DNA of 64,000 bases from contig CM049314.1 of assembly GCA_026874595.1 (NCBI GenBank), positions 2,007,318-2,071,317 on the forward strand, written 5' to 3'. How positions within the stretch are numbered: position 1 is the first letter of the stretch; every line of letters begins with the position of its first letter. The notes under the pieces were generated by a model. The model did no database searches and was not told where the DNA came from. It worked only from the letters and a program-made list of their open reading frames with translations. The translations under genes and the position numbers were made by a program. Source of the stretch: Sipunculus nudus (lineage: Eukaryota > Annelida > Sipuncula > Golfingiida > Sipunculidae). Shown piece after piece: positions 1-64,000 of the stretch.

Positions 1-221
1 GACACATATATGTCAATATTATCATCCCTCTGTTATTTAGAGAAATATATTGATACATATTGATATATTGTAAATGAAATGAAATATATTAATAACCAGA
101 ATTATAAACTTTGGTTCTATTTCTAAATTATTACATATCTTAAACTGGTTTAGAATTTACCTATACTGAAAACAATATACCTTGTAATTAAAACCTAACT
201 TTATACTTCATTGTTATATAT

Positions 222-255
222 TTGGATGGTGTCACACAAACAATAAAAGGTAGGT

Positions 256-301
<46 letters not shown>

Positions 302-900
302 GCAAATAGAGGAATCAAATTTTTTCCGACATTTTTACTTCTATGTAGTTACGTGCAACGAGTTGCACTCATATATTCATATATATATATATATTATAAA
401 GTTTTCACAAATTTGATTACCCTCCCACACCCATCCATGAAGATATATTGACGCCACCGGGCTTACCGGAGTAGATGTTGATTTTGGCGCTGGCTGTGTA
501 GATGCTGATACTGTAGCATCGCTCTGTTTTAAAATAAAACATGCTACTTGCTATTAAAAATAGAAAAGAGAATCTCCCAGCTTAAGGAATTTAAAATCAT
601 CATTACTCTTATAAATTTTATTCAGCGTATATCTTTTAAGATCGATTTGATTTGAGGTCTATGCGATCCTTATCATGATAAATTCCTTTAAATTAATTCA
701 TTTTTAAGATGTAACACAAACAAGCAATATCCTTTGATGACAGCAGAAGGCATAGAGAAAACTTTGTATTTGTCCTCTACAGTGAACTTCTAAATTTTTA
801 AAACATAAACTTAAATTTTGCTCGTCTCAACGTTAACCTTTTACTATAACCCTACCTTTTTCTTAATTTTAAAATTATGAACATCAAGTCGTCCCCTTGA
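222..900. other. AT-rich flank with TA microsatellite and likely 3' end of the PAN-like gene
   Basis: AT-rich non-coding sequence with a (TA)n run at about 258-297 and a shorter one near 380. Read on the minus strand, an AATAAA hexamer at 617-622 lies about 345 bp past the stop of the small secreted gene and could be its polyadenylation signal. No other gene is visible from position 1 to 960. Confidence 0.5.
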
Positions 901-966
901 AATATTGCTTTTGTTTTCTTAAGACAGTCATACAGACAAACTAATATAAAAAATTACAACAATTAC

Positions 967-1299
967 TCAGAATTGTTTACTGACCACTGCGAAGTAAGTA
1001 CATTTCCCAGCACTGTTTCCTATCACGCTCAGGTCTTCGACAGTCTCAGTCAGCAGCTGACAGGTGTAGGTGGAGCCCGGGGCCAGTCCTGCGGCCGAGT
1101 AGCCGACCGTCCGACAGCCAGTCTCAGCAGCGCATTCGATTCCACATTGAATCAGGCTTTCCGCTTTAACTCTCTTTGCGCTGTTATTTAAACCACAGTC
1201 GCGGTTCTCATACACCTTCTTATAAACCTGAACAAAGGTTGTGCCAAACGCGCACATAGGAAGGAATGATACAATGCCAATTATGTTTACCAGACCCAT
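967..1299 (-). CDS. small secreted cysteine-rich protein, PAN/apple-like
   Basis: A 110-residue ORF starting at an ATG (1299-1297). Residues 1 to about 20 form a hydrophobic signal peptide, so the product is probably secreted. The mature part has six cysteines (35, 52, 56, 62, 80, 100). The run from 48 to 83, with Cys-x3-Cys-x5-Cys, a Gly-Tyr and then a Cys-Gln-Leu-Leu, looks like the core of PAN/apple domains, which bind proteins or sugars outside the cell and are common as short secreted proteins in molluscs. The ORF is intact and looks complete in one exon, but a 5' non-coding exon cannot be excluded. The C-terminus is short (KCTYFAVV then six residues). The domain call is by pattern only. 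It could also be the last exon of a longer gene or a species-specific effector. Confidence 0.6.
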   Translation of the reverse strand: MGLVNIIGIVSFLPMCAFGTTFVQVYKKVYENRDCGLNNSAKRVKAESLIQCGIECAAETGCRTVGYSAAGLAPGSTYTCQLLTETVEDLSVIGNSAGKCTYFAVVSKQF

Positions 1300-1884
1300 T
1301 TTCCTTTTCCTACGTTTTAATTGTGCTAAGCATGCGAAAAGCTCACAGATATTTCGTATCTTATTGTGGCTGGCGGCAGATGATGTCTGTGGGAACGAAC
1401 CCTGGAGCGGCTAAGGAACTTTAATGCAAGCAAAAGTCTTTCTGCTTCGAGGGTCTGTTGTAAGAGCCCGGAAGTCTTCGTTATTAGCGCTAATGCACAG
1501 TACATTGTGTTTTTATGTATGAAAATGCCGAAAAAAACATATCCCTTTAGCGAAAGTCACGAAAAAATTGAGTGATTTCCTGTTTAACTTGTCCCGTGGT
1601 TTTATAGGGGTCTCGAAGACGTGGAGAGCCAGTGAAACTGTGAAAGTATCCCCTTAACTGTATAGTTTATAGTCAATCTTTCAATGGGGGTCAATGGGAT
1701 GGTCTATTTTTGCTTTATGGTATTCTCTCATACTATACCCATCTACATCAAGAAACAAGTGGTTGATGTCTGGGCTTTGTCAGCATGTCTTAGAGTGGTG
1801 TGTTTGCAGTCTTCTTGTCGTCTCTCATTTCATATGCATATGGAAAATTACAGAGGTTCTTGGATACTTGTAAAGTAAAGTTCA

Positions 1885-1920
<36 letters not shown>

Positions 1921-2930
1921 TCAGTAAAAAATACTTGGTAATCCCCAAAAATGGCTACGCAAAGACACGTCCATTGCACATGCGCAATCATGGTTGATGT
2001 TAGAGTGCGTAGCGAGTGCATAAAATCCACAAACCAGGGGGCTCATGAAAGAACACCGACTATATCTGTGGTTGAGAGACTGTTGTGACAAGTCAAATAA
2101 AATTGCGTGACTTATCTAGGGTTACCAAGGTTACTTTAATTTAATTATAATGGTAAAAGTAAAATTTAGATTTATGGGATGGTATTCATGCATGCTATAA
2201 ATAAACGTAAACTCCTGGAGGGGCCGTTTATTTGACTGGGTATAGAACAAATGTTTGCCAGTGGGCCTTAGAAACATCGAGACTACCTGATGCAGTGACG
2301 TTTTCTGTACAGAGTCCGTGCCGCCACTCAGTATTTTGATTGAGAATGTCTCGAGAAGACGTTGACAGCGGAACACAAAATTGTGTATTAGAACACTCTA
2401 CAGACAAGTAAGGGTCATTACGCTCAGCCGACTTTCATGTTGACAATATGTCCTTGCACAGGCAACTAATCAAGATAATGTAAGTGGCATCATTGGTCAA
2501 GCATATTAGCTAAAGTTCATCAAGACCCATAAGCAAACCAAATATGATGACAATCAATCCAGCATTTCCTGAGGAATCTGGCAATTTGTGTGTATTTTGC
2601 ATTATTTCTGGGGTGTTAAAACATGCCCCGAAACTGTGAGAATATAGATCACAGTTAGAATGTCAAGTTAGAAGATTCTTGGTCCAATGGTAATGATTTG
2701 TGCCCTGCTTTATTATCAAATTTTCATTATTCTTGTAAGGGGGGGGGGGGGGGCTTATAAGCCTTTTAGCTCCAAGAATATTGGTAACAGAGACCTAATT
2801 ACTGGTTTCTAAGGATATTTTTCATGAGCTACCTGGATGTCAAGTGAGAAGATTCTAGGTCCAACGGTTATGATCTGTGCCCTAATAACGAACGCCGCAT
2901 CTTTAAAGGTCTTAGAAATAGAGAAAAAAA
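1300..2930. other. intergenic, no gene seen; TC and G simple repeats
   Basis: Nothing coding is supported. It contains the upstream region of the PAN-like gene, a (TC)n run at about 1886-1916 and a 15-bp G run at 2739-2753. Short ORFs here overlap the simple repeats and have no recognisable content. Confidence 0.5.
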
Positions 2931-3119
2931 TGTGATAAAATTCGAAAAAAATCTAGGTTGCGCCACCAGTCCGCAGGGACTGATGTCAGCTGAGCTCACA
3001 AACTGTCAACACAATTTGTGCTCCAGATTCAACGAGTGTAATATATCACGAATCCAAGTCACTTGTATTATGAAACGAAAACGTCAGGATAAGGAGACGT
3101 GTGTCTTGCTGATTCTACC

Positions 3120-3300
3120 AAAGGCAGGACAGTCGAGGGGTAAAACGCTAGGCTCTCTCCGCTGCCGACCAGGGTTCGACTCCCGGCGGGGTTAGGAGAG
3201 AGGGTTATGGTTGCCCGTCACTGGCCGGGGGTTTCATCCACCTCTACAGACTACCGAGCGCCACCATCTGAGCCATGGAGAGTGCCGCCATTAGTTGTAA
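3120..3300 (+). repeat. tRNA-derived SINE relic
   Basis: Contains a sequence like the internal RNA polymerase III B box (GGTTCGACTCC near 3173) flanked by a GGG/CCC T-arm-like stem, with a degenerate A-box region about 35 bp upstream, followed by a non-tRNA body. A full tRNA cloverleaf cannot be drawn. This is how the heads of tRNA-derived SINEs look. The end of the element was not determined. Confidence 0.45.
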
Positions 3301-3423
3301 TAACTATTTGCACAATTAATGTAAAATTTAGAAAAGTTTATATTAAGGTTCAGTGAATTCCCCAGACTGGCGTGTTGTAGAAACAAGTCGCAATTACTGG
3401 TGTTCCAATTAATGCTCATTCGC

Positions 3424-4404
3424 TGTTACAGCGCAGATTGTACATAAGATCTACAATATTATAATTATTTACTGGTTCAGCGCAGATTGTACAAATGATC
3501 TTTAATATAACAATTATTAACTGGTACAGTGCAGATTGTACATAAGATCTTCAATATTACGATTATTTACTGGTTCAGCGCAGATTGTACATAAGGTCTT
3601 CAATATTACGATTATTTACTGGTACAGCGCAGATTGTACATAAGATCTTCAATATAAAAATTATTTACTGGTACAGCGCAGATTGTACATAAGATCTTCA
3701 ATATTACGGTTATTTACTGGTACAGCGCAGATTGTACATAAGATCTTCAATATTACGATTATTTACTGGTACAGCGCAGATTGTACATAAGATCTTCAAT
3801 ATTACGATTATTTACTGGTACAGCGCAGATTGTACATAAGATCTTCAATACTAGATTATTTACTGGTACAGCGCAGATTGTACATAAGATCTTCAATATT
3901 ATAATTATTTACTGGTACAGCGCAGATTGTACATAAGATCTTCAATATTATAATTATTTACTGGTACAGCGCAGATTGTACATAAGATCTTCAATATTAT
4001 AATTATTTACTGGTACAGCGCAGATTGTACATAAGATCTTCAATATTACGATTATTTACTGGTACAGCGCAGATTGTACATAAGATCTTCAATATTACGA
4101 TTATTTACTGGTACAGCGCAGATTGTACATAAGATCTTCAATACTAGATTATTTACTGGTACAGCGCAGATTGTACATAAGATCTTCAATATTACGATTA
4201 TTTACTGGTACAGCGCAGAATGTACATAAAATCTTCAATATTACGATTATTTACTGGTTCAGCGCAGATTGTACATAAGATCTTCAATATTACGATTATT
4301 TACTGGTACAGCGCAGATTGTACATAAGATCTTCAATATAAGAATTATTTACTGGTACAGTGCAGATTGTACATAAGATCTTCAATATAAGAATTATTTA
4401 CTGG
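3424..4404. repeat. minisatellite, 49-bp unit, about 20 copies
   Basis: A tandem array of a 49-bp unit containing TACAGCGCAGATTGTACATA and AGATCTTCAATATTA. Copies are highly alike, with a few variant positions (TTC for TAC before AGCGC, TATTATAA for TATTACGA). Some copies share the same variants several units apart, which suggests that blocks of units were duplicated. There is no coding potential. Confidence 0.95.
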
Positions 4405-4622
4405 ATAATCGGATAGGTCCCACAAACTGACATACACCTGTCTGGGTCCGCCTCTCTCTCGGCTCTAAAACACAGCCCCCTATTTTACACTTTACACCTC
4501 CAGCCGAGAACCTTCCATTGTTCGAACATTCCAAAGAATCCAACACAGTACACACGTTCGAAGATCATACCAGGACAACGAATGCCGTGTCTCAACATAT
4601 TAGGGTTCACACGTGAGCTATA
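4405..4622 (+). repeat. dispersed repeat inside the 49-bp array, copy 1
   Basis: About 215 bp interrupting the 49-bp minisatellite. It matches 12401-12645 in the same orientation, with shared blocks such as GGATAATCGGA, AAACACAGCCCCCTATTT, AGCCGAGAA and CACACGTGA. Minisatellite copies resume at about 4630, so this is either an insertion into the array or the unit from which the array grew. Confidence 0.75.
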
Positions 4623-4629
4623 TATAATT

Positions 4630-4812
4630 ATATACTGGTAAGATCTTCAATATTGTAGTTATACACTGGTACAACGCAGATTGTACCTAAGGGCTTAAAT
4701 AGAATGATTATTAACTGGTACAGCGCAGATTGTAAATAAGATCTTCAATATTATAATTATTTACCGGGACAGCGCAGATTGTACATAAGATCTTCAATAT
4801 TATAATTGTTTT
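4630..4812. repeat. degenerate copies of the 49-bp minisatellite
   Basis: Four diverged copies of the same 49-bp unit lie on the right side of the dispersed repeat. They are more mutated than those on the left, as expected for an array edge that no longer takes part in homogenisation. Confidence 0.85.
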
Positions 4813-4920
4813 CCGCCAGTCGACAGGGAGTTGACTCGTATATATAATATGAACCGAGAGACATGTTTATATATTTAAAGCGGTCTCACTGGATAATTGC
4901 ATGCAAAGTAAAATTGGAAT

Positions 4921-4980
4921 GGTCAGAGGCCACGCTCGCATCAGAAGTTTTCGGCGAGCGTGATATCTTAGTTACGTGCA
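4921..4980 (+). repeat. A1 terminal repeat of the YR retrotransposon
   Basis: About 60 bp repeated as A2 near the right end and ending in a shared TTAGTTACGTGCAA. Inside is a perfect 9-bp inverted repeat, CACGCTCGC (4931-4939) and GCGAGCGTG (4954-4962), able to form a hairpin. Confidence 0.8.
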
Positions 4981-5020
4981 ATTAACGGGCGAGATCGCTG
5001 CTTATAGCAGGAAAGATTTT

Positions 5021-5885
5021 ATGGAAGATATTGAAGGTAAACTTGACTTTCTGATTCATAAACTTGATAATTTGGACGCTAAAGTGATAACGATTGAACA
5101 GAGAAACAATTCAGAGCATGCTCTCGTCACAGAAAACCTTAAAGATTGGATTTAAAAGTAAAAGTGAGAAACTGGAGTCAGTTGAAAGTGCCGCTGCGTC
5201 ACGTGTACAGATCACGGGTGGCTCAGACGCCTGTGTGGAGCCAGACAGAAATGTATCTAATTCAGGCTTTGCCACACCAGGCCTAGAGGCGGACGGGGGT
5301 CCTGGAGGTGAAAACTCTCATTCCACAACCGCCTGGGAATCCTTGCAGGAAGAATATAATGCTATTTAAGACCCGTTATAAGGTGTAAAACTCCCATCTG
5401 ATCACAAGTTGCACGATTCTTGCATCAGTATACGAAGAAACGACCAACAAGTTTTTAATACGCTCAGTAGATCTGGAAGATATATTGAGACTGCACTGAA
5501 GTGAGTAGCGGTACATGCTACCAGTAGTTCGCTTTGCCAGGAATCCCTGATTCAACTGCATACAATTTTGCTTGCCCATCTAAGATATATTCAAGCGGAA
5601 TCAGCAGCCCTGCAAGTTCAAAGTACTTTTGATGAAACTGTCGCAAAATTTTTCAGGAGCCTGCAATATAACACATATGCGCTGAATAGTCAACATTTGG
5701 AACATTTAAAAACTGCCGTCGAGTTTTGTAGTTTGCGCGGACAAATACAGCGGGGACGAATCAGAGGTCAAACAGGACGAAGAGGACAGTCACGTGGAAG
5801 GGGCTACATTCCAGATAGATTTCATCAACTTACTAATCGGCATATCCCTAATACGCACCCAGCTCCCTCCCCTGAGGAGTCTTAA
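5021..5885 (+). pseudogene. gag-like ORF of the YR retrotransposon (broken)
   Basis: An ATG at 5021 opens a short Leu/Asp/Lys-rich segment that looks coiled-coil and stops after about 44 codons. Reading continues in another frame from about 5094 to a stop at 5369, and again from 5568 to 5885. The last part is rich in Arg and Gly (repeated RGR and GRRGQ motifs near 5740-5800), as expected of a nucleic-acid-binding Gag C-terminus. The gag assignment rests on position and composition, not on a recognised domain. Confidence 0.55.
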
Positions 5886-6088
5886 ATGTGTATACTAGTG
5901 ACTCATGAATTGGAGCATTTTTCATTCTGTGTGCATTTTATGACTTGATGTTGTTTACGGTATTAGGCCTACGCATAAAATGAAAGATATTATATGTCAA
6001 TACTTTGAATGTTTATCGAAATTTTTACCATTAGTAGGTATATTGTTCCTTCTTTAACAGTGTTTTCACCAGTGCGGACAAGTTCGTC

Positions 6089-7645
6089 ATGATAATTAGT
6101 ACTGTTGGCCTACTTGGTATGGGTTTATCAGAACGGTTAGTTAACCACATTGCAGAATGGGAAAGAATAGCTTCTCCAACGGTTGTTAATTGGATAAGAG
6201 AGGGTTTGCCCCTGTGTTTTGATAACTCGATTCCTCAGTCTAAAATATTAAGTAATAAAAAGTTTAATCTTGCGGAAGTAAATTCGTGGACAGTGAGGTA
6301 CAAGATCTCGTTAAGGAAGGTGATATACGAAAGGTCGGGGCTATTCCACATAATGTGTCGCCTATAGGCATTGTTCCAAAGAAACGAGGTAAATAAAGGC
6401 TTATAACTGATCTCAGATTTCTTAATGCCTACAGCGTACCACCGACATTCTGCAATGAGGATATCAGAGAGGTTATTAACCAGATACGTCCAAATGACTT
6501 GCTGTTAACTTTAGACATTAAATCAGGTTTTCAACATGTACCGGTTGCCAAGGAATCCCACAACTGTTTAGGTTTTAAGTGGCGTGGAAAGTATTATCAG
6601 TGGAGATGTCTTCCTTTTGGCTATAATGGAAGCCCATATTATTTTCATAAGAAATCCGTTGTGTTGTAAAGACACTTCGGGAGAAAGTCTCCGAGTTGTA
6701 GCATTTGTTGATAATTTTCTGTTAATGTGTGATCCATCACGTGCAGTCCGACACTGAGTGTATTTTTTTATGTCATTTCTTCACTTTGATTTCGTGTCAA
6801 TTGGGCTAAGTCATCGTTGGACCCGAGTACTTTAAAAGTTTATTGGTTTTGTGATTGACAGGGTGATGGTCATGTGTGGATATATGTCCCAAAACGAAGG
6901 ATACATATTTTGAAAAAGTCGTATCTTGCGCCCAGGAACAGCTACTGCGCGGGCGCTAGCCCGTGTCGCAGGCCAGTGTATCTCCATGTGTCGTTTTGTT
7001 CCTCAAGGAAAGTTGCTATTTAGGAACTTGTATCGATTAGTCAAGTCGCGTTCAACATGGCAGGACAAACTGGTGATAGACACAGGGACTATGAAAGATT
7101 TAAAATGGTGGTTCAACGTAATGTCATCCTGGAACGGAAGGGCACAAACAGATCCAGGGTCAGTTAGTTACCGACGCTTCCAGCTCTGGATAGAGCGCTC
7201 ATTTTCAAGACAGCCAAGCAGCAGGCTATTGGAATCACCGAATGTCTCGGGAACATTCAAACTATCGCGAGTTAATGGCAGTAATGATGGCCATGCATTC
7301 TGTCATTATCCAAAGAACTAGCCAACAAACATATTCAACTGCACTCGGACAACATCAATATCGTGGCATGTATGAACAATCTGGGTGGTCCGCAACACAA
7401 GCTTACCCAACTAGCCAAAGCCATATGGACCGAGTGTGCAGACAGGAATATAACAGTAGAGACCAAATATATAGCGTCAAGGAGCAATTCAGTAGCCGAT
7501 GGTCTGTCCCGCTTGTCGAACAAACACGAATTGAACCTTCATCCGCAGATATTTGTTGTGATCGACAAAATGTTCGACCCTCATCATGTAGACAGGTTTG
7601 CTTCTTTTGCTACAGCACTGCTGCCAAACTACAACAGCCTTTAAA
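6089..7645 (+). pseudogene. reverse transcriptase-RNase H of the YR retrotransposon (broken)
   Basis: RT signatures are spread over several frames: a KKRGK and RLITDLRFLNAY segment (about 6378-6435), motif A as TLDIKSGF (about 6508), the LPFG box followed by SPYYFHK (about 6612-6655), and motif C as FVDN at 6704-6715, where an active enzyme has YxDD. RNase H follows: TDASSSG (about 7170), broken by a stop codon TAG at 7191-7193 where a Trp is usual, then an NYRELMA segment, HSDN and a final SNSVADGLSR (about 7480-7515). At least four frame changes are needed. The missing second Asp of motif C alone would abolish polymerase activity. Confidence 0.85.
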
Positions 7646-7929
7646 AAGACCCACAGACTATGGCTGTAGATGCGCTGGCGCAAAACGATTGGCAACGATA
7701 AAGCAATTTTGTCAACGCTCCGTTCAGTCTTTTGTCCAGGGTTGTAACAGGCCGATGCTACAGTGATTGCACCTTGTTGGCGAGCTCAAAGTTGGTGCAG
7801 AGAACTGATGGACATGTGCATCGCGCCGCCTCTCCGAATCCCAAAAATCGCTTTGCCATCAGGGCCCCAAGCTCCAACGCAGAACCACTAAGAAACCGGA
7901 AATGGCAACTGTTTTCCTGGCCAGTCTCT

Positions 7930-8941
7930 GGGAAGCCAAGGCGTTAAAGTTTGGACTATCAGACAGAGCAGCAAAACAGCTGCCATAAGCATGGGCTACC
8001 TCTACACTGTCTACATATAATCGGTTTGTTAGCAGGCTAAGTCTGTATTGTCGAGGCGGTGATCCGAGTTTGGTCACACCAGGTAATGTGGTCGATCTAC
8101 TTTGTGATATTACAGATGGGTCTGCGCGCCCTGAATCTCGACTAAAATTGGCAATGGCCTCCATCAAATGTTACTTTGATGCTAGGGGTATGTCCTCGCC
8201 GACCGATAATCCGATTGTTAAAAAAAATGTATTCTGCCTTGGTCAAATCAGTTACACTTGCACCGGCAGCGCGTACTAAAGTGATGCCATTCGAGCGGTT
8301 CTCAAGACTGTTTAAAGCATGGCCGGATAGCAAAGACCTAAGTACGGACAGATTACGCCTGAAAGCCGTTACTCTGTTGGCGATAGTGTTCATGGCCAGA
8401 CCCTCTTATCTGGCCCCGAGGAATCAGAGGTTTGATCCATCTACAATGACTTGCAGCGCTCATGTGCTTTCAACTAACAACATGGTTTTTGAAGATGACG
8501 GTTGTCTTGTGGTTCGTTTTTTTCGGTATAAAGAATGACACTTTGCGGTCTGGTTTTGAGTTGGTGATTCCTCCAAAAAATGACCCTCGGACAGACCCGG
8601 TACAATGCGTGTGGGAATATATCAATCGTATAGCCTCCATAAGAGGGGCTATTTCGGACAGTCCACTATTTCTCACGCTTAGGCAGCCTTATGAGGCGGT
8701 GTCAAGTTGTATCATAAGTAAAACTTTAGGGCAAGCCATAGCGCTGGCCGGTTTAGACACAAAGGTGTTTAATGCCAAAAACTTCAGACCCTCCGCCGCT
8801 ACGGCGGCTGTAGCCCAGAATGTTTCACAGGAGGCTGCCATGCAAATTGGTCGCTGGAAAACTCGAGCAGTTTTCCAGGCAGATTATGTTTATCCTCGTG
8901 CACCAGCGTCATACATGGATGGACTCCTGGGTGGAGTCTAA
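7930..8941 (+). pseudogene. tyrosine recombinase of the YR retrotransposon (broken)
   Basis: The C-terminal domain of the element, in three frames (about 7992-8218, 8220-8538, 8539-8941). A first catalytic Arg is likely in FMARPSYL (codon 8398-8400). The second box reads NFRPSAATAA (Arg at 8786-8788), followed by the IGRWKT motif and a Tyr in ADYVYP (8885-8893) near the C-terminus. This Arg ... Arg ... GRW ... Tyr order is that of phage-integrase-type recombinases, which DIRS-order elements use in place of a DDE integrase. The usual His of box II is not obvious. Confidence 0.8.
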
Positions 8942-9127
8942 CTTTTATTACCGCTTTATGTAGCATATTTATGGACTTGTTTCCTACTGGTCATTTAATA
9001 TGTTTCTGTTTGCTTATAGTTGCTACTGTGGTAATCCAGTGTGCATTATATTTATCCTAATGTACTACCACATTGTATGTGAACGTTCGTTATTTCACAT
9101 ATGCAGGTGTTCTTCATTCTCCTCTTA

Positions 9128-9420
9128 AGGCTTGACAATAAATATTTCAAAAGCCAATGTGACGTAAGTCTGTTAATACTGTAGTCATGTTAATGGAAAT
9201 TTTTAGAGGTCAGAGTCCACGCCCGCACCGGATGTTTTATGCGAGCGTGATAGCTTAGTTACGTGCAAGGTTTTTATTTGTAATTGTAATTAGTAATTTC
9301 ATAAGTATATATGTTGGTTTAGACTGGGTAAATGATAAGCTTTGTGGATTGGGTGTATCTAAGATGCTAAGGTTTGACAATTGAACTTCAAAAGACAATG
9401 TGACGTAAGTTTGTTAAAAA
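9128..9420 (+). repeat. B1-A2-B2 right terminus of the YR retrotransposon
   Basis: B1 (9128-9179) and B2 (9369-9420) share an AAGGYTTGACAA start and AATGTGACGTAAGT block. Between them A2 (9208-9268) repeats A1, including the stem CACGCCCGC / GCGAGCGTG with one mismatch relative to A1. B1 follows shortly after the recombinase stop. Confidence 0.8.
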
Positions 9421-9448
9421 TGTATATTATAATCCTATTGCATGCAAA

Positions 9449-10202
9449 ACCCTATCGCTGTCAGTGAACATTCCCCTGCGAGTTTCTACTGAACACACGT
9501 GCTTCTTCATGTAATATTCTTTATGTTATGCCTGTGTTAATTTAATACTTATAAAAGGAATTCAGTTCACGTCTGTTCGCAATGTTCTCTAAAACCGCGT
9601 TGTGTACAGATCTGTGACATACATCATTTTAAAGGTTATTATCCCCGCAGTGACAAAGGCAATATGAGAATAACTAATTTTTAATGTACATAAAATTTTG
9701 AGTGATTTTTCCGTTTTTACTGACTTGCACAGAGGTTAAACCGAGCACAGTTGAACTGCCTTCGGCAATGACCGGAATGCTTGCATTGTGGTCACTCAAC
9801 CTCAAACACTACTATTGTTCATATGAATAACGCTTGCTTTCAATGAGGGATTTGACCCTGTCTGGCGCTGGCCTCACATTTGAACGAGGCTCTCAATCAC
9901 GTGCGTGGTCAGTAAAAGGGAAAAACATGTTTCTCGCTTTATGAAATGGAGATTTCAACCCAGGAGGATTAATGACAAAACCTAATTCAAGGTCCCAATT
10001 TCAGTAACAGGGGTGGGGTTGGGTGGGGTGGAGTGGTGTCGGGGGTCTCGGGCCTCAAAATTTGTATGATACGATGAAAAAAAAAGTTGCGGTGGCTGAA
10101 AATGGGATAGGGACCCTTAGAATGGAGTCCCAGGAGCGAGAACAGAATCCGGTCTACGTCGACGAGGTTATGGCCGGGTGTATACGGACGGACGTTATGA
10201 TG
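9449..10202. other. intergenic, nothing recognised
   Basis: No gene, RNA or clear repeat could be supported. A short GGGGTGG-rich stretch at 10011-10040 and a 9-bp A run near 10078 are the only notable compositions. Confidence 0.4.
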
Positions 10203-10210
10203 TTTAGGAT

Positions 10211-10717
10211 TGGTACTGGGTAAAAGCCGGGATTCCCGGCCGGGAGCCGGGAGTACCCGGGTCCCGGAAAAAGCCGGGACTAAGGATTCAAGCGGAGAGT
10301 ATCACACATGCTCAATTTGTTATACAATAATCAAAGCACGTATACCCATGTATTAGTCCTAAACATATTTCGCTAATTCGATCTTTAAACACAGAGTTAT
10401 TTTTAAATGATGTTTGCAAAATGGGTAAAAACCGGGAGTAATCTTCCGGCCAGGGTAGCTGGTGTCACGTATATATATGTTCTCCCGAGCTTATGAGACC
10501 CCTCAAGACTGGTATTTTTTAAAAGGGCCCCATGCATACTGACCTGTGTAATTTTTAAAGTATCTCTAGCCAAATACATGGGTATACGTGCTTTGATTTT
10601 TGTATAACAAATTGAGCATGTGTGATACGCTCCGCTTGTTAATCCTTAGTCCCAGCTTTTTCCGGGACCCGGGTACTCCCGGCTCCCGGCCGGGAGTCCC
10701 GGCTTTTACCCAGTACC
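10211..10717. mobile_element. MITE with ~145-bp terminal inverted repeats and 8-bp target duplication
   Basis: A left arm (10212-10354) and right arm (10573-10717) are inverted copies of each other. They begin GGTACTGGGTAAAAGCCGGG and include a GC-rich CCCGGCCGGGAG segment and a CGTATACCCATGTATT inner end. The element is flanked by a perfect direct repeat TTTAGGAT (10203-10210 and 10718-10725), the mark of transposase-mediated insertion. The middle (about 220 bp) has no coding capacity. Long inverted repeats with an 8-9 bp duplication fit Mutator-like or hAT-like non-autonomous elements; the family is not decided. Confidence 0.9.
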
Positions 10718-10725
10718 TTTAGGAT

Positions 10726-12200
10726 ACATCTAATGGAGAAGTAGGACGCATGTCGATGTCATATCATCAGGCATGTCATGACTTATGTTGATTACTACTA
10801 ATATGAGACGGTCCAGTCAGTTTAGAACAATCATATGAGATCAAGACACGATTCTATACTTGGGCCGAGTCGCGTTGGGTCCGCTTCTGCTACGAGGTAT
10901 GGATATTTCTGTTTCTTTCTTCAGGAACAGTTTCCTTGCAACGCACATTTAATAAATTTTTCATGTGTTCCTCACATCAACTTATCTTTAAACGTCCAAT
11001 GATAGAATCCAGTCAGATATCATCGAAAACCAAAATTCCGGTTCGCAATGTAAACATCGTCACTGACCAGGTCTTCAAGGTAAACATACCGGGGTATTCT
11101 TGCCACGAGGACAGCCCCGCAAAATAAATGTAAAAAATATTTATACATATCTTATTGAGACAGTTTATCACTTAAAAAAACTATTTTCTCTTATCTTTTA
11201 GAACAAAAAAAATGAGCAAACATTCCAAATCTCAGTTAATATATCTCGCCAACCCCGGTAATAAGCCCGGTATACCGGGTTTATCAGCTAGTGGAGGAAT
11301 AAACCAGTAAGTTGAGACGTCTCTAGGTTAACAGCCACTCAACTGTTACCTTGTGACTTTCATAAAAGATCAGGCAATTCTTGATCATGACCTAGTTTCA
11401 AATGTACCAAAGTTTCCAAGAATTAAATTCTGCAAACAAATTAAAAATCTAGAATCTTTTGCATGTTGTCCCTAGGATTCAATAAAACGATATTTCTCGA
11501 TTTCTATCTGCACTTTGTTATCCTTATTTGCACACACAGGGTCACGTATAGCACAAAGCTTCCTGAAGTCGGTGGGATTTCACGAATATTTATCAGCAAG
11601 TATATCTATTATTGAGCCATTATATCAACTTCCAATTACAACTTTCACTTTCAAACAATATGACGTCAGTTCATTCTCTCAAGTATTTGGAGGCATTTAT
11701 GGTGACCAGTCTTGAGCTAGCACGAATATTTGTATTTGAGGCGAACTAGCACGAATATTTGTATTTGAGGCTTGTTTATACTGACTATACTAAGCGGGGT
11801 TTGCTGCAAAATGTGCAAGGTATGCATCAACAAATTTCTACGGTGGCTGATTTAGGACACAGAAAAAAAAATATTTATCTCCTACGTACGACATACTATC
11901 TCCTACGTATGACATATTATCTCATACGTACGACTTAACAAATCTTGCGGATCTGATTCACAGACTAGAAAACATGCCAACAGATATATGTATACGCAAC
12001 ATATAAACAGATCACGTATGCGTGATGAACACAAATTTTGTAATGGAGATTAAAAAAAATAAGATTCTGTACCACTAGGCAGCGTGAAATGCCTAGGGGA
12101 ATGAATAAAGAAGTCGGTGTTTTTTTTGTTAACAAATAACTATAATTTGTTCTTAAATCAACCCTACCATTTAAGTACACTAAATCAATTACACAGTAAA
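10726..12200. other. intergenic with short tandem duplications
   Basis: No gene is supported. A 27-bp duplication containing CTAGCACGAATATTTGTATT lies at about 11717-11770. Three imperfect 20-bp copies of CTCCTACGTACGACAT lie at about 11878-11938. Confidence 0.45.
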
Positions 12201-12790
12201 ATAACAGTATAACATCAAATCAATTTAATCACACAGCCTAATAAACAAAGGGCACAATACCTGGATACCATCACCGCCACAGCGACAAGTTCTTTAAATG
12301 TATACTCCTGGAGTCCAATGTAAAGCTATTTTAACAATCCAGAAAGTAAACTTGAGGCAGGCAACATTAAATTGTATAGAGTTAGTAAAAGTAGAATCCC
12401 TGAATTACTGGATAATCGGACAGGTCCCACAAACAGACATAAACACGTCTGTGTCCGCTGGAATCTTCTCTCCTCTCTCTCGGCTCAAAACACAGCCCCC
12501 TATTTATAACTTCTTGCCCCAAGCCGAGAATTTTCCACTTCTCGACCAGCCCAAAGGATCCAACACAAAACACAGCCAACGCGCTACAGGAACCATCTAG
12601 AAAAACATCACTGTGTCTCTACATAATAGGGTCCACACGTGAACTCGCCCCGCCTCTGCCAGACGAGAAAGCCCCAAGCTAGCATGACAACGCGAGTTCA
12701 ACCAGCACGGATTAAACTGAGAATGAAATACGCGGCCAGACACGGGCGCTACAACACGAGTTACGCCCGTGCCACACTATACAAAGGGCA
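12200..12790 (+). repeat. dispersed repeat, copy 2 (homolog of 4405-4622)
   Basis: The segment 12401-12645 matches the sequence embedded in the 49-bp minisatellite at 4405-4622. Here it lies in a longer unit with a similar AACAAAGGGCAC/ACAAAGGGCAC phrase at both ends (12244 and 12781), which may mark the limits of a non-autonomous element. There is no 49-bp array at this copy. It is followed directly by a TA microsatellite. Confidence 0.6.
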
Positions 12791-12795
12791 CCTGT

Positions 12796-12799
<4 letters not shown>

Positions 12800-12845
<46 letters not shown>
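12800..12845. repeat. (TA)n microsatellite
   Basis: A run of alternating T and A, directly after the dispersed repeat. Confidence 0.95.
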
Positions 12846-12848
<3 letters not shown>

Positions 12849-13447
12849 AATTAATGTGTGTTCTCCCATTAACAATATATACAGCATCTCCACCTTGCAA
12901 ACCGCTGAACCAACACGAACACGCACACTCACATATATTTATTTATTTATAGTATTTATCATATTTAAATGCCATTCGATTCATAATTTTTTTTTGTGTG
13001 TGTCCAGGTTTCTGAAATATTTCAAGGAAGCGAAATATATTAAATCGTTGTCTGACAGTCATATACAGAACTCCCATTTTATGAGATGATTAAATTTTGT
13101 TAGCAGTGTATGATGTTATAATAGTGAGCCTGTCTTTTGGTAATATGAAACAAATATTGCTTTTGCCAAACTTAAACTACGTTTTGGAGAAAGAAGGGTT
13201 CAGGCAAGAGGTACAGCTACCAAATAGCTTGGTTTTAAAGTGTTTGAGAATGGGGCAGATTTCTAATATTCTAAATTGATCTGTCTTAAATAGATTTATG
13301 ACATAACGCACCGGGTAGTTGATCTTTTAAACTATTTAATGCATATACAGCCATTGATATGATTGGTGGGTAGCTGAAAAGTCAACAAACCCATTTTATG
13401 GGGTACGTATAATTTTATTTTGAACTAAATTATAAAAAAAAATAAAA

Positions 13448-16088
13448 AACAAGGGACCTATGGGTCACGGCGCTCAGCTGTTATATATGATAAAAAAATA
13501 TGATTTAGAAATGAGGCACATGCTGGTTTTATGTGGTAATAAAAATAAGCTGTATTTTGAGTTGTTGTTGTTTAGCTTATGTATGATTTTGATAGTACCT
13601 TTGGAGACAGGAAAGAAGATTAATATCATTTATTTTATAAACAAATGGAGTGCGATTGTCACAAAGATTTTGACTTGGCCATATAACTTACAAGCAGAAC
13701 ATATAATATAAGAGTTTAACTATTTATTAAAAAAATTACAAATATTGTCCCAAATATAATTTTTATTAAAAATAATAAGAGAATAGTATGATTTTTTCAA
13801 ATAAAATATAACTGAAATGATTATTAAAATAATTTTTAAGAATATATTCATGAATGCATTCATTAATACATTTTGAAAGTATTTGCACTGGTATTCATAT
13901 ACTTTCATTTTTACCTGAATTTCCATTCTTATGAAAGAAATTTTATAATGGAGTACATATTCATATTCGTGTTTAAATACAATTGCAAAGTATTCGCACC
14001 ATGTCTGGTATTTATTCAGTTTTCACCAAACAATGACGTTGAGAATCCAGAATATACAAAATTTACACATTTAAATAATGATCATAAGTACCTGGTTTTA
14101 TGGCTTTTATTTATATTAAAAAAATGTAATATATTCATTTTGGACTAATTTCACATCAATGTACTAACTATAGACACAGTAGGAATCTAGATAATAATAT
14201 TATCAACTGCATCTTTGTCTATCATTAATTTCCTTCATATGATCCCTAATGATTAGTAATGAATAATATGATTTACTTTTTTATCATTAAAATTGAACTG
14301 AAAAATACCATAGGTGACTGCATGGTGTTATTTGGAATACGTGACATTCTATCAATCGATACAAGATTCTTATATCATCGGTAACTGCAAGTTAATTTCC
14401 TGTTATTATCAACTAACAAATTCCTTTTCTATTTTTCTTAAATTTGTTATTAAAAACCAATAAAATTTTATTAATTTATTGTTTATTGTTATGTTGTTGG
14501 TTAAAACTACTAGATGAGTTGGGTTGGACACCTGGATCAACTGTGGCTGGCCATTATATAATAAGCTGCCTGGAGCCCCAGTTTATGCCTCGCCTCAAGC
14601 ATGCATAATTTGCTGAAAGTTCAACAAGGTCAACATACAGGTGACTCAAGAGGTGCTACAGAGAGCCAAGGTTTGACATGGTCTCATAAAAACATTAATA
14701 AAAGCTACAATTTTTGGCCAATTTCTTTCAGCTTTTTAAACTAAAAAGCTGAAATCTTTATGTGTGCATGATATGAAAATTATTTCAACAGTGCTCACAG
14801 GAAACAAACATGCCATGGTCAAAGTTGGGCAAAATTTAAGGTACTAATTTTATATTTATACTAATAACTTATAAAATTTGAAAAATTCAGAACTAATTTT
14901 GGGTATTCAATTGAATCTTGATTAAATAATGTTACATCCCTGACAAAAAATCTCTAGCTTCAGCAATCCTCTTGTTAAGGGAGTAAACATATTTCTTGAT
15001 TTTTTACAAAGTGCATTATGTTTGGGCCCATAACTTTTACGCAATACTGACATCATTTCTGGCATGTGCATAGAGAATGTATAGAAAAATATGTATATTA
15101 TATATGATTAAAGTCAGATCAGTAGTTTTGATATTTGGCAGTCTTGAAGTGTAACAATGGGTTTTTAATGGAAAAATGAAGTTTTTCATTAATATCTCGA
15201 AGGTATAAAGTCCTAGTGACCAAATTCTTGGCATGGTAGGGGATTTTTGAGACATCTAATTGCATGCCAAATTTTAGGAACTGAGAGCTGAAGCTGGGGA
15301 GCTGAGCACTTGCAAACTGCATGACACTAGCTTGATGTAAACAATATGTTACATGGTGCTTGAAAACTTGAATAAAATCTACAGTTTTTGATCAACTGGT
15401 TTCAAATTTTTGGTGTTTACAGACAAAATGCTAAAAAAAAAACATGCTGTGAAAATTAAATCCACAGTACTTACAGGAAAAAGACGTGCCATGGTCAAAG
15501 TTAGGCAAAATTTAAGGTACCATTTTTTTTATTTTTGATAATATTTTTAAAAATTTAAAAGATTTTGATCTAATTTTGGGTTTACAATTTAATTTTGATT
15601 AATTAAAGTTATATTACTGGAAAAAAAGTTTATAGCTTTAACATATTTTGTGTTAAGTGATCAAATATATTTCCTGATTTTTTACACAATGCATTATGTT
15701 TGGGCCCATAACTTTTTAAATTTACATAATACAGACATAATTTCTGGCATGTACATAGGAACTATATAGAGGAATAATTATGGTAAATATGAGAAAAAAC
15801 AGGTGAGTGGTTTTGATATTAGGCAGTCCTGAAGTGTAAAAATAGGTTTTTAATAAAAAATTAAAGTTTTTCCTTAATTTCTAAAAGGAACGAAGTCGCA
15901 AAGACCCAGTTTTCGGCTTGGTAGGAGATCTTGGGGGCATCTAACATTATGCCGAATTTTGGATTCCTAGGTCTTACGGTTTCAAAACGTGCCACATCTA
16001 CGGACGGACGGACGGACGGACAGACGGACGGACGACGGACAATGGACCACGACTATAGCTCAGATGATTTATAGTCAGCTGAGCTAAA
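13448..16088 (+). mobile_element. GGAC-tailed repeat element, copy 1
   Basis: Starts with ACAAGGGACCTATGGGTCAC, the same left edge seen at 46212 and 49113. It ends with a (GGAC)n-rich tract (about 16000-16035), then GACAATGGACC, CTATAGCTCAGATGA and TCAGCTGAGCTAAAAA, the same right edge seen at 52370 and 52635. The body (from about 14580) is clearly related to 47950-48540 and 51000-52370. It carries no recognisable protein; ORFs are short and A/T driven. Probably a non-autonomous element, of unknown class. Confidence 0.6.
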
Positions 16089-16815
16089 AACTATTCATTA
16101 TGGACCTGCGATTAATCTGTGGACAGAAGAATACGAAATTTTAATACAAGTCTTTTCCTCATATGTCCTGCTGAAGTGGTGGTAAAATCTACACCTCAGA
16201 TTTGTCTCATTTGCGGATAAGTATAACGTCTTACATGTGGTACATGTATGTATAACTCGCCCTCCAGTAAACGGCATGAAGTTCAACTTATGGGATCAAG
16301 CACTTCGTAATTTATTTCATTTCAAAAGCATTTCATAATATATGAATCATGAACCTCTCCTCATGGGCACCTCCGTATTACAGAACCTCTCTAAGTGTCT
16401 GTTAAGTGTTTGCATATGAAGGCCGGGTGACCAGTGGGAAGATCTTGGTCGCGCGCATGCGATAATTATAAAAAAAAAAGAAACATGAAAGAAGAAACAC
16501 CAAAATAAGCTTGAAAACCCTTGATTTATGAAGTTTTGCTGAAACACCACCAGGTGGCGTGAGCGCTGTGTTTGTCTCGTTTTTAAACGATATGTCTCGT
16601 TTCTAAATGTTATTTCCATTTTAAACTTGCCATATAAGCATAGGAATCCCCCGCACGTAACAGTAACTGTGTCCTTTGCACATGTCGGGATATTTTATCT
16701 GTTCAAACAAGAACCTTGTTATACATTACATGTATTAATAATAACATTAATATTATCCACCGACTGAGCCATTCTAAAATAGCGCTGGTAATAAAGCCCA
16801 AGGCTTTCGGTCTGT

Positions 16816-16848
<33 letters not shown>

Positions 16849-17290
16849 GAGCGAGAGAGAGAGCGAGAGAGCGCGCGAGAGCCGATTGTATAGCAGAGAG
16901 TTTAAATGAAAAACATTTCACATACCAGGTATATTGAGTATACATGAAATTCAGTGTGGTCTCCTTAAACTATTACGGTATCTTTCAATATTCCGTCCTA
17001 AAACCGTTTGATTACTCCTGTATACAAGTGGAAAAAAACTTGCTCCGGGCGCGATCAATGCCGAAAAACAAACAGCGCTCGCGCCACCTGGTAGCCGTAA
17101 AAAAAACTTTACAAATCAAGGTTTTTATAGCTTTTCTGGGTGTTTCTTCTTATTTTTAACAAAAGAACTTTATTCAGAAAAAAAATGCCAATTACATTTC
17201 AACGTTGATCCCGGCGGGTAAGATCCATGCCACAATATATGACTGCATCAAAGCATACACTGAGCCAATTTGTCTATCTGCATTGCAATT
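16089..17290. other. intergenic with CA/GA microsatellite
   Basis: No gene is supported. A (CA)n run (about 16816-16849) passes into a GA/GC run (to about 16880). Two copies of a phrase about an ACCTGGTGG-type motif occur in opposite orientation: CACCACCAGGTGGCG near 16547 and GCGCCACCTGGTAG near 17080. They are flanked by related sequence, which suggests a broken inverted-repeat element around the microsatellite. Confidence 0.4.
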
Positions 17291-18530
17291 CCAGTATTTT
17301 TGTTTCTCATAAAGACAATAGTATTTCATATAATATTTTACATGAGCTTTTAAACCTGTTACACAAGGTTCTTCGTTTTTTTATTTTACACTTCATTTTG
17401 TAATTATAAATTGATAAAGTTGTTACTGATATTGCTTCTTCTACATAATTTAAATATTCACCTTCCTGTTCAAAGCCCAAAACAATAGTTCTCCAATTTA
17501 ATTTACAGTGAAAACATTTAATAAAATATTGCCATATGGGTCTTACCATACGACATGAGTAAATCATATGTCCTATATTTTCCAACGTTGCACATTTATA
17601 ACAATTTCAGAAACAGCATTTTTCCATTTATATAAATCTAAACCAGGAACTACAATGTTATGTAACATTTTATAGTTGAAATCTGCTACTTTAGCAATTA
17701 ATTCCCTTTTTACCTTTCCTAAATTAATGATCTTGAAAATATGACTATTATTTTCTAAATTAAACCTCGCTATCCATATTTTTTCGGATAATGGCTTAAC
17801 AAATTTCTATTTAACAAAACAATCATAAAATATCTTTGTTGTTAATAGTTTATTTTGTAACAATCTACCATTCATCTAAAACAATTCAGATAACCTTGGA
17901 TTGCTGTATTTTGCCTCATCACTATAAAATACATTTTCTATTTGTTTGAAAACACTTTTCATTATTTCATTTTCACATAGCTATTACTTCCTCAAGTGTG
18001 ATGAACTTACTATATTCATCATATAAATCTTTGACAAAGACAAAACCTGCCTCAATCCAATTCCTGAAAGCAATTAAAAGCACTGCCCTTTGTACATAAA
18101 TAACCTATTACACCATATCTGTTGACCTAAAAAGTTGGAGGATGTGATATTCATGATATTCTTTTTGTCTTTACATTCATGAAAACAACATAAAATATTT
18201 TGATAAAAAACAGGTATGTTTTCAATATTTTAAAAATTATTTTCTATAAATTACCGTAAAGTAATAATAAGTCATTATCACACAGTCTTCTAAAATAAAA
18301 GATTCCAAAGACATTTATACATTTGCCATTACTAAAAAAATCTCGGTATCTATCTGGCTTTTAATGCCTTTATATATTTTAACATCTATCATTTTTAAAC
18401 CACCATCTTCATAATTACCAATCAAACTTTCATAAATGATGGTTATATTTTTTAAAGAAATCTTTGACCCAATCCTTTGCAAGAATACATTTATACACGT
18501 CCCACTGAATTAACTTTAACGTTTTTTGAG
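17290..18530 (-). pseudogene. LINE retrotransposon 3' relic (post-RT region)
   Basis: Read on the minus strand, a segment near 18420-18340 gives EDGGLKMIDVKIYKG, like the conserved GGL-x-M-x-D segment that follows the reverse transcriptase in LINE ORF2. Further on are an LDLYKWKNAVSEIV segment (about 17635-17595) and CATLENIGHMIYSC...IWQYF (about 17590-17510), like the Cys/His region near the end of LINE ORF2. Several frameshifts and stops separate them. The palm domain itself was not found, so this is a 5'-truncated or heavily decayed copy. The clade is not decided. Confidence 0.6.
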
Positions 18531-20077
18531 ATTATATGTTCAAAAGGAATTTAAAGATGGCTACCTAAAAGGGGCCAAACATTAAACAAGGCCTACAGGC
18601 CTAATGCGAATCTGTACAAGGGATATACACCAGGTATAATGATTCAACGCTAGACCATTACTTTTCATGTACAAGTGTAACCTGTATATGATCAATGCAG
18701 GTACTAAACATTTTGAACAAGAAACAATTACACAAACATCACTGCTGAAATTCTGGCATGGGTTCACACAACACACAAATGATTGTAGCTGACACCACCA
18801 GTCTTGTATACAACGAAGCTATCAGAGATCTATTGTTACGGTGTGACATAAAAGCGGACCGAACTGTCTCACTAGTGAAGCTTGCTTTGCTAGCGAAGCG
18901 GTTGGTACGCCGGACTTGTGCGCCACCGACCTGGGTTCGACTCCTGGAGCGGCCCAGGATTTTTCCTCAAAAAATTGTCTTCGTAACAATATACATATGC
19001 CCAATATCAGACTTATAGGTCAAACCCATCCTGCGAAATAAGCAAACACTGTGCAAAAATTATTGTAGGTGACGCCACCTGTCTTGTACACGATAAAGTT
19101 GTCCGATATGTATAAAGATATCAAATTCGGGCTGATGTATCAAATTCCTCCGTAGAAATAAGCAGGCGTGTACACTTTGCAAAAGTCACTCCAGGTGGCG
19201 ACACCTGTCTTTTGAACGAGAAAGCCATCATAGACGCATAGACAGGTCAACATATCAGGCCGATACATCAAACTTCCCTTGAGTTTGATGCACTGGGCTG
19301 ACCAGGCTTAGGTGAGAAAAACAGTGTGCCCTGAGTGAACTGTGACAGATTGCTGGCTCAAATACTACTGCACTGAGTGAACTCTTGACCTGCACCTGGC
19401 TAGACTGAGTGAACGTTTGTCCTGTACCTTGCTGTACAGAGTGAACTCTTGACCTATTGCATAATCTGACAGAGTTGGCAGTCTGTCAAAGCTATAAATG
19501 GACCCAGGCTGATTTTTGGTTCCAAATCTGATGCAGTGGGCAGTCTGTCAAAGCTATAAATAGAATGCAGCTAATGCACTAAGTGAATTCTTGACATATA
19601 CCTGGCTGCACTGAGTGAACACTTGACCTGTTGCCTAATCTGATACAGTTGGCAGTCTGCCAAAGCTATAGATCCAGGTTGACCTTTGGCTTGTTGCAAA
19701 TCTGAAATAGTTGGCAGTCTGCCAAGCTTTTTATAGATACAGACACAATCTTGGCCTGTTGGTAAATATGTTTACACACAGTGAAACACTTTGGCTAAAA
19801 TGCTTTTTTTAAAGCTGATGCATTCATAAGATTTTTATTTTATAAAAATGTTTAGAATAATAAAAGATGCAGTCCTTTCATTTTTAAAAGTCTAATTATT
19901 GTGCCAAAAATCATTTAAGTAAGATTGAACGAAGGCCACCGAAGAATCATAATTGTGCAATGTTACATAAATTGAAACAATAGACTGCAGAAGGAGACTA
20001 TTGCAGCCCTCAATTCGAAATAGGCTTGCTAATGGCCTCTACCAAAAATCAATGAACCAAACCTATTCATATACACT
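18531..20077. repeat. dispersed and degenerate tandem repeats with a tRNA-like B box
   Basis: At 18880-18960 a tRNA-like stretch has GGTTCGACTCC and an upstream A-box-like segment but no matching T-stem, so it is a SINE head rather than a tRNA. The phrase CACCWGTCTTGT recurs near 18795, 19075 and 19207. From about 19300 to 19760 phrases such as CTGAGTGAACTCTTGACCT and TTGGCAGTCTGYCAAAGCTA repeat irregularly, an old decayed tandem array. No gene is seen. Confidence 0.5.
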
Positions 20078-21682
20078 CAGGGTTCAGACACTTATCATGA
20101 GAAAAATTTCAAGCACTTTTCAAGCACTTTTCAAGGACCTGAAAAGTATTTTCAAGGACATCAAAATTTATGGACGGTCAGTGCACCTTAACCCATGAAT
20201 GTTGCCGACATCGAAAGGCTTGTAACACAAAATGCAAAATAATATTAATAATGAGATGGACAATATAGTGTGATAAAAAGTCTAGGAAATGTAAAATATG
20301 TAATAGATATAAGGAAATGACTCAGAAAAGTAACAAATTTAACCGAAATCTACACCAACAGCAATTAAAGCGCTTGTGATTTACCCATCGGTATAGCCAG
20401 TCACGGTTTAAAACACAACGGCCCATTTTTTAACTTTACATTCAAAATGCTCACTCATCTTAAGCATGACCTTGACAGATTTAACTAATCTGATAACGAG
20501 GGTCTAAAACCTATAATATCTTGAATAGGGATCTCTGATTTGCCTACTAGCTCAAACTTTAGCAAATTATATGCTCCGGCAGAAGGGGTGCCGAAAAACT
20601 CGGTCAGTTCGGCGATCGTGGGGGATATTCATTCAAGTTTCCAACGGCCAAAAAAAAAATCAATAAAAGCCTGTAATATGTTATCCTTATACGATATTTG
20701 GGTATAGTATTATCAAATTATTCAAAACAATACTAGTCAAACTTCGTATTAGCACGTTTAATATGACGACATTGTCGTGCACGAGGTTTCTGCCGTTTAC
20801 CGCCAAGTCACAGGCCGCACGTGTCAACAAATTGCCGGGCAACACCTGTGAAGGCTGTTATCTAACGATCGCAGACGCAGCCAGATTTCTATTCAAACCT
20901 GTCAAATATTTGATTAAAACTAACAATGTGAAATCTTATTTAAAAAAAAACTTTTATTGGCGAGCATTATGCAATCATTATGCAGGGCAAGGAGGGGGTC
21001 GATGCTGGAAGTTGTATATGTCGCTGATCACTCTTTATAAACTGCCAGCGTACTACGCTAACAAACGGCTATCACATCGCAACAAAAAATGTGATTTCCC
21101 CCATGGATCCCAGCCTTTTACAAACTGACGCCAAAGTATGTGAATATACGTCAGTCCTGCCAAATACAACCTATTTCGGACAAACAGTATTTATCCTTAA
21201 TTGGATTGACCCCGCGTGTGAACTGTATTTCGCTGATCAGTGGTCTTAGGGAGCTAACAAATGACAATCACAGCGTGTACACGTGAAATGCGCATGTACC
21301 AAGATAAAAAAAAAAAAAAAAAAAACGCAACCCGTGGGTTTTAAAGAGCTTTTATACGTACCTCGGGGGAAATCTACACGATCTTTCCAGTAAAGCAGCT
21401 CACTTACTATTTGCTACTATTTACACTTTCACTGCCCAGTCTCATTCATCCATGATTGGGTTAATTATATTTCATACATTTGATTGACGTAGAGATGCCC
21501 GAAAGTCGAAATTAAAATACCAGGTATGCATACACACAACATACACCAAACTCTTTCACAAAATTTTATTTTTCAAGCACTTTTCCAACCCACTCTCTCT
21601 TTTTAAGCACTTTTCAAGCCCTTAAAATTGAAATGACTAAATTCAAGCACTTTTCAAGGTTTCAAGGTGCTTACCAACCCTG
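20078..21682. mobile_element. hAT-like non-autonomous DNA transposon
   Basis: Begins CAGGGTTCAGACAC and ends GGTGCTTACCAACCCTG, so the outermost 7 bp (CAGGGTT) are inverted at the two ends. Both subterminal regions carry TTCAAGCACTTTTCAAG, several times. The sequence ACACT lies directly outside each end. CAGGGTT-type ends with CTTGAAAAGTGCTTGAA-like subterminal repeats are typical of hAT elements, which normally make 8-bp duplications; only 5 bp match here. The longest internal ORF (121 codons at 20763-21128, plus strand) resembles no known transposase. A 19-bp A run lies at about 21307-21325. Confidence 0.5.
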
Positions 21683-22680
21683 ACACTGAAAAAAAAACCT
21701 ATCCAAGAATATTCTTCTAAAAAATTAAACCATTCAGCTTGACAGTTTGATCATAAAACATTTTAAAGCTGAAAGTGGCTAAAATTACAAGGTTTCTGAC
21801 CGTAAAAACAGGTCAATGTAGTTGGCACCAAAACAACTGCAATTTCAAATATGAGTCACGTGACCAACATTTGCACAAAATTTAGTGATCCTAGTTCCTA
21901 TTGTTTCTGAGATTGTTATGTTTGTATGCTTACTTGCCAAATGACTTATTTCAAATTCCTGTAACTCGGTGAAAATTCATCAAACCAAAAGCATTTGAAC
22001 AAACTTGAGAGAGCTGGTCATTTCTATGAAATATTTAACCATTTGGCTGAATGATTTTTGAGAAGATTTTCAAATTTTTGTTTAGCTTTTCGCCCCATAA
22101 AATGTAGGTTTATGCAGGTGACAGGTGGCTAGTTCCTGCTATTCCTGAGAAATTATAGATAAATGAACTGATGACTGATGACCCTTGTACAGAAAAGGTT
22201 GATGCAGGTGGCACCACCAATACCTCAATTTCAAATATGACTCATTTGACCAACATTAGCATAAAATTTGGTGATGATAGCTCCAGCCATTTCTGAGACT
22301 GTAACTTTAGTATGCTCTTTTTGACAGATGACTAAGTTCAACTTTCTGTAACTCGGCCAAAAATCACCAAACTTGAACCATTTGAATAAACTTGAGAGAA
22401 AATGTTCAAGGAATCATTTCTGTAAAATATTGGACAATTTCAGAGAAGAAGATTTTTAAAGGCTTTTAAGCTTTTCCCCTATACAATCTAAGAAAATGCA
22501 TTTAGCCAAAAAATAAGCAAAATCCGATAGTGTTTTTTAGATGTATAATTTTTTGCATAAAATTTGGTGCTGCTACTCCTGCCGTTTTTAGATAGTATGG
22601 GTAAACGTACAGACGACGACGACGGACGTCGCCACACCGTCGCATAGGCTCACAGGTTCGCTAAAAATCAAAACTGCACT
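21683..22680. repeat. dispersed repeat with internal duplication
   Basis: Two related blocks (about 21807-21915 and 22200-22305) share TTTCAAATATGASTCA, GACCAACATT and TTTCTGAGA phrases. The region ends in a GACGACGACGACGGACGTCG tract and GTTCGCTAAAAATC at about 22610-22670. It resembles the GGAC-tailed family in style but not in sequence. No coding content. Confidence 0.5.
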
Positions 22681-25590
22681 GACAAAAGGATTTCTAATGT
22701 GGCTACCTGCCAGACAATGAATTTCTAACAAGTCTGACATTTGATATCGCACATCCTCCAATATGAGACCAAACTTGTGGTAATTGCTCTAAGGAATGTT
22801 ACAGTAATGAATGTCCAGAACAATTCAAAAGGCATGATCAAGTTGGAGGGCTCTCATATCAGATTTATGGACATGCAAATGTAAAAAGTGAAAGTCCAAT
22901 ATTTTTTAATTATCACCTTGCGTTTTAGTGGGGTAAGCAGGGTAGGTAAACTGCAAAATCTGAAAGAAAAGAAATGCAGGAAACATCACTTAACAGTTTT
23001 GTAAAACAAATAAAGCAATCCTCAATCCAGGAACAGACCTATAAAATTATCAGAACAAACACTTCCTGGTATATCTGATGAATTGTATAAAATATTTAGA
23101 TATCTAGGAAACCAGGTTTATTGCTATGATTCCATAAAATAAACAGCAAATGTTCCATTATCTTATACATCAGTAGCTAAACCTTAATTCAATACTCTTA
23201 TAGTCTTCATGCCTGGCCGAAGCATTATTTTTTAAGTAATTTCTCGGGAAACAGTGTTTGGTTATGCACTAATGATGTTCTTATCATTCAGTGGGTTGAT
23301 ACAAAGGAGTCATATATCACAAGTGTCGCTCACAATTACGGCCACGGTTTGAATCAAAGTGCGTGATGTATAGATGGGGCATATGTGAAAGACTGAAGGT
23401 ATGGGATGAACAGTTTAGCTTGAAATATGTTCACAAGCATTTGGAACAATTTAGTACTGTGACCTTGACCTCTGACCTTTTTACCCAACATCAATGGGGT
23501 TTTCGCCCTAATGGTAGGTCAGCCATATATGACAGATTAAGGTATAGGTTGAAAGGTTTGCCTTAAAATGACTCAACGCAAGGAGTGGTTGCTGTGAACT
23601 TAACTTTTGACCTCAAAATCAACAGGTCTTTTCCACTATTGGCAGAGAAGCGATGTGTCAATGGTGGAAAGTTTGGAGTGAAAAGTCTAACCTGAAATGT
23701 GTCCACAACCTTTTAAAGAAGTGAATCCTGTGACCTTGACCTTTGACCTCAAAATCTATAGGATTCTTCTCTCATATGTGAAAGATTAAAGGTTTTGGAT
23801 GAAAGGTTTGGCTTAAAATGCATCCACAAACTTTTCAAAGAAGTGGGTCCTGTAACCTTTACCTTTGACCTTGTGACCTAAAAATAATTATGGTTCTTCC
23901 TCTTTTGGTAGGTGAGCCATATTATGTAAAAGATGGTTGGAGTTGGATAAAAATTTAATATAGAAGGATTTATTCTCGAGAAACACATTCAAACACATCC
24001 CGTAACTCAGAGAATATAGGTCGCAATGACCTCATTTCAGGTTTGCAAGATCTTTAGATCCTCTAAGACTGCATTGGGTTCATGATCCTAGCCCTTACGG
24101 TTACGATTTGTGCCCTGCTAACAGACGGCCGGACGGAAAGACGGCAGGACAACGGACAAAGACCCATCTCTATGGCTCAGCATGACAAAGTCAGCTGAGG
24201 TAAAAACAGACCAGGAAACGCCGGTCCCATCACACCTAAGCTGTTTGTTTTGTTCATGTTCATATATAATGTGGGGTCCGTCACACTAATCCATACACAT
24301 TCTACAAGGTCATCTCAAGGTAAACCAAATGAACCCGAGGTCTGCAAGGGGCGTTTTGCAACTTTTAACTTCTACACATAATGCAACAAACCATCCATAG
24401 GTTACACGGGTTTCCCGTATGTCAACGTTGGTGCTTTTACTGTGTTTACTAACAGCGCAGGGTAAACGAGCTCATACATACGTCACAGAAGCGTTATTGA
24501 AGCGTTTTCCTCAACAGAAATTGCATACGGTTCATGAATGTGTAAGCCAGAAAACAAATTGTACAGAGAAGGTTGGTTAATAGGTGGACTTATAATTGAG
24601 CCTACATTATTGTCTCCTTATAATGCAATTGAATGGTACACGGGTGTTGTGAAAATTGATCCATGCTGTGCCAGTAAAACTCAAAACATATCTATTAAAA
24701 CATCATTTATTCAGTTAACATATGAACTTCGTACAACGTCATAAACAACACAACAGGCTAAATAATTAGAAACATCAGCTGTATCAACATATATGACTCA
24801 TTTGAAATCACCGACTATATTTTCAACTGTTTAAATAATCACAAAAATAAATAAGTCTATGGTCTGTAATCATGATGACATCTCTGCCTGAAAGACAGCC
24901 CTTGTAACAAGAACTCCCGTGTTATATACAAACAAGTCTGTTTTAATTTTTACTGGAATAATTTGTCACGTTCACGACATCACACACAGCTCTGACAAAA
25001 AGCCAAATGGCCTTTTTAAAATGTACATAAGGTCTGAAACTGGCAAGAAATGGAGTATACGTTCCAGGAAAATGAGAATATTTTGGCAAATAGTTCCTAA
25101 ACTATCCGAATAATATGGGAATTAATAAGGAATAAACAAAATGCACGTCAAAAAAAATCTCAGTTGGTGATCAATTATTCTTGTAGCTGATGATATTTCA
25201 AGAGCAAGTAAACTATTTAGTAAGAGACTGGTTCACCCAAATATTTATAAATGACCACTAGTAGTGACAATGTATAGCAGACCATAATCCTCATTCCATA
25301 TCATTAATCTGAAGATGATAACAAAGTACGCTCTGTTCACCAAAAGGTCGGCTGTATTATAATATTTGATTAAGTATATAAAATGTATATAGCGGGCTAT
25401 TTCTAGAAAAGTAACACCATAAGTGGTATCAAAATTAGCCTTGCTAGTCCCTTTTGTAAACACACACACAAACACACACACGTGGAACTGAAATACATGG
25501 ACAAGAAAGGTCACCTTAACAAAATCTCAGGAGACTGAGTTCTGCTTCTCCTCTGCCGTCGGAGCGACCTGACTTTATCGAGCATAACCG
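22681..25590. repeat. intergenic, GACCTTGACCTTTGACC-type repeats
   Basis: From about 23455 to 23890 the phrase GTGACCTTGACCTYTGACC recurs at intervals of 130-270 bp with related spacers, an old imperfect tandem repeat. At 24120-24208 there is a GGCCGGACGGA...GGCTCAG...GTCAGCTGAGGTAAAAA tail like the right end of the GGAC-tailed family. The rest (to 25590) has no gene that could be supported. Confidence 0.5.
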
Positions 25591-25594
25591 TCCC

Positions 25595-25690
25595 ATCCTT
25601 GTATATACGTATGAACACACCCTTGTATATACGTATGAACACACCCTTGTATATACGTATGAACACACCCTTGTATATACGTATCATTCT
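25595..25690. repeat. 24-bp tandem repeat, nearly 4 copies
   Basis: Four near-identical units of CCTTGTATATACGTATGAAC plus 4 bp. The period divides by three, so it produces a false repeated peptide in one frame. Confidence 0.95.
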
Positions 25691-28600
25691 CACGGTTAAA
25701 AATATTTACCAACCATGATAACAACATTGCGATGCATAATTACATAGAAACCATATATCACGTGTATTAATCAAGTTTAATCACAGGTAGGTTTATCTGC
25801 ATATGAAAGCGCTGCCGTGTGTCAGTTAATGCTTAGCAAGACACGATGGTAAAGGTATGGATGGAATCAACGCAATCAACAGTGAGGTCTAAAGATGGAT
25901 AAAAAACAATCACTTTCAAACGCGATCTAAATAGACATATCAAGAATGAAGCGAATTTACTGAATATAAAACTGATACGATCAGCTATTAATGATGCATG
26001 TTCATACCTTACACTGGAGAAAAATTATCTTAAAACATTGAAGTGTTAAAATGAATGAATACTTATTAAATAGAAACCTACTGAGGTTAACGGCATTTTC
26101 CAAAGTAATTTGAAATAGACCTGTTCTTATAAACCACTTTTACTTTAAAAAATAATGTTTTACTTATAACGAATGAATTATTTCGGAATGATGGGTACAT
26201 CACTGTATACTGTTCACAGAACATAAATTTGCAACGTATGATTCAAGTATATTTACTAAATAAAGAGCTCCTCTGATAAAGAATGCGTTAGTTCAACTAA
26301 GGAGTTTGATATTAACTTTCTCAAACAGGATACAATTGCACTCTACCATATGGTATCCTTATAAAATGGAACACAGTGAACGTGTTCTTATATAAAGACC
26401 AGACATTGCATGCTAAGAAGTTGAACAAAGTACTGTTCATATTTTTGCACACAATCCGACGTCCAGCTATAAGCTTTCGTTGCAGGTAAATTTACCAACA
26501 ACGAGGGCGCACAGTTATATCAAAATATGTCAAAGGTATACACAAAAAATTATCAACATTATTATGTATTGCTCACACATGTATAAATTAGCCACTCGTG
26601 TCCATGCATTCGGTATTCTACAAATACACTGCATCCTTACTCCTGATTAAAATAGTATATTACAAGTAACAAGACAATCACAACTGTAACAGATGATATT
26701 TCTCAATTACATGCTCATTTCAGACGTATGCGTATAGAGCTGTCGCCAGTTGCTCAATACAAATACATAATTTTATCACCGTTGGCTTAAGGACAAGAAA
26801 CGCAAAACCTGAAGTTAACGAATTCTCAATTTATGACAGATACAACACTCTACCCCCCCCCCCCCCCCCCCCCCGGAAAAAAGACTGGTCATGTGATTGT
26901 GTTTAAATTTGTGAAGCTTCAGCAGAGCGTAATAACTCCTTGAGAAGAATATTTCTGTTCCCTTGGCGAGTTATATCTGTATACTCACTACGCGGAACAC
27001 TGGTCGGACGCGGATATCGTGACAAATCTAAGTAGACAATATTGGATCTCTAGAAATTCTTGTTGTCTTTGATTCCTGCTGCGGTGGGCATTTTATTGAA
27101 GTTCCCATCACAGGACGTATTTTGGCTACACTTATAACTTATTATAACATTTTACAAAAAAGGTTGGTTTCTCAGGCACCGCGCGTCAATTCGACACCTC
27201 CCCCCCCCCCCCCGCATTTAAAATGTATATTCTGATTTTGAGTAGAAAATTGTCCATTTTTAAGGTCCAGCCCCTCGGACTTTTCTTTCAAGAAAATAAA
27301 AGAAAATGATAAATTTCGTTTTGTTATGGTATGCGTTTACATTTTTTAACGAAATAATTGTGTTGTTTTGGTTCCCTGATCACGATTTTTGTTTCGAAAT
27401 ATATAATAACGAAGTAATAAAATTCGCCTTCCTGTACTAATGCATGAAAAAAAATGCCTGGGAACCCAAACTTCTTAACGCTTATTAACTATGGTCAACG
27501 GAAAAGGTGTACAGCTTTAGACAGTTTCAGAAACATAAATGAAGTGATCACACAAATAATTTACTGCCCTCTGACCCGCATACATTATACTCTGAGATCT
27601 AGGAATCTAAGTACAAAGGACACAATTGACAAATAAGTCAACAACAGTTAAGTTAAACATAAATTACACGTGGATAAATTACTCCCGGACTGCACGTTAA
27701 CAGTAAACAGTGGTCTGGCCAACTTATTTGGGCTTTGCCAAGCTTGATCATATTTCAAATTTTCAAGCTCGATCAAAATTTAACAAAGGGATAACATATA
27801 TTGTGTAAATAACGAAAATATGTAGTTACGACATCTCTATCCACGGGAGAAGATCATTACACTATCAGAATGAGAAAAGTACATCCTCTAAGTTACCACT
27901 GTAAAATAATGGATACATGCAACCCACCAGAAGCCTCTTTACTACTCGTACATAACACATTGTCACGGTCTACTAGGTATACATGAATATTAATATTTAA
28001 CTTAAGATGAATATAAAAAAATAGTGCATTAATAATAATGGTCTATTTTGCATGAACAACAAGGTATTTCCTGAAAAAAAAGTTAAACTTTTCAATGAAA
28101 ATTGTCAATTTTTCAAAATATATATATAAACTATCTTGATTTAACATCTACATATATCACAGATAATGCATCATTTTAATGAAAAAAATGGAAAGTTTTC
28201 TTGTTTCTCGAGTACACAATTTCTACAAACTATGAACCATGGCAACACAGAATACAAATTCTCCTGAGTGTGGACCACGGACCACAGATGCCAAGAACGA
28301 TGATATATTATCTGAATAACCACAGTCTTGATGTCCTGGATAAATAAAATCACTTACATCTTGGAATATCACACAGTGTTTGGTGGACGTTTAATTTGCA
28401 TCAGTTATAGGGGCACTGGTACCAGCCCGTCAGCAGTGGTTTTATGTCCTCTTGTACAGGTAAAAGATATGTTACAATTATGGCACAATACCATTCATTA
28501 AAAGACACTATAAAAGATGCACTTGCAAGTATAAGGCTAAAATAAGAAATGCCACTCGCACACATGCATTGGTCAAGTATGCAGCTGACCAACGTCATGG

Positions 28601-28853
28601 CTAGGAATGCTCTAATATTGCAAAACTGCATCCAGTTCTACAGTTTTCACTGGAATATATACAAGGTAAACCTCATAATATTTTTGCATATACAGAAAGT
28701 TTTCCTCGCAAAACATGCAAATAAAATATTGCAACATTCCCCTTGGAATTATGGACATGAATAATAATGCACTCGAGTTGATATGTAATATGTTACTCCA
28801 GTAACCCTACACCCCATTAAGCTAAAGGCCAAAGGAAGATAGATCAATCATCA
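25691..28853. other. intergenic / 3' side of the flippase gene
   Basis: Contains the untranslated region downstream of the flippase stop codon (28854). Several minus-strand ATTAAA variants (for example about 28391-28396) could serve as polyadenylation signals, and an AATAAA occurs near 27093, so the transcript end is not fixed. There are C runs at 26853-26874 (22 bp) and about 27200-27214. No other gene was recognised. Confidence 0.4.
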
Positions 28854-29492
28854 TTATAAGGGTGTAATCTCAGAGTGTTCTGCAATGACGTCACTGTTTG
28901 ACGTACTTACGGTATTTCTTGACATAATGGATGCTGATCCAGATGGAGTTAAGCGGGGTGCCTCACTTACTAAAACTATCCCGGAGTTTGTAGCACCATT
29001 TGGCGCAGTAAACCTTTGTGAATTTCTAGACTCGTGACTCTTGAGATGTGATAATGAGTAACCACTTAGTTTATCAGCCTCATCAAAACTCCCATGGAAA
29101 GCCGAATTGGACACTCCTGTACTGACAATAGTTTCATATAAAGGTGTATCTGTACTGATGTAGGCCACATTTCCCTGTGATGAAGGCAAAGCTAAAACAT
29201 TCATTGCTGAATTGGAGTAAAAATGATTGGCAGACCGGTGGCTATTTGCGTTTTGATCCTTATAATGGTTGGCTTTATGTGATTCTTCATTCAAATTCGG
29301 ACCCTCTGGCAGATGGACTCTTGGGCCTTCATCATTCATATCAGGTATATAGGCTGGATTAACATATGCCCCAGACTCATTTCTCTCATTTTCAAAGCTT
29401 CTTGGCACTCCTCCATTTTGGTCTTCATGTTTGTGCACACGTCTTGACACAGAATCAACTCTATTCTTGTAAGTGCCAGAAGTTTCAGAGAT
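28854..29492 (-). CDS. flippase last exon P (hydrophilic C-terminal tail)
   Basis: 639 bp, 212 codons and a TAA stop. The acceptor TTTTCTACACAG is good and phase 0 matches exon N across an 11.7-kb intron. The sequence is polar and low in hydrophobic residues, rich in Ser, Asn and His, and looks disordered; no domain was recognised. Such tails of P4-ATPases often hold regulatory phosphorylation or cleavage sites. It is longer than usual for the family as I know it. That it belongs to the flippase is inferred from strand, phase and splice site; an unseen exon could lie between. Confidence 0.65.
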   Translation of the reverse strand: MSETSGTYKNRVDSVSRRVHKHEDQNGGVPRSFENERNESGAYVNPAYIPDMNDEGPRVHLPEGPNLNEESHKANHYKDQNANSHRSANHFYSNSAMNVLALPSSQGNVAYISTDTPLYETIVSTGVSNSAFHGSFDEADKLSGYSLSHLKSHESRNSQRFTAPNGATNSGIVLVSEAPRLTPSGSASIMSRNTVSTSNSDVIAEHSEITPL

Positions 29493-32400
29493 CTGTGTAG
29501 AAAAGAAAACAGTTTCAATAAGCTTACAGTAATACCTGAAAATTTAAAAAAAATACTGTTAAAGGAGAATGAAATTATAATATTAAGTCTGAGAAACTTA
29601 GTCCTTTAACAAGATAGTGCTGTGAAAGTTCTTGATGGTATGAAACTATTTAATAGAGGAGTGTGAAATTAATTAATAAGAAAATAGTTTATCTATAAAA
29701 TGAATTTAATTATTAAAAAGTCTAAAAGCAGAAGTTAGTATCAAATGGTTTAAAGAAAAGATAGTAAATTTTTTTATTGCAAAAAGTACAGTTACGAATA
29801 AAAGGCAAATTAAGAAATTATTCATTACATGAGAAACATTTGCAACAATATTCACTATGACAAGTGTTTCAGAGTTAAACACGCACCGAGTATTTTAGCA
29901 TATACAAGTTATTTATACAAGTAATGTATACAAGTAATGCAAAGCACTGAAGCCCTTTTGGTAATGAATGGCTTAAAAAACTTTAAATAAGGCTTACAGT
30001 TTGGTGTGACAATATACACATAGTACCATTTTGTACATTATATTGCTGTAAACTTTCAAAATGAAATTTTTACAATTGTCGTTTCCATAATAAGTCGGAA
30101 AACAACAATTTTCTTGTTCCCATTAGGTCATATTAAGTATAATGTAAAGCCCTATGAATATATATGAAACCGACATCTGATTATAATCAAACTATTTTAA
30201 TCTTCATATTTTTTAAAATGTATTTCAACCACTGTCCATATTTAGTACTTCTGCCCTGGACTCTATAAAGAATTAAATTAGGTTTCTCTTTATGTTCATG
30301 AATGTAGTATTTTAAACATGACACAAGAACAAGTAAAGTTATGATGTAAAAAGTGATGTACAAATCACACTGACTTTTCTGTGGCAATGAATTTTCTAAC
30401 CAAACTGTTAACCTTGTAATAACAATTAAAAGCAAAATTAGTATTTTCGCGTGTTGGCTTCCAACCTGGTAGAGAGGCTGGCCTTCTCCCGCGGGTTAAT
30501 AAGTTCTTCTAATAAACTGATTGGCATAATTGAAACCTTGGAATTAAGATTCTTACATATAAATATAGGTGCTGTTACCTATACCTGGAATATATTTCAA
30601 TTGTATTCGTTTCCATCACAATATAATAATCATCCATAAAGTGGAAATAATCTGCGATAAACCCTAAATCAACTGGGCTTTAGTAAAAGCTTTCACTCAT
30701 TTCTGCATTAACAGACCCTTGCACGAATGGGCAGTTTTCTGGTTTGGGGAATACCAACTTCAATTAACACCAACCCTAGCTCCCATGATAAGGTAAACAA
30801 TTAAATGTTGAACCCTTAGAAGTGAATTGTTCACAGAGTGAACAAACCAAATTTAGTAGTCAAGGATGAAGAACATATGATGGAGACAGGGGTTACCCAA
30901 GGATCTAACAACTTTTTATTTAAATTTTGATGCGTTTATCCAGATATTTTCTATCAGAATAGTACTCATCAGGGTTCAGTTGAGCAAATTTCGCTTTTTT
31001 TATTAGTCTTTGAAAGACTAGAATTTTTTCCCACCATGTCGCAAAACATTGGGGGGGGGGGATGTGTTAAAAACTTTGGGTAAAAACAGTTAATGTCGAC
31101 ATGGTATGTTAGGTGCAAGAAATCACAAGGGAAGTTAGGTTTAAAAAAATTTGTTATAAAATGCAGATTTTATTTTTAATCAAAAACCTAGTTCCACAAG
31201 GCTTTAATGCCATATGCATATTCACAAGCTTAGTTTGTGTCTCTTTGCAAATCAGTGCAGGAAATTTGAAAATTAACTTGTTGGCATGTGTATATGATTA
31301 AGGTGATAAAATAAATACTGAAATTGTGTCACCCCTAGAGAGAAGAATATGAGTATAATAATGCATTTGGACTTTCAACGTTGACCCTTTTTGATCTCAA
31401 CTTGACCTTCACGTCAAAGCATCCCTAAAATGCAGATAAATACTCTCAGCTGTTGTAGTAAACCTGATTCCTGGTGTCATACAAAATTCTTTTTCCTAAC
31501 TCAGTTTATTTAACAAGACTGAGTACACGCATTAATGTTAATGTTTCTCAGCACAAAGAGCCAGGTCTTATTATTATAAGATAAAATACCCTGCAAAAAA
31601 GTTAATATGTTAGCATCAAACTTGTTAGAGCACTCTTACAGGGAGAATGTCAACGCTTCATTATTGTACAGTGAGGAGTTAAACATCTACTCTAGTGTTA
31701 AGTCAAACAGGAACCCAGACTGTTTCAGTCTGCATGAGTGAACAACATGCCACTAACACTTGTTAAGTATGAACTATTCAGTCTGTCCTGCATGAACTGT
31801 GCTTACAAATGTCTCACGTCAAGATGAAACAAATGATAAAGTCCATGTCTAATGCCTAATATGATCATGATGAAATAAAAGTGCAATGACAGCTGCTTGA
31901 CACATGATAAAGGTTTGAGAACTTGCCACATTTAATGGAAAAATTAGCATTGTACATATCTTCAGTGTTGTACTACCTTTCATATTTTAGAATCTTCATA
32001 CAGCCACATTCATTTGTCTATGTTTTACTTGTTTTCAAGCCAAATTTATCAGGAAGTACAAATATTTCTGATAATTTACTTTTTTTAAATTTTTAATTAG
32101 GAAACAAACATCTGTTTAATGTTTCATATCATGGACTGAAAACACTTTCAAACTTGGCTGCTGTATTTTAACGATGACCACCAGTAATTACTGCCCAATT
32201 ATCACTTTAAAATTCCTTCCTATTTTTTAACATGTTTGATGACTGGGGACTGCATACATTTCCACGTTAAATGCATTAAAAATATCCTGACATAGTTCTC
32301 ATAGCCCATTCACCATGTGCTTCAGCCAGTATATTATTTTGAGGTGTGTATAACTCTCTGATCAAACTGGCTAACCTAATACCACATAAGGTCCACCGAG

Positions 32401-35400
32401 TATAACGATCTTGAGTCTTTGTGTGTCTCAAGAGCTGCAACCAAGTTCTGGAAAGAGAGGGGGAGTATTCACAGTTATTCAGACAAGCAAGGTGTTTTTG
32501 ATGTGTCCACTAAGGGTAACATGCCGGAGATGTCCTCTGACATAGTTACAAGGGATGTCGGCATCATGATGGAAATGAAAGCACCTGTCATGTGAAAAAG
32601 GTAAGATATATTGTCATCTCCCACATAAATCATAAAAGGTTAAGAGATAAACTTTAATGTTTAAGACAGTGGCATTGGAGGGAAACTTCAACTTAAATGT
32701 TACCACCACCAAACAACGAATGGCACTATTTACCAAAATTGGATAATTCCAATAGGAATTGGATATTTTCAGTCTCCATATTTTCAAGAGGGCTCTTTGC
32801 TTCCCATCAATTATACAACTGCATAAATAATGGAGCAAAGTTTCAAAGAACACAAGCAGAAACTACATATTCAGAGAAGAAATGGGAGGGGGAAAAGAGG
32901 TACTTTATACAGAGTTAGATACTTTTTCCCTAGGATGGTAACAGTATTACCTAAATGAAATGAAATTTTCACTGGAAAAAAATTGGGTCTAAAATGGGGT
33001 ATGGTGAAAGTCACGGTTACAATTTCTCCAGGTCAAGCAAAAGTCATGCCGTCTCCAAAATGACCACATACCAGGGACAAAGCACTGTAGTCATGTTCCC
33101 AGTACTGACAGGGTTCAGGTTAACAATAAACCTGCCATAGCTATTTGTTTACAAGCATCAGCTTAACAATAAGCAAAAATTGTAAAACCTAAACTGTGCA
33201 ACCTAAACTGTACAACAAAGTACTCCTACAAATGTGCACTGAGAAGATGTTTGAGTTTATCACTGGACTGAACATGAGGAATATAAAACTACAGCAGCAG
33301 GTTCATACCAAAGACGGCTGGCTAATACAATTTCCACCAAAATATGCCTCATATGGAAGAAAAGCCACCACCATAATAAACAAGATTAACCAATATCTCA
33401 AGCTTGGTAAAAAAGGCACACTTCAGTGTCATCTAGAATGCAGTTGTTTTTTCAATGCCAAAAAAAGATATATGTATCCCCTCCCTATAGGCCTCCCATC
33501 CCAAAATTTGAGGGGGAAAATACAGACTTCTCCAAAAGTCGCAGCATTCACAAATAATTTCTATTCCTGCTGATTTGACCTTAAAGATGAAGTTCAAGGT
33601 CACATATTTTTTAACACTTTCAAGATTTTGGTAGAAACATTTCACAAGTTAAATTTCATGAAAATATACAGAGTGGTTCAAACATTATAGCTTTCACAAA
33701 TAATTTCTATTCTGGCTAACTGGACATGAAGATATAGGTCAAGGTCACCAGTTTTTGATCTTGTCAAAGAACTTGGTATAAACAAATGGTGTTTTTTAAT
33801 TTGATGAAAAAATATGCGATACTTTAAGAGTTATGGAGTTCACAAAAAAAAAAAAATTATTTCTGCCTATCTGACCTTGGTGATGGTCAAGGTCACCAGT
33901 TCTCCAACTCGTCTGAGATATTGGTAGAAAAAACTAAATTTGTTCAGAAAACTACTTGCATTAACAATACATAAAGTTATCTTATTTCAAGTTAGACAAC
34001 TGTGTATCTAATTGCTATGCATATCATCCAACCTTTCAACTTTGTTCAGTACCAAGTTTCGGCACACAAGAGGTAAACATGAAAGGTGACCACGCCCAAT
34101 ATTGCTTGGGATGAAATGTCCAAAAGATCTGGCTTTAACCTTGCTCTAATATTAAAATACACAGGTACGAATCAAAGAGAGAATTGCCAAGCAAATTTAG
34201 CAAACAATTCTTAAACTTAAGACTCCAAAGGTCTGTTTAATATTTAGAAAGTATGTTTTGTTGGATCAGCGGGGAAAAGAACTATCTTACAAAGATATTG
34301 TCCAGGATCACGCTCAAAAGGGACAATATGTGTATATGTAATATGTTTAGAAAGCCTGCTCATCTGGCTCAGAACACTACAGTACAAAGCATTATGGCAC
34401 AATGGTCCATTTCATATTTGGGTATCAATCTGAGGTGAACAAAATGCAAATGATATATACTGGATCTCCACCTTTACATTTTTAATCACTAGTTTATTAA
34501 TTATAATCTGAAATCACAAGTAAGTCATGGAAAAGTCCAATGTCAGCACAAGAACTTTGTCATGGTTAAACTGTACTATAAAGCATCTGCATTGTTTAGC
34601 TTTGAAAGAGACATATTTGAACAAACAGCAGAACAGCATGGTTTAAAGGCAAAAAGAGTCTGACAGAATGCAAGGCATTGTCTAAGCACTATCACTGACA
34701 TACCATTTCTATCAATGCTGAATTAAAACTATTGGGTATAATGTTTAAATGTCTTTACACACTGTTATCAAATGACTCCAAATTATAAAACTAAACTTCC
34801 CTTGTAATTGCTATACTTCTTAACTGCTAAATTGTCTCCTTGAAGATGGATGTTATCAAGGCCAAATGCTGAGTCTTGGCCTATCTGTATCAGGTTTATG
34901 ACCTAATGGCAAGGAACATCCACCCACTGATACTCAAGTTAATCAATACTGAAGTCTTTGTTTTCCCTGATTTCATGTATGAACTATAATTTCAAACTAT
35001 CATATTAAAGTTGGAGTAATTTCCAAAGTGAGTGCAGTTTAGTATAAGATTTTTTGCTTTCTTTAGCAACAATTTTGCAAAATGTACCATTTTTAACTTG
35101 ACTTTCCACTTAATCAAAATTTTGTCCAAAGCATTCTGCAATTTTTATCTGCAAAAATAATCCCATTTTCTTATTTCTTAAGCAAAATTAAATTTCAATG
35201 AACTAGTTATTAAGTCATTTATCAGTTGTTCTATTATTTCATTACCAATGATACTTTTTCATGCATTTTATTAATCAGACAGCCATGTAGTAATGATATA
35301 AATTCTTCTTTTGCTTGACCTGAATAAGTACCATCTGTTAATAAGACTACTCTGGCTGAGGCATCAGCATTAAAAAAAAGAAAAAGAAGAAAAACTGCGG

Positions 35401-38400
35401 GAGAACTCTGCACAGAACAGGTAACACACAAAACCTGAAATGGTATGATACATGATCATTCTGCCCAAAAAATGTATATACATGATCAATTTGTGACAAT
35501 TTTTCTCTGACAGAAGCACCCAAAGGACCTTGAGAATTAAGCTGACAAAAATATTTAAATCTTAATATTCTTGCTTTTATTCTTAAGGAAAAATATCCTT
35601 TGGATAAAAAAATCATTACTGCCATTGTTTTTGTCACTGGTTAGAAATATTTAAGTATAATTAAGCAAAGGAAATGAGAATAAAAGACACAGCCCCCTGA
35701 GCCCAGTATTAGTGTTTTCATTATATTCTGCCTGCTTGGTTGCGGTCCTTCTGGAGAAAGAGAGACAGGAAATTGTTGTGGGAATGAGATATATTCTAAA
35801 ACATAAATGTTCATCCTGCTTTTGAATAAACAATCAGTTATATTTTTATAACTAACAGTAATGCAAGCTTTTTTTTCACTTCAGTTTTATTAATATATTG
35901 ATTGACATGTCATTAAATGGAATATAATGAATTTGCTCATACATGCAAGGAAAATGCAAACTCTTGTCCAGAAACTTCTTGATAAGAATGTCCATGTGAT
36001 AGGCCAACGCTTCAGACTTTGCAAAATTCATATGCATAAAGTGGTAATTATTCACCAGCAAAAAAATCCTTGCAAAATTTCCTGCTTTGCAGTACTCCTT
36101 TGGGTGCTTCAAGAAAGAAAAAGAAAGGGAGAAAAATGAGATTTCGCAAAAATGGCGATATCTAGAGAACCAGCACCGAGACGGCTACGGGAGAAAGTAC
36201 GTACTCGTAAACCTAATAGACGGGGTTGGCCAGAGCAGATTCACCAAGAATGCAAACTTGTGACGCATGTAGGTCTCCAGACCTCTTTGAAAATGATATA
36301 GGGAGGATATTTGTGTTGTAGTCTTTTTTCTGCAAGGAACAGGAAAGTAGAATATATGTATGAAAGTTTGATAAAGGAGGAAGACAACACAGATGATGAA
36401 AATTAATCAATTCACACATTGAATTTAAACAAAGTTAAATGTGATGTTGTTTGAACATAATTAATAGTGGATCAAAACCATGAGTGTACATGTTATGAGT
36501 ATGAATATTGGAGATATACATACTCATAACTTGTATGTTGAAGATGTTCTCCTATGTCCTTTTATATAAATATATATAAAACACCCAAAATAATAAATGA
36601 CCCTGTAAAATAAGGTGGAGTAGATAAAAAGTATGCAAGAAGTCTTACAGTGGGGGAACATACCAAAAATGCCAATCAGACCACTGACATGCATGCATGT
36701 ACATCTGTACTAGTGTGGCCAATCCTCTGTATCATTTGAACTACCTTGTATGCTGCTTATCAAAAGCGTGTGGTTTATTCCCTATAGAATTCTGACATTA
36801 TGAAGCAATATTCATGAAATTCCCCAGATTCTTTGGCAAAATAAATTTATTTTTTTTTTGCTTACTGGAGGCTTAACACTGTAAATGTAAATCTTTACTA
36901 TATAACCTATTTCTGCATACACACAATGCCTTAAAGATAAACTAAAATCTTTTTTTTTTAGCTCTAGGATATGATTTCTTTTATTACATCAGAAATCTTC
37001 TAACTAGTAATTACTAGAACTGATAACGAAATAATAATAATAACTGATCCCTACACTATCAATAATGCATGGCTCCATAAATGGGACAAGGAATTATAAA
37101 AAATATTCACTTTAGTATTCATACAAAAATATGACCCCATGATCTTTTTTTCAGATTTTTGCCTATAATAGTAAATTATTTCATAATACCACAAGTTGTG
37201 TAGCTTTCAGCTAGGACAATACAACAGACCTTGCACATTGTGAGTAATTTGACATTTGTGGTAAAACACAAAGAAACAGCAGCTGCCAAAGTACCTTGAT
37301 CACCACAAACATTATAGTTCCCCAGATGAGCTAACAGTGAAACACAGAGCAATGAGAATCCTGTACAGAGTCCTGATCCACACCGGCTTACCCTCCAACT
37401 GCTGACATAAATAGCATTTATCACTTATATAGCGGGAGGCTTAACCATATTACCCATATTTATGAAGGCACATGCCATGCAGACATTGTTATCCTAAGCA
37501 AATTCAACAAATGTTATGAACCCCGAGGTATCACCACTTTAACCTTTTTGGCTATATATGTTACTGTATTGCTTCTATTACTTCATCCCATTTAATAGTT
37601 CAAACTACTTTATTTTATCAAAACAAATGAAATTTTAGGTATTTATTAATTAATGCTGTAATATACAAAGTAGCTTTATATGAATAAAATTTGATTCAAC
37701 ATGCACTTTTTCCAATTTTGAAACTTCAAAACTTGAAGGTAAATCAAACAAACAAAAACATAGGTTTATAAAATGAAAATATGCATTGCAATTACAATAA
37801 GAACATTTTTCTTATTAAAAATGACCCAGCTTCATCGAAATTTTATTTTACTCTTTGTGGAAACTGCCTTGAATTTTGCAACTATCTAAAACTAAGCTTG
37901 CTGGTGTCTCAGCAAATGACAAAGTATTAAAGTGGTGATCTAAATCTTAACATGGCTCGAGCTAAATAACAAGAATAGGCCATGCTTAGCAACAGACCTG
38001 CTTCTTTAAATGTACAAATTAAAACCTATATAGGTTGTGTCCTTGAGGCTAAAAAATATTTCTACAAAAAAAAAGAAACACACTTATGCAACCAATGAAT
38101 GTATGTTAATGACAAAAGATGAAACCATGGAACGATAATCAAACCATCAAGGACACCAATAAATAGTGAAACAACCACTCATAAAGACCAAAAATATCTT
38201 GGTATGTTCCAGGGTTTAAAACAGGAATATGTTCTACTGAAAAGTGGGATCCAGATAATACAAGACCAGACATACAAAAGAAACAGAACAGGACTCGACA
38301 CAAATAGAAGTAAACTGCTACTTTTGAACCCTCTCTGACATGGATATTTTTATCACTTTTGGACACTGGGCCCTCTCTGATATGGGCGTTTTTATCACTT

Positions 38401-41400
38401 TTGGACACTGGACCCTCTCTGATATGGGCGTTTTTATCATTTTTGGATACTTGGCCCTCAGTAACATGGGTGTTTTTATCACTTTTGAACACTGGGCCCT
38501 CTCTGATATGGGTTTTTTTATCACTTTTGGACACTGGGCCCTCTCTGATAGGGGCGTTTTTATCACATTTGGACACTGGGCCCTCCTTGATATTGGCATT
38601 TTTATCACTTTTGGACACTGGGCCCTCTCTGATATGGGTGTTTTTATCACTTTTGGACACTGGACCCTCTCTGAAATGGGTGTTTTTATCACTTTTGGAC
38701 ACTGGACCCTCTCTGATATGGGTGTTTTTATCACTTTTGAACACTGGACCCTCTCTGATATTGGTGTTTTTATCACTTTTGGACACTGGGCCCTCTCTGA
38801 TATTGGCGTTTTTATCACTTTTGGACACTGGACCCTCTCTGATATGGGCGTTTTTATCATTTTTGGATACTTGGCCCTCAGTAACATGGGTGTTTTTATC
38901 ACTTTTGAACACTGGGCCCTCTCTGATATGGGTTTTTTTATCACTTTTGGACACTGGGCCCTCTCTGATAGGGGCGTTTTTATCACATTTGGACACTGGG
39001 CCCTCCTTGATATTGGCATTTTTATCACTTTTGGACACTGGGCCCTCTCTGATATGGGTGTTTTTATCACTTTTGGACACTGGACCCTCTCTGATATGGG
39101 TGTTTTTATCACTTTTGGACACTGGACCCTCTCTGATATGGGTGTTTTTATCACTTTTGAACACTGGACCCTCTCTGATATTGGTGTTTTTATCACTTTT
39201 GGACACTGGACCCTCTCTGATATGGGTGTTTTTATCACTTTAAGACACTATGCCCTCTCTGATATGGGTTTTTTGTCTGAGGGAAAGACCAGTGTCCTCA
39301 TTTGGCAGAATTCTCTGTTATACATCAAATATTTCTTGAATTTCAGTTACATGAAAACCTGGATTTGAGTAGACTTACACTAAGACAGTTATGTAATAAG
39401 ACAAAATGGACTTGACAATGTTTTAATTTTTTAACTTTCTTTTGAAGAAAGTCAATACTTCAAGACTGATCCAGATTTCTGAGAACATATAGGTCTATAT
39501 CAGATTTGACTAAAAATAATACTGATACACTGGTCTACATGATCAATTTTAATTATATATGTTTTGAAATAGCTGCTTCTTCAATCTAAGGGGTGAACTT
39601 GGACTATTATATTTCTGTTCATAAAATTTATTTTAAGATATCAGCTGTGTCAAATATTTCCTTGCGTGAAGTAAAATTTTTGATGAAACTACTAAATACT
39701 TGTTCATAAAAAATTATTGTCCAACTAGACATCTTTTTTTTATGTAATCCTTGGGTCTGCTTCAGATTGCTATAAGCCTAGGCTATACACAACCATGGTT
39801 GTAACATGATGTTAATTTGCCTGCATTCTTTTTCACTCATTCTTTCAATTTTTGTTAAAATGTTACTGATTGGCCAGCATAATTTCCAGATTAGTGTCCA
39901 GTACCCCAACAGAAAATTTCTAAATTTAGCCACCCTAAATTTGAATCAATTGTTTCTTGTCAAAAGGCTAATCCATACAACAAATACAGAACTTTGGCAC
40001 ATTACACGAACGACAAACAGAAAACGGATAAAAAGAGTGAAGCTAGCTGCACCTGTGTCCAGATTCTCTCCTTAAACATAACTGACTAGCAAAAACTTTA
40101 CAATTTTTCCATGGGTCACCCTTCCACAACATTGCGCTGGAACTCATTAAGAACTTCTGGAGATATTGTGTGGACAAACAGACAAACAGGGGTGAACAAC
40201 CGCAGTTATCTCTTTGGAAGAGATGTAGAAGTAAAAGATCAGGACAAACAACATGTATCACTTCAGAGTTTATATCTCTTGTCATGAAAGGATTCTGTAT
40301 GAACTGCAAGTTTAGGAGTCTCTAAACTCCTACAGAAACTCACACAGAAAGGCTAAATTAGCATGAAAGGAAAAAAAGGATAATTACAAACAGTCTGAAA
40401 CACATCTCCAGATGTCTTGAAATACTGTTTAAAACTTTACAGTGGAAAGTTTCTTAATGTCTCCATTTTACCATAAAGATAATCATTTAAACAGTAAGAA
40501 AGTTTGGCCACATTGTCTCGCTGAGAAAACAACTACATGAATTTGCAAGACAGAAGGGAACAAGTGACACACTTTTTATATTTCCACACACAAATGAATC
40601 ATTTGTCATTCATTGACAATTCTAATAAGACCTTTAAGGTTATATATTTATCAACTGAAAATCAATGGATCATGTTTATTACTCAAAATCAAATTTTCAT
40701 ATTAGCTTTGCATGAGTAAGAAGATATGTCAAAAGTTTCCACCATGTTGTATCTATTATCTGAAATGCTTACAGAAAAGTGATGAGATCATTTTTACTAA
40801 AGTGGCAAGATTTCAAAATTTTATTACAGAAATTAATGAAGATTTCAATGCAACTATAGCAAAATATTTATAAATAACACAGAACTTGAGATCATTCTCA
40901 TTAAAACCTATAAATAAATTCAAGGATGCATATTTAGAATAAAGTTAAATATTAAATTCCAAAATGAAAATCATGACAATGTCTAATCTATTTCATCTCT
41001 AAATGATTTTGATTTTTGTTATGTGATAGAAGACTAATTCTAGGTGCTAATGTCCAAGTCTCTAAACATTTATAAAGATATCACACATACAAATAATAAC
41101 TATAACATGACTGCACTATTCTATTTCAACATATACTTCAAGCTACCACAGTACAACTTTTTTTACATGGAGGATAAGTGATTTATGATGAGGTGCTATG
41201 GAGCGTACCTTTTTCCTTCTTGGAGAGTGAATCTTGCTTGTGGTATCCCTGACAGCCCTCAGTACCACATCAGGTAACAACGCCAACACGATACACATCA
41301 TCAAAATAAAATAAGTAATGGGTTGTCCCATAACCTCAATGAAACTCATGTAGAATGAATGCTCATCAGTGAATAATGTCCTACAAATAATAAAAAAAAA

Positions 41401-44400
41401 ACCACTTAAATAGAGTTATATCTTATTTTCATTTTAATCATTATTTTACATTTTATCAAGGATTTTAATGAGTTTTTATTTGAGGCACAATTTTTTCAGG
41501 TCATCCAATTATTCATTTGAAATAATTCAAACTTTAATAAATAAGGGTAACAAGTGTTTTTTTTTCCTAATGTTCCCTTTTAAGGGTCTAATGTCACTGA
41601 AGCCCAGCCATTAATAGACATATAATTTCTTATTTTCAAAATTATCCGCTTTTTTTAACTTTTACATATACCAAATGGCTTTGAGTATATATCATGCAGA
41701 GGAAAGGTTTGAAATACCTTCCTGTCTAGTACTGACACAACTGTGAATACAAATAAATGAAAAAATTAAGAACTGTTGAAAAATTTAAATAAACTTACCA
41801 TATAATGGCAGTGTAAAAGAAAACAGATCCAAAGAAGATGGCGAAGGTGAACGCAAATGCGAAGAATGCTGCCCCCGACCAGTAGTACCAATCCAGCATC
41901 AGCTAAAAACAGAACAAACTTAAGATGTTAAAATCCCAAAAGGTCATGAATATAAGCAATGTCCAAACACCCTACATTTTCTGTTAGTGTTTCAGGGCAT
42001 GTCCTGCAGGAGGCATTGCTTACTGTTATTGGATGAAGATAATATAATTAAGTAACATAAAGACTTACAGTGCCACTTATACAAAATTTAAGTGTTTGTT
42101 TGATGTTTAGGATGTCAGTCTAATTTTTTTATGCATAACACAAATATCTTGTGAAAGTTTATTTCAATTAATAAAATTCTAATGTAAAAAAAACATGGAG
42201 GTAATCAAAGTTTTTACCTTAACATTTGCAATAATGACTATAGCAGTGTAGATAAGGCAACCGTGTTCATAAAGGCCCCACATCTGAAACAAAGGATGAC
42301 ATTCTTTTATTGTAGAATGAAAGATCTGTACAGATGAATCCCAAAACAGGTTCATATATAAGAAGAATACATAATAAATGTAAGTTTACAATAACTGTTA
42401 GTGATATAATAAAAAAAATACTTATTTCTGATATAATATGAAAATTGAACATAGAGTTCACAGCAGCATTCTTGCTATAGTTGCAATGGTCATTGATCAG
42501 AATATATCTTGATCAGAATTAGTGTTTTTAGCACTTTTGAACATGGCCTAAATCACTAGTATTGAAGGGAGAATGCTTAATATTTAGGTGAGGACTCTCT
42601 AATAATTCTCATTAGAACAGGTTTGGAAATAAAAGAGAAAATTACAATTACATGGAACTTTTCAAAAGTATTTCCTATGTCTGTGCAAAACTGAAATTTT
42701 TAATAATTTTTCTCCTGTGCTGAGCATTTTTCTAATATTTAGCAAAGTTCCTCAAATGTTTGAATTTACTTTGTGTTTTACTCACCTTGCCGTGGGTGGT
42801 CATGGGATCCCCATAATGGAATGTCAAGTATGGAACAAAGAATACAACCAAGGAATGCCAAAGACCTAAATAAACAGAAGAGTTTAAAATAATGTATAAC
42901 AAATACATAGCATAATATCCTGCAACTTATAAAGACCACACCTACTGGGAACTGCATATTTTTTTTTATTTGAGATAGCATACCTGGACCCCCCCCCCCC
43001 TTATCTAAAGTCAGTCTAAAAGTTGTTTAAAATTCACATTAGACCACATAAAGGTTACATCATTTTAAACCTGGTACAGTGTTCTTTTTGATGGTATACT
43101 TTTAACTGAAATGGACATGTTATTGTAACTTTTTTGAAAATGTTTAAGTGGACTAATATTGACAATATATTAATATAGCAGTTTTATATATACATTTTAC
43201 ATATGAGTTTTATCTCATATATAAACTTTTATTTTATATCTAAATTTAATTTTATATATTCAAATTGGTGCTTATAAGCAGATCTGGTAGACTTCCATTG
43301 ATCTTTAATGAGCTCTTTCTGGACATTGTTTGTCAGGTGTTCTGTTCAAGAATATGCCAAACGGCCATAATGTGTCATTGACAGTTTTAAATATTTGCAT
43401 GTGTACATATGAAAGACCAACTTACCTAACATATTGTTCTTCATAAACTGACCCCATGACAAGACACTATTTCTGGCAATTCGTCTAACAGTCAGAATAA
43501 AACATGCAATATATTAGTAGTGTTTGGTCATGCACTGCAGTGATCACTGGATACAATTTCAACATTAAAGAGTCCTTTCATAATATAAGATATTAATCAA
43601 ATATTTCCTCTATACTGCTTACGCAGTGGTAACATTTGCTTTTTTTTTCTAATCCTTTCTCTTATATCAACTGCTTGCAAAGTTGGCCTTAAATATAGAT
43701 CTGTCAGGGTGCCGGCAGGGGACAAACAATGACAGCTTGGTATCATGGTTTTGCCGAGATTTTTTTGTATTCAAAGCTGAATCCTGCTCTTATTTGCTGG
43801 CAGACTCTTGGCCCTGTGCCAGCACCCTTTGCAGCTAAAAACTGCAAAGGTGGTCAATGCAAGCAGCTGGTGAGTGGACAATTTTAACGTGACCATTGCA
43901 TGAGGAATGTAATCTTGTCTCAGCTTATTTTGATAATTAAGAGTTGATTATTTTTAATAACACCAAAAATAAAGTGTTGCCAGGATTAACCAGGGAGTTA
44001 TTATTTTTTCCACAGTGTGGTATTTTGTGAATATCATTTTAAAGGATGTACAATTCTTCATAAAAAAAGTTTTTTTTTCTGTCTAAAACACTGTAGGTAC
44101 CAAAATAAAGGTACAATATCTGCAAATGGATTTTTATTTCATCACACCTACCTGTATAACTCTGGCTTTTTCATAAGAGTCATCCGTGGAATGTGCTGCT
44201 CAAACAAGCCATACAGTAGGATCGGCAGCGCTGTGAACGCCGTGTTGAAGAACGTCAGGAAAAATGTGTCATATATGGACTGAAAATAAAGTACAATTCA
44301 AATTTGTGTTTTATAAACATGACATAATATTCATGTGAATTAATCTAAATAAGTTTTATTTAAATAATTTTAAATACTTTCATAATTGAAATTCATATTT

Positions 44401-47400
44401 GGAAACCTGGCATAGTGACAGCAGGGCATATGCTAATAATCCTTTACATTTATTCAGTTTGCCACGAGCTAAAAGCCCAGGTGGTGCTGCCACCTACAGT
44501 TTCTCAAAAGCACTACTCAAGGCAAAATTTGATTAATAAAATAATGCATATACTGCCATCTGTCATCCTGGTTGTGTACTAAATGCATTCTGATGGAAAA
44601 TCAGGGGAGTTCTGAATATTGGTAACAGTAAGATTTGACACATTCACAAGATAAATTTAATATTCCTTTTTCTATAACATCAGGAAATATCTATTTCTTG
44701 ATCTATTTTATTAATATTACACCATCTTCATCAGATGAGTGTTACATGAAACATAAAAATGTATTTAAAGTCAGCAAAGGTTCATTCAGTAATTCCCTGT
44801 CCCACTGGATTAGATATTTTCGGACAAGTAGCTCAGGAAAGGTATGGAATATCACACAAAGCTCATGGCGTCACGCGAATGTGCAAGTGGCAATGGTGAC
44901 CCACTTTCCCCGCAGTGAATTGGACAATAAAATCAATTTACAATACCCCTCTAGGTGTCAATGGCCCAGAACCTACGTGATTTTAATCTTCCTCCAAATT
45001 AATGTTCCGCGAATATTGCGAGGGAACATATAAAACAACCCAACCCTTTAATTCTGATGCCTGTGTACTATTACTTTTTGGAACAGCCTATCTTTGAACA
45101 CAGCCTATCTTTGAACACAGCCTATTCAAGTTTTTTAACGATTGTCTACAACATCTTTATGGTAAAGGATCACATGCTTTAGGGGAATTCCCTCATTAAT
45201 ATTTATTGAATAGATTACCCATTGTATTTCTAATACAGCAGCAATGTTTACAAGAGTGGTCACTGACCGGAGTTCATTACGAATCTTAGTGATGTGAAAA
45301 TAACATTTGTGCGGATTATAAATAGCAGCATGCAGTAGTGAGTCACAAAAATAAGTTTGTTCGATTATGTAAGCAATGGACTGTGATCCCTTCATACTTG
45401 TTTTGAAGTAATTTGAGATTTTAACAGGTTCGCTTCTAATTACAGTGAGGAGAAGCGAGTGATACACAAAGTGACTCCGTGTGTACTCATGGTACATGGT
45501 TAATTAGCGGTTTGTGTTTGCAATATGACAAACAGGCTCCTCAAAGGCTTGTATAATAAAGTAAAAAGGACCAGCTTTCTTTGATAATAATAAACAAGAT
45601 TCCCTTCGTTATTTGTTCAGCAGAGCAAGATTAATTCCTTCTTTTTAAAGTAAATATTGTTGTTAACTTGTAAATATTGTTGTGAATATGATTTATACTG
45701 ATGTATATATCCCCCATCTATTTGTATAATAAATAAATGAATGTTTATGTAGACATGTATGCATTGGTTTTCTTTGTTCGCTTCATGCTGAGGGCTGAGA
45801 CTTAAGACCACCTGAGACTATGGACCACCTGTGACATCACTTTTAGTGTTGCACATCAGGTGGTCTCAACTCTCAGGTTTTACTGTATATCATTAAATAC
45901 ACTTACCTGTGCTGAGAATGCTGCGACGAACTGGAAGTACAGTTGTGCTGTGATAAAAGCTACATTCTGAAAAAGAAATGAAATACATGTAATAATGATG
46001 TGCTATAAAGACCAAAAAAAAAAATTCTAACATAAATATATGCTTATATGGGTTGACATGTTCCCACTCCGATATAACAATCAGGCAGTTGCTGGAGCCT
46101 ACATACATTTATAATGTATACATTTCACAATCTGATAATTTGGAACCACTTTGGGTCATCCCCCAAGTTTCAAGATCCATGAAATAATAAAAAAATTCTA
46201 GCAGAATGTGTAACAAGGGACCCATGGGTCACGGCGCTCAGCTGATCGTGATTGGACTATAAATGTTTCTCCACTATATCGAGTCGATAAAGCTTATGAA
46301 TATCATGTACATGTTAGGCTATTATAAAGGAATTTTATGTAATATGTGAGTAAATGATAAATGAAATTACCTGACTGATGGATTAATAGAGTCAAATAAA
46401 GTGGTTTATTTTTTATTTATTTAGGAGGGGTTGAAAATTGTGATATATTTGAGCAAATATGAATGCAATGACAGCAGTAATAAGCAGTAGTAGAATGATG
46501 ATAAGGCTATTTGTTGAAGGATCTAAAGTGTATGGTAGTCTGCAAGCGTTCAATTTGACAGATATGATGTTATGATTAACTATGCTGATGAAGTGATTTA
46601 TGAATATGTGACTGTATGACACAATATCTCTTTAGTCTTGACAAGGTACATTATTGTGATGCCCACTATGTCTACATATTACACAATATTGACATAATTT
46701 CTGGCATGTACATAGGTACCTATGGACGAATAGTTATACAAAATATTAAAGTATGAATATATCTGATTCATCTTGTTCTTGCTTACTGAGGCTGACTTTG
46801 GGATGGGGTTCGGAGAAGGGAAAAGTGAGACCAGCACAAAGGTGGATGTAGAAATATTCTATTGTAATGTTTTTCATTTATATAAGAATATGAAAAGCTA
46901 AGAGGAAAGGGGCCCTCCTACTTGGTTATAGTAAAGTTCTAAATATATGATTGCAAACTAATACTCTGACAAGACTGTCATGAAGAAAAACAGTAAAAGT
47001 TTTGAGATACTGTGTTGCATATGAAAATTTATAGTTGGACAGGCAAGTGGACAGAATGGACTAATACCTTTATTTCACTTTCAAGAGAATAATGCATTTA
47101 AATTTAAATATAATCCTATTATTTTAAGCAGATCCACTTTTTCCATTAAGAAGTTTTTATCTGAATCATTTTTTTTATTTACAGGTTTATAAATTTTTAA
47201 TTAAAAAACCTGAAAATAAAAGTTAAAATATTAGAATTGTTGCAAAAGTTGCAATCATTATATATACATAGTAAAAAACATTGGGTCATATTATGCATAC
47301 ACATATATTTTATTATTTTTAAATCATAAATGTTTAAACTGAATTTAAAAGAAAATAATGCCACAACATGGCATCTACAAGAATATTCCTTGAATCACTA

Positions 47401-50400
47401 TTAAATAGTTTTGCACATTGGAGTTTTCAGGACATGCTTAATTTTATTCACCAAAATAAAATAAAAGTAAATTTGATAAAATAAAACATCTTTTCAAATA
47501 AAGTATACACACTGTTGGTTGAATGAGGGACAAACAATATCATTGTGCTAATTGCTATCCCAGTTTTAATTAATTACTGGAATTAATAGTCAATTTCACA
47601 CCTGGTGAAGTTTTTACTCTTCTGAAGTAAGGAATTACTTATCTCATGAACATCCACACTTTCACAGCAATACACCACTTTGTGGACACAATTAAATGTA
47701 CACTTTAATCATTGTAACCCTCGTGGTACAATACAAAATCTAAAATGTAGCATGTCCAAGAATAAAATTAAAATACAGAAAAATTATAACATTCATCTAG
47801 TTTATGCACCAGCTGGGGGGGGGGATAAGTGCAGGCAAAGGGGAAGCCTGCTAGTAGTGGCCAAGCTGGGCCAAGGTAAGCTGCCTGGGGTGGGTTACAT
47901 AATGCAAGTGAAGGCTGTACTACCAGGTGGGCTAGATGTAAACAACACTTGACATGGTGTATGAAAACATGAATAAAAGCTATTCATTCCAATCAATTTC
48001 TTTTGAATGTTCAGATTTTAAAAGATTAAATCCTTGTGCATATATGCTGGGAAAATTAAATCAACAGTGCCAAAGTTGGACAAAATTTAAGGTATTGATT
48101 TTTTATTTATGCTAATAACTTGAAAAATTTGCAAAATTCAGATCTAATTTTGGGTAAACAATTGAATCTTGATTAAATAAAGTTATATTCCTGAAAAAAA
48201 GTCTCTAGGTTCAGCAATTCTCATGTTAGGTGAGTAAATATATTTCCTGATTTTTTAAAAAATTGCATTATGTTTTGGCCCATATCTTCAAAATAATACC
48301 CAATACTGACCTAATTTTTGGTATGTTCATAGAAAATGTATAAAAAAATGTGATTACTAAATACGATCAAAAACAGATCAGTGGTTTTGATATAAAGCAG
48401 CCTTGAAGTGTAACAATGGTTTTTTTTATGGAAAACAGAGTTTTTTTTCCTTAATATCTCGAAGGAACAAAGTCCTAATGACCCAATTTTCGGTATGGTA
48501 GGAGATTTTGGGGACATCTAAAATTATGTCAACAGCCTGGGGAGCATAGAGATGTGGACTGAATGACCTACAGTCATCAAAGTGGACTGCCTGACAATGT
48601 AAGGGAATACAACAAGAGCCTCAAAAAAAATTCAATAACTAGCCTAAATTTGCAGCTTTTATTTTCAAATTTCAGATTTTTACAGATTAAATCCTTATGT
48701 ATACATGGTGTGAAAATTAAACCCACAGTACTTACAGGAAAAAAACGTGCCATGGCCAAAGTTGGGCAAAATTTAAGGTACCAATTTTATATTTTTGCCA
48801 ATATTTAAAAAAAATTTAACAAATTTTGATCTAATTTTTGGTATACAATTAAATTTTTATTAATTAAAGTTGTATTACTGAAAAAAAAGTCCCTACCTTT
48901 AACACTTTTGGTCTTAAGTGACCAAATATCTTCTTGATTTTTTTACAAAGTCCATTATGTTTGGGCCAATAACTGTTTTAAATTATATAATACTGACTTA
49001 ATATCTGGCATGTACATAGGAACTATATAGAGGAATATTTATGGTAAATATGAAGAAAACCAGATGAGTGGTTTTGATATTAGGCAGTCCTGAAGTGTGA
49101 AAATAGATTTCTAACAAGGGACCCATGGGTCACGGCACTCAGCTGATCGTGATTGGACCATAAATGTTTCTCCACTGTGATACTATATCGAGTCGATAAA
49201 GCTTATGAATATCATGGACATGTTGGGCTATTATAAAGGAATGTAATGTAATATGTGAGTAAATGATAAATGAAATAACCTGACTGATGGATTAATAGAG
49301 TCATATATAGTGGTTTATTTTTTATTTATTAAAGAGGTGTAGAAAATTGTGATATATTTGAGCAAATATGAATGCAATGACAGCAGTAATAAGCAGTAGT
49401 AGAATGATGATAAGGCTATTTGTTGAAGGATCTAAAGTGTATGGTAGTCTGCAAGCGTTCAATTTGACAGATATGATGTTATGATTAACTATGCTGATGA
49501 AGTGATTTATGAATTTGTGACTGTATGACACAATATCTCTTTAGTCTTGACAAGGTACATTATTGTGATGCCCACTATGTCTACATATTACACAATATTG
49601 ACATAATTTCTGGCATGTACATAGGTACCTATGGATGAGTAGTTATACAAAATATTAAAGTATGAATATATCTGATTCATCTTGTTCTTGCTTACTGAGG
49701 CTGACTTTGGGATGGGGTTCGGGGAAGGGCAAAGTGAGGGCAGCACGAAGGTGGATGTAGAAATATTCTATTTTAATGTTTTTCATTTATATAAGAATAT
49801 GAAAAGCTAAGAGGAAAGGGGCCCTCCTACTTGGATATAGTAAAGTTCTAAATATATGATTGCAAACTAATACTCTGACATGACTGTCATGAAGAAAAAC
49901 AGTTAAAGTTTTGAGATACTGCAATGTATGAAAATTTACAGATGGAAAATTTACAGATGGACAGGCAAGTGGACAGAATGGACTAATACCTTTATTTCAC
50001 TTTCAAGGGAATAATGCATTTAAGTTTATATATAAGCCTATTTTTTTTTAAGCATATCCACTTTTTCCATTAAGAAGTTTTTATCTGAATCATTTTTTTT
50101 ATTTACAGGTTTTATAAATTTTAAATGAAAAAACCTGAAAATATAAGTTAAAATATTAGAATTGTTGCAAAAGTTGCAATCATTATATATACAGAGTAAA
50201 AAACTGAAACTATAAGTTAAAATATTAGAATTGTTGCAAAAGTTGCAATCATCATATATCCAGAGTGTAGCTCATATTGGGTCATATTATGCATACAGAT
50301 ATATTTTATTATTTTTAAATCATAAATGTTTAAACTGAATTTAAAAGAAAATAATGCCACAACATGGCATCTACAAGAATATTCCTTGAATCACTATTAA

Positions 50401-53400
50401 AAAGTTTTGCACATTGGAGTTTTCAGGACATGCTTAATTTTATTCACCAAAATTAAATAAAAGATTCAGTAAATTTGATAAAATAAAACATCTTTTCAAA
50501 TAAAGTATACACACTGTTGGTTGAATGAGAAACAAAAAATATCATTGTGCTAATTACTATCCAAGTTTTAATTAATTACTGAAATTAATAGTCAATTTCA
50601 CACCTGGTGAAGTTTTTACTCCTCTGAAGTAAGGAATTACTTATCTCATGAACATCCACACTTTCATAGCAATACACCACTTTGTGGACACAATTAAATG
50701 TACACTTTAATCATTGTAACCCTGGTGGTACAATACAAAATCTAAAATGTAGCATAGCCTAGAATAAGAATGAATCACATACAGAAAATAATAACATTCA
50801 TCTAGTTTATGCACCATCTGGGGGGGGGGGGGAGGGAGTGCAGAGCAGAGGGGAAGCCTGCTGGTTGTGGCCAAGCTGACCCAAGGCGAGCTGCCTGGGG
50901 TGGGTTACATAATGCAAGTGAAGGCTGTACTACTAGGTGGGCTAGATGTAAACAACACTTGACATGGTGTATGAAAACATGAATAAAAGCTATTCTTTCC
51001 AATCAATTTCTTTGAAATTTCAGATTTTAAAAGATTAAATCCTTATGTATATATGCTGTGAAAATTAAATCAACAGTGCCAAAGTTGGACAAAATTTAAG
51101 GTATTGATTTTTTATTTATGCTAATAACTTGAAAAATTTGCAAAATTCAGATCTAATTTTGGGTAAACAATTGAATCTTGATTAAATTAAGTTATATTCC
51201 TGAAAAAAAGTCTCTAGGTTCAGCAATTCTCATGTGAGTAAATATATTTCCTGATTTTTTAACAAATTGCATTATGTTTTGGCCCAAAACTTCAAAATAA
51301 TACCCAATACTAACCTAATTTTTGGTATGTTCATAGAAAATGTATAAAAGAATGTGAATCCTAAATACGATCAAAAACAGATCAGTGGTTTTGATATTAG
51401 GCAGCCCTGAAGTGTAACAATGGCTTTTTTTTATGGAAAACGGAGTTTTTTTTCCTTAATATCTCGAAGGAACAAAGTCCTAATGACCCAATTTTCGGTA
51501 TGGTAGGAGATTTTGGGGACATCTAAAATTATGTCAACAGCCTGGGGAGCATAGAGATGTGCACTGAATGACCTACAGTCATCAAAGTGGACTGCTTGAC
51601 AATGTAAGGGAATACAACAAGAGCCTCCAAAAAAATTCAATAACTAGCCTAATTTTGCAGCTTTTATTTTCAAATTTCAGATTTTAACAGATTAAATCCT
51701 TATGTATACATGGTGTGAAAATTAAATCCACAGTACTTACAGGAAAAAAACGTGCCATGGCCAAAGTTGGGCAAAATTTAAGGTACCAATTTTATATTTT
51801 TGCCAATATCTAAAAAAATTTAACAAATTTTGATCTAATTTTTGGTATACAATTAAATTTTGATTAATATAAGTTGTATTACTGGAAAAAAGTCCCTACC
51901 TTTAACATTTTTGGTCTTAAGTGACCAAATATCTTCCTGATTTTTTTACAAAGTCCATTATGTTTGGGCCCATAACTTTTTTAAATTATATAATACTGAC
52001 TTAATATCTGGCATGTACATAGGAACTATATAGAGGAATATTTATGGTAAATATGAAGAAAACCAGATGAGTGGTTTTGATTTTAGGCAGTCCTGAAGTG
52101 TGAAAATAGATTTTTAATAAAAAATTGAGGTTTTTCCTTAATATCTCAGGGGAACGAAGTCCTATTGACCCAATTTTTGGCATGGTAGGAGATTATGGGG
52201 ACATCTAACTGTATGCCGAAATTCAGATTCGTAGGTCCAACGGTGTCGAAACGTGCCAGTCTTACGGACGGACATCCAGACGGACAGACGGACGGACGGA
52301 CGGACAGACAGACGGACGGACGACGGACAATGGACCATGACTATAGCTCAGATGACTTATAGTCAGCTGAGCTAATAAAAAATTGAGGTTTTTCCTTAAT
52401 ATCTCAAAGGAACGAAGTCCTATTGACCCAATTTTTGGCATGGTAGGAGATTATGGGGACATTAACTGTATGCTGAAATTCAGATTCGTAGGTCCAACGG
52501 TGTCGAAACATGCCAGTCTTACGGACGGACATCCAGACGGACAGACGGACGGACGGACAGACGGACAGACAGACGGACGGACGACGGACAATGGACCATG
52601 ACTATAGCTCAGATGACTTATAGTCAGCTGAGCTAAAAATGAAATTTAGTGGAACTAAGACATAATGTATCCTCCATAACCCTAAAGTGAGAATCATGTC
52701 TTGTGTAGAAGTTTTTCTTGTGATACTTACTTTGTAAAAGAAATATGTAACCAGGTTGGCTATCCTGACATAGAAGTAATGCCCGTGCAGCAGCAAAGCT
52801 CTCTTCAAGAAACAGAAGCGACCAAACGCGTAGTCACTGGACCGTGTGGCTTGCCTGCCCTCTTTACCCATAATGCCTGCAAGGTGATAATAAGGCATAA
52901 ATATACATGGAATTCAAATCCCAGTTATTGGACTATGAGGCTTACAAACCAATGATATCAGCCATCTGTGCGACTAAAACTCCCAAACTCAATATATTAT
53001 TGATGTTGCTGGTTAATTAAAAATACAACAACTACTAACAATAATACCTATTCATTAACATCACCCAAAATATATAGATGATTTCTAAGAGATTTCATAA
53101 GATTCAAAAAGACATAAAACATAACATATGTTAACTATTAAAATATGTTTAAAAGCTGTTACAGCTTTTTAAGGTTATTGGGAAGTCCTGTGATAATTCA
53201 GGTGCAATAAAGTCAGCTGCCCTCCATCAAGCGAACTTGGAACAGTAAGGGGTACACAATCCTAAAATGTCAAGTAGGGTTCAATAGGCCATTATAGGCT
53301 GTGTCTATTGTTACTCTCATTATATTATAAACAGGCGCTGATGTGAGTATTAACATTTATAGATTAATATTACCTATGCCGACGTGAGCCTCCTGGATCA

Positions 53401-56400
53401 TACTGACATCATTATACTATATGCAGTCACTGTATTTAATAAGCATTAACATTTATTGTTTAATCTTACCGATGCCGATGTGAGCCTCCTGGATCATACT
53501 GACATCATTATACTATATGCAGTCACTGTATTTAATAAGCATTAACATTTATTGTTTAATCTTACCGATGCCGACGTGAGCCTCCTGGATCATACTGACA
53601 TCATTATACTATATGCAGTCACTGTATTTAATAAGCATTAACATTTATTGTTTAATCTTACCGATGCCGACGTGAGCCTCCTGGATCATACTGACATCAT
53701 TATACTATATGCAGTCACTGTATTTAATAAGCATTAACATTTATTGTTTAATCTTACCGATGCCGACGTGAGCCTCCTGGATCATACTGACATCATTATA
53801 CTATATGCAGTCACTGTATTTAATAAGCATTAACATGTATTGTTTAATCTTACTGATGCCGACGTGAGCCTCCTGGATCATACTGACATCATTATACTAT
53901 ATGCAGTCACTGTATTTAATAAGCATTAACATTTATTGATTAATCTTACCGATGCCGATGTGAGCCTCCTGGATCATACTGACATCATAATACTATATGC
54001 AGTCACTGTATTTAATAAGCATTAACATTTATTGTTTAATCTTACCGATGCCGATGTGAGCCTCCTGGATCATACTGACATCATTATACTATATGCAGTC
54101 ACTGTATTTAATAAGCATTAACATTTATTGTTTAATCTTACCGATGCCGACGTGAGCCTCCTGGATCATACTGACATCATTATACTATATGCAGTCACTG
54201 TATTTAATAAGCATTAACATTTATTGTTTAATCTTACCGATGCCGACGTGAGCCTCCTGGATCATACTGACATCATTATACTATATGCAGTCACTGTATT
54301 TAATAAGCATTAACATTTATTGTTTAATCTCACCGATGCCGACGTGAGCCTCCTGGATCATACTGACATCATTGGCACCATCCCCGATGGCTGCAGTTGT
54401 AGGTTTGTCAGCGTGCTCCTTAACCAGCTTGACAATCTAAAAATAATAAACATGAGCACTGCCAATTGTAAGTCTTGTGACCTTTGACCTAATTAGGTGC
54501 AAATTTTTCTGAGAATTAAATTCACGTGAAAAACTCTACTGGGTAATATTAATAGTGAGTTTCATGAAAATCTATCATATTTTGGGAATGTCACCATGGA
54601 GCCACCAAAGTCTGATGACCTATGACCTATTACCTTCATTCATAAAGAAGCCTGGTGACCTAATTATATATGCATGAATTTTGCTGAGAATCAAACTCAT
54701 GAAAGCTATTCTGTTGGTAAATATATTATGAGATCTCTGAAAATCCTTCAAATCCATTTTAAGCTATATAGTGGCAACACTAAAAATTAACACATGCTTC
54801 CCATAACCAATTACCATGATATGACCAGTACTCTTTAATGGAAGTATAAAAAGGATAATGAAAATATTACAGAGATCCATGGATATGACATATGGAAAAT
54901 AGATGCTATGAACCGAATGAAGATTAACCTAGAAATTACAAATGGAAGAGGGTACAGGCCCATTTCAGATGGTAGATAAAAATATATCATTTTGGTAAGA
55001 GCATAGATACATTGTTTATCCACTTATGAGAGAACAGATATCAGGAGAAATCAGTACTTACCTGTGCTTTCTGTATTGGAGAGTGCAGGAGAGGAAATCA
55101 GCAACTTACCTGAGCTTTCTGTATTGGTGAGAGCCGACAGCATAACACCGTGACACACTGCGTGCACACCTGTAGGAAGTCTTTTCTCAGATCTTTGGTG
55201 ACCAGCGCCAGACTCTGTCCATCTACGATTAGTGCATGTCTGTCTTGAGCCTCCCGCCTTGCATCATGGAGTCTAAAAATGTGCATTAACAAAAACTCAA
55301 ATACAAACTACTTTTTCTTATTTGAGTATATCAGTGGTATATACTGACAGATGAAAGACCTCAGATATACCTACAATATCACTCAAACCAGAATGTTTCC
55401 ATTATTATTTTTGTCCTATTATGTGGTATAATATTTTAAGATATAAAACATGATATAAAAAAAATAAAAATAAAAATATCTAAATGCGTCTTTCAGTGAT
55501 TTTCTAGGTATGGGCCAGTGTAAGATATGGACCTATTTTATCAGGACTGTATCTTATTTTACCCCTATTTTTCAAAATTCAATTACCACAGCAAAAAAAG
55601 TATGAACCTAAACTTATGATACACAATCCATTTAGACTAGCACATAATTCATCTAGTAACTCTGAGATAATACAGAATTAATCTATTATCACACTTTTAA
55701 AACCTGAAAGATGAGTTTGAAAATCATACACTGGTTACATCAGGCAAATACTGCAAGACTTACACCCTCTGAAGGTGTGACAGTTTTTCCCTGGCCTCAT
55801 CAGCAGTTCTACACCGTGTGAGTCTGACCTCAACCATCAACTGGTTAAAATGACCGGCGGAGTAGCTGATGTTGACTGCAGTCTCCTCTTTATCTCCTGT
55901 CAGAACCCATATCTGGAAAAAAACAAGGTACGGATCTACATCTCCTCTTTATCTCCTGCCAGAACCCATATCTGAAACAACAAGGTATGGATCTACATCT
56001 CCTCTTTATCTCCTGTCAGAACCCATATCTCAAACAACAAGGTATGGATCTACATCTCCTCTTTATCTCCTGCCAGAACCCATATCTGAAACAACAAGGT
56101 ATGGATCTACATCTCCTCTTTATCTCCTGCCAGAACCCATATCTGAAACAACAAGGTATGGATCTACATCTCCTCTTTATCTCCTGCCAGAACCCATATC
56201 TGAAACAACAAGGTATGGATCTACATCTCCTCTTTATCTCCTGTCAGAACCCATATCTGAAACAACAAGGTATGGATCTACATCTCCTCTTTATCTCCTG
56301 TCAGAACCCATATCTGAAACAACAAGGTATGGATCTACATCTCCTCTTTATCTCCTGCCAGAACCCATATCTGAAACAACAAGGTATGGATCCACATCTC

Positions 56401-59400
56401 CTCTTTATCTCCTGCCAGAACCCATATCTGAAACAACAAGGTATGGATCTACATCTCCTCTTTATCTCCTGTCAGAACCCATATCTCAAACAACAAGGTA
56501 TGGATCTACATCTCCTCTGTATCTCCTGTCAGAACCCATATCTGAAACAACAAGGTATGGATCTACATCTCCTCTTTATCTCCTGTCAGAACCCATATCT
56601 GAAACAACAAGGTACGGATCTACATCTCCTCTTTATCACCTGTCAGAACCCATATCTGAAACAACAAGGTACGGATCTACATCTCCTCTTTATCTCCTGT
56701 CAGAACCCATATCTGAAACAACAAGGTATGGATCTACATCTCCTCTTTATCTCCTGTCAGACCCCATATCTGAAACAACATGGTATGGATCTACATCATT
56801 TGCCATTTAAGGCAGATATGTTGCAGTATGTGCGAAGAAACATCCACAATGAACTTATATTTATTAATTTTTATAAAAATGATAAAACCACAATGTAAAA
56901 GGCAAAATGACAAAAGTAATATGACATGTACACACAGTATACCTTTCTGCAAAAGACTGAAACAATTTAAAAATAAATACATCAAGAAATAACAATGCTA
57001 TATTGCACAAAAAACTAAACAGCATGAAAGTGGTGGTTTACGAAGAATTCTTTCCAGACCCTAACTGGCTACCATGTTTTACTTTGAAAATAATCTTTCT
57101 ATTTATGAATCTAAATTTCCCTGAAAACACAATGAATACAGGATATTTTGCATCAATATCTCATAAATCTATTACAGATTATATAATTAAATTTAAAAAA
57201 GATAACTGATAACTGATGTCCTATATGTTTTTCATCTCTGTATTTGACCTGTCTTATAGCAATGAATTATTCTTACACATGATCCACAGTCTAAATGCAA
57301 ATTTCTCAAATTGTGCTCTGCAATGGTTCTATCATTACTCAGTGGTATTATTACATTTTTCAAAGTTTTTTTTTCAGAGAGACCCAGTTACCTTTATTCC
57401 TGCCTCTCTGAGGGCCTCTAATGTTTCTGGAACGCCATCCTGTAATCTGTCCTCTACAGCTGTTGCTCCTAGTAACGTCAGCTGGTCTTCAATCTGACTG
57501 TAAAGTTGCTGCAGCTAAAATGAAAATAATACACAGATTTAGAATAAAGGAATAATCAAACATATAATAGTTCATTGTAAATCAGTCGCTTTAAAAAGTA
57601 ACAGTAAGGGCACTTTGAAATTAATAGTAAGTTTTGTAAAGTTAGCTGCAAATTTTTACATGTCCCTATGAACTATTAAATGTATTAATTAATCTGATGT
57701 TATTTCAGATAACCACAACACAGTCTGGCAAATAATGTTATTGGTCGTTTGCCTTGTTAAAGAAAACATCTTAACCATACTTGATAACCAAGTAGAAAAT
57801 GACTGAATGTATATCTAAGTTTTCTGGGCTTTGTTTCTTACTGAGAGAGCTGCAAATGTATAGCAGGTCATAGAGGTAAAACAAATATTACTTTTACTAC
57901 AAATTAAAACCAATTTCCTTGACAGTGAGGTGCCGAACAAATTTCTCTTTTAAATTCATCCACCAGTGGGGAGCATCCTTAGGTTACTGGGTCTGCGGAA
58001 TTCATCAAGCAACTGGTTGTGGGGAAACAGGGTTATGTTCACAGCTCAGATGACTTAGTAAGCTGTCCAATGTGTTTTTCAATTAATGTATTCATTCTCA
58101 AAATATTTTTTTTAAACCATGGGACCTTGATATGTTGTTAACTATCTAATCAAAGATGATTGAATCAAGCAATGATAACATTAAGTCATTATTGAACTTC
58201 CAGAATTAGAGGCTTTATATGCACTATAGTCTTACCATCATGTCATTAGTGTCTGAGAGGTCTAACAAGATTTATAATATAATCATTATCTTATTGAGGA
58301 TTGGGGGACTGAGAGGGTGGGGGATGGGGGGGGGGGGTTCAACTGAATATCTATAAATAGGTCATGCTGGGTCTCTGGAAGCCAGGGGGGATGGGAGACT
58401 GTCCCTGCTGTAAGTTGTTCTTCAAAGAACTGACATACATAATGGGGTCTGAATTATAATGACAATTAAGGAAGATTCTCTGTAAGTCATGTTTCAAGTA
58501 GGAGCACTATCTGATGTAGGACTAATTTCTTAGTCTGATGAATATGCATTTGCATATTAAATAGTATAACAAACACAATAACTCAAACAGTTTATCATTC
58601 AATGGAACACAACATTAAAAAGCCATAATTTATTTTAATTAATATCTGAGTAGGTGAGAGCACCACACTGGAGGACAACACAATTTTAACTTCAAGTAAC
58701 AAGGGGCATTCAAAACATGATCTAAAGTCGAAGGGCATGTCCTGACATAATGTCAAAGGTCAACCTGACCTTAAGTCACAGGGAATGACCTGACCTATGG
58801 TTAAAAGCACTGTCAGCACAATCAAGATCACATCTGGGATATGTTATACCTAACTGGTAATCTGTCATGTTTCCAAAGTATGAACCTGTGATACAAGTAG
58901 GGTGATATATTCATTAGTCATTTATATATAAACAATATTGTATAAATACAGCCACATTAGAAATGACATAGCTGAACCCTAGTACCAAATTATTATGTTA
59001 TCAAGTTTCGATTAATGAATATGAGCTATAAAAAAGTTACTTTTACTCAGATGTATGGTCTAGGAAGAATTTTATAGAATCATATACCCATATCTTGCAA
59101 AAATGTTATCTTCCCCCAAAGATAGAATTTTTTTTTCTGTCCGTAGGAAAGGCCTGTATAAAGCAGTTTATTGAATCATACCCTATTGCACTAAGAATAC
59201 AAAATATTTCTATTTTCTTTGTAAACCAACAAAAACCACCCCTTATCTGCTGTAAGTGAAAGCAGAAACTCAAATATTATTTCTATATAATGAAATTGAT
59301 AAAACAACATTTCTTACCTTCTCTTCTCTATTCTCCAGGGCTTTCTTGGCTTCCTTGAGATTGTTGTCAATTCTGTGGAATTCTTCTGGTTCAAGCTTTC

Positions 59401-59440
59401 GTTCAGCTATCACCAGTGTCCTCAAACCCAACTACAGGAA

Positions 59441-59481
<41 letters not shown>

Positions 59482-62400
59482 AATACTGAGATGTTTAGCA
59501 TTTGTATATTAAGTTTGTAATATCTTGTTAGTTTCTGGTACATTATGGGGTACATGTCTTTTGCCAGCTTGTACTTTACATCACTTAAAAGTAGAAAGAT
59601 GAAAAACCATGATTTACTATTTTTCTATGTTCTCTGCATATTAAATAAATCAATGAAAAATAATCAAAAATATTTTCCATATCATACTAACCACTGTTAA
59701 CAAAAAAATAACTGGTTGTCATATTTACATCTGCAGTTTGAATGACCTATTTAAAAATTCAAATATTGATTTTTTTAAATTAAAATCCTTTACACATCTC
59801 ATCCAGAAAAAGTGATTTTCTTTAAGGAGCCCTTCTGATATATTTGTTGTTCTGTACATCACAGTGTAGTGTTTAGGAATAATGTGGATATCATGTACTA
59901 ACCAATGCATAATTTTTAGGAATAATATGGATGATGTACTAACCAATGTGTAATGTTTAGGAATAATGTGGATGATGTACTATCCAACGTGTAGTGTTTA
60001 GGAATAATGTGGATGATGTACTAACCAACACGTAATGTTTAGGAATAATGTGGATGATGTACTAACCAATGCGTAATTTTAGGAATAATGTGGATGATGT
60101 ACTAACCAATGCGTAATGTTTAGGAATAATGTGGATGATGTACTTACCAATGCGTAATGTTTAGGAATAATGTGGATGATGTACTAACCAATGCGTAATG
60201 TTTAGGAATAATGTGGATGTACTTACCAACGCGTAAAGTTTAGGAATAATGTGGATGATGTACTTACCAACGCGTAATGTTTAGGAATAATGTGGATGAT
60301 GTACTAACCAATGCGTAATGTTTAGGAATAATGTGGATGATGTACTAACCAATGCGTAATGTTTAGGAATAATGTGGATGTACTTACCAACGCGTAATGT
60401 TTAGGAATAATGTGGATGATGTACTTACCTACGCGTAATGTTTAGGAATAATGTGGATGATGTACTAACCAATGTGTAATGTTAAGGAATAATGTTGATG
60501 ATGTACTTACCAACGCGTAATGTTTAGGAATAATGTGGATGATGTACTAACCAATGCGTAATGTTTAGGAATAATGTTGATGATGTACTTACCAACGCGT
60601 AATGTTTAGGAATAATGTGGATGATGTACTTACCAAAGCGTAATGTTTAGGAATAATGTGGATGATGTACTAACCAACGCGTAATGTTTAGGAATAATGT
60701 GGATGATGTACTAACCAACGCGTAATGTTTAGGAATAATGTGGATGATGTACTAACCAATGCGTAATGTTTAGGAATAATGTGGATGATGTACTAACCAA
60801 TGCGTAATGTTTAGGAATAATGTGGATGTACTTACCAACGCGTAATGTTTAGGAATAATGTGGATGATGTACTTACCAACGCGTAATGTTTAGGAATAAT
60901 GTGGATGATGTACTAACCAATGCGTAATGTTTAGGAATAATGTGGATGTACTTACCAACGCGTAATGTTTAGGAATAATGTGGATGATGTACTAACCAAT
61001 GCGTAATGTTTAGGAATAATGTGGATGATGTACTAACCAATGCGTAATGTTTAGGAATAATGTGGATGATGTACTAACCAACACGTAATGTTTAGGAATA
61101 ATGTGGATGATGTACTAACCAATGTGTAATGTTTAGGAATAATGTGGATGATGTACTAACCAACGCGTAATGTTTAGGAATAATGTGGATGATGTACTTA
61201 CCAACGCGTAATGTTTAGGAATAATGTGGATGATGTACTAACCAATGCGTAATGTTTAGGAATAATGTGGATGATGTACTAACCAACGCATAATGTTTAG
61301 GAATAATGTGGATGATGTACTAACCAACACGTAATGTTTAGGAATAATGTGGATGATGTACTAACCAATGCGTAATGTTTAGGAATAATGTGGATGATGT
61401 ACTAACCAATGCGTAATGTTTAGGAATAATGTGGATGATGTACTAACCAACACGTAATGTTTAGGAATAATGTGGATGATGTACTAACCAATGCGTAATG
61501 TTTAGGAATAATGTGGATGATGTACTAACCAACGCGTAATGTTTAGGAATAATGTGGATGATGTACTAACCAACACGTAATGTTTAGGAATAATGTTGAT
61601 GATGTACTTACCAACGCGTAATGTTTAGGAATAATGTGGATGATGTACTAACCAATGCGTAATGTTTAGGAATAATGTGGATGATGTACTAACCAATGCG
61701 TAATGTTTAGGAATAATGTGGATGATGTACTTACCAACGCGTAATGTTTAGGAATAATGTGGATGATGTACTAACCAACGCGTAATGTTTAGGAATAATG
61801 TGGATGATGTACTAACCAATGCGTAATGTTTAGGAATAATGTGGATGATGTACTAACCAATGCGTAATGTTTAGGAATAATGTGGATGATGTACTAACCA
61901 ATGCGTAATGTTTAGGAATAATGTTGATGATATACTTACCAACGCGTAATGTTTAGGAATAATGTGGATGATGTACTTACCAAAGCGTAATGTTTAGGAA
62001 TAATGTGGATGATGTACTAACCAACGCGTAATGTTTAGGAATAATGTGGATGATGTACTAACCAATGCGTAATGTTTAGGAATAATGTGGATGATGTACT
62101 AACCAATGCGTAATGTTTAGGAATAATGTGGATGATGTACTAACCAATGCGTAATGTTTAGGAATAATGTGGATGTACTTACCAACGTGTAATGTTTAGG
62201 AATAATGTGGATGATGTACTTACCAACGCGTAATGTTTAGGAATAATGTGGATGATGTACTAAGCAATGCGTAATGTTTAGGAATAATGTGGATGATGTA
62301 CTAACCAATGCGTAATGTTTAGGAATAATGTGGATGATGTACTTACCAATGCGTAATGTTTAGGAATAATGTGGATGATGTACTAACCAATGCGTAATGT

Positions 62401-63835
62401 TTAGGAATAATGTGGATGATGTACTTACCTACGCGTAATGTTTAGGAATAATGTGGATGATGTACTAACCAATGCGTAATGTTTAGGAATAATGTGGATG
62501 TACTTACCAACGCGTAATGTTTAGGAATAATGTGGATGATGTACTAAGCAATGTGTAGTGTTTAGGAATAATGTGGATGATGTACTAACCAATGCGTAAT
62601 GTTTAGGAATAATGTGGATGATGTACTAACCAATGCGTAATGTTTAGGAATAATGTTGATGATGTATTTACCAACGCGTAATGTTTAGGAATAATGTGGA
62701 TGATGTACTTACCAAAGCGTAATGTTTAGGAATAATGTGGATGATGTACTAACCAATGCGTAATGTTTAGGAATAATGTGGATGATGTACTAACCAATGC
62801 GTAATGTTTAGGAATAATGTGGATGTACTTACCAACGCGTAATGTTTAGGAATAATGTGGATGATGTACTTACCAACGCGTAATGTTTAGGAATAATGTG
62901 GATGATGTACTAACCAATGCGTAATGTTTAGGAATAATGTGGATGATGTACTTACCAACGCGTAATGTTTAGGAATAATGTGGATGATGTACTAAGCAAT
63001 GCGTAATGTTTAGGAATAATGTGGATGATGTACTAACCAATGCGTAATGTTTAGGAATAATGTGGATGATGTACTAACCAATGCGTAATGTTTAGGAATA
63101 ATGTGGATGATGTACTAACCAATGCGTAATGTTTAGGAATAATGTGGATGATGTACTTACCAATGCGTAATGTTTAGGAATAATGTGGATGATGTACTTA
63201 CCAACGCGTAATGTTTAGGAATAATGTGGATGATGTACTTACCAACGCGTAATGTTTAGGAATAATGTGGATGATGTACTAACCAACGCGTAATGTTTAG
63301 GAATAATGTGGATGATGTACTAACCAATGCGTAATGTTTAGGAATAATGTGGATGATGTACTAACCAATGCGTAATGTTTAGGAATAATGTGGATGATGT
63401 ACTAACCAATGCGTAATGTTTAGGAATAATGTGGATGTACTTACCAATGCGTAATGTTTAGGAATAATGTGGATGATGTACTTACCAACGCGTAATGTTT
63501 AGGAATAATGTGGATGATGTACTAACCAACGCGTAATGTTTAGGAATAATGTGGATGATGTACTAACCAATGCGTAATGTTTAGGAATAATGTGGATGAT
63601 GTACTAACCAATGCGTAATGTTTAGGAATAATGTGGATGATGTACTAACCAATGCGTAATGTTTAGGAATAATGTGGATGATGTACTAACCAACGCGTAA
63701 TGTTTAGGAATAATGTGGATGATGTACTAACCAACGCGTAACTGTTAACATGTTGTTCTGCAGCTTCCTTATCTCCATCTATGACACGATTAAATATTGC
63801 TGACTCAGCGCCTTTTACCAGAATGTACCCAGTAC
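28854..63835 (-). CDS. P4-type ATPase (phospholipid flippase), ATP11-like, C-terminal 735 codons in 15 exons
   Basis: Exons in transcript order: 63835-63732, 59431-59318, 57514-57392, 55912-55764, 55272-55110, 54436-54334, 52876-52731, 45966-45907, 44279-44152, 43484-43426, 42865-42786, 42283-42218, 41902-41799, 41380-41209, 29492-28854. Each has an AG acceptor and GT donor and all phases join, giving 2210 nt without a stop until 28854. P4-ATPases move phosphatidylserine and related lipids to the cytosolic leaflet using ATP, usually with a CDC50/TMEM30 partner. Seen here: KGAES of the N domain, [21 protein letters not shown] and [11 protein letters not shown] of the P domain, then GKEGRQA, six hydrophobic segments (M5-M10) and a 212-codon hydrophilic last exon. 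The DKTGT phosphorylation site and A domain lie beyond the window. ATP11 (class VI) is the best guess from the membrane region; other P4 classes remain possible. Confidence 0.92.
29493..38320 (-). other. last flippase intron, left part
   Basis: AT-rich intron sequence. At about 33540-33910 three diverged copies of a block of roughly 150 bp (AATAATTTCTATTC...TGACC...CAAGGTCAC) form an old tandem repeat. A single GC-richer stretch at 36140-36240 carries a 49-codon Arg-rich ORF on the plus strand (36152-36301). Nothing else is supported; short ORFs look like chance. Confidence 0.5.
38325..39275. repeat. minisatellite, 42-bp unit, about 22 copies, with 420-bp higher-order period
   Basis: The unit contains TATCACTTTTGGACACTGG and CCCTCTCTGATATGGGTG. 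Variant units recur in the same order ten units apart: the diverged one with GGATACTTGGCCCTCAGTAA lies near 38442 and again near 38862. A block of ten was therefore duplicated. As 42 is divisible by three, several frames on both strands stay open for about 900 bp. The minus-strand frame gives a 14-residue repeat ([14 protein letters not shown]), but no exon borders or outside homology support coding. Confidence 0.95.
39276..41208 (-). other. last flippase intron, right part
   Basis: AT-rich intron between the 42-bp array and exon N. No coding exon, RNA gene or clear transposon was found. Confidence 0.5.
41209..41380 (-). CDS. flippase exon N (M10)
   Basis: 172 bp, acceptor ATTTGTAG, donor GTACGC, ends in phase 0. 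It encodes [20 protein letters not shown], membrane segment 10, then [20 protein letters not shown], the basic start of the cytosolic C-terminal tail. Confidence 0.92.
41799..41902 (-). CDS. flippase exon M (M9)
   Basis: 104 bp, acceptor TTTTTAG, donor GTAAGT. It encodes [10 protein letters not shown] and a strongly hydrophobic Phe-rich helix ([19 protein letters not shown]), membrane segment 9. Confidence 0.9.
42218..42283 (-). CDS. flippase exon L (M8)
   Basis: 66 bp, 22 codons in phase 0, acceptor GTTTCAG, donor GTAAAA. It encodes [20 protein letters not shown] then VK, membrane segment 8. Confidence 0.9.
42786..42865 (-). CDS. flippase exon K (M7)
   Basis: 80 bp, acceptor TATTTAG, donor GTGAGT. 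It encodes [15 protein letters not shown] and then [11 protein letters not shown], membrane segment 7 and an extracytosolic loop. Confidence 0.9.
43426..43484 (-). CDS. flippase exon J (M6-M7 loop)
   Basis: 59 bp, acceptor CTGTTAG, donor GTAAGT. It encodes [16 protein letters not shown] in a frame fixed by the split codons at both borders. It is short but well supported by phase. Confidence 0.85.
44152..44279 (-). CDS. flippase exon I (M6)
   Basis: 128 bp, acceptor ATTTTCAG, donor GTAGGT, phase 2 at its end. It encodes [19 protein letters not shown] and then EQHIPR, the sixth membrane segment and following loop. The FTxLPIL...EQ pattern is typical of P4-ATPases. Confidence 0.93.
45907..45966 (-). 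CDS. flippase exon H (M5 continuation)
   Basis: 60 bp, exactly 20 codons in phase 0, acceptor TTTTTCAG, donor GTAAGT. It encodes [13 protein letters not shown] followed by VAAFSAQ. With exon G it forms the KNVxFIT membrane segment. It is separated from exon G by a 6.8-kb intron filled with a duplicated repeat. Confidence 0.9.
46212..49111 (+). mobile_element. GGAC-tailed repeat element, copy 2 (right end lost at the duplication junction)
   Basis: Begins AACAAGGGACCCATGGGTCA as copies 1 and 3 do. Its whole length is repeated at 49113 onward with a spacing of 2901 bp and few differences. It stops in the AGGCAGTCCTGAAGTGTGAA segment, where the next copy begins, so it lacks the GGAC tail. A 69-codon minus-strand ORF (46413-46622) is present in both copies but has no recognisable content. 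Confidence 0.75.
49113..52371 (+). mobile_element. GGAC-tailed repeat element, copy 3 (complete right end)
   Basis: The second copy of the 2.9-kb unit, continuing through the (GGAC)n-like tract (about 52262-52325) to GACTTATAGTCAGCTGAGCT at about 52370. It is very similar to copy 2, with scattered substitutions and a 60-bp internal duplication near 50190-50260 (TAAGTTAAAATATTAGAATT occurs twice). It sits in the intron between flippase exons G and H, opposite to the gene. Confidence 0.75.
52372..52637 (+). repeat. tandem second copy of the GGAC-tailed right end
   Basis: Repeats about 52117-52371 from AATAAAAAATTGAGGTTTTT through the GGAC tract to CAGCTGAGCTAAAAATGA. It ends about 90 bp before flippase exon G's donor. 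Confidence 0.85.
52731..52876 (-). CDS. flippase exon G (GKEGRQA, start of M5)
   Basis: 146 bp, acceptor CTTGCAG, donor GTAAGT, phase 0 at its end. It encodes [18 protein letters not shown] and then [19 protein letters not shown], the start of membrane segment 5 in P4-ATPases. Confidence 0.94.
53345..54330. repeat. minisatellite, 96-bp unit, 10 copies, carrying the exon F 3' edge and donor
   Basis: Units lie 96 bp apart (for example 53377, 53473). On the minus strand each holds AATGATGTCAGTATGATCCA and on to GGCATCG, the last 40 bp of exon F (coding [13 protein letters not shown]), followed by GTAAGATTAAACAATAAATG and about 40 bp of intron. The unit joins exon F directly at 54334. Array copies have donor GTAAGA; exon F itself has GTGAGA. 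Confidence 0.95.
54334..54436 (-). CDS. flippase exon F (GDGANDV)
   Basis: 103 bp, acceptor TTTTTAG, donor GTGAGA. It encodes [20 protein letters not shown], which holds the two Asp residues that bind Mg2+ in the P domain. The last 40 bp and the donor are repeated ten times downstream in the 96-bp array. Confidence 0.95.
55057..55083 (-). repeat. partial duplicate of exon E 3' edge and donor
   Basis: Minus-strand CCAATACAGAAAGCACAG followed by GTAAGT. This matches the true exon E end (CCAATACAGAAAGCTCAG, then GTAAGT) at 55105-55131 with two differences. The copy would still code for IQKAQ. It lies 48 bp downstream, in the intron. Confidence 0.9.
55110..55272 (-). CDS. flippase exon E ([10 protein letters not shown])
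   Basis: 163 bp. It encodes [13 protein letters not shown], typical of the P4-ATPase P domain, and ends [14 protein letters not shown] before donor GTAAGT. A partial second copy of its 3' end and donor lies 48 bp downstream at 55057-55083. Confidence 0.93.
55764..55912 (-). CDS. flippase exon D (VLTGDK)
   Basis: 149 bp. It begins [17 protein letters not shown], the TGDK loop of the P domain, and ends in phase 2 before GTAAGT. The acceptor is TTTTTTTCCAG, a longer pyrimidine tract than in the 15 partial copies of this exon start found upstream in the intron (GTTGTTTCAG). Confidence 0.93.
55913..56800. repeat. minisatellite, 57-bp unit, about 15 copies, carrying the exon D acceptor and 5' edge
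   Basis: On the minus strand each unit reads CCTTGTTGTTTCAG, an acceptor, then ATATGGGTTCTGACAGGAGA and TAAAGAGGAGAT, the first 31 bp of exon D ([10 protein letters not shown]), then GTAGATCCATA. The array abuts exon D. The period is divisible by three, so long false ORFs appear on the plus strand. A few units carry single changes such as GGATCC for GGATCT. Confidence 0.95.
56801..57391 (-). other. intron C-D remainder
   Basis: AT-rich intron between the 57-bp array and exon C. No feature is seen apart from a T run ahead of the exon C donor. Confidence 0.5.
57392..57514 (-). CDS. flippase exon C ([10 protein letters not shown])
   Basis: 123 bp, 41 codons, phase 0 at both ends; acceptor TTTTAG, donor GTAACT. 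It encodes [19 protein letters not shown] and ends AGIK. This is the conserved start of the P-domain hinge in P-type ATPases; the motif continues in the next exon. Confidence 0.93.
57515..59317 (-). other. intron B-C
   Basis: Intron sequence without a recognised gene or transposon. G-rich stretches lie at 58311-58337 and 58386-58400. Confidence 0.5.
59318..59431 (-). CDS. flippase exon B (GLRTL)
   Basis: 114 bp, 38 codons, phase 0 at both ends; acceptor CCTGTAG, donor GTAAGA. It encodes [18 protein letters not shown] and a Lys/Glu-rich stretch. The A-x-x-GLRTL junction with the previous exon is the expected P4-ATPase sequence, which confirms the position of exon A's donor. Confidence 0.92.
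59447..59478. repeat. (TA)n microsatellite
   Basis: Alternating TA run directly upstream (on the minus strand) of exon B's acceptor. Confidence 0.95.
59860..63731. repeat. minisatellite, 41-bp unit, about 95 copies, carrying the exon A 3' edge and donor
   Basis: About 3.9 kb of a 41-bp unit containing AATGTTTAGGAATAATGTGG, with a 38-bp variant lacking one ATG. On the minus strand each copy holds TTACGCGTTG or TTACGCATTG, the end of exon A, followed by GTTAGT or GTAAGT. The array joins exon A at 63732-63740 without a gap. Units are more diverged at the left end (59860-60000), away from the exon. GTAAGT mostly goes with CGCGTTG and GTTAGT with CGCATTG, so at least two unit classes are interspersed. 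Confidence 0.97.
63732..63835 (-). CDS. flippase exon A (N domain, KGAES)
   Basis: 104 bp, preceded by TGTTTTACAG and starting in phase 1. It encodes [18 protein letters not shown] and ends at GCGTTG before donor GTTAGT. In P4-ATPases this KGA segment forms part of the nucleotide-binding pocket. The donor is weak, while many copies of it in the adjoining 41-bp array read GTAAGT. Confidence 0.9.
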
Positions 63836-64000
63836 CTGTAAAACAGATATCCATAACATCAGCAAAAACAAATTACATAACAAGTGAAATAAAGACATTT
63901 AAAGTGATTAATCATATCAACTGCTTCAGTGCAAAATTCAAATTTACAAAACATAATTTCAGTGAAAAGGAATTCCTGATAAGAATATAACTACTTCACA
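63836..64000 (-). other. intron upstream of exon A
   Basis: Intronic sequence up to the window edge. The preceding flippase exon lies outside. Confidence 0.6.

Follow-up and report, generated by a model that had tools for sequence, protein, structure and literature searches.

The window, a stretch of 64,000 nucleotides, holds in its right portion the 3' part of a gene for an ATP11-type flippase (P4-ATPase), in which three tandem arrays carry an exon border in every unit and a fourth border has been duplicated once. The observation is real, and it is a dense case of a known oddity, the 'mirage' minisatellites; three arrays and a fourth remnant in one gene do not by themselves imply a new mechanism. 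The arrays most likely arose as a harmless side effect of DNA duplication.

The Flippase Gene and Its Exon Model

The gene lies on the minus strand (28854..63835). Fifteen exons (A-I, I', J-N) were placed by hand from GT/AG signals and the reading frame, and when joined they give 735 codons in a single open frame without internal stop. A search with the first 551 of the 735 residues matched ATP11C (phospholipid-transporting ATPase IG, PDB 6lkn) over query residues 4-513 with E=8e-124, DRS2 and other P4-ATPases being the next matches of this part. Exons A-M, which encode 523 residues, are supported by homology, the match to ATP11C stopping within exon M. The A/B, C/D, E/F, and F/G junctions are gap-free in the ATP11C alignment, and the exon edges adjoining the arrays are thus well fixed. 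Introns separating the homology-supported exons measure 315 to 6764 nt, and the intron leading to exon N is 11,716 nt long. The exons that matter most here are as follows, with a slash at the splice border:

63732..63835, minus strand: exon A, donor TTG/GTTAGT, with the 3' end repeated in the 41-bp array
55764..55912, minus strand: exon D, acceptor TTTTTTTCCAG/ATATGG, with the 5' end repeated in the 57-bp array
55110..55272, minus strand: exon E, donor CAG/GTAAGT
54334..54436, minus strand: exon F, donor TCG/GTGAGA, with the 3' end repeated in the 96-bp array
28854-29492, minus strand: exon N, placed by frame and splice signal alone, without homology support

The G+C content of the window is 35.4%; that of amphioxus genomes is higher, which tentatively favours another marine invertebrate over a lancelet as the host. 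An Rfam family search and a tRNA search gave no match. Two repeat words had no match in genome_contigs and one had none in viral_contigs, where a 147-residue piece likewise found no relative.

Arrays Spanning Exon Borders

TRF reports five arrays in the window with a unit of at least 20 bp and at least 10 copies, and three of these have an exon border in every unit:

59866..63746, minus strand: 41-bp array at the exon A donor, 95.2 copies by TRF
55882..56797, minus strand: 57-bp array at the exon D acceptor, 16.0 copies by TRF
53349..54373, minus strand: 96-bp array at the exon F donor, 10.7 copies by TRF

The 41-bp unit consists of the end of exon A, the donor, and about 31 intron nucleotides, the exon part being 10 nt by exact match and 15 by the TRF limits. 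Most of the 94 spacings are 41 nt (85), the others being 38 nt (eight) and 40 nt (one). The terminal copy is incomplete, and GT is intact in 90 of the 94 extra copies. The 95 copies fall into 25 distinct types with only weak periodicity; at the best lag, six copies, a fraction of 0.31 are identical as compared to a mean of 0.20.

The 57-bp unit joins 26 nt of intron end, including the AG acceptor, to the first 31 nt of exon D. This array comprises 16 whole units, with a shared flank of at most 2 bp as judged by eye, and its spacings are 57 nt except for the one adjoining the exon, which is 59 nt (14 and one, respectively). AG is intact in all 15 extra copies, two of which have GAG instead of CAG. 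The 96-bp unit contains the last 40 nt of exon F, the donor, and 56 intron nucleotides; there are 11 donors separated by ten spacings of exactly 96 nt, the terminal copy is incomplete, and GT is intact in 10/10 extra copies.

The copies sit on the intron side of the exon in question. On the exon side the unit limits are found 10-40 nt within the exon, and on the intron side about 24-56 nt within the intron. The exon is the source of the D and F arrays, since the copied part encodes conserved P4-ATPase stretches that align to ATP11C, while the direction of copying is less certain for the A array because exon and unit overlap by just 10 nt.

A homogenised interior with a diverged boundary is seen at both ends of the D array and at the intron end of the F and A arrays. 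In the D array the real copy has a mean distance of 5.4 and the copy at the intron end one of 3.2, as compared to 1.3-2.9 for interior copies. The intron-end copy of the F array has a mean distance of 4.6 against 1.2-3.3 in the interior, and the real F copy (2.1) is no outlier. In the A array, copies 92 and 94 lie at distances of 3.0 and 4.7, respectively, from their nearest copy, against 0-2 elsewhere; the real A copy, at 2.0, is only a slight outlier. The units themselves are unalike: when the five array units were compared in 10 same-strand comparisons, an equally high score was reached by 119 to 194 out of 200 shuffles. A common origin of the arrays was considered and rejected, as no same-strand similarity was found among the units.

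The fourth affected border belongs to exon E:

55042..55134, minus strand: donor end of exon E duplicated once, over 48 nt, into the next intron, limits taken from the alignment

The true border is at 55110 and the copy at 55062, CAG/GTAAGT is present in both, and 41 of 49 alignment columns are identical. This duplication is absent from the TRF list even at a score of 30. A first self-BLAST scan recovered the three arrays and missed the E duplication, and was therefore excluded from the counts. When all 29 borders were scanned by local alignment, no further edge copy scoring above 25 was found beyond A, D, E, and F.

The initial annotation had described three arrays whose units each hold an exon edge and a splice signal (the donors of A and F and the acceptor of D), which agrees with the present analysis, as does its statement that the units share no sequence (on the same strand, by the shuffle comparison). 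The one such duplication reported for exon E was also recovered, as a diverged copy of 48 nt, and with A, D, E, and F it is correct that four of the first six exons (A-F) are affected. The arrays do not, as was claimed, start exactly at an exon; they start 10-40 nt inside it.

Repeats Without a Known Border

One large array of the gene, located in the intron that separates exon M from exon N, provides a counter-example, as it contains no exon border:

38329..39274, no strand assigned: 42-bp array, 22.5 copies by TRF

This array is free of stops in at least four frames, counting both strands, and its unit is a multiple of three. No exon border is present in the 69-bp and 257-bp two-copy loci, nor in any of seven loci with a period of 13-18. 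A 49-bp array at 3423-4404 falls outside the gene model, and a more diverged block related to it is found 235 bp beyond it, at 4639-4807.

Some dispersed repeats were also noted. Between exons G and H, intronic ORF blocks at about 46400-46860 recur at 49320-49770, about 2.9 kb apart (e.g., 46416-46631 and 49325-49540), which points to duplicated interspersed sequence. The regions 14820-16050, 48150-49070, and 51030-52600 have 20-mers in common and represent an interspersed repeat family; a 20-mer adjoining (ACGG)n occurs at each of 16030, 52318, and 52579. Overlapping this family is the tandem duplication of 257 bp (52115-52636). An ORF at 970-1410 on the minus strand has a PAN_1 match below threshold (17.4 bits, the cut-off being 21.4), the only match when two of the six reading frames of 1-14400 were searched against Pfam.

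Border Contact Compared to Chance

In the chance model the arrays were collapsed to founder units, which were placed at random on the 28,116-bp gene with its 29 borders, and a border was considered held when at least 5 nt of the unit lay on each side of it. A random unit of 41, 42, 57, or 96 bp then holds a border with a probability of 0.03 to 0.09, and the probability that at least three of the four large arrays do so is 4.5e-4 (19 of 40,000 in a repeat run). The corresponding values for at least three contacts are 0.005 for the six TRF loci with a period of at least 20, and 0.009 for the 13 loci with a period of at least 13. If the gene is cut at exon M, three of three large arrays give P=6e-4, and at least three of five loci give P=0.014. 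If the E duplication is counted as well, which makes seven loci, at least four contacts have P=3.8e-4, a value which is biased because this duplication was spotted at a border and is not listed by TRF.

For a direct test, the 40-mer spanning each of the 29 borders was aligned to the 400 nt on each side of it, with a threshold score of 51. Four of the 29 borders reached this score, as did 58 of 3826 positions sampled away from borders (binomial P=9e-4), or 47 of 3826 when touching units were excluded (P=4e-4); these P values are rough, since the threshold was chosen after the score of 51 obtained for E, and since the control positions are clustered. In a first control of 600 intron positions outside the arrays the 99th percentile was 75, which was ascribed to the 69-bp and 257-bp duplications.

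The gene is unusual in its border contacts. The earlier claim that chance poorly predicts three contacts is supported within this gene, with P from 4.5e-4 to 0.014 depending on the loci counted; as the values come from one gene that was selected for looking odd, they are post hoc. A genome-wide rule is unproven, since the gene was chosen for this very feature.

Splice Sites in the Copies

Constraint on the copied sites was assessed for the 84 full-length 41-mers among the 94 extra A copies, the remaining 10 being of other length or at the end. Within the donor core, columns +1, +2, +4, and +5 have 3, 1, 0, and 1 variants, respectively, while 25 of the 37 non-core columns have none, the busiest being -4 and +3. 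No excess conservation of the core was found in these copies, which are not independent: three of four core columns vary as compared to 12 of 37 others (Fisher P=0.13, the core being the more variable). The mean number of variants per column is 1.25 in the core and 2.24 elsewhere, the latter being due to the two busy columns (the median is 0). This test covers the A array alone; few variants are present in the D and F arrays. Retained GT and AG in the copies are as expected of homogenised repeats.

Donor strength was scored with a small matrix for which 11 of the gene's other donors served as the training set; these themselves scored 6.5 to 12.6 in-sample, as compared to 4.6 for the real A donor and 3.5 for the real F donor. 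The two low-scoring real donors, at 63732 (A) and 54334 (F), are those with arrays, although these are two cases only. Relative to the real donor, 31 of the 94 A copies score higher, 59 equal, and four lower, and in the F array nine of ten copies score higher. It is therefore not obvious that splicing should take place exclusively at the exon-side copy. The real D acceptor, with a score of 9.2, is above all 15 of its copies. If used, every one of the 113 copied sites tested (87 A, 10 F, 15 D, and 1 E) would lead to a premature stop, the 87 A donors being those of the 90 GT copies that match the motif exactly.

Origin of the Arrays

The arrays quite probably derive from ordinary short tandem duplications that chanced to have an exon border within the founder unit and were later expanded. 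A short tandem duplication would include the border, and the spliceosome would presumably use the exon-side copy, so that the extra copies would be intronic and nearly neutral, and border-crossing duplications would then survive like purely intronic ones. Duplications inside exons would be purged. Further copies would expand into the intron by unequal exchange or slippage, and the clustering in one gene might be luck mixed with a genome prone to tandem duplication. The available part of PMC3389668 describes models for minisatellite birth that depend on short flanking direct repeats (Haber-Louis) or on slipped strands with an incomplete terminal unit (Taylor-Breden). The incomplete last unit of the A and F arrays is as expected from such a slipped-strand model, and the diverged intron-end copies of A, D, and F, together with the diverged real D copy, support this origin. 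Unit limits 10-40 nt inside the exon argue against a mechanism acting at the junction itself. What speaks against a neutral origin is that three contacts exceed the number expected from random founders (P 4.5e-4 to 0.014).

This excess is what would be seen if tandem duplication were favoured at exon borders, for instance by transcription-linked breaks, R-loops, or short repeats in splice signals, in which case a genome-wide enrichment would follow. Three of the four large arrays and one further duplication touch borders, the P value being 4.5e-4 for large arrays and 0.005-0.014 when small loci are included; 4/29 borders compare with 58/3826 other positions, and such arrays are found in several amphioxus genes. 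A bias at birth nevertheless seems unlikely. The data come from one gene chosen after the fact, the unit limits are found 10-56 nt away from the junction, and the 42-bp array, the two two-copy loci, and the seven short-period loci all lack a border. Moreover, the E duplication was spotted at a border and falls below the TRF threshold, so that similar mid-intron duplications may be missed. Nor is the sense strand consistently G-rich as an R-loop origin would predict, the GC skew being -0.33 (A), +0.42 (D), and +0.18 (F). With limits off the junction and inconsistent skew, the suggestion that R-loops or breaks give rise to repeats at splice borders was thus not supported. That exon borders act as hotspots of array birth in this genome is quite doubtful. 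If they do, the gene would carry a standing stock of donors and acceptors that lets splice sites shift and introns be born, and mirages would be general in some animal genomes instead of peculiar to amphioxus.

The initial annotation also proposed that the spare splice sites are kept for a function. They might act as decoys for U1/U2, slow down splicing, or tune the flippase level through nonsense-mediated decay, and such a role would be in line with the core dinucleotide being intact in 90/94 A, 15/15 D, and 10/10 F extra copies, and with the low scores of the real A and F donors (4.6 and 3.5 against 6.5-12.6). The premature stop following from all 113 tested decoys would likewise fit a 'poison' role; intron-derived units rich in AT can be expected to contain stops, however, and the independent units number just four. 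As the core columns of A are no better kept than the rest (3/4 vary against 12/37), and amphioxus mirages are reported to be harmless to splicing, a function for the copies is highly improbable and the proposal finds no support. Collapsed or inflated repeats in the assembly are an equally meagre prospect: the BflGb6 mirage in the amphioxus draft is described as aberrantly assembled, while the 25 distinct types among the 95 A copies, with weak periodicity only, and the joining of the arrays to exons of one open frame speak against an artefact, though the copy number could still be wrong. Chance inclusion of a border in the founder unit, followed by expansion, remains the preferred origin.

Comparison with Known Systems

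Introns derived from tandem duplication were reportedly described by Rogers in 1989, Zhuo et al. in 2007, and Gao and Lynch in 2009. In human paralogs, tandem repeats are found at exon-intron boundaries according to sections of PMC2812944. Common to these systems and the flippase gene is that duplicated splice signals are raw material for new introns or exons; here, in contrast, no copy shows signs of having come into use as the edge of an exon or intron. An abalone TSSK1-like gene has an intron minisatellite of 27 bp, which is not described as border-spanning in the available text (PMC6905558), and the accessible part of PMC3862624 contains nothing on border repeats. The human CBS gene has a 31-bp VNTR (c.1444_1467+7, 16-21 copies), whose unit by this numbering has 24 exon and 7 intron nucleotides, and in the same gene 844ins68 duplicates the intron 7/exon 8 junction, one copy being strongly preferred by the splicing machinery (PMC2630376, in part). 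As in the arrays described here, the donor is repeated in each copy of the CBS VNTR; the human cases differ in being single arrays whose copy number is polymorphic and has been typed.

The term 'mirages' was reportedly coined by Canestro et al. in 2002; neither the term nor the published cases appear in the initial annotation. How the spliceosome chooses among near-identical neighbouring sites can be studied in border-spanning minisatellites as in a natural experiment. Exon A is a puzzle in this respect, with 94 extra donor regions, 90 of them with GT, and about a third scoring above the real donor. As far as the consulted parts of PMC3087553 and PMC3902484 go, the amphioxus globin, Adh, and PGBD5 genes have minisatellites across exon-intron borders, and the mirages have units of 10-160 bp at 5' and 3' borders and leave regular splicing undisturbed. 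In lancelet PGBD5, repeats of 60 and 108 bp extend over the 5' and 3' splice sites, and troponin C is cited as well (PMC3902484, in part). The cluster boundaries of BflGb6 are similarly outside homogenisation, and mirages have been proposed as one source of new introns (PMC3087553, in part). Searches of open literature on the term, one of them restricted to texts that mention amphioxus, gave no mirage named outside the lancelets, which is weak evidence of absence. If the host is not a lancelet, the phenomenon extends past the group where it was named.

By their sequence-level features, known here from the DNA of one haplotype, the A, D, and F arrays would be counted among the mirages. They resemble those of amphioxus Adh3, BflGb6, BflGb9, PGBD5, and troponin C in that the unit lies across an exon-intron border and many copies have AG/GT, and they differ in that three arrays and one duplication are gathered in a single gene, one of the arrays having 95 copies.
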